A DNA stretch of 48,473 bases from Frankia nepalensis (lineage in GTDB: Bacteria; Actinomycetota; Actinomycetes; Frankiales; Frankiaceae). The stretch is taken from the NCBI RefSeq assembly GCF_016786325.1, contig NZ_JADWYU010000136.1, positions 52,562 to 101,034 of the forward strand. Reading direction: 5' to 3'. Positions 1 through 48,473 of the stretch are shown in pieces. A model generated the notes under the pieces. That model made no database searches, had not been told where the DNA came from, and worked only from the letters and a program-made list of their open reading frames with translations. Positions within the stretch are counted from its first letter, which is position 1. Each line of letters opens with the position of its first letter. The position numbers and the translations under genes are program-made.

Positions 1-2085
1 CGGGGATCTTCCCCACAGGTAGGTCTCGCCGAGCAGGCGGCGCAGGTCGTCCCCGCCCGCGCGGGGATCTTCCCTCGGCTGGCGACACCGCCGGCACGGC
101 CGGGGCGTCGTCCCCGCCCGCGCGGGGATCTTCCCACCGCAGCCCGGCCCATGTTGGTGGCCCTGTGGTCGTCCCCGCCCGCGCGGGGATCTTCCCTCGC
201 CATGGTCGTCGCCGCGCGCCGCGACGTCGTCGTCCCCGCCCGCGCGGGGATCTTCCGAGATCGCCGCCTTCGGCCGGCTCAACGACGAGGTCGTCCCCGC
301 CCGCGCGGGGATCTTCCCCGGACCGCGTCATGCCCGTTGACCAGGCCGACGTCGTCCCCGCCCGCGCGGGGATCTTCCCGTCTGGTCGCGACTGATCGTG
401 TGCCCGTAGCTGTCGTCCCCGCCCGCGCGGGGATCTTCCCTACGCCGCGCCCGGTGGCGGTAGCGGTGGCGGGTCGTCCCCGCCCGCGCGGGGATCTTCC
501 CGACAGTCAGGGCCATGATCCGGCCGGCGGTGAGTCGTCCCCGCCCGCGCGGGGATCTTCCCCTCCTGACCGAGCGGGACATCCCGGCGATGGAGTCGTC
601 CCCGCCCGCGCGGGGATCTTCCGATCCCGACCAAGCTGGGTCTCGCCGCGGCGCAGTCGTCCCCGCCCGCGCGGGGATCTTCCCGCGATCGCCGCCATCA
701 CCGGGATCGCGACCGCGTCGTCCCCGCCCGCGCGGGGATCTTCCCTCACTGGAGTGCATCACTGCGCCCCGGTAGCCGTCGTCCCCGCCCGCGCGGGGAT
801 CTTCCCACACCACCGCGACCGTTCGTGTCCCCGTTGATGTCGTCCCCGCCCGCGCGGGGATCTTCCCCCGGCGCGGAACGTCACCGGACCGTTGATGACG
901 TCGTCCCCGCCCGCGCGGGGATCTTCCACGTTGCCGATCGCCGTGACGATCTCTCGGCCGGTCGTCCCCGCCCGCGCGGGGATCTTCCGGCGACGTCTGG
1001 ACAAAGAGCCGCGATGGGCTGGTCGTCCCGCCTGCGCGGGGATCTTCCGCCTGTGGTGGATGGCTGGGCGCCTCACGGGCGGTCGTCCCCGCCCGCGCGG
1101 GGATCTTCCCGCCGATCAGGATGCCGCGCGCGTTCTTGCCTTGTCGTCCCCGCCCGCGCGGGGATCTTCCCGCGGCTCCGCTGGTCGCGGCGATGACGCA
1201 GGGGTCGTCCCCGCCCGCGCGGGGATCTTCCCATCCGCGAGCACACCGCACCCTCCCCGCCACGGTCGTCCCCGCCCGCGCGGGGATCTTCCCGCGGCGT
1301 GGGGCTGGCCGCTGCAGCTCGCCGAGTCGTCCCCGCCCGCGCGGGGATCTTCCGTCGTCGGCCCAGGCGCGGTGGGCCTTCGCCTGGTCGTCCCCGCCCG
1401 CGCGGGGATCTTCCCCTGCTGATGTACGGCGGGGCGTCGTGCCTGTGGTCGTCCCCGCCCGCGCGGGGATCTTCCGCAGCTCGTCGGGAACCAGAACCTC
1501 AAGGTCGAGTCGTCCCCGCCTGCGCGGGGATCTTCCCATGCTGTTGCCATTCGTCCAGTTGCAGCTTGGGTCGTCCCCGCCCGCGCGGGGATCTTCCGCT
1601 TCTCCGACGGCTTCACGGGGGTCACGCGCCGTCGTCCCCGCCCGCGCGGGGATCTTCCGCTGGCCTGTGGTTCGCATGGAGCTCGGGAATGGTCGTCCCC
1701 GCCCGCGCGGGGATCTTCCGCGGCCAGTGGGCCGCCGCGCGCTCGAGGTGGCGTCGTCCCCGCCCGCGCGGGGATCTTCCGCGGTGGACCCCAGCCAGAG
1801 CGCCCGCTACCTGGTCGTCCCCGCCCGCGCGGGGATCTTCCCTGGGCCCAGAGGACGATCTGTGTTGCGGCCTTGTCGTCCCCGCCCGCGCGGGGATCTT
1901 CCCTCCCGGCTGGTGGGCCGGCTGAAGGATCACGAGTCGTCCCCGCCCGCGCGGGGATCTTCCCCCGTGCCGAGGTGTCGAACTGCCTGAGGTGCTGTCG
2001 TCCCCGCCCGCGCGGGGATCTTCCGCCGGGGAGCCGGTTCCGGGGGTGTTCGCGCCGGTCGTCCCCGCCCGCGCGGGGATCTTCC
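1..2085 (+). CRISPR. Type I-E-like CRISPR array, leader-distal part
   Basis: There are 34 complete repeats and a cut repeat at 1-12, separated by 34 spacers that are all 33 nt, so the period is 61 bp. The 28-nt repeat begins GTCGTCCCCGCCCGCGCGGG and ends GATCTTCC; CCCCGC and GCGGGG can form the hairpin that Cas6e cuts in type I-E systems. Full repeats start at 46 and then every 61 bp to 1022, and from 1082 every 61 bp to 2058. The repeat at 1022 is 27 nt (one C lost) and has a C-to-T change in the loop; the repeat at 1509 has the same C-to-T change. By analogy with other I-E arrays this orientation places the leader upstream, outside the window. The sequence after 2085 is GC-rich and not leader-like. 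No cas gene is visible. Long open frames across the array are artefacts of its 61-bp period. Confidence 0.98.
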
Positions 2086-2240
2086 GCTCGTGACGTTACC
2101 TGCGCCGACAGCCAGCTCGATCGTGGTCAGAGCCGCGTCGCGGCGCAGGTCACGAAGCCGGTCCGCGGGAAGCTGACGGGCCTGTTGGGCATTGGAGGAG
2201 GACGGCTGCACAGGAGAAAGACTGCCCGACGTGAGGGCGA

Positions 2241-2760
2241 TCAGTGTTGGACCGGGTCATACGTCTCGTGCGGAACAGCACGCTCCCACGCGGCCTCGAA
2301 CGCCACCGCGCACTGCGTCGCAATCACCGCGTCGGGTGACAGACGGGTCGTCAGAAACTCTCCCCGACCGGAGAAGTAATTGAACTGGGCCCGCCGGCCA
2401 TCGAATACCCAGAAGTCGTTCGCCGGGAACAACAGGCCGGTGGCCAGGTGCCGGGGCAGCCAACGGGCCTGCTCCCCGGCGCTGACGTTCGACGCGGTCG
2501 TCGCGTGCTCGAACCTGATGTAGTCGGTCACCGGCTCCGACACCACCGAACACGGCGAACCTCGACCCCGCGGCCGGTCACCTCGACCATCAGATCCAGC
2601 CACGGCCGGGGGTCAGCCACGGCCGGAACTCCTCCTGGTCGCCCACGAGCCAAGCATGAAACCACGGGTCGTCGCAGTCGCAGGAATCGCGCATCTCCAG
2701 ATGCACAGCAGACGAAAAACACGCGCGGAGCAGGGCGCCGAACTGCGGATCGGGTTCCTC
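2241..2760 (-). pseudogene. DUF6879-family protein, frameshifted remnant
   Basis: Three overlapping minus-strand frames together spell a DUF6879-type protein, a family usually found beside DUF397 and XRE regulators in actinobacteria. Frame A (about 2757-2605) gives FGALLRACFSSAVHLEMRDS and ends near GDQEEF. Frame B (about 2605-2546) gives RPWLDLMVEVTGRGVEVRR. Frame C (about 2546-2241) gives VVSEPVTDYIRFEHA, then GEQARWLPRHLATGLLFPAN and DFWVFDG, and ends AFEAAWERAVPHETYDP. At least two frame changes are needed to join them. No convincing start codon is seen for the first segment. The family match is from recalled motifs; the frame breaks are read directly from the sequence. Confidence 0.8.
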
Positions 2761-2990
2761 AGCCCCGCCCGGGATGCGGCCCAATCCCTGCTTGCCTGGC
2801 CCATAGATCCCATCGGCCGCCTCAATAAGAGCGCCTTCATGACCGCCGGAAGCCGGACCACGGCCTCGGCAGGCCGAAGCGGACTGATCAGAACCGACGC
2901 CAGGCCGAACACATTCGAGCAACGACGTCGAGAATTACCACACCGTACGGCCCCACCACAGCCCCATCGCGGGCCGCCCTCGGATCACGT

Positions 2991-3200
2991 TCAGTCGTCG
3001 AACTCACCATTGCGGACGCCGGCCAGGAAGGCGATCCACTCAGCGGTGGTGAAGTGCAGGACCGGGCCGTCGGGGTCCTTGGAGTCGCGGACGGCGCGGC
3101 CGCCGTCGGGGAGGGTGGCGACCTCGACGCATTCACCGCCGTTGCCGGCGCTGTAGGTGGACTTCCGCCAGACCAGGGCGGTGGCCGGGGTGTGGCTCAT
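2991..3200 (-). CDS. DUF397 domain protein
   Basis: This 69-residue protein has the DUF397 signature: WRKSTYSAGNGGECVEVA near residue 11, then AVRDSKDPDGPVLHF and a C-terminal TTAEWIAFLAGVRNGEFD. Its ATG overlaps the stop codon of the upstream XRE gene by 4 nt (ATGA), so the two are probably translationally coupled. DUF397 proteins pair with XRE/DUF5753 regulators across Streptomyces and relatives; in BldB- and WhiJ-type systems the small partner is thought to modulate the regulator. The decayed DUF6879 gene lies downstream on the same strand. Family assignment is confident; the specific role here is unknown. Confidence 0.93.
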   Translation of the reverse strand: MSHTPATALVWRKSTYSAGNGGECVEVATLPDGGRAVRDSKDPDGPVLHFTTAEWIAFLAGVRNGEFDD

Positions 3201-4054
3201 GGAAGATCCTCCGCCGCTTGGACGATCAGGTCGAGGGACCGCTCGGGGTCGAGCGCGAAGGCTCGGAGGCGGTTCATCGTCAGCTTATAGCGGCGTAGAT
3301 CGGCGTCCCGTTCCAGATAGACGGCGCTGTTGAGCTGCTCGACGTGCACGACCTCGCCGCCGTTCAGACCGTCGAAACCCAGGACCTTGAACGAGAAGCC
3401 GAGCGCCGGGTGGGCACCGACGGTGTAGGGCAGGATCTGGATGGTGATGTTGGGCCGGCGGGCGGCGGCGGCCAGGTGCTCCAGTTGGGCACGCATCACG
3501 GCCGGACCGCCGACTTGCCGCCGCAGGACGGCTTCGTCGAGAACGGCCCACAGGGCGAGCGCGTTGTCACCCGTGAGCCGGTTCTGCCGTTCCATGCGCA
3601 ACTCGACGCGGCGGTCGATCTCAGCGTCATCGAGGGCGGTGTTCGCCGCCCGCATGACGGCGAAGGCGTAGTCACGAGTCTGGAGCAGGCCAGGGACAAG
3701 CTGGGCTTCGAAGCACTCCCAGGTGGTGGCGCTGCTCTCGGCGGCCATGAACCGCTCGAACCAGCGAGGCACGGCGTCGGTGTAGCGGTGCCACCAGTCA
3801 GGCTCGCGGACACCGCGGGTCACGTCGAGAAGCCGAGCACGGTCCTCGTCCGGCACTTCGTAAAGATCGAGTAGGGCAGCGACGTCGCGGGCACGCGGGG
3901 CACTGATCCCGGTCTCGAGCCGACTGATCTTCGACGAGGAGCAGGACAAGTGAGCCGCGGCGGCATCGATCGTTAGCTCACGGTCCTCGCGCAGCCTGCG
4001 CAGTTCGGCGCCAAGCTGGCGGCGACGCAGCGTCGGATGGGGCTCGGCTGGCAT
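3197..4054 (-). CDS. XRE-family regulator with DUF5753 domain
   Basis: The protein has 285 residues from an ATG at 4054, preceded by a GAGGAT ribosome-binding site; the frame also has an upstream ATG at 4114 that is less well placed. Residues about 8-65 form a helix-turn-helix (LGAELRRLREDRELTID, then SSSKISRLETG). The remainder matches DUF5753, with EPDWWHRY near 85, QLVPGLLQTRDYA near 125, RQNRLTG near 160 and LPYTVGAHPALGFSF near 215. It is a likely transcription regulator working with the coupled DUF397 protein. The divergent intergenic region carries a 14-bp palindrome that is a good operator candidate for autoregulation and control of the divergent ATPase gene. Confidence 0.93.
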   Translation of the reverse strand: MPAEPHPTLRRRQLGAELRRLREDRELTIDAAAAHLSCSSSKISRLETGISAPRARDVAALLDLYEVPDEDRARLLDVTRGVREPDWWHRYTDAVPRWFERFMAAESSATTWECFEAQLVPGLLQTRDYAFAVMRAANTALDDAEIDRRVELRMERQNRLTGDNALALWAVLDEAVLRRQVGGPAVMRAQLEHLAAAARRPNITIQILPYTVGAHPALGFSFKVLGFDGLNGGEVVHVEQLNSAVYLERDADLRRYKLTMNRLRAFALDPERSLDLIVQAAEDLP

Positions 4055-4156
4055 CGGATCCTCACCTTCTGACCGCGGCCGACGGGCCGCAGCCGGCCCT
4101 CCGATGATCCACATGATTGCACGCAGCCCTCTGCATCACCGTCGAACCCAAGATGC

Positions 4157-4180
4157 ACTTGCATCGACTTGCATGCAAGT
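4157..4180. promoter_or_regulatory. Palindromic operator candidate in divergent region
   Basis: The sequence ACTTGCAT occurs at 4157-4164 and again 10 bp later at 4167-4174. The second copy is part of the perfect 14-bp palindrome ACTTGCATGCAAGT at 4167-4180. It lies between the XRE gene (minus strand) and the ATPase gene (plus strand). One-turn spacing plus a palindrome fits a dimeric HTH regulator, most simply the adjacent XRE protein. The binding partner is inferred. Confidence 0.6.
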
Positions 4181-4242
4181 AGATGATCGGTGCATCGCCG
4201 GCCGCGCGCGCCGGCTGACCCCGATCCCGTCAGGAGGACGCG

Positions 4243-4887
4243 ATGGGCGAACTCGTCTCCCACCGCGCGGCAACTCCCGCGCGTACATCCGCCGGAGACG
4301 CCCTCGACCCGCCGAATCCCCACCGTGCACCGTGCCACCTGACCTCGTCGGCAGAGTCATCCACATGGATGGCAACGCTCGCCCTGCCGGCCGTCCCCAT
4401 CGCCTGTCCGCTGGCCCGGTCCTTCGTGCGTTGGATGCTCACCTGGTGGCGGCTGGACCACGCACTCGACATCGCCGAACTGCTCACCGCTGAACTCGTC
4501 GGTAACGCCCTGACCAGCAGCCAGCTGCCTGCAGGCACAGCCGGGCACCTAGTCGATGTCCAGCTACGCCTGACGGCCGGCGACGACCGGCTTCGGATCG
4601 AGGTCCACGACCTCGACCTCCGACCGCCGGTCCCCCGCGTCCCGGACGCCGATGACGAGGGTGGCCGGGGCCTGCTTCTCGTCGAGGCCCTCGCCGAACG
4701 CTGGGGACACGACCTCGTGGTCGAAGGCCCGGGACCGGCCGGAAAAGTTGTCTGGGCCGAGATCGCCACGCCGGCGCCGACCACCGCTCGCGGCCTTCCA
4801 ATCCGCCCTCGGCCCGCCTGCTCCCACCCCCACCCAGCCGACCCGGCACTCCTGCGCCGCGTCTCGGACTGCCTTCACCACCTGTAA
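4243..4887 (+). CDS. RsbW/SpoIIAB-like ATP-binding protein
   Basis: The protein has 214 residues, and its ATG follows a strong GGAGGACGCG ribosome-binding site. The core (about 45-165) is a GHKL/HATPase_c_2 fold: N-box ELLTAELVGNAL near 78-89, and DEGGRGLLLVEALAERWG near 140 as the ATP-lid segment. Such stand-alone ATPases act as anti-sigma factors or regulatory kinases and often accompany XRE/DUF397 pairs in actinobacteria. The first 40 residues and the last 40 are low in complexity and poorly conserved. The partner protein is not identifiable from the sequence. Confidence 0.85.
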   Translation: MGELVSHRAATPARTSAGDALDPPNPHRAPCHLTSSAESSTWMATLALPAVPIACPLARSFVRWMLTWWRLDHALDIAELLTAELVGNALTSSQLPAGTAGHLVDVQLRLTAGDDRLRIEVHDLDLRPPVPRVPDADDEGGRGLLLVEALAERWGHDLVVEGPGPAGKVVWAEIATPAPTTARGLPIRPRPACSHPHPADPALLRRVSDCLHHL

Positions 4888-4956
4888 GCCGATCTCCCAA
4901 CGACCAGAAGACCTGCTCACCTTCCCCGGAACCGCCGAACCGTTCTGGAGGACGCG

Positions 4957-5616
4957 ATGGCCCAGCCCGCGCCACGCCCCCAGTCCCACCCCACGACCCC
5001 AGCTGACCCGTCACCTGGCGCGGCCCCCGCGTTCCACCTGGTAGACCCGACCCCGCGGCCCGCCTATGGCTACCTCGCCGTCCCCGACGACGACGAAGAC
5101 CAGATCAACAGTCTCCACGCCCGCCTGGCCACCCACGCCACCGATGCCGGCCTGACCCTGCTCGAGGTCTACGTCGACCGCGACACCACCCCCACCACAC
5201 CCGACCGCCCCGGCCTCGAAGACCTCCTCGCCGAGCTCGCCCACCACCCCGGCGCCGTGCTCCTCGTCCCCGGACCCAGCCACCTACCCGCTACCCCGAC
5301 CGCGCACCACGCTCTCACCCACCGGCTCGCCCAGACCCGCGCCACCCTGCGCGCGCTCTCCACCCCACCGCCGCGCCTTCCCGCTGCCCAGGCACCGCAC
5401 TGCGTACCCCAACCGTCGGCGCCCGGACCGGGCCTCGGCCCCCTCACCGCCGAGGGCACGTTCGAGCTCACCCTGCGCCCCGACGACGCCGCCGCCACCC
5501 TCATCAGCGCCCTCGTCCGCCTTCCCGCCGACGCCCGCTTCGTCGAGAGCTACGGCGACGTCGCCACCACCCTGGTCTTCCACCCGGCACCGGACACCGC
5601 CGGGCAGCCTCGATGA
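4957..5616 (+). CDS. Serine-recombinase-like protein lacking the catalytic serine
   Basis: The 219-residue product has a resolvase N-terminal-domain pattern at about 36-135. AYGYLAVPDDDEDQ stands where active resolvases have YARVSTDDQ. GLTLLEVYVDRD follows, then DRPGLEDLLAEL (the RPGL motif), then GAVLLVPGPSHL where an active enzyme has an arginine-rich RLDRLGR-like segment. The catalytic serine and the later arginines are absent, so recombination activity is unlikely. Residues about 160-210 form a second small domain containing FELTLRPDDAAATLISALVRL. The ATG follows GGAGGACGCG, the same context as the gene at 4243. The stop overlaps the next ATG (ATGA). The fold assignment is by motif reading only. 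Confidence 0.6.
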   Translation: MAQPAPRPQSHPTTPADPSPGAAPAFHLVDPTPRPAYGYLAVPDDDEDQINSLHARLATHATDAGLTLLEVYVDRDTTPTTPDRPGLEDLLAELAHHPGAVLLVPGPSHLPATPTAHHALTHRLAQTRATLRALSTPPPRLPAAQAPHCVPQPSAPGPGLGPLTAEGTFELTLRPDDAAATLISALVRLPADARFVESYGDVATTLVFHPAPDTAGQPR

Positions 5617-6227
5617 CCACCACAACCGGCCCGGGACCAGCCAGCGGGCGAACGGGAAGCCCGGCCCACCAGTTGATGATCAGTCTCGACAGCGCGGCGG
5701 ACGCCTTCCATTCCGTGGAGCTGGAGCCTTTCCGTTTCCCGGTCAGGCCCGGTGTGCTCCTCGACCGGCACCCCGCCCCTGCCGGCGCGAGCGGACCCAC
5801 GCCCGGCGGCTCACCCGGCTTCAACAACCAGCCTGGGCACGGCAGCGGGGTGACGTTCGTCGCCGCGCATCCACATCCACCCGAGGCCAAGGCCCGCACG
5901 TTGGCCGCTACCAGCAGCGCCCGTGCCCTGGTGATCTGCCCCCGCCTCGCCTCCCCCGCCCGTGCCCAGCTGGCCCTCGTCGTTGCCCGTCTCCTCGCCG
6001 ACCAGCGTCACCCCGCTGCCAGCTCTCCGCCTGTGATCACCTGTGGCACCCGGCCGACCTGTGCCTGGGAAAGCGGAACGGTGATCCTCCCCCACCTGGT
6101 CACCGTCGTCACCCCTGACGCCATCCAGATGCGCGTCGTCTGGGAACTCACGCATCACCTCCACCTCCCGGCCTGGCCCGAAGATCTCCGTCCGAGGCGT
6201 GCCCGCCCCACCGCGGTTGTGCCATGA
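5613..6227 (+). CDS. Hypothetical protein, middle gene of a coupled trio
   Basis: The 204-residue protein is coupled by ATGA overlaps to both neighbours (4957-5616 upstream and 6224-6874 downstream), which supports it as a real gene. I do not recognise the family. Residues about 1-90 are rich in Pro, Gly and Ala. From about 90 there is an alternating hydrophobic pattern (ARALVICPRLASPARAQLAL, then GTVILPHLVTVVTPDAIQMR) suggesting a small alpha/beta domain. No signal peptide or membrane segment is evident. Context next to an inactive recombinase-like protein and an XRE protein suggests a regulatory or DNA-linked operon, which is inference only. Confidence 0.6.
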   Translation: MTTTTGPGPASGRTGSPAHQLMISLDSAADAFHSVELEPFRFPVRPGVLLDRHPAPAGASGPTPGGSPGFNNQPGHGSGVTFVAAHPHPPEAKARTLAATSSARALVICPRLASPARAQLALVVARLLADQRHPAASSPPVITCGTRPTCAWESGTVILPHLVTVVTPDAIQMRVVWELTHHLHLPAWPEDLRPRRARPTAVVP

Positions 6228-6874
6228 CGCCGACGACGATCGTCAGCACCAGCCGCCAGGCCGCCGGCGTCCCCGAACCGGCGGCTGGCGGATCTACGAC
6301 GACAAGCCGCACCGCGCAGGACTGGGCGGCGGTCGCTGCCGCGCTCAATGCCCGCCTGGCTGCCTGCCGCCTCACCCAGCAACGCCTTGCCGATCTCTCC
6401 AACATCTCGGTCGCGACGATCCGCGTCCTGCAGCGCGGCACCGGTACCCGCCGCGTCCGCGATGACACCCTCGCCGCCATCTCCCGCGCCCTCGGATGGC
6501 CCGCCAATCACCTCCTTCGTGTCCTCCTCGAGGGCATCGCCGCCGACCAGGCCCACAGCGCAGTGCCCGCCGGTCTCGATGCCAAGCAACACCCGCGCCA
6601 GCCAGCGGCAGCCGGTCCTCGGACCGCGCCGGGCGGCGGACAGCACCCGCTCACGCGGATCACCACCGAGTTGGACACGGCGAGCACCGCGATCGACGAG
6701 GCCCGCGCCTGTCTCACCCACGCCAACCAGCTCGACTCCGCGGAGCGCGACCTGGCCGTCGCCTGGTTGGAAACCGCGACCGCCCGTCTCGAACAGACCC
6801 GGACACTGATCGTTCGGGTGACCACGGCAGTCGACACAGCGGCGACCCCGGGCGACGACGCCGGCCGCGGCTGA
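6224..6874 (+). CDS. XRE-type helix-turn-helix protein
   Basis: The protein has 216 residues and is coupled to the preceding gene by ATGA. Residues about 33-90 are a classical XRE HTH: WAAVAAALNARLAACRLTQQ, then RLADLSNISVATIRVLQRGTG, then DDTLAAISRALGWPANHL. A proline/glycine linker follows. A helical C-terminal segment (about 145-205) contains LDTASTAIDEARACLTHA and LDSAERDLAVAWLETA, compatible with a coiled-coil dimerisation region. It probably regulates the operon or the conjugation genes that start about 140 bp downstream. The target is not known. Confidence 0.8.
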   Translation: MTPTTIVSTSRQAAGVPEPAAGGSTTTSRTAQDWAAVAAALNARLAACRLTQQRLADLSNISVATIRVLQRGTGTRRVRDDTLAAISRALGWPANHLLRVLLEGIAADQAHSAVPAGLDAKQHPRQPAAAGPRTAPGGGQHPLTRITTELDTASTAIDEARACLTHANQLDSAERDLAVAWLETATARLEQTRTLIVRVTTAVDTAATPGDDAGRG

Positions 6875-6911
6875 TCGCTTCATCGGCCATCCCTTGGCCT
6901 GTGGCCTGGGG

Positions 6912-7010
6912 CGATGTCGTCGGTGATGTCGTCACCGATGTGGTGCGGCGCGCGCGGGCCGGGGCGGCGCTGGCCGCGAGGGCTGTGGCGATGACGCCGG
7001 GTCGGATCGT
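6912..7010 (+). promoter_or_regulatory. CGATG 12-bp array and CGGATCGT box (copy A)
   Basis: NGATG pentamers start at 6912, 6924 and 6936 (exact 12-bp steps). After a degenerate stretch another CGATG lies at 6989. Fourteen bases from that start comes CGGATCGT (7003-7010), and 7 nt later the ATG at 7018. The same arrangement precedes the genes at 12723, 17801 and 38826. There is no conventional Shine-Dalgarno sequence between box and ATG. The array could be a DNA-protein site or an RNA leader; this is not determined. Confidence 0.7.
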
Positions 7011-7017
7011 GCGCGGC

Positions 7018-7536
7018 ATGTCCCAGCTGAACAGGCCGGCCGCCAGCCGGCGATCATGCCCATCGCGCGCCACACCGCGACGCCTCGAGAAGACGAAGAC
7101 CTCAGAACCCGGACCGGCCCGAGCTGACCACAAGTCCGCACGGTGGGCGGCGGGCTGGCGGCGCCGGGCCCGCGGTCTGCTCACAGCCACCGCCGTAGCG
7201 ATGTTGGCTCTGGTCGGTGCGTTCCCAGGAACGGCCGTCGCGTCCACCACTCCGCCGGCTGGCGAGGCGGCGGGGGTGCCGGGGATCACCGTTAACCCGG
7301 ACTGGCGGGACATGCCCGGCCGGGAAAAGATCGAAATGTTCCTGGACACGGCGTCGCAGGTCGGCCTGGCGTGCTGCATCGGCGCGGTGGTGATCGGTGG
7401 GGCCGCGATGGGCATCGGCCGGGCGAGCGGGGCCGGGCAGGCCTCCAGCCGGGGGCTGGCGATGGTGCTGGGCGGGGGCGGCGGGGCGGTCCTGATCCTG
7501 CTGGCGCCAGCGCTGATCGGCTGGGCAAGCGGATGA
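7018..7536 (+). CDS. VirB2/TrbC pilin-like membrane protein
   Basis: The start is placed at ATG 7018 because this ATG is at the conserved distance from the box seen at three other genes; ATG 6991 in the same frame is the alternative. The product has 172 residues. A basic N-terminus is followed by a probable signal peptide (ARGLLTATAVAMLALVGAF, cleavage near AVA/ST). The mature part has two membrane segments: VGLACCIGAVVIGGAAMGI and AMVLGGGGGAVLILLAPAL. A signal peptide plus two hydrophobic helices and a glycine-rich turn is the VirB2/TrbC layout. The stop overlaps the next ATG (ATGA). Its position at the head of the conjugation operon supports a pilin or translocon subunit. Confidence 0.7.
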   Translation: MSQLNRPAASRRSCPSRATPRRLEKTKTSEPGPARADHKSARWAAGWRRRARGLLTATAVAMLALVGAFPGTAVASTTPPAGEAAGVPGITVNPDWRDMPGREKIEMFLDTASQVGLACCIGAVVIGGAAMGIGRASGAGQASSRGLAMVLGGGGGAVLILLAPALIGWASG

Positions 7537-8087
7537 GCGCCCCGGAGCCCGACCCCGCTGGCACCCCGCCCGGCTGGGGCACCGGTGCTGGCTGGATACC
7601 CGGGTCCGACTGGGATCGCGGTCCGGGGCTGGGCGCGGCCGGTTGGATGGGCTGGCGCCCGCCGGAGCCAGCGGACCCGGCGGCGGTGACACGACCGACC
7701 ATGCGCGAACCCCCACCCGGCCGGGAGCCGGCGCCGGGCCAGACGGTCGTCACCGACAGATGGCTGCGCCTGCTGTGCTGGCTGGCGGTGACGGTGATGC
7801 TCGCCGTGCTGGCGCTGTGCGCGGTGGCGACTTGGAAGGTGCTGGCCGCGCCAGCACAGACGCCGCGATGCACGGCCGCCGGACCGGTGGCCGTCTGGTC
7901 ACCTGGCCCGCGCGCGCCTGCGGGCTGCCCGCTGGGAGATGACAGCCCTTCACACGAGCCGCCAGCTGATCTGTCCCCGCCGACCGTCCGGCCAGCCGCA
8001 GCCTCGCCAGCCGTTTCCATCCGGCAGACGCCTCGGCGTGCCCGGGCCTCGGCCGGGTGGGGAGGGCGGTCGGCGTGGGTGAGGTGA
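7533..8087 (+). CDS. Single-pass membrane protein of the T4SS operon
   Basis: The 184-residue protein starts at an ATG overlapping the previous stop and ends in GTGA overlapping the next start. Residues about 1-72 are Pro/Gly-rich and probably cytoplasmic. One transmembrane helix (LLCWLAVTVMLAVLALCAVA, about 79-98) follows. The remaining 85 residues are Pro/Ala/Ser-rich and probably extracytoplasmic. A one-TM protein between a pilin-like protein and a VirB6-like protein is common in actinobacterial conjugation loci, but I cannot name a family. Confidence 0.7.
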   Translation: MSAPEPDPAGTPPGWGTGAGWIPGSDWDRGPGLGAAGWMGWRPPEPADPAAVTRPTMREPPPGREPAPGQTVVTDRWLRLLCWLAVTVMLAVLALCAVATWKVLAAPAQTPRCTAAGPVAVWSPGPRAPAGCPLGDDSPSHEPPADLSPPTVRPAAASPAVSIRQTPRRARASAGWGGRSAWVR

Positions 8088-9331
8088 CGGCGCTGAGCCG
8101 CCTGCCTGGCGCGGGGCTGTTCACGGACATGGGCGAAGACGTCGCCGTCACGATGCTGCGGGCGATGCTGCAGATGTTCACCGACGCGTTCGGCGCCCGG
8201 ATCCGCGACATCCTGACCGAGATGTTCGCGGCGTCGCAGCGCCCGCCGGTTACTGCCGCAACGTTCATCTCCGGCGACGGGCCCTACCACACGGTCGCCT
8301 CGGTCTCCACCGGGCTGCTGGCTGTTGCCCTGGTCATCGGGGTGATCCAGGGGCTGCTGTCCGGCCAGCCCGGGCAGGCGTTCGCCCGCCTTGGCATCCA
8401 ACTCCCGATCGCCGTCCTGGCGATCGGCGGCTTCCCCTGGCTGGCCGACCAGATGCTCACCCTCGGCGACGTCCTCGCCGACGCGGTCCTACCCCCGGAC
8501 AAGACCACCCGCCTCGTCGAGGTCATCTCGACACCCCCATCGGACGACTTCCCCGGCCTGCTGGCGACCCTGCTGGCGTTCCTCGGCGCCGTCCTTCTGG
8601 CCATGGAACTCGTCGTGCGCGACGCGCTGGTCCTGATCATCGTCGCGCTCGCCCCGCTGTCGTTCGCCGCGTCGGTCATCCCCGCCGCACGGCCAGCCGG
8701 CGGCCAGGTCGTGCGCCTCGTCGGCGCCGCTGTCCTCGCCAAACCGTCGATCTACGTCGCGCTGCGGATCGGCGTCGACCAGCTCGACGAGCCCTACCAG
8801 GCCGGGGCCGAGCCGTCGTCCTGGCGTGCCTACATCCTCGCGCTGGCCGTCGCGGTCGTCGCGGTGTTCATGCCCGCCGTCGTGTGGCGGCTGATCCCGC
8901 TGGCCGAGGCGTTCACCCTCGCCCAGGGAATCTCGCGTGCCCCGTTCCGCGGCGCGCAGCAGACCGCGCAGCTCGCCTACTGGGGCCGTGCCCTCGGTGG
9001 CGGCCTCGGTGCCGCGTTCGGCTCCGTTCTCGGTGTCCGCCGTGGCGGCCAAGCCGGGCGTGGGCTGCCCGGAGGGGCACCCCGACCAGCTGGCGAGCGG
9101 GATCGCTTCCAGGCCAACGCTCCCCGCCAGCTGCCCGACCCGTCCTCGGATCCGACCTCCCGGCGGCGAAGACCCGACCCACCAGCCGGCGGCGACTCGC
9201 TGCGTCCCGCACCCGACCCGCCAGCACCACCGCCCGGCGCCGGCCCGGGGACGGCGGCCCGCCGGCGGCAGCCACGCCGACGCCGGCCTGACCCCGGCGG
9301 CGCGGCCGACCCAGGCGGAGGCGGCCGGTGA
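8084..9331 (+). CDS. VirB6/TrbL-like polytopic membrane protein
   Basis: The start is GTG 8084 (GTGA overlap); earlier in-frame GTG codons would lengthen the overlap. The product has 415 residues. Hydrophobic segments in order include STGLLAVALVIGVIQGLL, ARLGIQLPIAVLAIGGFPWL, LLATLLAFLGAVLLAMEL, DALVLIIVALAPLSFAASVI and YILALAVAVVAVFMPAVV. About six helices are followed by a long Pro/Arg-rich cytoplasmic tail from about residue 300. The pattern is that of TrbL/VirB6 channel proteins, which form the inner-membrane conduit of type IV secretion. It is tightly coupled to flanking T4SS genes (next start GTG 9328 in GTGA). Confidence 0.82.
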   Translation: MTALSRLPGAGLFTDMGEDVAVTMLRAMLQMFTDAFGARIRDILTEMFAASQRPPVTAATFISGDGPYHTVASVSTGLLAVALVIGVIQGLLSGQPGQAFARLGIQLPIAVLAIGGFPWLADQMLTLGDVLADAVLPPDKTTRLVEVISTPPSDDFPGLLATLLAFLGAVLLAMELVVRDALVLIIVALAPLSFAASVIPAARPAGGQVVRLVGAAVLAKPSIYVALRIGVDQLDEPYQAGAEPSSWRAYILALAVAVVAVFMPAVVWRLIPLAEAFTLAQGISRAPFRGAQQTAQLAYWGRALGGGLGAAFGSVLGVRRGGQAGRGLPGGAPRPAGERDRFQANAPRQLPDPSSDPTSRRRRPDPPAGGDSLRPAPDPPAPPPGAGPGTAARRRQPRRRRPDPGGAADPGGGGR

Positions 9332-11071
9332 GCGAGCCCGTCTACCGGCTTCCTCCACGCCGCGCCGGAACCGCCTTCTACGGCCTGACCGTCCCCCAAC
9401 TCGCCCTCGCGGCCAGCGGCCTGGCCGCCCTGATCGCCGCGACCACCCTGCTCGGTGGCCGCGCCGGCCTGCTCATCGGCGTCACCGCCCTGACCGTCGC
9501 CGTCCTGCTCGCCACCGTCCACCTCGGCGGCGAACCGCTCCGCCATCTGCTCCCGCTGTTCGCCCGCTACACCCTCACCCGCCTACGCCACCTCGCCCCG
9601 CCGTCCGCGGCGCGACGCCGGTCCAGAGGCGGCGGCACACGCGGCCGGCCCACCGAGCTGGCTACGCGACATAGACATCCTCGACATTCCCGATCCCACC
9701 CTGACCGGCCGCGACGGCGAGCCCCCTGCCGTCATTCGCCACCGCGGCGGCGCGCTCACCGTCGTCCTCGACGTCCGCGGCGGCCCGTTCACCCTCCTCG
9801 ACCCCACCGACCAGCACCACCACCTCGCCACCTGGGCAGGCGTCCTCGCCCAGACCGCCCGCGACCCAGCAGTCCTCACCCTCGGCTGGACCCTGCGCAC
9901 CCACCTCGCCACGCCCCAACCCCTCCCGGCCACCACCCCACGACAGCGGCCGGAGACGACGACAGACGCCACCCGCCGTCAGATCCGCACCGACGGACTC
10001 GGTGCGGGCGATGAGCCCCGGGCGCACGCGAGAAGCAACGGCACGACGGCCACGGCACGCACGCTCACCCGGCCGACCGCCACACCAGCCCACAACGGCG
10101 TCGACATCCACGTCAGCGGCGCGACGAGCCAGACAGGCGACGCGGCGACGCTCGCCTCCTACCGCGCCCTACTCGCCGACACCCTGCTCCAGCACCACGA
10201 CCTACGCCTCTGGCTCACCGTCGACCCCCGCCGCGCCCACCACCGCCGCGCCAGCCCCGACCGCCCCGAACAGGTCGCCCTCGACACCGCCCGCCAACTC
10301 GCCACCCGCGCCGCCACCGCCGGCCTCACCGTCCACGGCGCCCTCACCACAGCCCAGCTCACCGCCGAACTCACCGCCCACGCCGACCCGACCACGGCCA
10401 CCGCCCCACCCGCCAACCGGACAGCGCCGACCGACGCGGCGAGGCCAGTCGAACCGCGCGGACTCGCCGCGCGCGCCAACCTCCCTGGCGCCCGCCACGC
10501 CCCAGCCACGCCCACGCCACCGCCCCTGGATCCCACGCCCACCCGGACCACGGTCGAGGCCTACTGGGACGCCGCCCGGATCGGCGCGACCTGGCACCGG
10601 GTCTTCTGGGTAGCCGCCTGGCCCACCGGCCCGCTCCGCCCCGGCTGGCTCGACCCCCTCCTGCACGAAACCCCCGCGGCCCGCACCCTCACGGTCGCCC
10701 TGCAACCCATCCCGCCGCGCACGTCACGGCGCCGCCTCAACCAGGACACCGCGGCCGTCGAGCTTGCACTCCAGATCCGCGACCGCCACCGGGTCCGCAT
10801 CCCCACCCATCTGTCCGCCGCCCACGACGCCCTCGACCAGCGCGACGCCGAACTGTCCGCCGGTCACCCCGAACTCGCCTACACCGCCCTGATCGACCTC
10901 GCCGCCCCCGACCGCCCCGCCCTCGACACCGCGACCGCCGAGCTGGCAGACCTCGCCGCCCGCGCCGGCATCACCGACCTGCGTCCCCTGCACGGCCGCC
11001 ACCACCACGTCTTCCCCGCGACGCTCCCGCTCGGCCTCACGATCCGCCGCCCGAATCCCGGAGCCCACTGA
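9328..11071 (+). CDS. SCO6880-family T4SS protein, split by a frameshift
   Basis: The first frame (GTG 9328) encodes an N-terminus typical of the family: VYRLPPRRAGTAFYGLTVP, then two hydrophobic helices to about residue 70, ending FARYTLTRLRHLAPPSAARR. It then continues as arginine/histidine-rich nonsense to 10014. The family's main body is in the +1 frame from about 9620 to the stop at 11069-11071: SWLRDIDILDIPDP, GALTVVLDVRGGPFTLLDP, AYWDAARIGATWHRVFWVA, ELSAGHPELAYTALIDLAA, ending FPATLPLGLTIRRPNPGAH. The body has no stop codon, and I found no start codon near its beginning. The two parts join only with a +1 (or -2) shift in the linker near 9600-9640. It may be a mutation, a sequence error or a translational frameshift. 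The stop overlaps the next ATG (TGATG). Confidence 0.8.
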
Positions 11072-12576
11072 TGCCAGCCCATCCCACCCAGCCACACCGC
11101 ACCCGCCGGCGCCGCGCCGCCCAGCCACCGACGGTCCCCGTCACCCTGCCCTGGGACATCGCCACCACCGCGCACCTGTGCGCGCTCAGCCCCCTGCCGA
11201 TCGAAACCGCGCTGCCACCGACCGGCCCGCTGCTCGGCACCGACCGCCTCGCTGGCGGCGCCTTCCACTTCGACCTCATCGCCGCCTACGAAGCCGGCCT
11301 CATCCAAGGCCCCAACATGCTCATCTCCGGCGCCGGCGCCCACGGCAAATCCGCACTCGCCAAGGCCTACCTCCACCGCACCACCGCCCTGACAGCACTG
11401 ACCGGCCGTCCCCGCTGGACGGCCGTGATCGACCCAAAAGGCGAATGGACGGCGCTGGGCCACCAACTCGGCTACGCCGTCCTGTGCTTCCAACCCGGCG
11501 GCACCCTGCGCGTCAACCCCCTCGACACCACCCCGGGCGGCATGACCATCGCCGCACCAGCCACCACGCGCCACACCACGAGACCCGGCGCCGCCCGTCC
11601 GCCCGCGACACCGCGCACGTCGGCGACCACGCGCTCGGCCACCAGCGCCACACACCACCACGCCCCGACAGGTCAGCCCGACGACGAGACCCGTGACGAG
11701 GTCGCCGACGTCGCCGCGCGACGCGCCGCGGTCCTGGAAACCCTGCTCGCGATCGCCCTCGACCGCCCCGCCCTCGACCCCAGCCAGCAACGTCTCCTCG
11801 TCGAGACCGCCCGCCGCCTCACCACCCGCCCCGGCGCCGCCGCGTCCGGCCCGAACGCGCCGACCCTGCACGACGTCCGCGGCGTACTCGCGCAGCCAGA
11901 TCAGACCCTGGCCGACGACCTCGACACCACCCTCGACGAACTCCTCGATCGCCGCCGACCCCTACTCGACGCCACCGTCGCCCTCCTCGAACACGACCTG
12001 CGCGGCATCTGCGACGGCCCCACCAGCGCGGGTCTCACCTGGCACACAGCCCCCGGCCTGATCCTCGACCTGTCCGCCCTGCTCACCCAGCCGCGAACGC
12101 TGAAACTCGTCCTCACCGCGGCCACCGGCTGGCTCGCGGCCGTGATGTACGGCCAACCCGCAGCCCACAAGGTCACCATCGTCGACGAAGCCTGGATCGC
12201 CCTCGACGACCCCGCCATCACCCGCCACCTCCACAACCAGTGGCGCCTCGGCCGCCAGTTCGGCCAGGTCAACATCCTCATCACCCACGCCATCGCCGAC
12301 CTCCACACCGGCACAGGCCGCAGTGGCACGAGCACCGCCGAAGGCCTCCTCAACACCACCTCCGTCCGCGTCTACCTCCACCAGAACCCCGAACACGTCG
12401 GCAGACTCCTCACCGACATGGGCCTCACCCGCCGCCAAGCCGCGTTGCTCGACCAACTCCCGCCATTCACCGCGCTTTGGCAGATCGGCACCCACACCGC
12501 ACTCGTCGACCACCACATCACCCCCGACGAATGGACGTTCGCCGACACCGACACCGCCATGACCACCAGGACCTGA
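11071..12576 (+). CDS. VirB4/TraC-like conjugation ATPase
   Basis: The 501-residue protein is a P-loop ATPase. The N-terminal part has GPLLGTDRLAGGAFHFD and AGLIQGPNMLISGAGAH, the latter leading into the Walker A motif GAGAHGKSAL at about 87-96. A VIDPKGEW motif follows near 118, and Walker B VTIVDEAW near 368-375. The late region LGRQFGQVNILITHAIADL and LNTTSVRVYLHQNPEH resembles VirB4/FtsK-HerA enzymes. It powers substrate or pilus assembly in type IV secretion at the inner membrane. It follows the SCO6880-family gene, the usual order in actinobacterial loci. A Thr/Ala/Pro-rich insertion (about 160-215) separates the Walker motifs. Confidence 0.88.
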   Translation: MPAHPTQPHRTRRRRAAQPPTVPVTLPWDIATTAHLCALSPLPIETALPPTGPLLGTDRLAGGAFHFDLIAAYEAGLIQGPNMLISGAGAHGKSALAKAYLHRTTALTALTGRPRWTAVIDPKGEWTALGHQLGYAVLCFQPGGTLRVNPLDTTPGGMTIAAPATTRHTTRPGAARPPATPRTSATTRSATSATHHHAPTGQPDDETRDEVADVAARRAAVLETLLAIALDRPALDPSQQRLLVETARRLTTRPGAAASGPNAPTLHDVRGVLAQPDQTLADDLDTTLDELLDRRRPLLDATVALLEHDLRGICDGPTSAGLTWHTAPGLILDLSALLTQPRTLKLVLTAATGWLAAVMYGQPAAHKVTIVDEAWIALDDPAITRHLHNQWRLGRQFGQVNILITHAIADLHTGTGRSGTSTAEGLLNTTSVRVYLHQNPEHVGRLLTDMGLTRRQAALLDQLPPFTALWQIGTHTALVDHHITPDEWTFADTDTAMTTRT

Positions 12577-12668
12577 CCAGCCAATGATCACCACAGGCCC
12601 CGGTGCGGACAAACCGGGCAGGCGATGGCCGACAGACACGATGTCCACACCGGTGGTCTTCTTCGCCG

Positions 12669-12714
12669 CGATGGCCCGCGCGATGTCGTTCTCGATGGTG
12701 ACGGTTCGGACCGT
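12669..12714 (+). promoter_or_regulatory. CGATG 12-bp array and CGGACCGT box (copy B)
   Basis: CGATG starts at 12669, 12681 and 12693. CGGACCGT lies at 12707-12714, starting 14 bp after the last CGATG, and ATG 12723 follows after 8 nt. The segment CGATGTCGTTC is identical with copy D at 38784 before the excisionase gene. No purine-rich ribosome-binding site separates box and ATG. Confidence 0.75.
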
Positions 12715-12722
12715 CACATGGC

Positions 12723-14471
12723 ATGACACAGGACAACGAGCCGCGACACGACCCGCGGCCGGCGGCCGGTTACCCGCAGGGCTGGCCGGTGTGCGTGCAG
12801 GTCCCGGCCGGATGGTGGCGGATCTACCAGCTCGTCGGCGACGGCATGAGGATCCACGTCGCGGAACTGATCGCCCATACCGCCGACGTCGACAACCCGA
12901 TGGCGCCGCCAGCCCGCTCGGTGCGCCAGCCGTCCGTGTGGCAGCTGGAAGAGGCGCTCGGCTGGGCGATCCCGACCCCGGCGCACCCGATCCTCGACAG
13001 CGCCACCCGGCTGCTGGCCTACCGGGCCGCCCCGGCCGCCGACCCCAGGACCCGGCCCGCGACGCTTCCCGAAACCGTCGCCGCGAATCCGGTGTTCCGG
13101 CCCTGGCGCGCGAGCGTCGTCACCCGCGAGGGACACGCCCCGACCAGCTACGGCCGACTTCGCCACGCCGAGCATCCGCTGGTCACCTGGACCGACGGCC
13201 CGCTGCGCATCGACATCCTCGCGGCTCGCCCACGGCCGCGCCTCGGCACCGGGGGCTACCGGCTGGCCTACCGGATCAGCGACCACGACCGGGTCGTGCT
13301 CGCCGGCCAGGACGCCGCTCTGACCACCGACGGCCCTCAGTCGAGCAGCGCGATCCGCGTCGTCGCCGCCCGCGCCGCGATCCTCGACACCGGCGGCCAC
13401 CGCCACGGCACGGCCCTGCCCGCCCAGCAGCGTCGACTCCTGCGCATCCACCGAGCCCGGCTCTACGCGGCCGCCGCCCCCGTCGGCCATCCCTACCTGC
13501 CCGGCACCCGGGTCGCCGTCCGCGACCCCGCCCAGCACACCACCACGACCGGCACCGTCCTGGCCCATGTGCTCGGCGCCGGCGCCAGCGACCTGCGCTA
13601 TCTGTGGCGGCCCGACGTCGCGGCCCTTCCGGGCCACCCCTGGCGTGACCACCCCGGCTGGGCTCTGCAGACGCCGGCTGGACTCGCCCGCGCCACCGTC
13701 CGCCCGCCGGACCTGAACACCGAACCTTCCCGCGGCGAGCTCGTCCTGGCCACCGGCGCCGTCGTGCGCACCCTCGACGACCCCCGCTTCTCCGTCGGCA
13801 CCGTGTTGCGCGCCCTCACCGACGACGACTACCAACTCCGCTACGAGATCCAGCCCCACGACCACCCGTCGGCCCCGGTGGTCCTGCCCGCCGACGACAT
13901 CGTCGCCATCGCCGGCACCGCCTGGCCCACCGTCACCGACCTGCTCACCGCCCGCGCCACGGCCCTGCCCCTCACCTCCGGCGAGGTCCTCACCGCCACG
14001 CACGACCGCGCCATCATCGAGCAGGACGTCACTGGCCCGCGCCTACGCACCGTGGCCCGCCACCCTCAGGCCAGGACTGTCCTCGCCCCCGCCACGATCC
14101 CGATCGACGTCGCCGTCGCCCCGGCCTCACCGGGCGCGGAACCGACCAGTTGGCTGACCGGTCCAACCCGCCACCTCCTCGACCCCGTCCACGGCCACCT
14201 CGCCGTCGAGGACGCCCTGTTCACCGCCGCCCGCCAGCTCGCCCCCGACCACCTCGCCGCGATCCTCGCCCGCCTTCCCTGGCTTCCTCCCGGTCCCCAC
14301 CACCCAGTCACCGCCGCAGCCCTCGCGGCAATCCACGCCCCGCACCCCGTCGCCGCCCTCGTCGCGGCCGGCCCGGCGGCCCTGCCCAGCGCCCACCCGA
14401 CTCCCGATCCCTCATCGGGACCTGCGGCTCCGGCCAGGCCAGACCCCGGAGCATCCTGCGACGGCCCCTGA
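12723..14471 (+). CDS. Unknown-family protein, paralogue 1
   Basis: This 582-residue protein belongs to a family with four full-length members in this window and no family I recognise. Conserved blocks in order: VCVQVPAGWWRIYQL (about 21-35); RQPSVWQLEEALGWAIP (about 66-82); a YGRLRHAEHP block (about 142); GPLRIDILAARP; HPYLPGTRVAVRDP; YLWRPDVAALPGHPWRDHP (about 293-311); ATGAVVRTLDDPRFSVGTVL (about 343-362) followed by RYEIQPHD; GTAWPTVTDLLTAR (about 398-411); and a C-terminal module with DPVHGHLAVEDALFTAA and RLPWLPPGP. Two successive stretches of about 45 residues (GTxVAV...TTGTVL and GAxV...DDPRF..TVLRA) look like duplicated small beta-barrels, an inference from pattern only. No signal peptide or membrane helix. 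It stands alone behind array copy B, downstream of the VirB4-like gene. Confidence 0.8.
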   Translation: MTQDNEPRHDPRPAAGYPQGWPVCVQVPAGWWRIYQLVGDGMRIHVAELIAHTADVDNPMAPPARSVRQPSVWQLEEALGWAIPTPAHPILDSATRLLAYRAAPAADPRTRPATLPETVAANPVFRPWRASVVTREGHAPTSYGRLRHAEHPLVTWTDGPLRIDILAARPRPRLGTGGYRLAYRISDHDRVVLAGQDAALTTDGPQSSSAIRVVAARAAILDTGGHRHGTALPAQQRRLLRIHRARLYAAAAPVGHPYLPGTRVAVRDPAQHTTTTGTVLAHVLGAGASDLRYLWRPDVAALPGHPWRDHPGWALQTPAGLARATVRPPDLNTEPSRGELVLATGAVVRTLDDPRFSVGTVLRALTDDDYQLRYEIQPHDHPSAPVVLPADDIVAIAGTAWPTVTDLLTARATALPLTSGEVLTATHDRAIIEQDVTGPRLRTVARHPQARTVLAPATIPIDVAVAPASPGAEPTSWLTGPTRHLLDPVHGHLAVEDALFTAARQLAPDHLAAILARLPWLPPGPHHPVTAAALAAIHAPHPVAALVAAGPAALPSAHPTPDPSSGPAAPARPDPGASCDGP

Positions 14472-15122
14472 AGGCACCCGCAACGCCACCAGCCGCCCCG
14501 GCGCTCCGTGACAACCGCTCGCGGCTGCGCGTCACCCTCCCGCGAACACCCACCCGCCTCCGCGCCGTGAAACAGGTGTTCTCCGTCGCGACGACTTCCT
14601 CCAGGGGCTTCGCCTGCCATCACGCACCGCGTCGGCCGCCCCAGCACTCGAGTCTGTCAACGATTTCTAATTCTTGATCCTCTGGAGGTCGGTGGGTCCC
14701 CAGGTCAGTTTTCAGGCCGCATCTGTGGGTGGCGCGCCGAGTCTGCGCAGCACGTCGTCAGCGGACTCTCACCAGATTGGTTCGTCCGCTACCGATCCGT
14801 CCACATCGAAACCGAAATGAAGCACTCGGTCGTCCCCCGCCTTAGCCATCAACACGGCCAGCCAGTAGGCGGCCGCGACCGCGCCGACGCGGGAGGCGTA
14901 GACGCGGTGCGCCTTGCGCTCGCCGGGCTGGCGCCCTGGTGCCCAGGGCTGTGCTGTGACGCCGCGCGGCGCGGTACACAGACAGCGGGGCGGCCAGGCA
15001 GAGTGTGTGGCCCTGTCCGCGCGGCGTAGCCTCCATGCTTTGTCCCGTCTCCTATGCCGCCCAGGAACCCGAGCAGGCCTGGGCGCTCCTTGACGTAGCG
15101 CGCCTCGAAGCCGTGGGGACCG
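14472..15122 (-). other. Gap with a possible minus-strand gene remnant
   Basis: No intact gene is seen. A minus-strand frame ending at stop 14769-14771 reads HRVYASRVGAVAAAYWLAV, then LHFGFDVDGSVADEPIW. That looks like the C-terminus of a real protein, but it lacks a start codon in frame; an ATG at 15036 lies in a different frame. A broken gene is plausible. Base composition is less GC-skewed around 14640-14720 than in the neighbouring genes. Confidence 0.3.
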
Positions 15123-15548
15123 TCATGTTGATCCGAACGCCTTGAGGCCAGGAGGCTTCTCGCCCTCGGGAAGCTCTTCCTTCTGGATGCGGCGCAGCCA
15201 CCGTCCGAGACGTACTTCGAAGCGGTGCCAGTGGATCGGAGCGCGCCTCGCGGCGTGCCGCAGCACCGCGACCACAGCCACGGTGATCAACGCCACCAGC
15301 AAATCGTGCTGGTAGTGGGGCAGCCAGTGGCTGACCTTCACGATGATGTTGAAGGATCCGAGCCCCAGCGTCGCTCCTACGTCGACCGACCGCAGCGACC
15401 GCGCGACGATCCTGCGGCGGGAGGGATCCGTTCCGATTCCTCTCGGAATCGTCGATCCGCTGGGCGAAGATGACTGGAGAGGGCACGCGTCACCGCACGA
15501 CGTGCACCCCCCGGGGCGCTGAGCCACGGGAGTACGTCCAATCCACAT
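15123..15548 (-). CDS. Possible small membrane protein
   Basis: The open frame encodes up to 141 residues. The C-terminal 85 look genuine: VDVGATLGLGSFNIIVKVS, HDLLVALITVAVVAVLRHA (one membrane helix), then a basic segment WHRFEVRLGRWLRRIQKEEL and PEGEKPPGLKAFGST. The N-terminal 55 residues look non-coding, so the true start may lie further in or the gene may be truncated. I recognise no family. Confidence 0.35.
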   Translation of the reverse strand: MWIGRTPVAQRPGGCTSCGDACPLQSSSPSGSTIPRGIGTDPSRRRIVARSLRSVDVGATLGLGSFNIIVKVSHWLPHYQHDLLVALITVAVVAVLRHAARRAPIHWHRFEVRLGRWLRRIQKEELPEGEKPPGLKAFGST

Positions 15549-15646
15549 ATCCGGCGTGAGTCCACATCGCCGCGCTCCAGGAAAAGAGTTCGCGGCGGCG
15601 GGACTTCGTCCTCATCGCGCGTTGGGACGAGTCTGTCCGCTTCCAG

Positions 15647-16990
15647 TCACGACGCTGCCTCACCAGCTCGCCCACGCGGAAGTCCCGCCTTCAGGCGCCT
15701 TTCGACCTCGTTGCGCACCCTAGGGGTCTTACGACGGACGCGCTCCCCGAAGTCAGCGGTCTGTCCGGCGGCGAGCGCAGCGTCTCTCCAGGTTCCGCGG
15801 CCGTCGCCGTCGAGGTAGGTGATCAGGACCGCCCACTCGTCGGTGCTGAACATCGCATGAGCGCGCTGCAGCCTCGGGTCCTCGAACTCGCTCGGCAACA
15901 GGTCCTGGCTGGACTCCTTCTCGAAGCTGCCGCCGCTGTCCAGCATGAGAACCCCGACGCCCCGATACTTGTGCGTCCAGACCGGCTGGAACCCGCGAAT
16001 CTGGCGACGCAGCCCGGCCCGGAGATCCTCAATGATCGCGTAGGGGTCGGCGTCCTCGCCGAGGAGCACACCCAGCACCGGGTCGAGTAGCACGATCACG
16101 ACAGCCGACCTTGCCTCGGCTCGGGAGTAGTTCCAGCTGCGGTCGGCGCCGCGTTCGACCTTGCCGACCTCGGCCAGGTAGGCCCTGATGCTCTTGCTGA
16201 GGTAGTCGCCGATGAACTCGTCAACCTCCTCGACGTCGCCCACCTGTGCCCCGCGCCGGACGTGGCGCAGGTCCGCGCGCAGAAGCGACGCGAAGATCCC
16301 GTGCATGTCGGCGATCATGCCGCTGAGAACGAAGGCCAGCTCAATCATCCGGAACGCCTGACGCAGCATCGAACTGGCCGGACTGAACGTCTGCTGTACC
16401 AAGACGGTCGATCGCGATCTGTTGTCAGCGTCGGTGGTGTCGACCTGGCTCGCCAGGTCGGACCCCTTGTTCGGGCTGGTGATCGGGTCTTCCCATAGCC
16501 ACCCCTCGAGGCCCGCAGCAGCCAGGTCGGCCTCGACCTGGCCGGCCAGGTCAAACCTCTTGTTCAGGGTGGCGATCGTGTCGTCCACCGGCCCCCACTC
16601 ATCGAAGGCGGCGGCCACGCTCGTAGTCGCGGTCTGGCAAATCAAGTCCAACGTCTCAAGCATGTGGGCTGGCGGCACCAACTTGATGGTGATCTCGGTG
16701 ATCAGCGCAGCCCGATCGGTCGCGACCCGGCAAGCTTGGCGGACCAAGGCCACCAGCATCCCTGCCGTCGTCGCGGACTCGGCCAGGCGGCAGGCCGCAG
16801 CAGCGTTCGGTGAGGTCGAGATGACGGTCTCGACGACCGGCGCCGATCCGGCGTACCGCTCCGTTCTCAAGCCCGCCGACAGGCCAGAGAAGGGCGACGC
16901 CCCGGTGGCAGGCTGCGCCCGGCAAGCGAGCGCCGCTGACGGGAGCCGCCCATCAGAGGCGCCTGAGGCGGTCGTAGGGATGTCAGCCAT
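15647..16990 (-). CDS. Hypothetical protein with helical C-terminus
   Basis: The product has 447 residues from ATG 16990, which has a GGAAGGG ribosome-binding site; an in-frame ATG at 17059 is less likely. I recognise no family. Residues about 60-160 are helical (AAACRLAESATTAGMLVALV, then ITIKLVPPAHMLETLDLICQ). The region LRQAFRMIELAFVLSGMIAD (about 215) is hydrophobic but short. SAVVIVLLDPVLGVLLGEDA (about 295) is followed by YAIIEDLRAGLRRQIRGFQP. The last 80 residues (FSTDEWAVLITYLDGDGRGT, then RVRRKTPRVRNEVERRLKAG) resemble a sigma-region-4-like HTH. It is isolated and divergent from the coupling-protein operon. Codon use is less extreme than in the conjugation genes, suggesting separate acquisition. 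Confidence 0.65.
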   Translation of the reverse strand: MADIPTTASGASDGRLPSAALACRAQPATGASPFSGLSAGLRTERYAGSAPVVETVISTSPNAAAACRLAESATTAGMLVALVRQACRVATDRAALITEITIKLVPPAHMLETLDLICQTATTSVAAAFDEWGPVDDTIATLNKRFDLAGQVEADLAAAGLEGWLWEDPITSPNKGSDLASQVDTTDADNRSRSTVLVQQTFSPASSMLRQAFRMIELAFVLSGMIADMHGIFASLLRADLRHVRRGAQVGDVEEVDEFIGDYLSKSIRAYLAEVGKVERGADRSWNYSRAEARSAVVIVLLDPVLGVLLGEDADPYAIIEDLRAGLRRQIRGFQPVWTHKYRGVGVLMLDSGGSFEKESSQDLLPSEFEDPRLQRAHAMFSTDEWAVLITYLDGDGRGTWRDAALAAGQTADFGERVRRKTPRVRNEVERRLKAGLPRGRAGEAAS

Positions 16991-17576
16991 CGGGCCCTTC
17001 CAGGTGTCGGGAGTTTTGCCTTCCAACCGGTAGTGCCTCGCGAAGTCCCAGACCGACAAAAAATCTTGAAGTCAATATTAGGCACCAGCGTCCCGATCCC
17101 ACCGGACGTCGATGGTGCTCCAGCGACCACTCTCAGATGCAGTTGTTGATCAATGGTGTGACGTCCCTGGCATCGAGCCGTCTCCCGAGGGGACGCCTGC
17201 TCGGCGAGCTCGATCGGTCCCCTTACCTCCGAGAGCGCGCCGTTGGGCGTGCCGGCGCCCGAGGTCGCCACGTCAACGGGACGCCTCGTCCTGAAGACAC
17301 AGAAGCCGGGCCTAGCTCCCCGTGGATGGCAGGGTCTGGCCCGAACCCCAGCAAGACCAGTTTGGGCGTCGTGGGGACCGGGACAAACCGTGGGAGGCTA
17401 CGCCGAACCCATGATCAACCCGGCGGCTTGTCGACCCAGATCGTCATCATCACTGGCAACTGATCGGTGATGATCGATGCCATCTCCCGCAGTTTGTTCG
17501 GTCTCCCTCGGCGACGGTGCCCGCGGCCCTTACGTCGCAGAGGTAATCACAACGTCGCCGGACCTTGGGCGCCCGG
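16991..17576. other. Intergenic region without a recognised gene
   Basis: Between the minus-strand gene and array copy C I see no convincing reading frame. The stretch 17060-17085 is locally AT-rich and could hold the promoter of the minus-strand gene. The CGATG-type array begins near 17577. Confidence 0.4.
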
Positions 17577-17792
17577 CGATGTCATCCGGGAGGCCGCGAC
17601 AGCCGCCGTGGCCTGCGGGGATGTCCTCCGCGATGCTGTCCGCGATGTCCGGGCCGTTCTCGGCCGGGGCAATGTCCGGGCGTAGGGCACTCTCGCAGTG
17701 CGCCGCGATGTTCCCTGCAATGCCGCTGGGTTCGCGATGACCGGCGCGATGCCGTGCGCGATGGCTGTGGCGATGCTGCCGGTCCGGACCGT
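17577..17792 (+). promoter_or_regulatory. Extended CGATG array and CGGACCGT box (copy C)
   Basis: This is the longest copy. NGATG/CAATG pentamers start at 17577; 17619, 17631 and 17643 (12-bp steps); 17670; 17706 and 17718 (12 bp); then 17735, 17747, 17759 and 17771 (12-bp steps). CGGACCGT at 17785-17792 begins 14 bp after the last CGATG, and ATG 17801 follows after 8 nt. The segment GGCTGTGGCGATG is shared with copy A at 6981. Confidence 0.78.
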
Positions 17793-17800
17793 CGTGTGTC

Positions 17801-17998
17801 ATGTCGCCACGCAATGGGCCGGGCGCCGGCCCCACGAGATCCCAGCCGCGATCGGTCGCACTGCGGCGCTCTCCGGCCAGGGCCGACAGGCCGCAGCCTG
17901 ACCGCCGGCCGCAAAGCCCGGCACCTGCCACACCCAACGCCCTCCTTCGCGGGCCACACGCCACGCGCCGCGCGGCTGTCCTGGCGGTGTCGCGGTGA
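17801..17998 (+). CDS. Small basic leader protein upstream of coupling protein
   Basis: The 65-residue frame begins at the ATG placed 8 nt after the CGGACCGT box. It ends in a GTGA overlap with the coupling-protein start, so it is probably translated and coupled. The sequence is basic, rich in Pro/Arg/Ser, with no recognisable fold (MSPRNGPGAGPTRSQPRS...). It may serve only to couple translation. Confidence rests on the position of both ends rather than on homology. Confidence 0.45.
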   Translation: MSPRNGPGAGPTRSQPRSVALRRSPARADRPQPDRRPQSPAPATPNALLRGPHATRRAAVLAVSR

Positions 17999-20772
17999 GC
18001 GCCCCACGGGCTCAGGCGCCGGCGTTGTCGGCGGAGGCGCTGGTGTTCGGGTTTGTCGCCGCGTTCGGGGCGTTGGCGGTCGCGGTCTGGTGGGGCGCGC
18101 AGCTGGCCAGCCTGCTGTTCGGAGCGCATCGCTGGCTGCCGGTCGGTCCGCGCGACGCGTTCCTCGCGGTGCCGCAGCTTGCCGCCCACCCCGCCCGGCC
18201 GGCCGACGCCTGGCCGGCAGTCGCCGCCCACCTGCCGGGCGCGGCCGGCTACTGGGCCGCCTCGGTGGTGCCGATCGCCGTCGCGGTGTTCGCGGTCGCG
18301 GTCCTGCTCGCCCTCACCAGCCGCCGTGTCGGTGTCGAGCGGCGCCGCCGAATGGGTCTGGACCCCGAAGCCCGGTTCGCCGGGCTCGCCGACCTGGCCC
18401 CGCTGCTGGTCACCGGCCCTACCCCGGGCCGGCTGCTGCTCGGCACGGTGAGGACCGCCGGCCGGGTCCGCCTGGTCGCGACCGAGGACGCCGCGAAGCC
18501 GTTGGACGCCGCTGTGCCGCGCCGGCTGCACCGGGCCGCGGCGCGGCGCCGCTCCGACCGGGGCGCGGTGCTCGCGCTCGGCCCGACCCGCTGCGGCAAG
18601 ACCGCGGCGCTCGCCGTCCCCGCGATCCTCGAATGGGACGGGCCGTTGATCGCGGTGTCGGTGAAGACCGACCTGCTCGGCGCGACCGAGGCCCGCCGCC
18701 GGGCGCTGGGCGAGGTGCGGGTGTTCGACCCGGCTGGTGCCACCGGCCAGCCCTCCGCGGGCTGGTCCCCGCTGACCACCTCCCAATCACTGGCGGGGGC
18801 GCGGCGCGCGGCCCGCTCGGTGGCGGCGTCGACGGAGTGGAACAGCGGCGGCTCGGGCGACATGTCGTTCTGGACCTCGGCTGGGGAGGACCTCGTCGGC
18901 CTGCTGTTCTGGCTCGCCGCCCAGACCGGCCTGGGCATGGACAGCGTCATGGGCTGGATCACGACCCAGGACAAGGACACCGTCCTGTCCCTGTCCAGCG
19001 CGTTCGCCGACCACCTCGACCCGACGGTCGCGGTCGAGGGCCGGCAGGTCGACCAGGCCCTGCAGGCCGTGTGGCGTTCCGATGCCCGTCAGCTTTCCTC
19101 TGTCTACCTGGTCGCCCGGCAGATGATCCGTCCCTGGCAGGAACCGACCGTCCAGGACTCCGCGATCCCCACGCCCGGTGCCCCCATCGACCTCGACTGG
19201 CTCCTGGGCACCAGCACCCCCACCAGCGAGACATCCGGTCCCCACACCAGCGACCGCATGCTGCCCCCAGCCACGTGGCCCACCGTCGACGACGATTCGT
19301 GGGCCGGAGGCTTCCCCGGCCAGATCGCAGCCTTCCGCGCCGCCGCCGGCGGCTGGACGCTTCCACCCACGTCGGCATCGCCGGTCCCCGCCGGCGCGGA
19401 CTCCAACGGCGCGAACGGCGCGGAAACCGACGCGCCCGGCGCGGGCCCCACGAACGGCGCGCCGGGTGACGGCGCGAACGGCGCGTGGGCGCCGACCGGC
19501 GCGGCCAACGACGGCGCGTTCAACGCATGGCTCAGCGGCGGCGCGAACGGCGCGAACGTGAACGGCGCGGGCGGGACGCGCCGCTCCGTTCAGGACAGCG
19601 GCACACCAGCGCGCCCGCGGCGCGAAAGGCGCGAGGAACAGCGCGCCGAACAGCCGCCGGCGCGTCCCTGGCGGCGCGCCTGGCTCTCAGCCAGCTGGCC
19701 TCGGCGCGACGCGAAAGGCGCGGAGCTGCCCGCGCCGACGCCGGCGCGGCGGCCGGTGAACAGCCTCTACGTCTGCGCGGACCTTGACGACGCCGAACGC
19801 CTCGCCCCGGTCCTCGGCGGCCTGGTCGACGAGTTGCTGCGCGACGTCTACCAGCACGTCGGCCGTACCGGAAAGCCGCTCGACCCGCCGCTGCTCCTCG
19901 TCATCGACGAAGCCGGGAACTGGCCGATGCGCTCCCTGCCCTCCCGGATCTCGACCTGCGCCGGGATGGGCGTCGTCCTGCTGCTGCTCTACCAGTCGAA
20001 AGCCCAGATCGACGCCGCCTACGGCCCCAAGGCCGACATCGTCGTCTCCAACGCCACCACGAAGGTCTTCTTCTCCGGCCTGTCCGACCGTTCCAGCCTC
20101 GACTACGCCGCCTCCCTGCTCGGCCAGGAACACATCGCCGCCCGCTCCGTCTCCTCCGACTCCAGCCCCGGCGGCGGACGCACCGGCCTGTCCGAGGCCC
20201 CAACCCGCCTGGAGCTCCTGCCCGCCGCGCTGCTACGCCAGGTCGCCCCCGGGGAGGCGCTGCTCATTCACCGCACCCTGCCTCCTATTCACCTGCGCGG
20301 CCGCTACTGGTTTCGCGACCCGCACCTACGCCGTCTTGCCACCGGCGGCGAACCAGCCGGCCCCGCTGGCGCGGGCCGCGCCACCGGCCGGCCGCGCCGC
20401 GCCGGTCGTCCACACGGGAGACGGCGCGAACGGCGCGCCGTCACATACGGCGCAACGCGCCGCGGCGCGGTCACCGGGCGCGCCGACGAGCTAACCGCCT
20501 CGGGACGCGCCGACGGCGCGAACCGTGCCGCCCCTCCCACAGCCCAGCCGCGCCGCGGCGCGCGCCGTGCCACGGCTGGCGCGCCCGACAACGCGCCGTC
20601 CGTGCCGTCGACGCGCCGCGCTGACCCGCCAGGGCGCGCCGGCCGCGCGCCATGGTGGCGCGCCTGGCGCGCGCCGGCAGCAGATCGCGCCACGGCTCCT
20701 GCCACCGGCGGCGTGGCCGCGCGGGCGCGCCGCTGGCCGGCGCGCCGCGCCCCAAAGGGTGACGGCCGATGA
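17995..20772 (+). CDS. VirD4/TraG-like type IV coupling protein
   Basis: The 925-residue protein has two N-terminal membrane segments (about 12-40 and 84-108). Walker A GPTRCGKTAAL lies at about 196-206, followed by PLIAVSVKTDLLGAT and VRVFDPAGATGQPSAGW. Walker B LLLVIDEAGNW lies at about 632-642, with GVVLLLLYQSKAQIDAAYG and STRISTCAG-type motifs of TraG/VirD4 enzymes nearby. It would bring substrate DNA to the secretion channel. Two features are odd. A low-complexity insert (about 462-588) with GANGAN-type repeats splits the ATPase domain. An Arg/Ala-rich tail of about 140 residues follows about 790. Both are encoded by DNA full of GGCGCG. GTG start overlaps the 65-residue ORF, and the stop overlaps paralogue 2 (ATGA). 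Confidence 0.88.
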   Translation: MSAPRAQAPALSAEALVFGFVAAFGALAVAVWWGAQLASLLFGAHRWLPVGPRDAFLAVPQLAAHPARPADAWPAVAAHLPGAAGYWAASVVPIAVAVFAVAVLLALTSRRVGVERRRRMGLDPEARFAGLADLAPLLVTGPTPGRLLLGTVRTAGRVRLVATEDAAKPLDAAVPRRLHRAAARRRSDRGAVLALGPTRCGKTAALAVPAILEWDGPLIAVSVKTDLLGATEARRRALGEVRVFDPAGATGQPSAGWSPLTTSQSLAGARRAARSVAASTEWNSGGSGDMSFWTSAGEDLVGLLFWLAAQTGLGMDSVMGWITTQDKDTVLSLSSAFADHLDPTVAVEGRQVDQALQAVWRSDARQLSSVYLVARQMIRPWQEPTVQDSAIPTPGAPIDLDWLLGTSTPTSETSGPHTSDRMLPPATWPTVDDDSWAGGFPGQIAAFRAAAGGWTLPPTSASPVPAGADSNGANGAETDAPGAGPTNGAPGDGANGAWAPTGAANDGAFNAWLSGGANGANVNGAGGTRRSVQDSGTPARPRRERREEQRAEQPPARPWRRAWLSASWPRRDAKGAELPAPTPARRPVNSLYVCADLDDAERLAPVLGGLVDELLRDVYQHVGRTGKPLDPPLLLVIDEAGNWPMRSLPSRISTCAGMGVVLLLLYQSKAQIDAAYGPKADIVVSNATTKVFFSGLSDRSSLDYAASLLGQEHIAARSVSSDSSPGGGRTGLSEAPTRLELLPAALLRQVAPGEALLIHRTLPPIHLRGRYWFRDPHLRRLATGGEPAGPAGAGRATGRPRRAGRPHGRRRERRAVTYGATRRGAVTGRADELTASGRADGANRAAPPTAQPRRGARRATAGAPDNAPSVPSTRRADPPGRAGRAPWWRAWRAPAADRATAPATGGVAARARRWPARRAPKGDGR

Positions 20773-22580
20773 ACGCCACCAGGCCGGCCGACCCCGCCCC
20801 GAATGGTGGCCTGGTCGGGCCGGGGGAGGACCTGGAGCGGTTCGACACCATGTCGTTCCCGCTGTGTGTGCAGGTCCCGGGCGGCTGGTGGCGGTTCTTC
20901 CCCGTCGAGGGGGGTGCAGCGGAGCGGGAGTACGTCGCCCAACTGGTCGCGTTTCCCGCCGTGCCCAGCTCGGTCGCGCCCACGTTCCTGACCCGCCAGC
21001 CGTCGCTGTGGAAGTTGGAGGAGCAGCTCGGCTGGGCGATCCCGCTCGCCGGCCACACCGTCCTTCGGACAGCGGCTCCCTGGCTCGCACTCGGGCGATA
21101 CGGTGCGCTCCGGCCCGCGGGCACCGGCAGCGCGCTGTTCACCCACCGGGCTGACACGGCACTGCCGGACGAAGCCCTAGCCGCGGGCTGCCGGCCCGCG
21201 CGGGCGCGCCTAGTCCTGCGCGCCGGGCACCCCCCGACCACCTACGGCCGCCTCCTCTACGCCGAAAATGCTGCCCGCCGCTGGGCCTACGGCCCGCTCC
21301 GCGTCGAGATCCTCACCCCCGAACCGGCGGCGGGTACCACCGCCGACGGCGACCACGCGCCGCGGTTGGCCTACCGCGTCTACGACCAGACACGGGTCGT
21401 GTTCGTCGGCGACGACGTGCCGCTGCCCGACGCCGGCGCGGACTCGACCGCGGCGATCCGCGCCGTCGTCACCGCCATCACGGCGGATCGCGGCGGTGTC
21501 CTCACCTCGAACCAGCGGCATTTCCTGGCCGCCGACGGCGTCGGGCTCGCCCACGCGGTCCGCCCGTTCGCCCACCCGTACCCGCCCAGCACCCCGGTCA
21601 CCGTCACCGTCGCCGACCCGGCACGCGGCGGACCTGCCACCGGGCTTGTCCTGGCCAGCGCCACGGGCCCCGACGGCGGGCTGGTCTACCTGTGGCGTCC
21701 CGACGTCGCCGACCTGCCCGGCCATTCCTGGCGTACCCATCCGACCCGCGCCCTGCCGGCCCCCGCCGGCGTGGTCGAGGCGACTCTTGGCACGCCCGAC
21801 GTCCGCACCCACGACCCGGCCGGCGAACCGGTCCTCCTCGCGACCGGCGCGCTGGTCGCCGCGATCGACGACCCCCGCTTCCACGTCGCCACCGTGCTAC
21901 GGACCTTCGCCGGCGACGGCCCCAGCCCGCGCTACGAGATCCAACCCCACGACACCGCCGCCGGCCCGATCGAAGTGAACGCCGGTGAGGTCATCCCGCT
22001 CGCCGGCACGGCCTGGCCCACCAGCCGTGGCCTGCTGCACGCCCGCGACGACGGCGGCCTGCCGCTGCGGCCCTTCGAACTCATCGTCGCCGTGCGCGAC
22101 TACGGCGTGGCGACCGACGGCTGGCCCGGCATCCACTTCGAAGCCGTCGGCGACCTCCCACCAGCCCCCGCCACCCTCGACCCCACCGCACACACCCACG
22201 CCGTCGACGTCACCCCCGGCCCACCGCCGCGCCGGCCCGCCCCGCACCAGCAGGAAGCAGCCGCCACCGGCTTCGACGGCGTCCGCCACCTCTGGCACCC
22301 CGAGCTGGGCCACCTCGCCGTGCCCCACCGGCTCTACGCCCAGGCCCGCGACGCCGACCCCGCCCGCCTCGCCGCGGTGCTCGAGCGCCGTCCCTGGCTG
22401 CCCGCGGGCCCGCACAGCGCCGAACTCGCCGCCGTCCTCGCGGCCCTGCACGCACCCGCCGAACTCGCGGCCCTGACCCCACGGGCCCTCGACGCGGCCA
22501 ACCAAGTGCCCGGACCGGACCTGCCCTTGGCCGGTGGCCCGCCGACCGACGCCGCCGACCCGCCCGGGCCGGGCCTGTGA
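20769..22580 (+). CDS. Unknown-family protein, paralogue 2
   Basis: The 603-residue protein overlaps the coupling-protein stop by 4 nt, so it is part of that operon. Family blocks: LCVQVPGGWWRFFPV (about 32-46); RQPSLWKLEEQLGWAIP (about 76-92); LVLRAGHPPTTYGRLLYAEN (about 148-167); GPLRVEILTPEP; YLWRPDVADLPGHSWRTHP (about 297-315); ATGALVAAIDDPRFHVATVL (about 347-366); RYEIQPHDTAAGPI; GTAWPTSRGLLHARD; and the C-terminal module VRHLWHPELGHLAVPHRLYA with ERRPWLPAGP. No membrane segment. Coupling to a VirD4-like protein is the best functional clue: a conjugation accessory or substrate-related role is inferred, not shown. Confidence 0.8.
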   Translation: MNATRPADPAPNGGLVGPGEDLERFDTMSFPLCVQVPGGWWRFFPVEGGAAEREYVAQLVAFPAVPSSVAPTFLTRQPSLWKLEEQLGWAIPLAGHTVLRTAAPWLALGRYGALRPAGTGSALFTHRADTALPDEALAAGCRPARARLVLRAGHPPTTYGRLLYAENAARRWAYGPLRVEILTPEPAAGTTADGDHAPRLAYRVYDQTRVVFVGDDVPLPDAGADSTAAIRAVVTAITADRGGVLTSNQRHFLAADGVGLAHAVRPFAHPYPPSTPVTVTVADPARGGPATGLVLASATGPDGGLVYLWRPDVADLPGHSWRTHPTRALPAPAGVVEATLGTPDVRTHDPAGEPVLLATGALVAAIDDPRFHVATVLRTFAGDGPSPRYEIQPHDTAAGPIEVNAGEVIPLAGTAWPTSRGLLHARDDGGLPLRPFELIVAVRDYGVATDGWPGIHFEAVGDLPPAPATLDPTAHTHAVDVTPGPPPRRPAPHQQEAAATGFDGVRHLWHPELGHLAVPHRLYAQARDADPARLAAVLERRPWLPAGPHSAELAAVLAALHAPAELAALTPRALDAANQVPGPDLPLAGGPPTDAADPPGPGL

Positions 22581-22642
22581 CCCACCCCGGCCGCCGGCCC
22601 TGGCCGGTCCACGCCCACCGCCGCTCTTCCCAGGAGGACCCG

Positions 22643-24415
22643 ATGACCGTGCCACCCAGCGACGCCCACGGCCCGGCCGGTGACACCGGCCAGCCCGACC
22701 CGTCGCTCGTCGACCACGACGTCTACCCGGTCTGTGTGCAGGCCCCAGCCGGCTGGTGGCGGATCTTCCCGCTCGCCGCCGGCGCGGGCCGCGAGTACGT
22801 CGCCGAACTGGTCACCACGGGGCCGGGCACCCCCACCCGGCCACTGCGCCGGATCCGCCAGTCCTCACTGTGGACGCTGGAGGAACACCTCGGCTGGCCA
22901 CTCCCACGCACCTGCCACACCATCCTGGGCGCCGCGACGCCGGAGTCGGCGAACCGCGCGGTCGCCGGCCGGCCCGACCGTGGCCACCCACGCCACCTCG
23001 CCCGGTCCGGCCACCGCCATCTCGCCCCCACAACCCCACCCCCTCGCGGCCGCGCGGACCGCTACCGGCCGTCGCGGGCGAGCCTGGTCCTGCGCGCCGA
23101 CCACCCACCCGCCACCCTCGGCCGGCTGCTACACGCCGAACCGGCCGAACGAGTCTGGACCCACGGCGAGACCCGCGTCGAGATCCTCACCACCCGGCCA
23201 GCCGCGCCACTGCTCGACGCCGACACCCAGATCACCTACCGGGTCTTCCACCGCGGCGTCCTGCTGTTCGCCGGCAACGACGCACACCTGCCCGCGACCC
23301 GACGACCCGCCCCGTCCCGCGCGGTACGCGTCGTCGTGATCACCATCATGACCGCGGCGGCGCGCCGACCGCTGACAGACCCCCAGCGCGCCTTCCTCAC
23401 CGCCCACGGCCCCGCCCTCACGCACGCCGCCCGGCCCGTCGAGCACCCCTACCCGCCTGGCACCGCCGTCGCCGTCACCGACCCCGAATACGCCTGGTAC
23501 ACCACTGGCACCGTCCTCGCCCACGCCACCGGCCCCGACGGCCACCTGGCCTACCAGTGGCGGCCCGACGTCGCCGACCTGCCCGGCCACCCCTGGCGCG
23601 ACCACCCCGGCTGGGCCGCCCAGTCACCCGCCGACCGCGTCCACGCCACCCTCGACACCCCGGACACCCACAGCGACGCCCCCGCCGCCACGCCGCCCAT
23701 CCTCGCCACCGGCGCCCTGGTCACCGCGATCGACGACCCCCGCTTCACCGTCGCCACCGTCCTGCGCGCCTTCGTCAGCGACAGCGCGCCCCGCTACGAG
23801 ATCCAGCCCCACAACACCGCGGGCCCGCCCCTGGCTGTGCGCGCCGAGGACGTCGCCCCACTGGCCGGCACCGCCTGGCCCACCGTCACCGACCTGCTCC
23901 TCGCCCGCGCCGCCGCCGACCTCGACCTACGCCCCGGCGAAGTCCTCACCGCCCTGCGCGACATGGCCGTGACCAGCGACAGCCCGCACGGCCCGCGCAT
24001 CCACGCCCGCGTCGCCCTGCCCGCCGTCGACCTCGTCCTCGACCCCGACGGCGGCCCGCCGCCCGTCGACGCGCCCCCCGCGCCCCGCACGCCAATCCCG
24101 GTCGCCTCCCTGACCACCGCCGACGGCATCCGCCACGTCCACCACCCCGACCACGGCCACCTCGCCGTCCCCGACGCCCTGTTCACCGCCGCCTACCAGG
24201 CCGACCACACCGCACTCGCCGACATCCTCGCCCGCCGCCCCTGGCTCCCCGCCAACCCCGACTCCTGGATCCTGACCGCCACCCTCGCCGCCCTGCACGC
24301 CCCCGACGACGTCATCACCCTCGCCACCCGCTCCCCCAGCCCGCCCCACCAGCCCGACCCGCCTGGCGACGACCATCCAGCCCACGGACCCTGGCCGTGG
24401 ACACAGCCGTCGTGA
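22643..24415 (+). CDS. Unknown-family protein, paralogue 3
   Basis: ATG 22643 is preferred because it follows AGGAGGACCCG; a GTG at 22577 overlapping the previous stop would add 22 residues. The product has 590 residues. The same block order is visible: VCVQAPAGWWRIFPL, REYVAELV, RQSSLWTLEEHLGWPLP, ASLVLRADHPPATLGRLLHA, YQWRPDVADLPGHPWRDHP, ATGALVTAIDDPRFTVATVL, RYEIQPHNTAGPPL, GTAWPTVTDLLLARAA and IRHVHHPDHGHLAVPDALFT with ARRPWLPANP. The DNA is extremely GC-rich with strong third-position C, like the neighbouring paralogues. Its stop overlaps the next GTG (GTGA). Confidence 0.8.
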   Translation: MTVPPSDAHGPAGDTGQPDPSLVDHDVYPVCVQAPAGWWRIFPLAAGAGREYVAELVTTGPGTPTRPLRRIRQSSLWTLEEHLGWPLPRTCHTILGAATPESANRAVAGRPDRGHPRHLARSGHRHLAPTTPPPRGRADRYRPSRASLVLRADHPPATLGRLLHAEPAERVWTHGETRVEILTTRPAAPLLDADTQITYRVFHRGVLLFAGNDAHLPATRRPAPSRAVRVVVITIMTAAARRPLTDPQRAFLTAHGPALTHAARPVEHPYPPGTAVAVTDPEYAWYTTGTVLAHATGPDGHLAYQWRPDVADLPGHPWRDHPGWAAQSPADRVHATLDTPDTHSDAPAATPPILATGALVTAIDDPRFTVATVLRAFVSDSAPRYEIQPHNTAGPPLAVRAEDVAPLAGTAWPTVTDLLLARAAADLDLRPGEVLTALRDMAVTSDSPHGPRIHARVALPAVDLVLDPDGGPPPVDAPPAPRTPIPVASLTTADGIRHVHHPDHGHLAVPDALFTAAYQADHTALADILARRPWLPANPDSWILTATLAALHAPDDVITLATRSPSPPHQPDPPGDDHPAHGPWPWTQPS

Positions 24416-25563
24416 CCGGCCCGCCACCCCCACCCGGCGGCAGCGGTCCGGCACCGGGCACAGCCGCCGCGCCCGCCCTCTGGCCGCCACCCCCGCCGCC
24501 GGCCGACCCCGGCCTGGTCAGCTGCCGCCTGCAGGCCGGCATCCTGCTCGACGTCCCCGTCACCCCACCACCCAGCGGCTACGTCCGCGTCGCCACCCAC
24601 TGGCCCGAAGCCCGCGCCCCCGCCGGCTGGGCCAACAGCGAATGGCAACCCGGCCCCACCGGCCGCGGCTTCGAAATACCCCCGATCAGCGACCTCGGCG
24701 ACCTCATCTCCATCGACACCTACCTCACCCAGACCATTTCCCCGACCCACACCGGCCCCGGCCGGCGCCGCCCAGCGCCAGCCCAGCAGACCCGCGAGGT
24801 CCACCTCGCCACCTGGTGGGGCTACCTCCACGGCGTCACACCCCACGCCGTCGTCCTGCACGGCCCGTTCCCCCACCTCGCCGCCGCTCACGCCGCCGCC
24901 GGGCTCGCCCGCCTCCGCCAAACCCTCACCCCCGCCCCACGCCACAACCCGCCCACCGGCCCCGAACCCGGCGCGGCGACACCGGTCCTGCCCGCCGGAC
25001 CACCCGTCACCGTCACCGTCACCGACCACGGCCCGCACACCGTCGTCGGCGCCCCCGGCCACGGCTGGCTCGTCGTCCCCACCGACACCTTCCACGCCGC
25101 CCTCGCCCGCAGCCACCACCTCCACCACCTGCTCCGACCACATTTCGGCTACCTGCCCGCCCACACCGCCCCAGCGGTCCTCGCCGCCCTCGCCGCCCGC
25201 CACCTCCCCGACGACCAACTCCCCGACATCCGCCTCCCACCCCCGGCACCCGACCCCGTCCCAGCCCTCGACCAACCCACCGATCCGAACCCGGTCGCCG
25301 ACCCTTCCAGCCCCCACGACCAGCACCAACCCGCCAGTGCCCCGCACCCACCCACCGACCCCACAGCCAAGCCTGGTCCTAGTTCGGCGTCAGCCGACGC
25401 CACCACCGGCTGGACACCCGACCTCTCCGAATACCACCTCGGCAACCCCACCCCACCCACCAGCACCAGCGCGGCAGGCCCGCAAGACGGCCCGCCACCA
25501 CCACCACCGGACCCGCCGATCCCGATCGTCGACGGTCCCGGCCCAGCCCTCGACCCCTGGTAA
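24412..25563 (+). CDS. Unknown protein sharing the paralogues' C-terminal module
   Basis: The start is GTG 24412 within GTGA of the previous stop; the open frame extends far upstream only as a shadow of paralogue 3. The product has 383 residues. After a Pro-rich start, residues about 40-165 form a distinct domain (SCRLQAGILLDVPVTPPPSG, WANSEWQPGPTGRGFEIPPI, EVHLATWWGYLHGVTPHAVV). Residues about 205-265 (TVVGAPGHGWLVVPTDTFHA, LLRPHFGYLPAHTAPAVLAA) follow the HGHLAVP...LF...RPWLPA pattern that ends all four long paralogues. It therefore shares a module but has a different N-terminus. The tail is Pro-rich and ends DPW. Function unknown. Confidence 0.7.
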   Translation: MTGPPPPPGGSGPAPGTAAAPALWPPPPPPADPGLVSCRLQAGILLDVPVTPPPSGYVRVATHWPEARAPAGWANSEWQPGPTGRGFEIPPISDLGDLISIDTYLTQTISPTHTGPGRRRPAPAQQTREVHLATWWGYLHGVTPHAVVLHGPFPHLAAAHAAAGLARLRQTLTPAPRHNPPTGPEPGAATPVLPAGPPVTVTVTDHGPHTVVGAPGHGWLVVPTDTFHAALARSHHLHHLLRPHFGYLPAHTAPAVLAALAARHLPDDQLPDIRLPPPAPDPVPALDQPTDPNPVADPSSPHDQHQPASAPHPPTDPTAKPGPSSASADATTGWTPDLSEYHLGNPTPPTSTSAAGPQDGPPPPPPDPPIPIVDGPGPALDPW

Positions 25564-25785
25564 CAAGGCCTCCCCGCGTGCCCACCCGCGGCTCGATGCC
25601 TCAGAAACCACTGACACCCCAGAGCCCGGCCCAGCGACGCCGTCGCCGCCGCGTCGACCCGGCGAGAACCGGAGAAGCATCTGCCCTCCGCAGCAAGATC
25701 CCCTGTCTGTTTCCCGGCGCGACGCCAGCTCACATCGTCAGCCCGCGTCGGCAGGCATCGACACCTCCCAGCCACAGGAACGGCC

Positions 25786-26028
25786 ATGCGCACACCGCTC
25801 ACCCTCGCCGAGATCGAACAGCTTCCCGCCGCCGTCGACCTGATCACCGCCGCGAGGGCCTTCAACCTCGGCCGCACCCTCGCCTACACCCTCGCCCGCG
25901 AAGGCCGCTTCCCCGTCCCCGTCCACCGCCACGGCCGCACCTACCGCGTCCACACCGTCGACATCCTGCGCGCCCTCCACCCCGACCAACCCGCCACGCC
26001 ACACCACCCGGCACCCGCCACCCGATGA
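25786..26028 (+). CDS. Small HTH DNA-binding protein (excisionase-like)
   Basis: The 80-residue protein has a MerR/excisionase-type winged HTH: VDLITAARAFNLGRTLAYTL (helix-turn-helix, about 17-36), AREGRFPVPVHRHGRTYRVH (wing), and TVDILRAL. The ATG follows AGGAA. It lies 30 bp before paralogue 4 and may regulate it, or may be a recombination directionality factor displaced from an integrase. A second, better-placed excisionase-like gene occurs at 38826. Confidence 0.75.
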   Translation: MRTPLTLAEIEQLPAAVDLITAARAFNLGRTLAYTLAREGRFPVPVHRHGRTYRVHTVDILRALHPDQPATPHHPAPATR

Positions 26029-26058
26029 CCCGCCACCGCCAGAAGGAAACCGGCAACC

Positions 26059-27876
26059 ATGCCCCAGCCAGATGCCCACTCCAGCGGCGAAGACGACCTT
26101 CCACCCCCGCGGACGGCTGACCAGCGCGGTCCCGCCGGGCACGGCCCGGTCGAGATCGAGGTCACCGCCGGCCGCTGGCGGCTTTACCCCGTCCTCGACA
26201 ACGCCAGCGAGGTCCAGTTCGCGGCTGAGCTCATCCTCGGCCGCACGAACAAAATCCCAGGCCCGCCACGGTGGGCCATCGTCGAGCCCAACGTCCTGGC
26301 ACTGGAGGAGGCACTCGGCTGGGCGATCCCCCACCCCGCGCAGAACGCCCTCATCGTCGCCCAGTTCGACCTCCCCCTACCGCCACCACCGCCCAGCCCC
26401 GCGAACCCACTGCGCGACGACGTCCTACGCACGTTCGCGTTCCGGCCGACCCGCGCCAGCGCCGTGCACGGCCTGACCAGCCAACCCCTCACCTACGGCC
26501 GCCTGCTCGCCGTCGAACACCCGACCCGCAGCTGGGACCCCGGCCCGCTGACGGTCGACGTCTTCGAAGCCACCACCCTCGACACACGGGCCGCCGTCTA
26601 CCGCATCAGCGACACCACTCCCGGCCAGCCACCGACCGTGCTGTTCGCCGACTTCCTGACCGCCATCCCCGACGGCGACACCCTGACCACCGACGACGCC
26701 ATCCGCCACGTCCTGCTCGCCGTCCTGCACCGCGCCGAACACAACGGCCTCACCGCCGACCAGCTCGCCTTCCTCGTCGACCACAAGGACCTCATCGCTA
26801 CCGCCCTGACCGGGCCACCCGACCACCCCTACCCCCGCGGCACCCGCATCGCCGTCCACGACGGCGACCCCACCCACACCACCACCGGCACCGTCCTGGC
26901 CATCGTCGACGACCCCACCGGTCCCGCCTACCTGTGGCGACCCGACACCGCCAACCTGCCCGGCCACCCCTGGCGCGACCACCCCACCTGGACCCTGCGC
27001 ACCACCCCCCACCAGACCCAGACCACCCTCGCCACCACCGACCCCACCATCGACGGACCCGACGCCCCACCCGTCCTCGCCACCGGCGCGCTCGTCGCGA
27101 CCGTCGACGACCCCCGCTTCACCACCGGCACCGTCCTACGCGCCCTCCACGAGAACGACGCCTCCGGCCCGGCCTACGAGATCCAGCCCCACGACGCCCC
27201 GCTGCCCCCGGTGACCCTCGCCCCCGACGACGTCATCCCGCTGCGCGGCACCGCCTGGCCCACCATCGACACCCTCCTGGCCGCCCGCAACACCGCCAAC
27301 CTGCCCCTCAAACCCGGCGAACTGCTCCTCACCCTCCGCGAGATCACCATCGTCGCCGACAACCCCGACGGCCCCCAGCTCCTCGCCACACGGCCTGTGC
27401 CTCATACAGCCAGCCCCGCCCTCGACCCACCCGACGACCTCGTCCCCATCCCCGTCCCCACCGGCCTGGCACACCCCGCCAGCCCGCACCAGCCAGCCGG
27501 TCAGAACACGCCGCCCGCGACCCTGCACCAGACCGGCGACACCATCCACATCCACGACCCCATCCACGGCCACCTCACCGCCCCCGCAGACCTGTTCCGC
27601 GCCGCCATCCGCCTCCCCGAAACCCAACTCCACGCCCTCCTCGCCCGCCGCCCCTGGCTACCAGCCCCCACCACCGACCAGCCCCTGTACGTCACCGCCG
27701 CCCTCGCCGCCCAACACGCCGCCACCGACCTCACCGGACCGAGAGTCCATCAGCCAGCCACATCCCCCGACCTCGCCAACCCGGCCAGCGCGCTCACGAA
27801 CGACACACCAGCCACGTCGCACGCCGCGCCGCCCGACCTGCCTGGCCCCGCCCCGGCCTGGGACCCAGGTCCGTGA
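26059..27876 (+). CDS. Unknown-family protein, paralogue 4
   Basis: The 605-residue protein starts at an ATG after a GGAAACCGGCAACC spacer. It is the most divergent member at the N-terminus (VEIEVTAGRWRLYPVLDNAS instead of the CVQ.PAGWW block). It keeps LALEEALGWAIPHP, SQPLTYGRLLAVEHP, HPYPRGTRIAVHDGDPTHTT, YLWRPDTANLPGHPWRDHP, ATGALVATVDDPRFTTGTVL, AYEIQPHDAPLPPV, GTAWPTIDTLLAARNTA and the C-terminal HDPIHGHLTAPADLFRAA with ARRPWLPAP. The tail is Pro/Ala-rich. It closes the run of paralogues; no conjugation gene follows. Confidence 0.8.
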   Translation: MPQPDAHSSGEDDLPPPRTADQRGPAGHGPVEIEVTAGRWRLYPVLDNASEVQFAAELILGRTNKIPGPPRWAIVEPNVLALEEALGWAIPHPAQNALIVAQFDLPLPPPPPSPANPLRDDVLRTFAFRPTRASAVHGLTSQPLTYGRLLAVEHPTRSWDPGPLTVDVFEATTLDTRAAVYRISDTTPGQPPTVLFADFLTAIPDGDTLTTDDAIRHVLLAVLHRAEHNGLTADQLAFLVDHKDLIATALTGPPDHPYPRGTRIAVHDGDPTHTTTGTVLAIVDDPTGPAYLWRPDTANLPGHPWRDHPTWTLRTTPHQTQTTLATTDPTIDGPDAPPVLATGALVATVDDPRFTTGTVLRALHENDASGPAYEIQPHDAPLPPVTLAPDDVIPLRGTAWPTIDTLLAARNTANLPLKPGELLLTLREITIVADNPDGPQLLATRPVPHTASPALDPPDDLVPIPVPTGLAHPASPHQPAGQNTPPATLHQTGDTIHIHDPIHGHLTAPADLFRAAIRLPETQLHALLARRPWLPAPTTDQPLYVTAALAAQHAATDLTGPRVHQPATSPDLANPASALTNDTPATSHAAPPDLPGPAPAWDPGP

Positions 27877-28161
27877 CCCGCGACGAAGGCCGCCCGTCTG
27901 ACCTCTCACCTGGGAAAGGCAGGATCAAGATCCCAGTAGCCTCGGCGAGGACATCCGGCTTACCGTGCCTGGTAGTCGATGACCTGGTCACAGCGCCGGT
28001 CGGTCAGGCTGACGGGCTAGGGCTGGGTGAAAATCTGCCCGTCGTCGGGGCCCGCGTCGGGTGCTCGCGCCGCCATGGAACGATGTCACCCTCCTGCCCA
28101 GCCACGAGGAGAGCGCGGAAGGCTGGCCCATGCGGATTCGGGATGGTTTGGGGCAAAAGGG

Positions 28162-28836
28162 ATGACCGACGTGGCCGGGAGCTCGGCATCGAAGCCGTCT
28201 CTCACACTCGCGTTGCTCGAGAAGGCGCTCGAACTCCAGGCCCCATTAACTGAACGCCACGTCGCTCACTTGCGTCGGAACAGGCCGGATGCCACGCCGC
28301 ACCAGATCGTGGGTCGCTTGAACGCGGAGTTGCGCGCTACGACCATCTCCGCGGGAGTCGGCGTCGGTGCTGCCGCGGCAGCACCTGGTGTGGGTACCGG
28401 GGTAGCACTTGCTGTCTCAGGAGGCGAGGCGGTCGCGTTCCTCAACGCGACCGTCCTTTACATCCTGGCCCGCGCTGAAGTGCAGGGCATCGAGATTCAT
28501 GACGTGGAGCGTCGCCGGACGCTGGTCATGGCCGTCATGCTCGGTGACGCCGGCGCGACGGGGATCGGCCAGGTGGCCGAGCGGACCGGCCAGCACTGGG
28601 CACGACAGATCGTTCGGGGTATTCCGCAGTCGAAGATCAACGCGGTCAACAAGGTGCTCGGTCGCCACTTCGTCACCAAGTACGGCACCAAGAAGGGCAT
28701 CGTCGTGCTCGGCAAGGTCGTTCCGTTCGGTATCGGCGCCGTGATCGGCGGTACCGCCAACGGGCTATTCAGCCAGGGAATCATCAAGGCCGCCGACCGT
28801 GCATTCGGAACCCCTTCACAGTCGTGGGAAGACTGA
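28162..28836 (+). CDS. EcsC-like membrane-associated protein
   Basis: The 224-residue protein starts at ATG 28162 after AAAAGGG; the longer open frame from 28027 has no good ribosome-binding site. A helical N-terminus precedes the glycine/alanine-rich membrane segment AGVGVGAAAAAPGVGTGVAL, then FLNATVLYILARAEVQGIEI. The C-terminal region VLGRHFVTKYGTKKGIVVLG and VPFGIGAVIGGTANGLFSQG matches the VPxIGAxIGGxxN pattern of EcsC-family proteins. EcsC was first described beside an ABC transporter in Bacillus; its biochemical role is not established. Codon use is less GC-extreme than in the conjugation genes, consistent with cargo. Confidence 0.55.
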   Translation: MTDVAGSSASKPSLTLALLEKALELQAPLTERHVAHLRRNRPDATPHQIVGRLNAELRATTISAGVGVGAAAAAPGVGTGVALAVSGGEAVAFLNATVLYILARAEVQGIEIHDVERRRTLVMAVMLGDAGATGIGQVAERTGQHWARQIVRGIPQSKINAVNKVLGRHFVTKYGTKKGIVVLGKVVPFGIGAVIGGTANGLFSQGIIKAADRAFGTPSQSWED

Positions 28837-28837
28837 C

Positions 28838-29070
28838 CGATCGGCAGCGGGGCACCCAGCGCGCCGACCACAACCAGGCCGAGGTCGAGTTCCCCTGCCC
28901 GGCCGCGAGCCGCCGACAGGCGACCGCGTTGAGTGCGGCCAGTTCCGCCTCGTCGTGCGCGGATCCGACATGGTCCATCGTCCGTGACCCGTGCTGGTTG
29001 GAGTACCGACCAGCACCGCAGTCGCGCCCGACGCGGTCTTCACGGTGCGCACATAGGCTACGAACCCCAG
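28838..29070 (-). pseudogene. IS1634/IS4-type transposase N-terminal remnant
   Basis: Minus-strand frames join to the start of an IS1634-type transposase. FVAYVRTVKTASGATAV lies at about 29064-29014. In the next frame come YSNQHGSRTMDHVGSAHDEA and LAALNAVACRRLAAGQG, down to about 28885. In a third frame come ELDLGLVVVGALGAPLPIGQ, to about 28838. Two frame changes are needed and the catalytic body is missing. The fragment abuts the stop codon of the EcsC-like gene. I saw no terminal inverted repeats. Confidence 0.75.
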
Positions 29071-29216
29071 GATGGGGCCTGGCTTAGTGCACAAAATCGG
29101 GCGCTCCCGCGAGCGATCCCGCAGGTCAGAGGCTTCCAATCTCGCCGAGACGACCAACGCGAGGGAAGTCAGGTCTCAGTCCCGGCTCGGCGATCGGGCA
29201 GGCAGGTCGCCGATAA

Positions 29217-29564
29217 CTATGCGTAGTTGGTCACTCCGGCCTGCCGGTGGCCGAGGAGACCCGATTCCGGGCCACAACCGGCACCCCAAGCCAAGATCAT
29301 TCTGGTCACGGTGTGGGCACGGTCAGCGTCAGCCAGTTCCTCGGCGCGCCGCTCCCTCTCAATGCGGGTCACCTCCTCGGCGGCGTCGGCCGAGCGGCGC
29401 GCCTCATCCGCCGAACGGCGCGCCTCGTCGGCGGAACGCTCCGCCGCGACGGCCGCGCGCACCGCGATCCGCCGCTGGCTATGCGCGTAGATCGCCGCGA
29501 TAACGACCGAGACGAAGGCCACCGCGGCCGAGGCGATGGCGATAGCGAACTCGCTGGTGTCCAT
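29217..29564 (-). CDS. Small membrane-anchored coiled-coil protein
   Basis: The start is ATG 29564, 4 nt after the upstream lipoprotein stop. The 115-residue product has one N-terminal membrane helix (AIAIASAAVAFVSVVIAAIY). A charged helix follows, in which RSADEAR occurs twice in tandem and then RSADAAEE, with RIERERRAEELADADRAH after it. A coiled coil facing the cytoplasm is likely. No family recognised. It probably forms a two-gene unit with the lipoprotein gene. Confidence 0.65.
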   Translation of the reverse strand: MDTSEFAIAIASAAVAFVSVVIAAIYAHSQRRIAVRAAVAAERSADEARRSADEARRSADAAEEVTRIERERRAEELADADRAHTVTRMILAWGAGCGPESGLLGHRQAGVTNYA

Positions 29565-29568
29565 CCCG

Positions 29569-30072
29569 TCAGCCTCCCGTCGCAGCAAGCTCGTCCAGGT
29601 GGTCGCACACAGTGCTCTTCGCGAGCGCGAGGATCTCGTCGGAGGTCGACGGCCCGGGAATGATGCCGTTGCGCTCGAACCGGGCCGGGATCTTCGCGAG
29701 CGCGGCCGCGTCGCCATCCGGGCGGGGCTGCCCGGTGGCCGGGTCACGCAGGTCGTCAAGGCAGATGTGGGTGACGTCGTTGGCAATGCCGCTGTCGCTA
29801 CGGCCTTCGGCCAGGTCAGGGTGCTGGGCCCTGAAAGCCGCGACGAACGCCGCGGCGAGCGGCGAGTCCTTGACGTCCGAGAACGACAGCCTGCCGGCGG
29901 AGCCCTGGCCCGCGGCGACGCTGGGCGTGATGGGCACGTAGGTGCCGAAGTAGGTGACGCTCGGGCTGTCGGCTGGTCCGGCGTCGGGCTCGGTGCTGCT
30001 TTCGCAGGCCGCGCCGAGTATGAGCGGGACGAGGACCATGCCAGCAGCGGCGAGCAGACGAGTACGGCGCAT
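29569..30072 (-). CDS. Putative lipoprotein
   Basis: The 167-residue protein begins MRRTRLLAAAGMVLVPLIL and then GAAC, a type II signal peptide with a lipobox cysteine at about residue 23. The ATG follows CTGGGGGAATCGTC, a good ribosome-binding site. The mature part (SVTYFGTYVPITPSVAAGQG, SDVKDSPLAAAFVAAFRAQH, VCDHLDELAATGG) is not recognised. It would be anchored on the outer face of the membrane. It is divergent from another lipoprotein gene at 30264; the 190-bp region between them should hold both promoters. Confidence 0.75.
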   Translation of the reverse strand: MRRTRLLAAAGMVLVPLILGAACESSTEPDAGPADSPSVTYFGTYVPITPSVAAGQGSAGRLSFSDVKDSPLAAAFVAAFRAQHPDLAEGRSDSGIANDVTHICLDDLRDPATGQPRPDGDAAALAKIPARFERNGIIPGPSTSDEILALAKSTVCDHLDELAATGG

Positions 30073-30263
30073 GACGATTCCCCCAGATGTCGTAGCGGGG
30101 ACACCCTAGACCGCGAACGCCTCGACTCGAACAACTGGCCCGGTCGGCATGATCTCCCTCTTGTCTGGAAGGGTCGTCGCTGCCACGTTGGTCCGATTCG
30201 CGTGAAGCGCTGCGGCCAGGGACGTCCGGCGCTCCCATCGCGAGGGGGACAGGGGGACGGGGA

Positions 30264-30932
30264 ATGCGTGTTCGGATCCTGGTGGTCATCGCGTTAGCGG
30301 CGACGCTGGCGGCCTGCGGAGGCGAGTCCAGCCCCGACGACGAGCCGACAACGTCGACCACGACGACCGAAGTCCGCTCGAAACCATCCCCAACACGCCC
30401 CCCGGCCGCGGTCGTCACGGCCCAGTTCCGGCAGTTCGCCACCATGGACAACGCGATCCTCGACGCGATCGGGGTCCAGGTCTGCCGCGCGGCACGCGGC
30501 AACAACCTGAAAGGGACGATCTCGACCAACCAGGTGGGCCTGCGGATGACCCAGACCGAGGCCGTGGACTTCACCTACCTGGTCGCCAAGACGTACTGCC
30601 CGGAGGTGGAGCTGCCTCCGATCGGGCCGCTGCTCTCAACCGCACCGACCTCGCCGGCCTCGCCAACCGCATCGGCCACACCACCTGCGCCGGCGATGAC
30701 CATCACCCCGGGCACCTGGCTGGTCGGCACCCACGTCCAGCCTGGCACCTACGAGACCACCACCGACAGCACGGACATCCTGGACGCCTGCTACTGGGCA
30801 CGGCTGTCCGGCACCTCCGGAGAACTCGGCGACGTCCTCGCGAACGGAAACGTCCAGGGCCGCGGCATCGTGACCATCAAGCCCACCGACACCGCGTTCG
30901 AGACCCGCTGTACGTGGACGAAGCTCGGCTGA
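30264..30932 (+). CDS. Putative lipoprotein with repeated-in-actinobacteria C-terminal domain
   Basis: The 222-residue protein has a signal peptide and lipobox (ILVVIALAATLAACGGESS, Cys at about 19), then a Thr/Ser/Pro linker. Residues about 50-115 contain paired cysteines in a DUF732-like helical domain (AILDAIGVQVCRAARGN, LVAKTYCPEV). After a second Pro/Ser/Thr linker, residues about 148-222 form a small beta domain (PGTWLVGTHVQPGTYETTTD, CYWARLSGTSGELGDVLANG, FETRCTWTKLG), common as a C-terminal unit in secreted actinobacterial proteins. It is probably cell-surface attached. Confidence 0.78.
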   Translation: MRVRILVVIALAATLAACGGESSPDDEPTTSTTTTEVRSKPSPTRPPAAVVTAQFRQFATMDNAILDAIGVQVCRAARGNNLKGTISTNQVGLRMTQTEAVDFTYLVAKTYCPEVELPPIGPLLSTAPTSPASPTASATPPAPAMTITPGTWLVGTHVQPGTYETTTDSTDILDACYWARLSGTSGELGDVLANGNVQGRGIVTIKPTDTAFETRCTWTKLG

Positions 30933-30950
30933 GCTGGAACGGAAGGCCAT

Positions 30951-31520
30951 ATGACCAGCGAGCCGCTCACCGACCTCGTCGCCGCGACCAACGACTGGAT
31001 CGCGCTGCCGCGTAAGGCAACCGCGCACCACCTCGATGCGGCGCTCGCTGCGGCCGAGGCGTCCGGCGACCAGGCCGCAGGTTCCCTGGCCGCCGAGATC
31101 CGCGCCTACCAGGCCGGTGCTGGTGGTCCCCACGGCGCAGGCCGGTGGGGACCCGGTGCCGCCGAGAACATCCTGCGTCGTCACGTTGGCCCCGGCATGG
31201 GGCCGACCCTGACCCACCGAACAACCGAAGGAGATCCGTTGACCGACACGGACGCACGCGCTCAGGCCGACTACGACACCCGCGAAGTCCGCATCAGCCG
31301 CAGCGGCGACGACGACGAGCACATCGGCTTCGTTGACGCGACGTACCGCATGAAGAGTGACCATGAGGTCGGCCTTGCAGCGCTTGAAGACCTCGCCGAC
31401 AAACTGCTCGCCGAACACGGATGGCGCCGTCCCGACGGCGACGACTGGACTGCGAGCCTCGATCGGCGCCGTCTGACGGCGAGGATCGTCGAGACAGTGA
31501 CGGTTCCGAAGGTCGGTTAA
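30951..31520 (+). CDS. Hypothetical protein
   Basis: The 189-residue protein starts 18 nt after the lipoprotein stop, with GGAAGG before its ATG, so it is probably co-transcribed. No signal peptide or membrane helix. The N-terminal half is Ala-rich and helical (ALAAAEASGDQAAGSLAAEI); the C-terminal half is charged (DTREVRISRSGDDDEHIGFV, EVGLAALEDLADKLLAEHGW). No family recognised. A hairpin terminator at 31790 lies downstream. Confidence 0.6.
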   Translation: MTSEPLTDLVAATNDWIALPRKATAHHLDAALAAAEASGDQAAGSLAAEIRAYQAGAGGPHGAGRWGPGAAENILRRHVGPGMGPTLTHRTTEGDPLTDTDARAQADYDTREVRISRSGDDDEHIGFVDATYRMKSDHEVGLAALEDLADKLLAEHGWRRPDGDDWTASLDRRRLTARIVETVTVPKVG

Positions 31521-31789
31521 GCCAAGGACACCGAACGCCCGCCTCCCGAGCCTGGCGGCGCAGCGCGACCGGATTGTTCGGGCTGCGAGTAGCGCCACGT
31601 GTCTAGGAACGCCACGCCAGCATCCGGGAGCCGATGTGCCAGTGCTGGATCGTCCACGCGCTCAGCCGCGGATGAGGCGAAACTGCGGCCCTCACGGCAT
31701 CCTCGTCCTCGCCGCTGACGGCCCACAGGTCGCCCGTCTCGGCTAGGTAACCAGTGCTGCGGACAAACCGCCGCCCAGGCCAAACGCAA

Positions 31790-31817
31790 GAACGGCCCGG
31801 CTCTGGCCGGGCCGTTC
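31790..31817. terminator. Perfect 12-bp stem hairpin
   Basis: GAACGGCCCGGC at 31790-31801 is the exact complement of GCCGGGCCGTTC at 31806-31817, with loop TCTG. It lies between the plus-strand gene ending 31520 and the minus-strand HTH gene ending 31826, so it may terminate both. There is no U-tract, as is usual in high-GC actinobacteria. Confidence 0.75.
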
Positions 31818-31825
31818 TGACAATG

Positions 31826-32071
31826 TCAGGCGGCCTCGCGGATCTTGGTGGCGATCCACTCGACGAGTCTCTGTTCGGGGAACAGGAGGCGCCGGCCAAA
31901 GCGGAAGGATGGCGGGCCCTCTCCCCGGCGGCGCATGTCGTAGATCGCCTGCCTGGTGGTGCGGAGATGCTCGGCCACTTCCTCGATGATGAGGAGACGG
32001 CCAAGGGGGTTGGCGTCTGGCGGCTTGCGGTCGAGGTCATCCAGCCACGGCCCCGCACCTTCCGTGACCAG
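31826..32071 (-). CDS. Short HTH (excisionase-like) gene, start unresolved
   Basis: The minus-strand frame, open from just after a TGA at 32072-32074, reads LLIIEEVAEHLRTTRQAIYD, then MRRRGEGPPSFRFGRRLLFP, then EQRLVEWIATKIREAA and stop. This is a clear MerR/excisionase-type HTH domain. There is no ATG, GTG or TTG in frame before the domain; the only candidate before it is CTG 32069-32071. So the start is either CTG or lost through an upstream frame change. It lies 74 bp downstream of the TIR-NACHT gene on the same strand and just before the terminator hairpin. Confidence 0.6.
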   Translation of the reverse strand: MVTEGAGPWLDDLDRKPPDANPLGRLLIIEEVAEHLRTTRQAIYDMRRRGEGPPSFRFGRRLLFPEQRLVEWIATKIREAA

Positions 32072-32145
32072 TCACTCACATCCTGCCAAGTTGGCTAGCG
32101 CTGGCGAGGCCCGACAGACATGCTGGCAGCCTCATCCAGGCAGGC

Positions 32146-34515
32146 TTACCGCTGCCGGTTGGCGAGGCGGCGTTGCAACTCGATGTGCCGGAACTGGTAG
32201 ACCGCACCCACCTGACGCAGAACGCCCCGCTTCTCATGGGCGTCGGCTAGGAAGGCCATCAGCCGCCATGGCAACCGGCCACGCACCGCCAACCACCACC
32301 GTGCAACAGCAAACCATCCCCAGACGGTCCACCAGAGCCCGATCACGGGCCCAATCATGGATCCAAAGATAAGCCCGAGTAGGATTGAGTCTACTAGGCC
32401 GTTCACGCGATTGGAGACAGATACGGTGATGGTCACGGCCAGGACCGCCGTAGCGATTACGACGACGTAAAAGGTTTTGCGATCCTGGCCGAGAACGGTA
32501 CGCGGGTCGGACTGCGCCGACAAGTCGATGGAGCGGCGTTTGAATCCGAAGGCGAGGCTCAGGGCAAGTGAGTACAAGAGCGCAAATGCGAGCGTGGTTC
32601 GATACTCGATCATGCTTGCAAGTCCAATGATTGGGACCAAAACGATAAATCCGTTGGGCGACCAGCGCAGCCCTTGCGCCGGCTTGCTCGGCGCTTTCCT
32701 GAGTCCGAAAATTACCGCACACGCGACCCCCGCCCACAATCCGATCCCGGCAGCAGCGGAGAGTCCGAGTTCGAGCCCACCTCGCAGCCCTGATTTCGTG
32801 AACCCGGCCCCGAATCCGAACACGAATCCGAACAGGAATCCGGGCACAGATCCGAACACCGCTCCACCTGAGATCCTGTGGAGGAGACGGGGAGCAGCAG
32901 CGGGAATCTCCCACCAGGCCAGTTCGGCGGAGGACCGGACACTGAGATGCTCGGCGAGGAAGGCCAACCACCGTTCGGCGTCCGACGTGGGCCAAGGGCA
33001 TGAGCGCGCTAGTTCATGCTTCCGGTAGGAGGCCGGAAGAAAGCCGTCGAACAGGTACTCTTGGACAGCACGATGGTTGGGGAATTGGGACTGGTCCAAT
33101 AAGCCCGCCGGGTCGGGCAGGTCGCCTATCTGGTCGCCTGGCCGGGGGTTGTAGATCGTGCGGGCCAGGTTGGCCATCAGCGGTGTCGTCAGCGCCTGTA
33201 CCACAGGCTGTGGAGTCGGGGCGGTCAGCACGGCCTGCATAGGCTTCCAACGGCGAGCAGTAGCTGGGCTACCTGCGGAGAGATAGTCGAGGACATCTGA
33301 GGGCCGCAACGGGCACAAAGTGATGCCGGCGGCGCCGGTCACGACCACCTCTTGCCCTGTTTCGGAGCGCGTCGCGTCCTGGTATGCCCCGCACCGCGAG
33401 AGCAGGAGCAGTCTCCGGCCCGGTCGCAACGCATCGTTGATCCGGCTGATTGCGTGGCCGCGGGCCGCGTCGGTGATCTCGTCCAAGCCGTCGAGAAGCA
33501 GCAGGAGCATGCCCGCATCCAGCAGCGCTCGGGCCCTGCTGACCTTGGTTCCGTCGCCGGTTCGTCTTCGCAGACCGGGGTAGTCGAGAGTCAGCCGGCG
33601 GTCGAGCCAGTCATACAGACCTGTCTCGACGGGATTCCAGGAAGCCAGAGAGACCAACAGCGGCACTGGCATTCCACCGGATCTGCGGACCAGGAGATCG
33701 AGCACGAGCCGAACCGCGAGCATGGTCTTGCCCGCGCCGGGCTCGCCGAGGACGACCAACCTGCCGGTGGGCACTCGGTCAAGGACGTCGGCGAGTTGCC
33801 GGCCGCTGCCCGCCAGCTCTGCAGGGCTTTTGGCCCAGTCGCCGGGAACGGGCCAACCCGCGCCGGTGGTGGCCAGCCGGGTGATGGTCTCCCAGTCGTC
33901 GACCAGTTCCGGGTCGGCCGGGACCCAGCTCACCGGAAGGGGGTAGGGTTCGTTGAGCCTCCGGATCGCCGCTTCGTCTTCCCATTGGCGGCGCACCGCG
34001 ACCGCGAGCTGGTCCGCCATCTCTTCGAGGCCGAGCTCCTGATTGTGGTGACGGTGGGGGAATGCAGGTGCGCAAGCCGGCTTGCGTCGTCCTCCGCGGG
34101 CAGCTTTCAGGAGCTGGTCGTGTGCTTCCTCAGGAGTCAGGCCGAAAATGTCGACGCTAACCAGCTGGCGAAGCAGCCCAGGGCGATCGCAGTCCTCGAC
34201 GCGAACGATGAGCAGCTTGCGCTGTTCGCCCAGCGGGTCGTATCCGAAGGCTGCCTGCCATTCCGCCGCCGCGTAGGCCGAGGTCAGGTAGGCCGTGGAC
34301 ATGACAGCGATGGTCCGTGTCGCGTTCTGCACCGCCTGGTGCATCCCCTGGATTACATGTGTTCCCGGGAGGAAGTCCCACGCCTGGATCACAGTGCTGT
34401 AGCCAGCCTCCTCCAACACCCAGGCGATCCACTGCGCGCTCTCGTCATCGACCGGTGCGTACGAGATGAGGAAGTCGGCCCGCCCGTCAGCAGGCGGATC
34501 CGGAGTCTGGCCCAT
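32146..34515 (-). CDS. TIR-NACHT protein with C-terminal membrane region
   Basis: The 789-residue protein has a TIR domain at about 12-150. It contains DFLISYAPVDDESAQWIAWV and QAWDFLPGTHVIQGM. The YAAAEW segment places Glu85 where NAD-cleaving TIR domains have their catalytic glutamate. A NACHT-type STAND ATPase follows: Walker A GEPGAGKT near 256-263 and Walker B LLLLLDGLDEI near 336-346. Residues about 550-745 hold five or more hydrophobic segments (for example GFLFGFVFGFGAGF and VDSILLGLIFGSMIGPVIGL). The tail ends VYQFRHIELQRRLANRQR, typical of actinobacterial NACHT proteins. STAND-TIR proteins elsewhere are antiphage effectors that deplete NAD; a defence role here is inferred. Codon use is less GC-biased than in the conjugation genes, suggesting transfer. 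Confidence 0.9.
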   Translation of the reverse strand: MGQTPDPPADGRADFLISYAPVDDESAQWIAWVLEEAGYSTVIQAWDFLPGTHVIQGMHQAVQNATRTIAVMSTAYLTSAYAAAEWQAAFGYDPLGEQRKLLIVRVEDCDRPGLLRQLVSVDIFGLTPEEAHDQLLKAARGGRRKPACAPAFPHRHHNQELGLEEMADQLAVAVRRQWEDEAAIRRLNEPYPLPVSWVPADPELVDDWETITRLATTGAGWPVPGDWAKSPAELAGSGRQLADVLDRVPTGRLVVLGEPGAGKTMLAVRLVLDLLVRRSGGMPVPLLVSLASWNPVETGLYDWLDRRLTLDYPGLRRRTGDGTKVSRARALLDAGMLLLLLDGLDEITDAARGHAISRINDALRPGRRLLLLSRCGAYQDATRSETGQEVVVTGAAGITLCPLRPSDVLDYLSAGSPATARRWKPMQAVLTAPTPQPVVQALTTPLMANLARTIYNPRPGDQIGDLPDPAGLLDQSQFPNHRAVQEYLFDGFLPASYRKHELARSCPWPTSDAERWLAFLAEHLSVRSSAELAWWEIPAAAPRLLHRISGGAVFGSVPGFLFGFVFGFGAGFTKSGLRGGLELGLSAAAGIGLWAGVACAVIFGLRKAPSKPAQGLRWSPNGFIVLVPIIGLASMIEYRTTLAFALLYSLALSLAFGFKRRSIDLSAQSDPRTVLGQDRKTFYVVVIATAVLAVTITVSVSNRVNGLVDSILLGLIFGSMIGPVIGLWWTVWGWFAVARWWLAVRGRLPWRLMAFLADAHEKRGVLRQVGAVYQFRHIELQRRLANRQR

Positions 34516-34773
34516 CAGTGGCTCACCGCCGTGGCGGCGGCCAACCCGACAGACGGCAGCGCCACGACAAGCCTCGTGCGCCGAGTCCTGCCCCGCGATT
34601 CCCCCACGCGTGCATCATCGTCGCCGAGCTGTCACCGCCCGCGGCCAACCCCGCAGACGAGTTGCACCTGTGGGGAGTCCGGCTCGGCTGGGAGGGACGT
34701 TCGCGTTGCACACCTCGATGCCCACGGTTGCCCTCGTGCGAGCGGAACCGTGGGCCTGCGGCCTGGTCTCGTG

Positions 34774-35295
34774 TCAGCGGGCTGCCTCACCCTCCTTGAC
34801 CACGTACAGCTTGACGTCGGTCAACACGGTCACCTCCGTGCCCGCCGGCGGCTCCTGGCGTACGACGATCCAGTTCCGATCCCACAGCTGTGCCCGGTTC
34901 TGCCCGGTTGCGTCGATCGACGTCGAGCGCAGCGGTGGGAACAGTTCCTCCTGCGCGGACTGGAGGTCGCGGCCGACGACGTTGGGAACGGTCACGAACA
35001 CCGGCGCCGCGCTTGTGGGTGGCTCGGTGGGTTGCTGGGTGGCTGGCTGCGTCGAGGCGACAGCGGTCGAGGGCGCTGACGTCGTCGCTGTCGTGGGCGC
35101 GGGTATCGGCGTTGAACTGGCAGACGGCTCGCCGCCACCCGAACTGGCGACCGCGGCGATGCACGACACGACGCCGATGGCGACCACGCCGAGGGCGATC
35201 CACAGGGGCAGGCGTCTCCGCCATGCCGGCTGCTGCCGGGGTGGCGGCGGGTAAGGCGGGTATCCCTGGGGCCCCGGCCCGGTCGGCTGGCTCAT
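34774..35295 (-). CDS. Membrane-anchored PASTA-like protein
   Basis: The start is ATG 35295 (MSQPTGPGPQGYPPYPPPP...). The 173-residue product has a Pro-rich cytoplasmic N-terminus, one membrane helix (LPLWIALGVVAIGVVSCIAA, about 29-48), and a Thr/Ser/Pro linker. Residues about 100-170 are a PASTA-like domain (FVTVPNVVGRDLQSAQEELF, VVRQEPPAGTEVTVLTDVKL). PASTA domains bind peptidoglycan or lipid II in Ser/Thr kinases and penicillin-binding proteins; here no kinase or PBP is attached. Likely cell-wall facing. Confidence 0.8.
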   Translation of the reverse strand: MSQPTGPGPQGYPPYPPPPRQQPAWRRRLPLWIALGVVAIGVVSCIAAVASSGGGEPSASSTPIPAPTTATTSAPSTAVASTQPATQQPTEPPTSAAPVFVTVPNVVGRDLQSAQEELFPPLRSTSIDATGQNRAQLWDRNWIVVRQEPPAGTEVTVLTDVKLYVVKEGEAAR

Positions 35296-35917
35296 CGCAA
35301 CATCCCCCTGTGTAGGCGCCACAGGGTAGTAGCAGATCGACTGTCCGCACAGGGGGTGGATGGTCATGGTTCGCACCGATCGTGGATGCCGGGCGCGGGA
35401 CGGATGGGGCCGCACCCGGCGTTACGAGGGTGGCCGTTTTGGGGCCGAGGGTGATCCGGGGGGGGGACGCCCCCCGAATTCGGCGACCGCCACTCACTGT
35501 GACCAGTGGCCGGAGGCGGGCCGACGTACCCGATGTATCCAATGATTCCGGTTGCTGGGCACATGCTGGGCGCGCTGCGCCTATCCAACACCGTTTTTGA
35601 TCACTCATACCTGATCGCACCCGTGGCGGAAACCGCTGCGGTGTATGCACTTCTGCCCATACCTATTCGTTCCCATCCGCCCCCCAAGTCCCCTTAACCG
35701 GCGAGTTCAGGGCTCATGCCCTGGCTGCGCGGCCGTGACCGTGCGCTCGTCGTGACCAGGACCCGTCGCGTGGCCCTGCGCCTGCTCGGCTCTTCCTGTG
35801 GGGCGGGGCTTGCTGCCGCGGGTTGGGTGGCGGCCCGGCGGGGACGACGAGGACACGGGCCTGCCGGGAGGGGGCGAGCGACGCAGCCCCGGCGGGGCGG
35901 CATGTGGGTGGTGATCT
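35296..35917. other. Intergenic region with a G-rich hairpin
   Basis: A strong hairpin is formed by CGGGGGG at 35457-35463 and CCCCCCG at 35470-35476. The stretch 35580-35690 is relatively AT-rich and could carry a promoter. A reading frame from 35716 runs ahead of the P450 start but has no recognisable content. Confidence 0.4.
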
Positions 35918-37129
35918 GTGGTCAGAACCGAGGTGCTGGAGCGGTCTCTGCCGAGTCTGGTGGCCTGGCTGGAACGGTCACGCAGGCAGGGACAGGTGCA
36001 TCACGACGACCGGCAGCGATGCTGGCAGGTGCTCGGGCACCCGGAGGTCAGCGCGGTCCTGGCCGACCACACGACGTTCTCCTCCGACCTCGGCGACCTC
36101 ATGCCCCGCCAGCCAGACCTGGACCTGCTCACGCGCGGGAACTTCGTCCGGATGGACCCGCCCCGCCACCACCGGCTGCGCGGCCTGGCGAGCCGGGCGT
36201 TCACCCCCCGAACGGTCACCGGGCTGGCGCCGCGGATCGCCACCGTCACGGCCGAGCTACTCGACGCGGCCGACGAGCGCGACCGCGACCGGCTCGACCT
36301 GATCGACGCGCTCGCCTACCCGCTGCCGGTGATCGTGATCGCGGAACTGCTCGGCCTGCCGGCCGCCGACCGGCCGATGTTCCGCCGCTGGGCCGACGCC
36401 CTGTTCAACCAGCCGGACAGCGGGCCGGACACGTCCCTGCCCCGGCTTGCCGAACAGGCGGTGCGCCAGGCCGCGCCGGCGGTCCGGGAGATGAACTCCT
36501 ACCTGCTCGACCGCATCCAGGCGGCCCGGTCCCACCCGGCCGACGACCTCACCAGCCGGCTGACAACGACGGAGGCCGACGGCCAACGGCTGACCGACGA
36601 GGAGATCGTCGGCTTCGTCGCGCTGCTGCTCATCGCCGGGCACATCACCACCACCGCCACACTCGGCAACACCGTCCTGTGCCTCGACGAGCATCCCGAC
36701 GCCGCGGCCCAGGTACGCGCCGACCGGACGCTGCTGCCCGCGGCGATCGAGGAGACACTACGGCTACGCACACCGTTCCCCCGCCTGGCCCGACGCACCA
36801 CCACCGACGCGGCCCTTGGCCCGGCCCTCATCCCTGCGGGAGAACTGGTCGTCGCCTGGCTGACGGCGGCGAACCGCGACGAGCGGATGTTCCCCGAACC
36901 GGAACGGTTCGACCTCCACCGCCAGCCCAACCCCCACCTCACCTTCGGACACGGCATCCACTTCTGCCTCGGCGCCCCGCTCGCCCGACTCGAGGCGAAC
37001 ATCGCCCTCGGCATCCTGCTGGACCGCTACCCCGACATCACCGTCGCCACCGACCCGCCCGTCCGCCACCGCGACCCATGGACCATGGTCGGCCCCGCCA
37101 GCCTCCCGCTGGAGGTACACCCCCGCTGA
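35918..37129 (+). CDS. Cytochrome P450 with atypical I-helix
   Basis: The 403-residue soluble bacterial P450 starts at GTG 35918. The I-helix motif near 237-247 reads LLLIAGHITTT: the Ala-Gly pair and threonine are present, but the usual acidic residue is isoleucine. ExxR lies near 277-283 (EETLRLR). The heme loop FGHGIHFCLGAPLARLE places the cysteine near 350. MDPPRHHRLRGLASRAFTP is typical of soluble class-I enzymes. It would bind heme and insert oxygen into an unknown substrate. No ferredoxin or reductase gene is adjacent. Loss of the I-helix acid often goes with altered proton delivery, so its activity may be unusual. Confidence 0.92.
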   Translation: MVRTEVLERSLPSLVAWLERSRRQGQVHHDDRQRCWQVLGHPEVSAVLADHTTFSSDLGDLMPRQPDLDLLTRGNFVRMDPPRHHRLRGLASRAFTPRTVTGLAPRIATVTAELLDAADERDRDRLDLIDALAYPLPVIVIAELLGLPAADRPMFRRWADALFNQPDSGPDTSLPRLAEQAVRQAAPAVREMNSYLLDRIQAARSHPADDLTSRLTTTEADGQRLTDEEIVGFVALLLIAGHITTTATLGNTVLCLDEHPDAAAQVRADRTLLPAAIEETLRLRTPFPRLARRTTTDAALGPALIPAGELVVAWLTAANRDERMFPEPERFDLHRQPNPHLTFGHGIHFCLGAPLARLEANIALGILLDRYPDITVATDPPVRHRDPWTMVGPASLPLEVHPR

Positions 37130-37363
37130 CAGCAGCCCACCGGCCGAGCGCGCCCGCGCCAGAGGCAGATGCCGTCTCACAGAGGCAGGACGTTGCTGCT
37201 CCGCCAGAACGGCACGCTGCCCGCACCAAGTGCAGCCCGAGCCTGTGGATAGGCAGGGGGCTGGTCAGGTCATGGCGTGGTCCTGCTGTGTGGCCCGGCT
37301 GATCGAAGCGGTTAACGACGACGCCTTCAGCCATATCGACGGGTTTATTCAGCACCGTGTGGC

Positions 37364-38320
37364 TCATCGTCGGAAGGGGCGGCGGCCGTCGCGGGACTTC
37401 TGGTTGTTGAATGTCCTGAACCAGGCAGAGGGGCGATAGTCGCCGATGCCGAACTCGCGGTTGGTGGGGTCGTCCGGGTCCTCCATCCCGTCGAGGGCCT
37501 CGTCGAAAAGGTTGAGGATGTCGGTGTCCTGGAACAGTCCGTCCACGCAGGCATCCCAGTCGAGATCCCTGGGATGGGTGGGAAGCCGGTCGATCCAGTC
37601 CGTCAAGGATCCGCTGTCGTCGATGGCGTCCGGTGCCAGGTTGAGCGCGAGGTGCAGAGCCATCTCCTCGCCCGCGCAGCGGGGTGACGGCCAGCGGCCT
37701 GCCGCCAGGTCATCGGCGAGGTCGTCGAAGCAGCGGGCCGCCTGACGGCGCCAGACCGCGTCCTGCCGGAAAGTGATCCGCGGGTACTCGTCGAACAACG
37801 ACCAGTCGTGGGCATCGTCGACGGGCTCGTCGCCGTGTGCCTCGACGTCGTTATAGGCCTCGTCGGCAAGGTAGCCCAGGGCGATCCACAGCGTCGCCGC
37901 CGTGCGAGGGGTCAGCTGAAACCCCGCGCACTGCTCGCAGCTTTCCCGCCCGCACGGACAGGACGCGAACAGCACATCAAAGTGCGGCCACGACGCGGGG
38001 CCGTCCTCGTCGTCCGCAAGTGCGCCACGGCCGGTGGCTGTCACCGAGAACACCGATTCGTGCGCCTCGACGGCGTCGAGACCATCGACGAGGTTCTCGG
38101 GCACGAGCAGCTCAGCCAGGGCGCATGCCGGATCGGCGCGCACCGCGGCGCGGTCCTGCTCGGCGCCTTCCTCTGGCGAGGAACCGTCGTCGGTGCCGAC
38201 GTACTCACGTTCGTCGATGGCGTCGAGAGCCAGTTGCCGGAGAGCCGAAGCGTCGCGCACCGTGACAAGGAGCTCGAGCTCGACCCGAAACAGGGGCGCG
38301 TCGGCATGGGCGGAGGACAT
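37364..38320 (-). CDS. Hypothetical acidic protein with a Cys cluster
   Basis: The start is ATG 38320, preceded on the minus strand by CGCGG; the frame stays open for 84 further codons upstream without a good start. The 318-residue protein is strongly acidic. Residues 121-131 ([11 protein letters not shown]) hold four closely spaced cysteines that could bind zinc or an Fe-S cluster. It continues [20 protein letters not shown] and [20 protein letters not shown], and ends [20 protein letters not shown] recognise no named family. No membrane segment. Confidence 0.65.
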
Positions 38321-38771
38321 GCCGCGGACTCTATGGCAGGGCACCGACACATCCGTCCCGGCCGCACAAACCCACGTCCTCAACACCGGCGAACAGGCCG
38401 GCGCGCACCGGCTTGGAAGCAACCAGCCAACCAGGCCACGGGAAGCGCGCCGCAAGGGCCCTGGGGATACTGACGACGACCCTGAAGTCAAACCCTCAAG
38501 CGTCTGCGCTGCCGACATCCCAGAGGACATCAACGAAGGCATCGCGGACACCATCGCTACCGGCCGAGGCATCCCCCAACCATCGCGCGGACGCCGACGG
38601 CCGGCTCAGGGCCGGGCGGCGGCCCCACGCTGGTCTCGACGCATGGCGAAGAACCGCATGGCGCGATGGCTGGTGCGCGCAGCGTCGATTTTCAGGAGCC
38701 GGCGATAGGCCGTGCCACCGGCGGAGGAGGACCGGGCAGCGATACCGGCGGTTCACGGCGAATTCGGAACA
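38321..38771. other. Intergenic region with an inverted GATG array
   Basis: On the minus strand GATG occurs at exact 12-bp steps (plus-strand CATC at 38516, 38528, 38540 and 38552), further copies less regularly at 38570 and 38581. This is the same 12-bp period as the four boxed arrays but in opposite orientation. No CGGACCGT box follows it. No gene is seen in the gap. Confidence 0.5.
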
Positions 38772-38817
38772 CGATGCTGTTGGCGATGTCGTTCGCGATG
38801 GCCGTGACTCGGACCGT
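38772..38817 (+). promoter_or_regulatory. CGATG 12-bp array and CGGACCGT box (copy D)
   Basis: CGATG starts at 38772, 38784 and 38796. CGGACCGT lies at 38810-38817, 14 bp after the last CGATG start, and ATG 38826 follows after 8 nt. The layout is identical to copy B in every spacing. It stands before the xis-int operon, linking excision to the same control as transfer genes if the element is regulatory. Confidence 0.78.
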
Positions 38818-38825
38818 GCAGCGTT

Positions 38826-39113
38826 ATGAGCACAATCATGCCGAGCGCCGGCGGTGGCCGCCGGCTGACAAAGCCGATCCAGGCAGCCAAGCAGCCAGCC
38901 CGAACCGATCAGCGGATTCTGCTGACCCTCGACCAGGTCCTCGCCGAACTCGGCGGACCCGACGGACCACTGTCGCGGTCGACCTGGCACGACTGGCAGA
39001 TCAAAGGCACTGGCCCGAAGGTCATCAAGCTGCCGAACGGCCAGGTTCGGGTCGCCCGCGACGACCTGAACGCCTGGCTCGACGGCCTCACGCGCGACCC
39101 GGGCGCCCGGTGA
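38826..39113 (+). CDS. xis: Excisionase-like HTH protein
   Basis: The 95-residue protein begins at the ATG 8 nt after box D. Residues about 30-85 are a winged HTH: ILLTLDQVLAELGGPDGPLS, STWHDWQIKGTGPKVIKLPN, GQVRVARDDLNAWLDGL. The layout is that of excisionases and recombination directionality factors. Its stop overlaps the integrase GTG (GTGA), the classic xis-int arrangement of actinobacterial integrative elements. Expected to bind att DNA and steer the integrase toward excision. Confidence 0.82.
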   Translation: MSTIMPSAGGGRRLTKPIQAAKQPARTDQRILLTLDQVLAELGGPDGPLSRSTWHDWQIKGTGPKVIKLPNGQVRVARDDLNAWLDGLTRDPGAR

Positions 39114-40762
39114 GCCGCGCTCAGGCCGGCGGCGCCATCCCGCCCGGCGAGGAGGAGCGGCGCATCACCTTCGACGTCCGCGTCTGGTCCGTCAAGGAGA
39201 TCCGCCTCAAGAACGGTTCGAGTTGGCAGGTCAGATGGCAGGTCGCCAGCCGGCCGCGGCCCAACACCCGCAACTTCGCGTCGAAGACCGCAGCCGAGTC
39301 CCGTCGCGCCGAGATCCTCACCGCGGTGCGCAAGGGCGAGGCGTTCGACGTCGAGACCGGTCTCCCGCTCTCCGAGTGGCGCGCACTCCCCCAGCCGGCA
39401 CCCGACCCGGCGCCCGAGCGCACCTGGCTCGCCGTCGCCCGTGACTTCGTCGACGCCAAGTGGGCCGAACATCAGGCACCAGGTACCCGCCGTTCCCTCT
39501 CGGAGGCGCTCGGCTCAGTCACCCCGGCTCTGTTCGATGAGCCGCCGCCGGTACGGCTCGTGGGCCTGGTGCGCGAGGCGCTGGCCGGCTGGATGTTCCG
39601 CACCGGGAGCCGCACCGCCCTCGGCCCAGACGGCCGTCGCGTCGAGAATGAGCCGCCCGAAGGCTGGGTCGAGGTGCTCGCCTGGATGGACAGGCACAGC
39701 CGGCCGATCCGCGACCTCGCCGACGTCGATGTCACCCGCGCCGCGCTCGTCGCGTTGTCACACCGCCTCGACGGGAGACCGGCCGCGCCGAACACCATCA
39801 CCCGGCGCCGCATGTTCTTCAGCCAGGTCATCACCTTTGCCGTCGCCCGCGGCGACCTTGACGCCAATCCGCTGCCCGGAGCGCAGTGGACGCCGCCGCG
39901 CAAGGTCATGGTGGTTGACCGGCGCGTCGTCGTCGACCACGGCCGGGCGCTGCGCCTCTTCGCCGCCGTCGCCGAGAGAGCCCCGGAGCTGGAGGCGTTC
40001 TACGCCTGCATCTACTACGCGGCCACCAGGCCCGGCGAGACGCAGGAACTCACCATCGACCAGCTGACGCTGCCCGAGACAGGCTGGGGCGAGGTCGCGT
40101 TGGAGGGCAACAACCCGGAGGTCTCCCCGCTCTGGTCCGACGAACCCGACCAGCCCCGGCAAGCCCGCGAGCTGAAACACCGCGAGAAGGGCGAAGTCCG
40201 TCTGGTCCCGCTCCACCCCGACCTCGTCGTACTGCTACGCCGCCACATCGAGCGGTTCGGGACGGCACCAGACGGCCGAATCTTCCGCTCCTATACTGGC
40301 GGCGCCGTCAAGACGAGCCGCTACTTGACCGTCTGGCGCGCGGCCCGGAACAAGGCGCTGACACCAGCCGAGGTCGCCTCACCGCTCGCGCGACGCCCCT
40401 ACGATCTCCGCCACGCGGCGGTGTCGCGCTGGCTGAACGCCGGCGTACCACCCACCCAGGTCGCCGAATGGGCCGGACACAGCGTCCGCATCCTGCTCAC
40501 CGTGTACGCCAAGTGCATCGTCGGCGAGGAGAAGCGCGCTCTCCGCCTCATCGACGCATCCTTCGCCGCCGAACAGCAAACCGCCGAAGCCCCGGACAGC
40601 CCGGACCCATCCCCTGAACCCGAACCCGACCACCATGATCGTGTCCACATGGAGTCCACAGACCCCCGGAAACCGCCGGACATCGACGGCCCCTACCGGA
40701 CACCATCCGTGACCGACCTCGGCTTGGCCGACGGACCGTCCGACGACGACTTCGGCCTCTGA
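39110..40762 (+). CDS. int: Tyrosine-recombinase integrase
   Basis: The start is GTG 39110 in GTGA overlap with xis; a longer open frame upstream is spurious. The 550-residue product has an N-terminal arm/core-binding region (SSWQVRWQVASRPRPNTRNF; LARDFVDAKW-like segment) and a catalytic domain. The catalytic set is visible: Arg near 306 (RPGETQELTIDQL), HxxR as YDLRHAAVS near 430, GHS near 456 and the nucleophile Tyr near 465 (VYAKC). The C-terminus after 490 is charged and not conserved. It lies about 100 bp from a 69-bp duplicated 3' end of an acyl-CoA dehydrogenase gene, the probable attachment site. Confidence 0.93.
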   Translation: MSRAQAGGAIPPGEEERRITFDVRVWSVKEIRLKNGSSWQVRWQVASRPRPNTRNFASKTAAESRRAEILTAVRKGEAFDVETGLPLSEWRALPQPAPDPAPERTWLAVARDFVDAKWAEHQAPGTRRSLSEALGSVTPALFDEPPPVRLVGLVREALAGWMFRTGSRTALGPDGRRVENEPPEGWVEVLAWMDRHSRPIRDLADVDVTRAALVALSHRLDGRPAAPNTITRRRMFFSQVITFAVARGDLDANPLPGAQWTPPRKVMVVDRRVVVDHGRALRLFAAVAERAPELEAFYACIYYAATRPGETQELTIDQLTLPETGWGEVALEGNNPEVSPLWSDEPDQPRQARELKHREKGEVRLVPLHPDLVVLLRRHIERFGTAPDGRIFRSYTGGAVKTSRYLTVWRAARNKALTPAEVASPLARRPYDLRHAAVSRWLNAGVPPTQVAEWAGHSVRILLTVYAKCIVGEEKRALRLIDASFAAEQQTAEAPDSPDPSPEPEPDHHDRVHMESTDPRKPPDIDGPYRTPSVTDLGLADGPSDDDFGL

Positions 40763-41105
40763 TCTGCAGAAACGCCAGGTCAGGCGGGCTGGAACGATCC
40801 GCCATAGATCACCACTGAACGTGATCGACCACAGCTTCTTCTAGAGCTACACCATCTTCGAGGGCACGTCCGAGATCCAGCGCCTGGTCATCGCCCGCGC
40901 CATCTCCGGGGTGCACATTCGCTGACGGTAGGTCAGCGGATGCTAACCGTCGGGCCGCCGGCTTCATGATCGAGTACACGTGTTGTGCACAGCGGTCGCA
41001 CTCCCCAAGCCCGACCCGGACATTGTCCCTTCTGGCCGTCGGGCCCTCTCTACACAGTCGCGGCGACCGCCGGCCGGGGCAGGTGGACGAGTGTCGTTGG
41101 CCGGA
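40763..41105. other. Junction region between integrase and AbiE-like pair
   Basis: It contains the first att-like copy (40861-40929). The sequence between 40930 and 41105 has no gene. It is presumably the left part of the AbiE-bearing segment and includes the promoter region of that operon. Confidence 0.5.
40861..40929. repeat. Attachment-site candidate, copy 1 (acyl-CoA dehydrogenase 3' end)
   Basis: This 69-bp segment recurs at 42231-42299 with two mismatches (positions 8 and 26). Read on the plus strand, with 15 extra bases upstream, it encodes YTIFEGTSEIQRLVIA, then RAISGVHIR and a stop, the C-terminus of an acyl-CoA dehydrogenase. Coding similarity begins right after an in-frame TAG at about 40843. 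It sits 98 bp after the integrase stop. Best explained as an att duplicate that restores the end of a target gene. Confidence 0.8.
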
Positions 41106-41144
41106 CTAACTGTCCACAGCTAGCATGGTGCTGACGACAGTTAG
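41106..41144. promoter_or_regulatory. Inverted repeat and promoter of the AbiE-like operon
   Basis: CTAACTGTC (41106-41114) and GACAGTTAG (41136-41144) are perfect 9-bp inverted arms. Between them lies TAGCAT (41121-41126), a plausible -10 element. AGGAG at 41143-41147 is the ribosome-binding site of the GTG at 41154. AbiEi antitoxins are known to autoregulate by binding inverted repeats in their promoter, which fits this site. Confidence 0.65.
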
Positions 41145-41153
41145 GAGCAGGCC

Positions 41154-41729
41154 GTGGGTCTCGACGCCCTGCCCGCCGTGTTTCGCCTCGACCAAGCCGC
41201 CGCAGCCGGCCTCTCCAGGCAGACCATCAGCCGCCTGCACGCGGCCGGTGACCTCGACCAGCTCGGCCGGGGTGTCTACGCACAGCCGGGCGCCGTTGAT
41301 CCCGCGCTGGCGTCGCTCGCCGGGGCAGCCACCCGCCAGCCGCGCGCCACGCTGTGCCTGGGCAGCGCACTGGCACGCCACGGCCTCAGCGACGACCTCC
41401 CCTCGTACCAGGACGTCGCGCTGCCCCGCCACGCCCGGCCACCCGCGGGCTTCTCCCACGTGGCCTGGCACCACTTCGCCCCGGAGACCTTCGACATCGG
41501 CCGAGTCGCACTGTCGATCGGCGGCGTCGACGCAGCGATTTACTCACCCGAACGGACGATCGTCGACGTCTTCCGCCTTAGCTACCGCGAAGGCGAGGAC
41601 ACCGCGGTCGAGGCGCTCAAACGGTGGCTCCGCCAGCCGGGAAACCATCCCTCCGGCCTCCTCACCATCGCTGGCCATTTCCCCGCCACGCTGCGCCGTC
41701 TGCGCCGAATCCTGGAGATCCTCGTATGA
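41154..41729 (+). CDS. AbiEi-family antitoxin
   Basis: The 191-residue protein starts at GTG 41154 after AGGAG. The N-terminus is the winged-HTH of AbiEi antitoxins (VFRLDQAAAAGLSRQTISRL, HAAGDLDQLGRGVYAQPG). The core has SLAGAATRQPRATLCLGSAL, ARHGLSDDLP, AWHHFAPETF, SIGGVDAAIYSPERTIVDVF. The C-terminus is basic (HFPATLRRLRRILEIL). In type IV toxin-antitoxin systems AbiEi counteracts the AbiEii nucleotidyltransferase and represses its own promoter. Its stop overlaps the AbiEii start (ATGA). The antitoxin looks intact although its partner is not. Confidence 0.87.
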   Translation: MGLDALPAVFRLDQAAAAGLSRQTISRLHAAGDLDQLGRGVYAQPGAVDPALASLAGAATRQPRATLCLGSALARHGLSDDLPSYQDVALPRHARPPAGFSHVAWHHFAPETFDIGRVALSIGGVDAAIYSPERTIVDVFRLSYREGEDTAVEALKRWLRQPGNHPSGLLTIAGHFPATLRRLRRILEILV

Positions 41730-42073
41730 CCCCGCCGAGCCGGCCCACCCGGGCCACCGCCGACGGCCGCGCCTACCTGGACCTGCAGAACGCCGCCCGC
41801 ACCACGATCACCAGCGCGGACCTCGAACAGGCACTCCGGGTCGTCGCCGCCCACCGCCGCCTCACACTCACCCCGCTGAGCCCGTTGCTCACCGACTTCG
41901 GCGCCTACGCCCAGCCAAAATGGCGAGCTTGGCGACGCCGCCAACGGCTCGAAGCCACCACACCCGAGCAGTTCGACGACCTCGTGACAGTCTGCTGCGC
42001 CATCGCAGACCCCGTCATTCGCGGCGAGGCATCCCACCGCGTCTGGCACGAGAGCACCTGGCAACCAGCCTGA
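41726..42073 (+). pseudogene. AbiEii-like toxin with the catalytic core deleted
   Basis: The frame encodes 115 residues, where AbiEii proteins usually have about 250-300. Residues 1-26 (RATADGRAYLDLQNAAR) match the start of actinobacterial AbiEii proteins. Residues 27-115 (TTITSADLEQALRVVAAHRR, PKWRAWRRRQRLE, FDDLVTVCCAIADPVIRG, HRVWHESTWQP) match their C-terminal end. The nucleotidyltransferase core between them, including the GS...D motifs, is missing. The deletion is in frame, so a short protein could still be made and bind the antitoxin, but no catalysis is expected. The reading relies on recalled family features. Confidence 0.7.
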
Positions 42074-42230
42074 CCGCCCTGGGGACCGATGGACTCAACG
42101 GCTCATTGCGACCCATCATCTACTGCGAGTGGTAGAAACACTACCGCGAGCAAGCGTAGCGAGATCATCGCGGATCTTGAACGCATGCTCACGTCGAGCG
42201 GTTGACAGGCCTGCCCACGACGACGGTTCT

Positions 42231-42299
42231 AGGGCACCTCCGAGATCCAGCGCCTCGTCATCGCCCGCGCCATCTCCGGGGTGCACATTCGCTGACGGT
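42231..42299. repeat. Attachment-site candidate, copy 2
   Basis: Sixty-seven of 69 bases are identical to 40861-40929. It encodes GTSEIQRLVIARAISGVHIR and stop. Upstream similarity stops at GGTTCTAG, so less of the acyl-CoA dehydrogenase gene is retained than in copy 1. It probably marks the right boundary between acquired DNA and the host chromosome, as conserved chromosomal-type genes follow. Confidence 0.8.
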
Positions 42300-42372
42300 G
42301 GGTTGGGGAATGCTATTTGTGATCAGTTGGGTTGGGTCCTCGGTGACGGTGGACGGCAGATGCGGGGATCGG

Positions 42373-42792
42373 CTACTCGCCCACGTCGCCGCGTCGTTTC
42401 GCCAGCTCGATCGTGACTCGCTGGCCCGGCCCGGTGGAACTGCCCACCTCGCCGGCCAGCGCGCTCAGCACGGTCCAGGCGAACGTGTCCTTCGACGGCG
42501 GCTCGCCGTCGAAGCTGTCGATCGAGACGGTCACCCGCATGCGGCCTGGCGACAGCGTGAAGACGCATTCCAGGGCGGATCCCGGAACCGCGGAGACCAG
42601 CAGCAGGGCGGAGGCCTCGTCCACGGCGATCCGCAGGTCCTCGATGTCGTCTAGGGTGAAGTCCGCCCGCGCGGCCAACGACGCGGTCGCGGTGCGCAGG
42701 ACCATCAGGTAGGCGCCGACGGCGGGGATGGCGAGCTGCACGACGTCCTCCAGGCTGTTGCCCGTGCCATCGCCTGAAGGCGTCGGATCCAC
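42373..42792 (-). CDS. RsbW-like anti-sigma regulatory factor
   Basis: The 139-residue protein starts at GTG 42792. It is a GHKL-ATPase of the RsbW/anti-sigma type: IPAVGAYLMVLRTATASLAA, FTLDDIEDLRIAVDEASALL (N-box region near 47-66), LECVFTLSPGRMRVTVSID and SSTGPGQRVTIELAKRRG. Such proteins bind alternative sigma factors of the SigF/SigB group and phosphorylate an anti-anti-sigma factor. No sigma-factor gene follows; the next feature downstream is the att copy, and the acyl-CoA dehydrogenase end is convergent with it. Confidence 0.87.
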   Translation of the reverse strand: MDPTPSGDGTGNSLEDVVQLAIPAVGAYLMVLRTATASLAARADFTLDDIEDLRIAVDEASALLLVSAVPGSALECVFTLSPGRMRVTVSIDSFDGEPPSKDTFAWTVLSALAGEVGSSTGPGQRVTIELAKRRGDVGE

Positions 42793-44036
42793 GTTCTACC
42801 CCCCCAGTGCTGTGTCGTTCCGGCTCCAAGACTCGTCGCCGGCGTCGAGTTCGCGGCGCCCACCGCCCGCCGGGCATATACCCGCCCAGTGGGCCCTCGC
42901 TCACAACATCTGGCAACCACCCCGCCGATTCGTCGCGGCGGCGGTCCGCCCCCGACGCAGCTACGGCGAGGCCACCTGGCGCTCGGCGGGCTCGGCCCGG
43001 TCCAGTTGGCGGCGGCTTGGCGGTCGGCGGTCAGGTACCACGAGACCGGCCACGGCGACGCCGGCCGGTGTGCTGTTCCCTGCTCGCGGGAAACTCGACA
43101 TCACAACCGTAGTAGGGGTCACCGGACTCGGGCCCAAGGTTAGCCACGACCGACACCGAGGCCACCAAACCCAACTGGTAACAAAACAACGGCTGCCGTA
43201 TTGGGCGCCATCTGTTGGAGGGCGGAGCGCCGGCCGGGCACGTGGAGTCAGGCTGACGAGTCGGCGGGCGGCGCGGCACCGGGATGCCCGGCCAACTCGT
43301 CGGGCGGCGTGGGCTATATGACCAGGTCAGAACGGGTGCGCCGCCGGGGACTTGAACCCGAACCCACGAACTAAGAACGGATGGTCCTTACAGTCGGTGT
43401 TGTCGCCGCCCGCCCGGACCCGGATGAACCACTGGGTGCCCGTGCTGAAGTGCGGATTTACATAAATGCCACACAGGAGCGGGCGCCACGCCCTGACCAG
43501 GTTGGCCGGGAGCGGGCGTCGGCGACGGTGAGCGGGATGAGGCCGGGGGCGCCCGGGCGTCGTTCCCTGTGGCCGCAGCCCTCCTCGGGCCGGCCCGGAC
43601 GGCGTCGCCACGATCCGTACCAACGGTGAGACACGATCCGTACCAACAGCGAGAATGCGACGCCGTCCCGCGGGAAGGCCTCGACCCGCGCCCGGGTCCG
43701 CCCGCCAACCAGCGCCAAATCCGACCGGCCGAAGCGGTGGGCCATGTCACACGATGGATCCTCCGGTCCGCGCGGATCCCCGCGGCGCGCGCCCGGCGCA
43801 TCCGGGCGTGGGCGCATTTCTGTCGCGTCCGCGGACTGAGATAACGTCAGTCCCGTCCGGAGAGATATCAGAACCGCCGTATTCGAACACTGAGCAAGGT
43901 GGCCGCGTGCCCTGTCAGGACATCGCCGTCGGGCCCTCGGCGGCGCGCGAGTCTCTCCGCGGGCCGCGTCCGTGACTTCTCTCCCTGTCCCCGTCGGTCA
44001 CCGACACACGCCCACGATCAGACCAAGGTTCCGCGA
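42793..44036. other. 1.2-kb gap without a recognised gene
   Basis: Several open frames exist but none has recognisable content. The minus-strand segment about 43327-43420 contains GGGTTCAAGTCCCC, which looks like a tRNA T-arm, but no acceptor stem or anticodon arm can be folded around it. The stretch 43100-43220 is lower in GC. The promoter of the conservon presumably lies in the last 200 bp. Confidence 0.4.
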
Positions 44037-45536
44037 ATGAAACGCAAGCGACCGTCACCTCGTGGCTCGGAAGGCGGCTCCTCCGTCGTCTTCGGCGCCG
44101 TGATAGCAGCAGCCCTAACCGCGCTCTGTACGGTGGCCGCGGTCCTTCTCGTCGCTCCGCGCGCCCGGGGCGCCGTTGCCGTGTGCGGCCTCGTCGCGGC
44201 GGTCGCGGTCGGCCTGGCCTGCGCCGAGATCCGCCGCCGCGGGAATGAGATCGTCCAGCTGCGCCGGCGGCAGGCCGCCACCGAGCAGGAGCTCGTGCGC
44301 CGCCTGGAGATGCAGGAGGCCGAGACCAGCCGCCTCGCCATCGAGGTACTGCCCGCCGCGATCAGCCGGCTGCACCGCGGCGACTCGGTCGAGGAGGCGC
44401 TGTCCGGCCCCAGCCAGTCGCCCGCCCTCGGCGCCGCCTTCATCAAGGCGCACGACGACGTGGTCCGCTCGGTCCTCGAAGCGGTCAAGGCGGAAGAGGA
44501 TCTGCGCGACTCCTCGCAGCGTGCGTTCGTCAACGTGGCCCGCCGTGTCCAGGCCATCGTGCACCAGCAGTTCCAGGATCTGCGCGAGATGGAGGAGCGG
44601 CACGGCGGGAGCCCTGAGGTCTTCGACGACCTGCTCCGCCTCGACCACGGCACCGCGCTGATCGGCCGGCTCGCCGACTCGCTCGCCGTGCTCGGCGGAT
44701 CCCGCCCCGGCCGGCAGTGGCAGCATCCGGTGCCGCTGTTCAACGTGCTGCGCGGCGCGATGTCCCGGATCACCGACTACCAGCGCGTCGAACTGCACTC
44801 GGTGGTCGAGGTCGCCATCTCGGGACCCACCGTCGAACCGCTCATCCACGCGCTCGCCGAGCTGCTGGACAACGCCACCCGGTACTCGCCGCCGCAGACG
44901 CGCGTGCACCTGACGGCGGTCGAGGTGCAGTCCGGGATCGCGGTCGAGATCGAGGACGGCGGCGTCGGCCTCGGCGAGGAGGCCCGGCTGCGCGCCGAGC
45001 GGGTGCTCGCCGAGGTCGGGTCGGGCCTTGACCTCGCCGACCTGGGCGAGAACCCGCGCCTCGGCCTGTCCGTGGTCGGCCGGCTCGCGCAGACCCACCG
45101 CTTCAAGGTCTCGCTGCGGCCCTCGGCGTACGGCGGCGTGCGCGCCGTGCTGATCATCCCACGCGACCTGGCCACCGCCGTGCCGCTGTCCGCGACCAAC
45201 CCGGGCGCCGCGGTCCGGGCGAACCCGAACAAGCCGGTGCCCGCCATCGCCCTGCAGCCGGAGGAGCCGCGGCACATCGAGATCAACAACAACGGCCTGC
45301 CGCAGCGCAGGCGCGGCGTCACCGCCCCGCTCGCCGGGAGTGGGAGCCAGCGGAGCCTGACCGCGCCGCGGTCCGCCGCCCCGCCCCCGCCCGTGTCGAG
45401 TAACGGATCCGCTCCCGCCGCGCCGTCCCCGCCGCCCGGACTGTGGCTCGCCGCGTTCCAGAACGCGGTCTCCGGCGAGGGCACGAGCACCGAGCACGCT
45501 TTGGCTGACGATGCGTCGAGCAAGGAAGGCGAGTAG
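44037..45536 (+). CDS. cvnA: Conservon sensor-like ATPase (CvnA)
   Basis: The start is ATG 44037; the open frame extends 46 codons upstream without a good start. The 499-residue product has two membrane helices near the N-terminus (VVFGAVIAAALTALCTVAAV and AVCGLVAAVAVGLACAEI), then a helical linker (RQAATEQELVRRLEMQEAET). The C-terminal HATPase domain has N-box ELLDNATRYSPP near 277-290, EIEDGGVGLGEE near 305 and LGLSVVGRLAQTH near 340. A Pro/Ala-rich tail follows. Conservons are actinobacterial operons of a sensor-like ATPase, a roadblock protein, a DUF742 protein and a small GTPase, proposed to form a membrane-associated complex resembling eukaryotic G-protein systems. First gene of a five-gene operon. 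Confidence 0.93.
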   Translation: MKRKRPSPRGSEGGSSVVFGAVIAAALTALCTVAAVLLVAPRARGAVAVCGLVAAVAVGLACAEIRRRGNEIVQLRRRQAATEQELVRRLEMQEAETSRLAIEVLPAAISRLHRGDSVEEALSGPSQSPALGAAFIKAHDDVVRSVLEAVKAEEDLRDSSQRAFVNVARRVQAIVHQQFQDLREMEERHGGSPEVFDDLLRLDHGTALIGRLADSLAVLGGSRPGRQWQHPVPLFNVLRGAMSRITDYQRVELHSVVEVAISGPTVEPLIHALAELLDNATRYSPPQTRVHLTAVEVQSGIAVEIEDGGVGLGEEARLRAERVLAEVGSGLDLADLGENPRLGLSVVGRLAQTHRFKVSLRPSAYGGVRAVLIIPRDLATAVPLSATNPGAAVRANPNKPVPAIALQPEEPRHIEINNNGLPQRRRGVTAPLAGSGSQRSLTAPRSAAPPPPVSSNGSAPAAPSPPPGLWLAAFQNAVSGEGTSTEHALADDASSKEGE

Positions 45537-45539
45537 TCG

Positions 45540-45950
45540 ATGGACCACCTGCGGCCCAGCATGGACTGGATGCTCAAGGACCTTGCGGAGAGCGTGCCGG
45601 GCACCCGGCATGTCATCGTCCTGACCGCGGACGGCCTGCGCATGGCCCAGTACAACACGGATGTGGACACCGCCGACCGCCTCGCGGCCGCGTGCGCCGG
45701 CCTGCAGAGCCTGTCCGCCGCCGTCGGCGCCGAGTTCCCGCAGGGGGACAGGCGGATGCGGCTCGTGGTGATCGAGGTGGGCGGGGGATTCTTCTACCTC
45801 ATGGCGGCCGGCGCGCGCGCGTACCTCGCGGTGCTGGCCGACGAAGGGGTGGACGCGGGGTTGATGGGGCAGCAGATGCGCAACCTGGTCGCACGCATCG
45901 GTGAGCATCTCACCAGTCCGCCGCGGATGGAGGAGAGGACGGCCGGGTGA
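45540..45950 (+). CDS. cvnB: Conservon roadblock/LC7 protein (CvnB)
   Basis: The 136-residue protein starts 3 nt after the CvnA stop. It is a roadblock/LC7 domain: MDWMLKDLAESVPGTRHVIV, LTADGLRMAQYNTDVDTADR, LAAACAGLQSLSAAVG, then RLVVIEVGGGFFYLMAAG and GLMGQQMRNLVARIGEHL. This family acts as a platform or activator for small GTPases; in conservons it partners CvnD. The end overlaps the CvnC start (GTGA). Confidence 0.95.
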   Translation: MDHLRPSMDWMLKDLAESVPGTRHVIVLTADGLRMAQYNTDVDTADRLAAACAGLQSLSAAVGAEFPQGDRRMRLVVIEVGGGFFYLMAAGARAYLAVLADEGVDAGLMGQQMRNLVARIGEHLTSPPRMEERTAG

Positions 45951-46321
45951 CCCCGTCCCCGAGCAACGGCGCGCCCTCCGCCTGGGAGGAGGGCGGCCCC
46001 GAGCGCCTGTACGTCCTCACCGGCGGGCGCGGCGCCTCAGGCCGCCGGGCCGACCTTGACCTGATCACCCTCGTGGTGGCTCGGGCCGCGGCCCGGCCCG
46101 AGATGCAGCCGGAACACGCGGCCATCCTGCGCATGTGTCACTGGCCCCTGTCCATGGCGGAGATCTCGGCGTACCTCAAGCTGCCGTTCAGCGTGGTCGC
46201 CGTCCTGGTCTCCGACCTGCTCAGGGACTCGCTCGTCGAGGTGCGCGCCTCGGTGCGCATGGAAGGAATCGGCGATCCTGAACTGCTCAAGGCGGTGATG
46301 AATGGACTCCAGAGGCTCTGA
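45947..46321 (+). CDS. cvnC: Conservon DUF742 protein (CvnC)
   Basis: The 124-residue protein starts at GTG 45947. DUF742 features are clear: RLYVLTGGRGASGRRADLDL, LITLVVARAAARPEMQPEHA, RMCHWPLSMAEISAYLKLPF (winged-HTH-like), VVAVLVSDLLRDSLVEVRA, ending ELLKAVMNGLQRL. Its role in conservon signalling is not well defined. Its 3' end overlaps the GTPase gene by 20 nt. Confidence 0.95.
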   Translation: MTPSPSNGAPSAWEEGGPERLYVLTGGRGASGRRADLDLITLVVARAAARPEMQPEHAAILRMCHWPLSMAEISAYLKLPFSVVAVLVSDLLRDSLVEVRASVRMEGIGDPELLKAVMNGLQRL

Positions 46322-46946
46322 GTTGGCGGTCGGACCGGCGCGCGAGGACGCGCTGCCCGCCTCGGCCACCACCGCGGTCAAGATCGTCGTGGTCGGTGGG
46401 TTCGGCGTCGGCAAGACGACCCTGGTCGGCTCCGTCAGCGAGATCAGACCGCTGACGACCGAGGAGACGATGACCGAGGTCAGCGTCGGCGTGGACGACG
46501 TCCGCGGGGTCGAGCAGAAGGACGCGACCACCGTGGCCATGGACTTCGGCCGGATCAGCATCAACGAGCAACTGGTGCTCTACCTGTTCGGCACGCCCGG
46601 GCAGCAGCGCTTCTGGTTCCTGTGGACCGGCCTGTTCGAGGGAGCCCTTGGCGCGGTCGTGCTGGTCGACACCCGGCGGCTCGAGGCCAGCTTCGACGTC
46701 CTGGGGCGGCTTGAGGACGGCGGCGTGCCGTTCATCGTGGCCGTCAACGTCTTCCCGGACGCCCCGAACCACCCGCTGGACGACGTGCGTGCCGCGCTGG
46801 ATCTGCCGGCCACCGTGCCGATCGTCGCGTGCGACGCGCGCAGCCGGGCCTCGAGCCGGGACACCCTGCTGGCCCTCATGCGCTACCTGTACCGGCTGTC
46901 CACCCAGTCCGCGGCCCCGGTGGCCGCCTCGGCCGCCACGGAGTAA
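46302..46946 (+). CDS. cvnD: Conservon small GTPase (CvnD)
   Basis: The 214-residue protein is an MglA/Ras-like GTPase. P-loop GGFGVGKTT lies near 32-40, a switch-I region with TEETMTEVSVGVDD, FGTPGQQRFWFLW near 96-108 (the conservon form of DxxG), VAVNVFPDAPNHPLDD near 147 in place of NKxD, and VPIVACDARSRASSRDTL near 171. It would cycle between GTP and GDP states together with the roadblock protein CvnB. Start ATG 46302 lies inside the end of cvnC. Confidence 0.95.
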   Translation: MDSRGSELAVGPAREDALPASATTAVKIVVVGGFGVGKTTLVGSVSEIRPLTTEETMTEVSVGVDDVRGVEQKDATTVAMDFGRISINEQLVLYLFGTPGQQRFWFLWTGLFEGALGAVVLVDTRRLEASFDVLGRLEDGGVPFIVAVNVFPDAPNHPLDDVRAALDLPATVPIVACDARSRASSRDTLLALMRYLYRLSTQSAAPVAASAATE

Positions 46947-46948
46947 GC

Positions 46949-48400
46949 GTGTCAACATCGATATCCGAATCAGGCGCGGAATCAGGCGCCGCGAGCCCGC
47001 CGCCGGGGTGTCCGGCGCACGCGGCCTTCGCGCGGGATGCCGCACGGACCGCGCTCCACGGCCCGGAAGCGCGGCACGATCCCGGCGCGGTCTACGAGAA
47101 GCTCCGCGCGGAACACGGCGGGATCGCCCCGGTGGAACTCGAGGGCGGCGTCCCTGCCTGGCTGGTGCTCGGCTACCGGGAGAACATGGAGGTCGCGCGC
47201 ACCCCGAGCCGGTTCACCCGGGACGCCCGGCTCTGGCGGGACTGGAACGAGGGCAGGATCGCGGCGGACGACCCGCTGCTTCAGCTCATCGGATGGCGTC
47301 CCGACGTCGTGTCCTACGACGGCGAGGAGCATGCGCGGCTGCGCGCCGCGGTCAACGAGTGCCTGACCAGATTCGACCGGCACGGCACCCGGCGGCACGT
47401 CCAGCGCTACGCGAACCAGCTGATCGACAACTTCGTCGAGGACGGCCGCGCGGACCTGGTGACCCAGTTCGCCGCGTACCTTCCGATGCTCGTGCTGAGC
47501 CGGCTGGTCGGCCTGAGCGAGGGGTACGGCCGGAAACTGGTCGAGGCCATCGTCGGCATGCTCAGCGGCGGCGAGGATGCGTACGCGCACAACCAGTACA
47601 TCATCGGCACCCTGCGGTCGCTGACCGAGGCGCGGCGCAAGGCCCCCACACACGACCTGGCGTCCTGGTTCATCCAGCACCCCTCGGGGCTGAACGACGA
47701 GGAGGTGCTCAACCACCTGCGCGTGGTGATCGTGCTGGGCTACGAGACCACGACGAACCTGGTCTCGAACACGCTGCGGATGGTGCTGACGGACCCCCGC
47801 TTCCGCGCGTCGCTCACCGGCGGGCTCATGACGCTGCCGGACGCGGTCGAGCAGATGCTGTGGGACGATCCGCCGCTGATGGTCTGCCCAGCGCGGTTCG
47901 CCACGCACGACATGCATTTCGCCGGCAAGGAGATCCGCGAGGGCGACATGCTGCTGCTCGGCATCGCGGCGGGCAACGCGGATCCGGAGATCCGTCCGGA
48001 TCCGGGCGCGCCGATGCACGGCAACCGCTCGCATCTGGCGTTCAGCCGGGGCCCGCACGAGTGCTCGGGACAGGAGATCGCCCGCGCCATCACCGACACG
48101 GGCGTCGACGTGTTGCTCAACCGGCTGCCCGACCTGCACCTCACGGTGCCGGAGGACCAGCTGACCTGGACCGCCTCGACCTGGTCCCGGCATCTTGACG
48201 CGCTCCCGGTCACGTTCGCCCCGCGACGCCGCCCCGCCCCGCGGTCCGCGCCAGCCGCCCCGGCGGCCTCCGCACCGGTCGAGCCGAGCGCCGCGAAGGA
48301 GGCGCTGGCGGCCGTGGCCGAGGCCGAAGCGCGGGCCGACTCGGACACCCGCGGTGGCTTCTGGGCCTCGCTGGTCGGCCTGTTCCGCCGTCGGCGCTAA
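46949..48400 (+). CDS. CYP157-like cytochrome P450 of the conservon
   Basis: GTG 46949 starts 2 nt after the GTPase stop. The 483-residue protein has an I-helix GYETTTNLVSNTLRM near 264-278 and a heme loop FSRGPHECSGQEIARAI with cysteine near 371. The K-helix ExxR is replaced by EQMLW near 300, the same kind of change reported for CYP157C1 of Streptomyces coelicolor. P450 genes of the CYP154/CYP157 groups follow several conservons there, so a role as the operon's redox effector is likely. The last 80 residues are Ala/Pro-rich and end in an amphipathic, basic FWASLVGLFRRRR that could touch the membrane. Confidence 0.93.
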   Translation: MSTSISESGAESGAASPPPGCPAHAAFARDAARTALHGPEARHDPGAVYEKLRAEHGGIAPVELEGGVPAWLVLGYRENMEVARTPSRFTRDARLWRDWNEGRIAADDPLLQLIGWRPDVVSYDGEEHARLRAAVNECLTRFDRHGTRRHVQRYANQLIDNFVEDGRADLVTQFAAYLPMLVLSRLVGLSEGYGRKLVEAIVGMLSGGEDAYAHNQYIIGTLRSLTEARRKAPTHDLASWFIQHPSGLNDEEVLNHLRVVIVLGYETTTNLVSNTLRMVLTDPRFRASLTGGLMTLPDAVEQMLWDDPPLMVCPARFATHDMHFAGKEIREGDMLLLGIAAGNADPEIRPDPGAPMHGNRSHLAFSRGPHECSGQEIARAITDTGVDVLLNRLPDLHLTVPEDQLTWTASTWSRHLDALPVTFAPRRRPAPRSAPAAPAASAPVEPSAAKEALAAVAEAEARADSDTRGGFWASLVGLFRRRR

Positions 48401-48473
48401 CCCAGGGCTTTCATGACGGTGATCGTCTGGTGGGTGTGTCGGAAATGGGAAAGTGCTCCTGAGCTGGGAGGAT

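What the first reader, a model, noticed from the sequence alone, without database searches (positions are those of the whole stretch)
9328..11071. Essential-looking SCO6880-family gene is split by a +1 frame change
Both halves are well preserved and no stop interrupts the second frame for more than 1.4 kb, so the break is recent, an error, or used. The shift falls in the linker near 9600-9640. If real it may disable conjugation; if translational it would be a control point.
Basis: seen in the sequence. Interest (0 to 1): 0.55.

Follow-up and report, generated by a model that had tools for sequence, protein, structure and literature searches.

The report
Frame-broken copy of SCO6880-family gene
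One copy of a secretion-machine gene in a soil actinobacterium changes reading frame in a variable linker where its readable relatives do not, so it is most likely an ordinary recently broken gene or a sequencing error rather than a new control switch.

Summary
The frame change is present in the given sequence. Frame 0 from GTG 9328 encodes the two-helix N-terminal part and runs to a stop at 10012; the +1 frame, open 9494-11068, encodes the rest. It was seen in this copy alone: of 22 other family loci examined, 19 hold both parts in one frame, among them a paralog in the same genome, and 3 are cut by runs of N. The downstream frame has no ATG, GTG or TTG, so it is not an ordinary second gene; the zero-frame stop lies 344-436 nt past the shift interval, unlike classic programmed shifts. 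Downstream codons show no decay: 12 of 185 conserved columns differ, as in intact copies. Best reading: a very recent frame-disrupting mutation in an accessory type-IV-secretion-like operon, or a base-call or assembly error; reads are needed to decide. The tenth of the genome that was scanned shows no excess of frame breaks over a one-contig relative. Programmed frameshifting and 'essential' are not supported. Ordinary; low interest.

The parts
9328..9585 (+). SCO6880-family N-terminal part (two hydrophobic helices, VirB3-like), frame 0, confidently in frame to about here
9576..9668 (+). interval that holds the frame change (variable linker, 82% G+C)
   Evidence: codon-likelihood interval; homologue alignment; G+C
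9586..10014 (+). out-of-frame continuation of frame 0 to stop 10012-10014, Arg/Pro-rich
9626..11071 (+). SCO6880-family C-terminal part in the +1 frame; no ATG/GTG/TTG codon in that frame from 9494 to 11068
8057..9331 (+). upstream membrane protein, conserved next to this gene in relatives (VirB6-like position); its stop overlaps the GTG at 9328
   Evidence: Pfam TrbL only E 0.94
11071..12576 (+). VirB4-like ATPase; its ATG overlaps the stop at 11069-11071 (TGATG)
18025..20772 (+). VirD4/TraG-type coupling protein in the same region
   Evidence: PF02534 93.9 bits

Best explanation
This is one of two copies of an accessory SCO6880-family gene in a Pseudofrankia-genus genome, and it has very recently lost its reading frame through a small indel in a poorly conserved linker. 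A ribosome starting at 9328 makes the membrane-anchor part, then an out-of-frame tail, and stops at 10012; the rest of the protein is not made because its frame has no usual start codon. The stop is about 1 kb ahead of the overlapping start of the ATPase gene, so coupled translation of that gene should fall too. Shown: the frames, that the shift was found in this copy alone among those readable, the lack of starts, the absence of decay, the overlapping start. Inferred: that the base change exists in the cell, that the protein is non-functional, that coupling matters, and that transfer by this operon is lost unless the paralogous genes substitute.
For: Frame change not shared: 19 of 22 other loci single-frame, 3 cut by N. 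No ATG/GTG/TTG in the second frame. Conserved columns changed in the window 12 of 185, against 13/186, 19/192, 18/191, 13/186 in the four intact copies, so a real break would be recent. Accessory status: type present in 4 of 8 genus genomes, two copies here. No excess of frame breaks in the assembly: 5 start-less, N-free breaks in 884 kb called coding (this gene one of them, a transposase-like gene another) against 2 in 324 kb of the one-contig control genome (inspection). The gene's stop overlaps the start of the ATPase gene in the window, G004, G005, G006, F. canadensis and AgB32.
Against: The absence of any decay fits a sequencing or assembly error equally well. The genome is a 398-contig draft with N runs, reads were not available, and no second assembly of the strain was found. 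A genome-wide rate cannot judge one gene. The translational-coupling step is weakened by the C144 paralog, where the ATPase start lies 57 nt beyond the stop.
Confidence: 0.55

Rival explanations
1. Base-call or assembly error in an 82% G+C linker of a draft genome; the gene in the cell is intact.
For: Draft of 398 contigs with N runs elsewhere; linker 82% G+C; no decay downstream; the neighbouring membrane-protein and ATPase genes match relatives in one frame over long stretches.
Against: No excess of frame breaks over a one-contig genome; no N in the interval and no homopolymer longer than CCCC.
Confidence: 0.4
2. Programmed +1 ribosomal frameshift that sets the ratio of free membrane anchor to full-length protein.
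For: Both parts conserved; the shift falls between the two-helix anchor and the rest; the second frame has no usual start of its own, so only a frameshift or an unusual start could express it.
Against: Found in 0 of 19 readable homologues; zero-frame stop lies 344-436 nt after the interval, not at it; the zero-frame continuation scores as non-coding.
Confidence: 0.03
3. The gene has split into two working genes (separate anchor and body, as VirB3 and VirB4 are in many systems).
For: Break lies after the anchor part; virB3 is typically a separate gene next to virB4 (PMC12857230, passages seen) and fusions occur in some systems (PMC12102498, passages seen).
Against: No ATG, GTG or TTG in the second frame over 525 codons; the first product carries a 132-residue out-of-frame tail.
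Confidence: 0.02

Closest known systems
SCO6880 / CmdC-type proteins (NCBIfam NF042935; Streptomyces cmd cluster and SLP2 transfer genes)
   Same: C-terminal part scores above the family cut-off; a neighbouring gene encodes an ATPase, as in the cmd cluster (PMC2782261 passages).
   Different: Window copy is divided between two frames. Its closest relatives form a subtype that scores 864-927 bits with the A1 profile, against 54-62 bits for a second, weaker-scoring copy seen in all 8 genus genomes.
VirB3 plus VirB4 N-terminal domain of type IV secretion systems
   Same: Two N-terminal hydrophobic helices followed by a further helix; chains of R388 secretion-system entries rank 3-6, 8 and 14 in the fold search, 14 being named VirB4 and the others taken as VirB4 from their length.
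   Different: Fold matches not significant (best of any E 0.13, best R388 chain E 0.26; model mean pLDDT 45.8); no meaningful sequence match in the PDB.
Programmed +1 frameshift genes (features recalled)
   Same: Second frame conserved without its own usual start.
   Different: Not conserved in homologues; no stop at the shift site.

Membership tests
SCO6880 family (NF042935) | whole-protein score above 60 bits | tested here: met
   C part alone 89.6 bits; N part alone 17.8 bits
SCO6880 family (NF042935) | one continuous reading frame | tested here: not met
   two frames in the window; one frame in 19 of 22 other loci, 3 unreadable because of N
Programmed +1 frameshift | shift conserved in homologues | tested here: not met
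   0 of 19 readable homologues
Programmed +1 frameshift | zero-frame stop at the shift site | tested here: not met
   next zero-frame stop at 10012, 344-436 nt beyond the interval
Programmed +1 frameshift | slow or slippery codon at the shift site | not tested
   no motif scan was made
Programmed +1 frameshift | fused product made | not testable with these tools
   needs proteomics or reporters
VirB3/VirB4-type translocon part | two N-terminal transmembrane helices | tested here: met
   hydropathy peaks at residues 25-43 and 46-64; helices in the model of a homologue
VirB3/VirB4-type translocon part | VirB4 N-terminal fold | tested here: inconclusive
   non-significant fold matches to R388 secretion-system chains
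Type IV secretion / conjugation operon | VirB4-like ATPase next door | tested here: inconclusive
   best NCBIfam 29.2 bits of 325, Pfam AAA_10 20.7 of 27.5
Type IV secretion / conjugation operon | VirD4/TraG coupling protein nearby | tested here: met
   18025-20772, PF02534 93.9 bits of 20.1

The most novel reading that the evidence does not exclude
A lineage-specific +1 translational frameshift in the linker makes two products from one gene, a free VirB3-like membrane anchor and the full-length protein, and so throttles an actinobacterial secretion or conjugation operon.
Probability: 0.03. Interest if true: 0.6.

Novelty: new member of a known kind. Interest (0 to 1): 0.12.

Why it matters
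It matters little beyond annotation: it marks one of two paralogous transfer-like operons as probably non-functional (or misread), which bears on whether this element can move. If the frame change were used in translation it would be a new way to balance anchor and body of a translocon, but the comparison speaks against it.

Tried and rejected
Three other copies looked split by profile (L111, L112, L113); all three breaks coincide with runs of N (641, 337 and 289 letters), so they are assembly gaps, not parallel frameshifts. A first frame-break scan of 387 kb of the genome did not count the window gene, because part of its linker was scored as non-coding; the rule was widened and the scan extended to 1.13 Mb in 60 stretches. 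The widening was made after seeing that miss, and the same rule was applied to the control. Of the other start-less breaks, one in L086 is at an N run and L077 looks like an insertion-sequence transposase with overlapping frames (label recalled); L132, L146 and L161 were not followed up, nor were the two in the control. Pairwise dN/dS was uninformative: ratios with the window 0.47-0.63, among intact copies 0.43-0.69. Structure prediction of the Frankia canadensis homologue gave low confidence (mean pLDDT 45.8), so its fold matches are only suggestive. PDB by sequence: one match, E 0.73, meaningless. Viral contigs: no relative. Plasmids: 7 records, 22% of the query covered, under 60% identity. 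An overlap of this gene's stop with the ATPase start was first taken to hold for the C144 paralog too; a check showed that there the ATPase start lies 57 nt further on. Literature: programmed frameshift with type IV secretion and VirB4 gave one paper, on a phage (search listing); SCO6880 gave one paper (passages read); Frankia with integrative conjugative element and VirB4 gave one unrelated paper (search listing).

Not settled: real mutation against error. No reads or second assembly of the strain were available; the single scan of named genomes returned four relatives, and the tool warns that records of the window's own genome may be left out.

Full report
What is in the sequence. Frame 0 opens with GTG at 9328, overlapping the stop of the upstream membrane-protein gene, and is open to a stop at 10012. 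The +1 frame is open from 9494 to 11068. The first product matches SCO6880_fam (NF042935) positions 3-83 with residues 6-87 (17.8 bits, below the 60-bit cut-off on its own); the second-frame product scores 89.6 bits, best stretch 209-477. G+C by codon position and a codon-usage likelihood agree on a switch within 9576-9668, best point 9581. By the codon score, frame 0 goes from +35 nats up to 9585 to -67 after about 9650, while the +1 frame scores +113 after about 9650.

What the second frame can do by itself. It has no ATG, GTG or TTG in 525 codons, so it is not an ordinary separate gene. CTG, ATC, ATT and ATA codons occur, the first CTG at 9701, after conserved residues. Seven intact homologues have between 1 and 28 internal ATG/GTG/TTG codons beyond codon 85, the C144 paralog having one, so the lack here need not be a feature in itself.

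Comparison. The window lies in a 10.73 Mb, 398-contig draft. Its genus includes Pseudofrankia sp. BMG5.36 and Frankia sp. AgB1.9 (named records whose contig lengths equal those of G005 and G006), and G004 has the length given for Frankia sp. DC12 in PMC9680954 (Table 1 passage); these identities are my inference. The same genome holds a paralog on contig C144, 77% identical in DNA over two pieces, with both parts in one frame. The homologues in G004, G005 and G006 are also in one frame. I then examined 22 loci other than the window, chosen by me from the matches (51 of 146 genomes had a match) and including those four: 19 hold both parts in one open frame and 3 are interrupted by runs of N between the parts. 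The other copies were not opened one by one. So among the readable copies examined the frame change is seen in the window's alone.

Age of the break. In columns where the other four sequences of alignment A1 agree, the window's downstream part differs in 12 of 185; each intact copy, treated the same way, differs in 13 of 186, 19 of 192, 18 of 191 and 13 of 186. There is no sign of relaxed selection. dN/dS could not add to this. The neighbouring membrane protein and ATPase match their C144 counterparts over long stretches in one frame (62% over 348 aligned positions, 87% over 483).

Error or mutation. A frame-break scan over 60 stretches of the genome (1.13 Mb, 884 kb called coding) gave 34 breaks, of which 6 lack a start codon for the second run and 5 of these have no N nearby, the window gene being one. 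The same scan on 400 kb of the one-contig genome G004 (324 kb called coding) gave 16, 2 and 2. The draft therefore shows no general excess of frame breaks. This lowers the case for error but does not decide one gene. The interval holds no N and no run longer than CCCC, but it is 82% G+C.

Likely consequence. In the window, G004, G005, G006, F. canadensis and AgB32 the stop of this gene overlaps the start of the ATPase gene, which suggests coupled translation; in the C144 paralog the two lie 57 nt apart, so coupling is not a fixed feature. Stopping at 10012 would uncouple the window's ATPase gene. The N part has the features described for VirB3 proteins, two transmembrane segments and a following helix (PMC12857230 passages). 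VirB3 anchors VirB4 (PMC12102498 passages). A low-confidence model of the F. canadensis homologue has chains of the R388 secretion system, probably VirB4, among its best but non-significant matches. I therefore think the break cuts a VirB3-like anchor from a VirB4-N-terminal-like body; this is inference.

Is it essential? This subtype was found in 4 of 8 genomes of the genus including this one, here in two copies, while a more distant copy of 54-62 bits is found in all 8. In S. coelicolor, SCO6880 resembles cmdC; SLP2 genes of which three resemble SCO4127-4129 are needed for plasmid transfer; null mutants of SCO6878 and SCO6881 showed no defect on the medium tested (PMC2782261, passages seen). 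The gene is accessory as far as these data go.

Verdict. A recent real indel (0.55) and a sequence error (0.40) remain, and only reads can separate them.

Noticed in passing
12723-14471, 20769-22580, 22577-24415, 26059-27876 (+): Four proteins of 582-612 aa that all match the same place on contig C144 and the same place in the G004 stretch, with no Pfam or NCBIfam match at the thresholds used: an unnamed paralogous family around the coupling protein.
   Followed up: no
18025-20772 (+): VirD4/TraG coupling protein gave no tblastn match at 1e-4 in the C144 contig or in the stretches of G004, G005 and G006 searched, although the neighbouring genes did.
   Followed up: no
4957-5616 (+): Resolvase N-terminal domain with a C-terminal Frankia-40 domain.
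   Followed up: no
32146-34515 (-): 789-aa ORF whose start resembles a TIR-type domain (recalled, not tested) and, by eye, the start of an ORF in L086 of the same genome.
   Followed up: no
L077:30-856 (contig C144 about 20030-20856): Transposase-like gene in two overlapping frames without a start for the second; the insertion-sequence label is recalled.
   Followed up: partly
L111, L112, L113: SCO6880-family genes in other genomes of the family apparently split, but by runs of N.
   Followed up: yes
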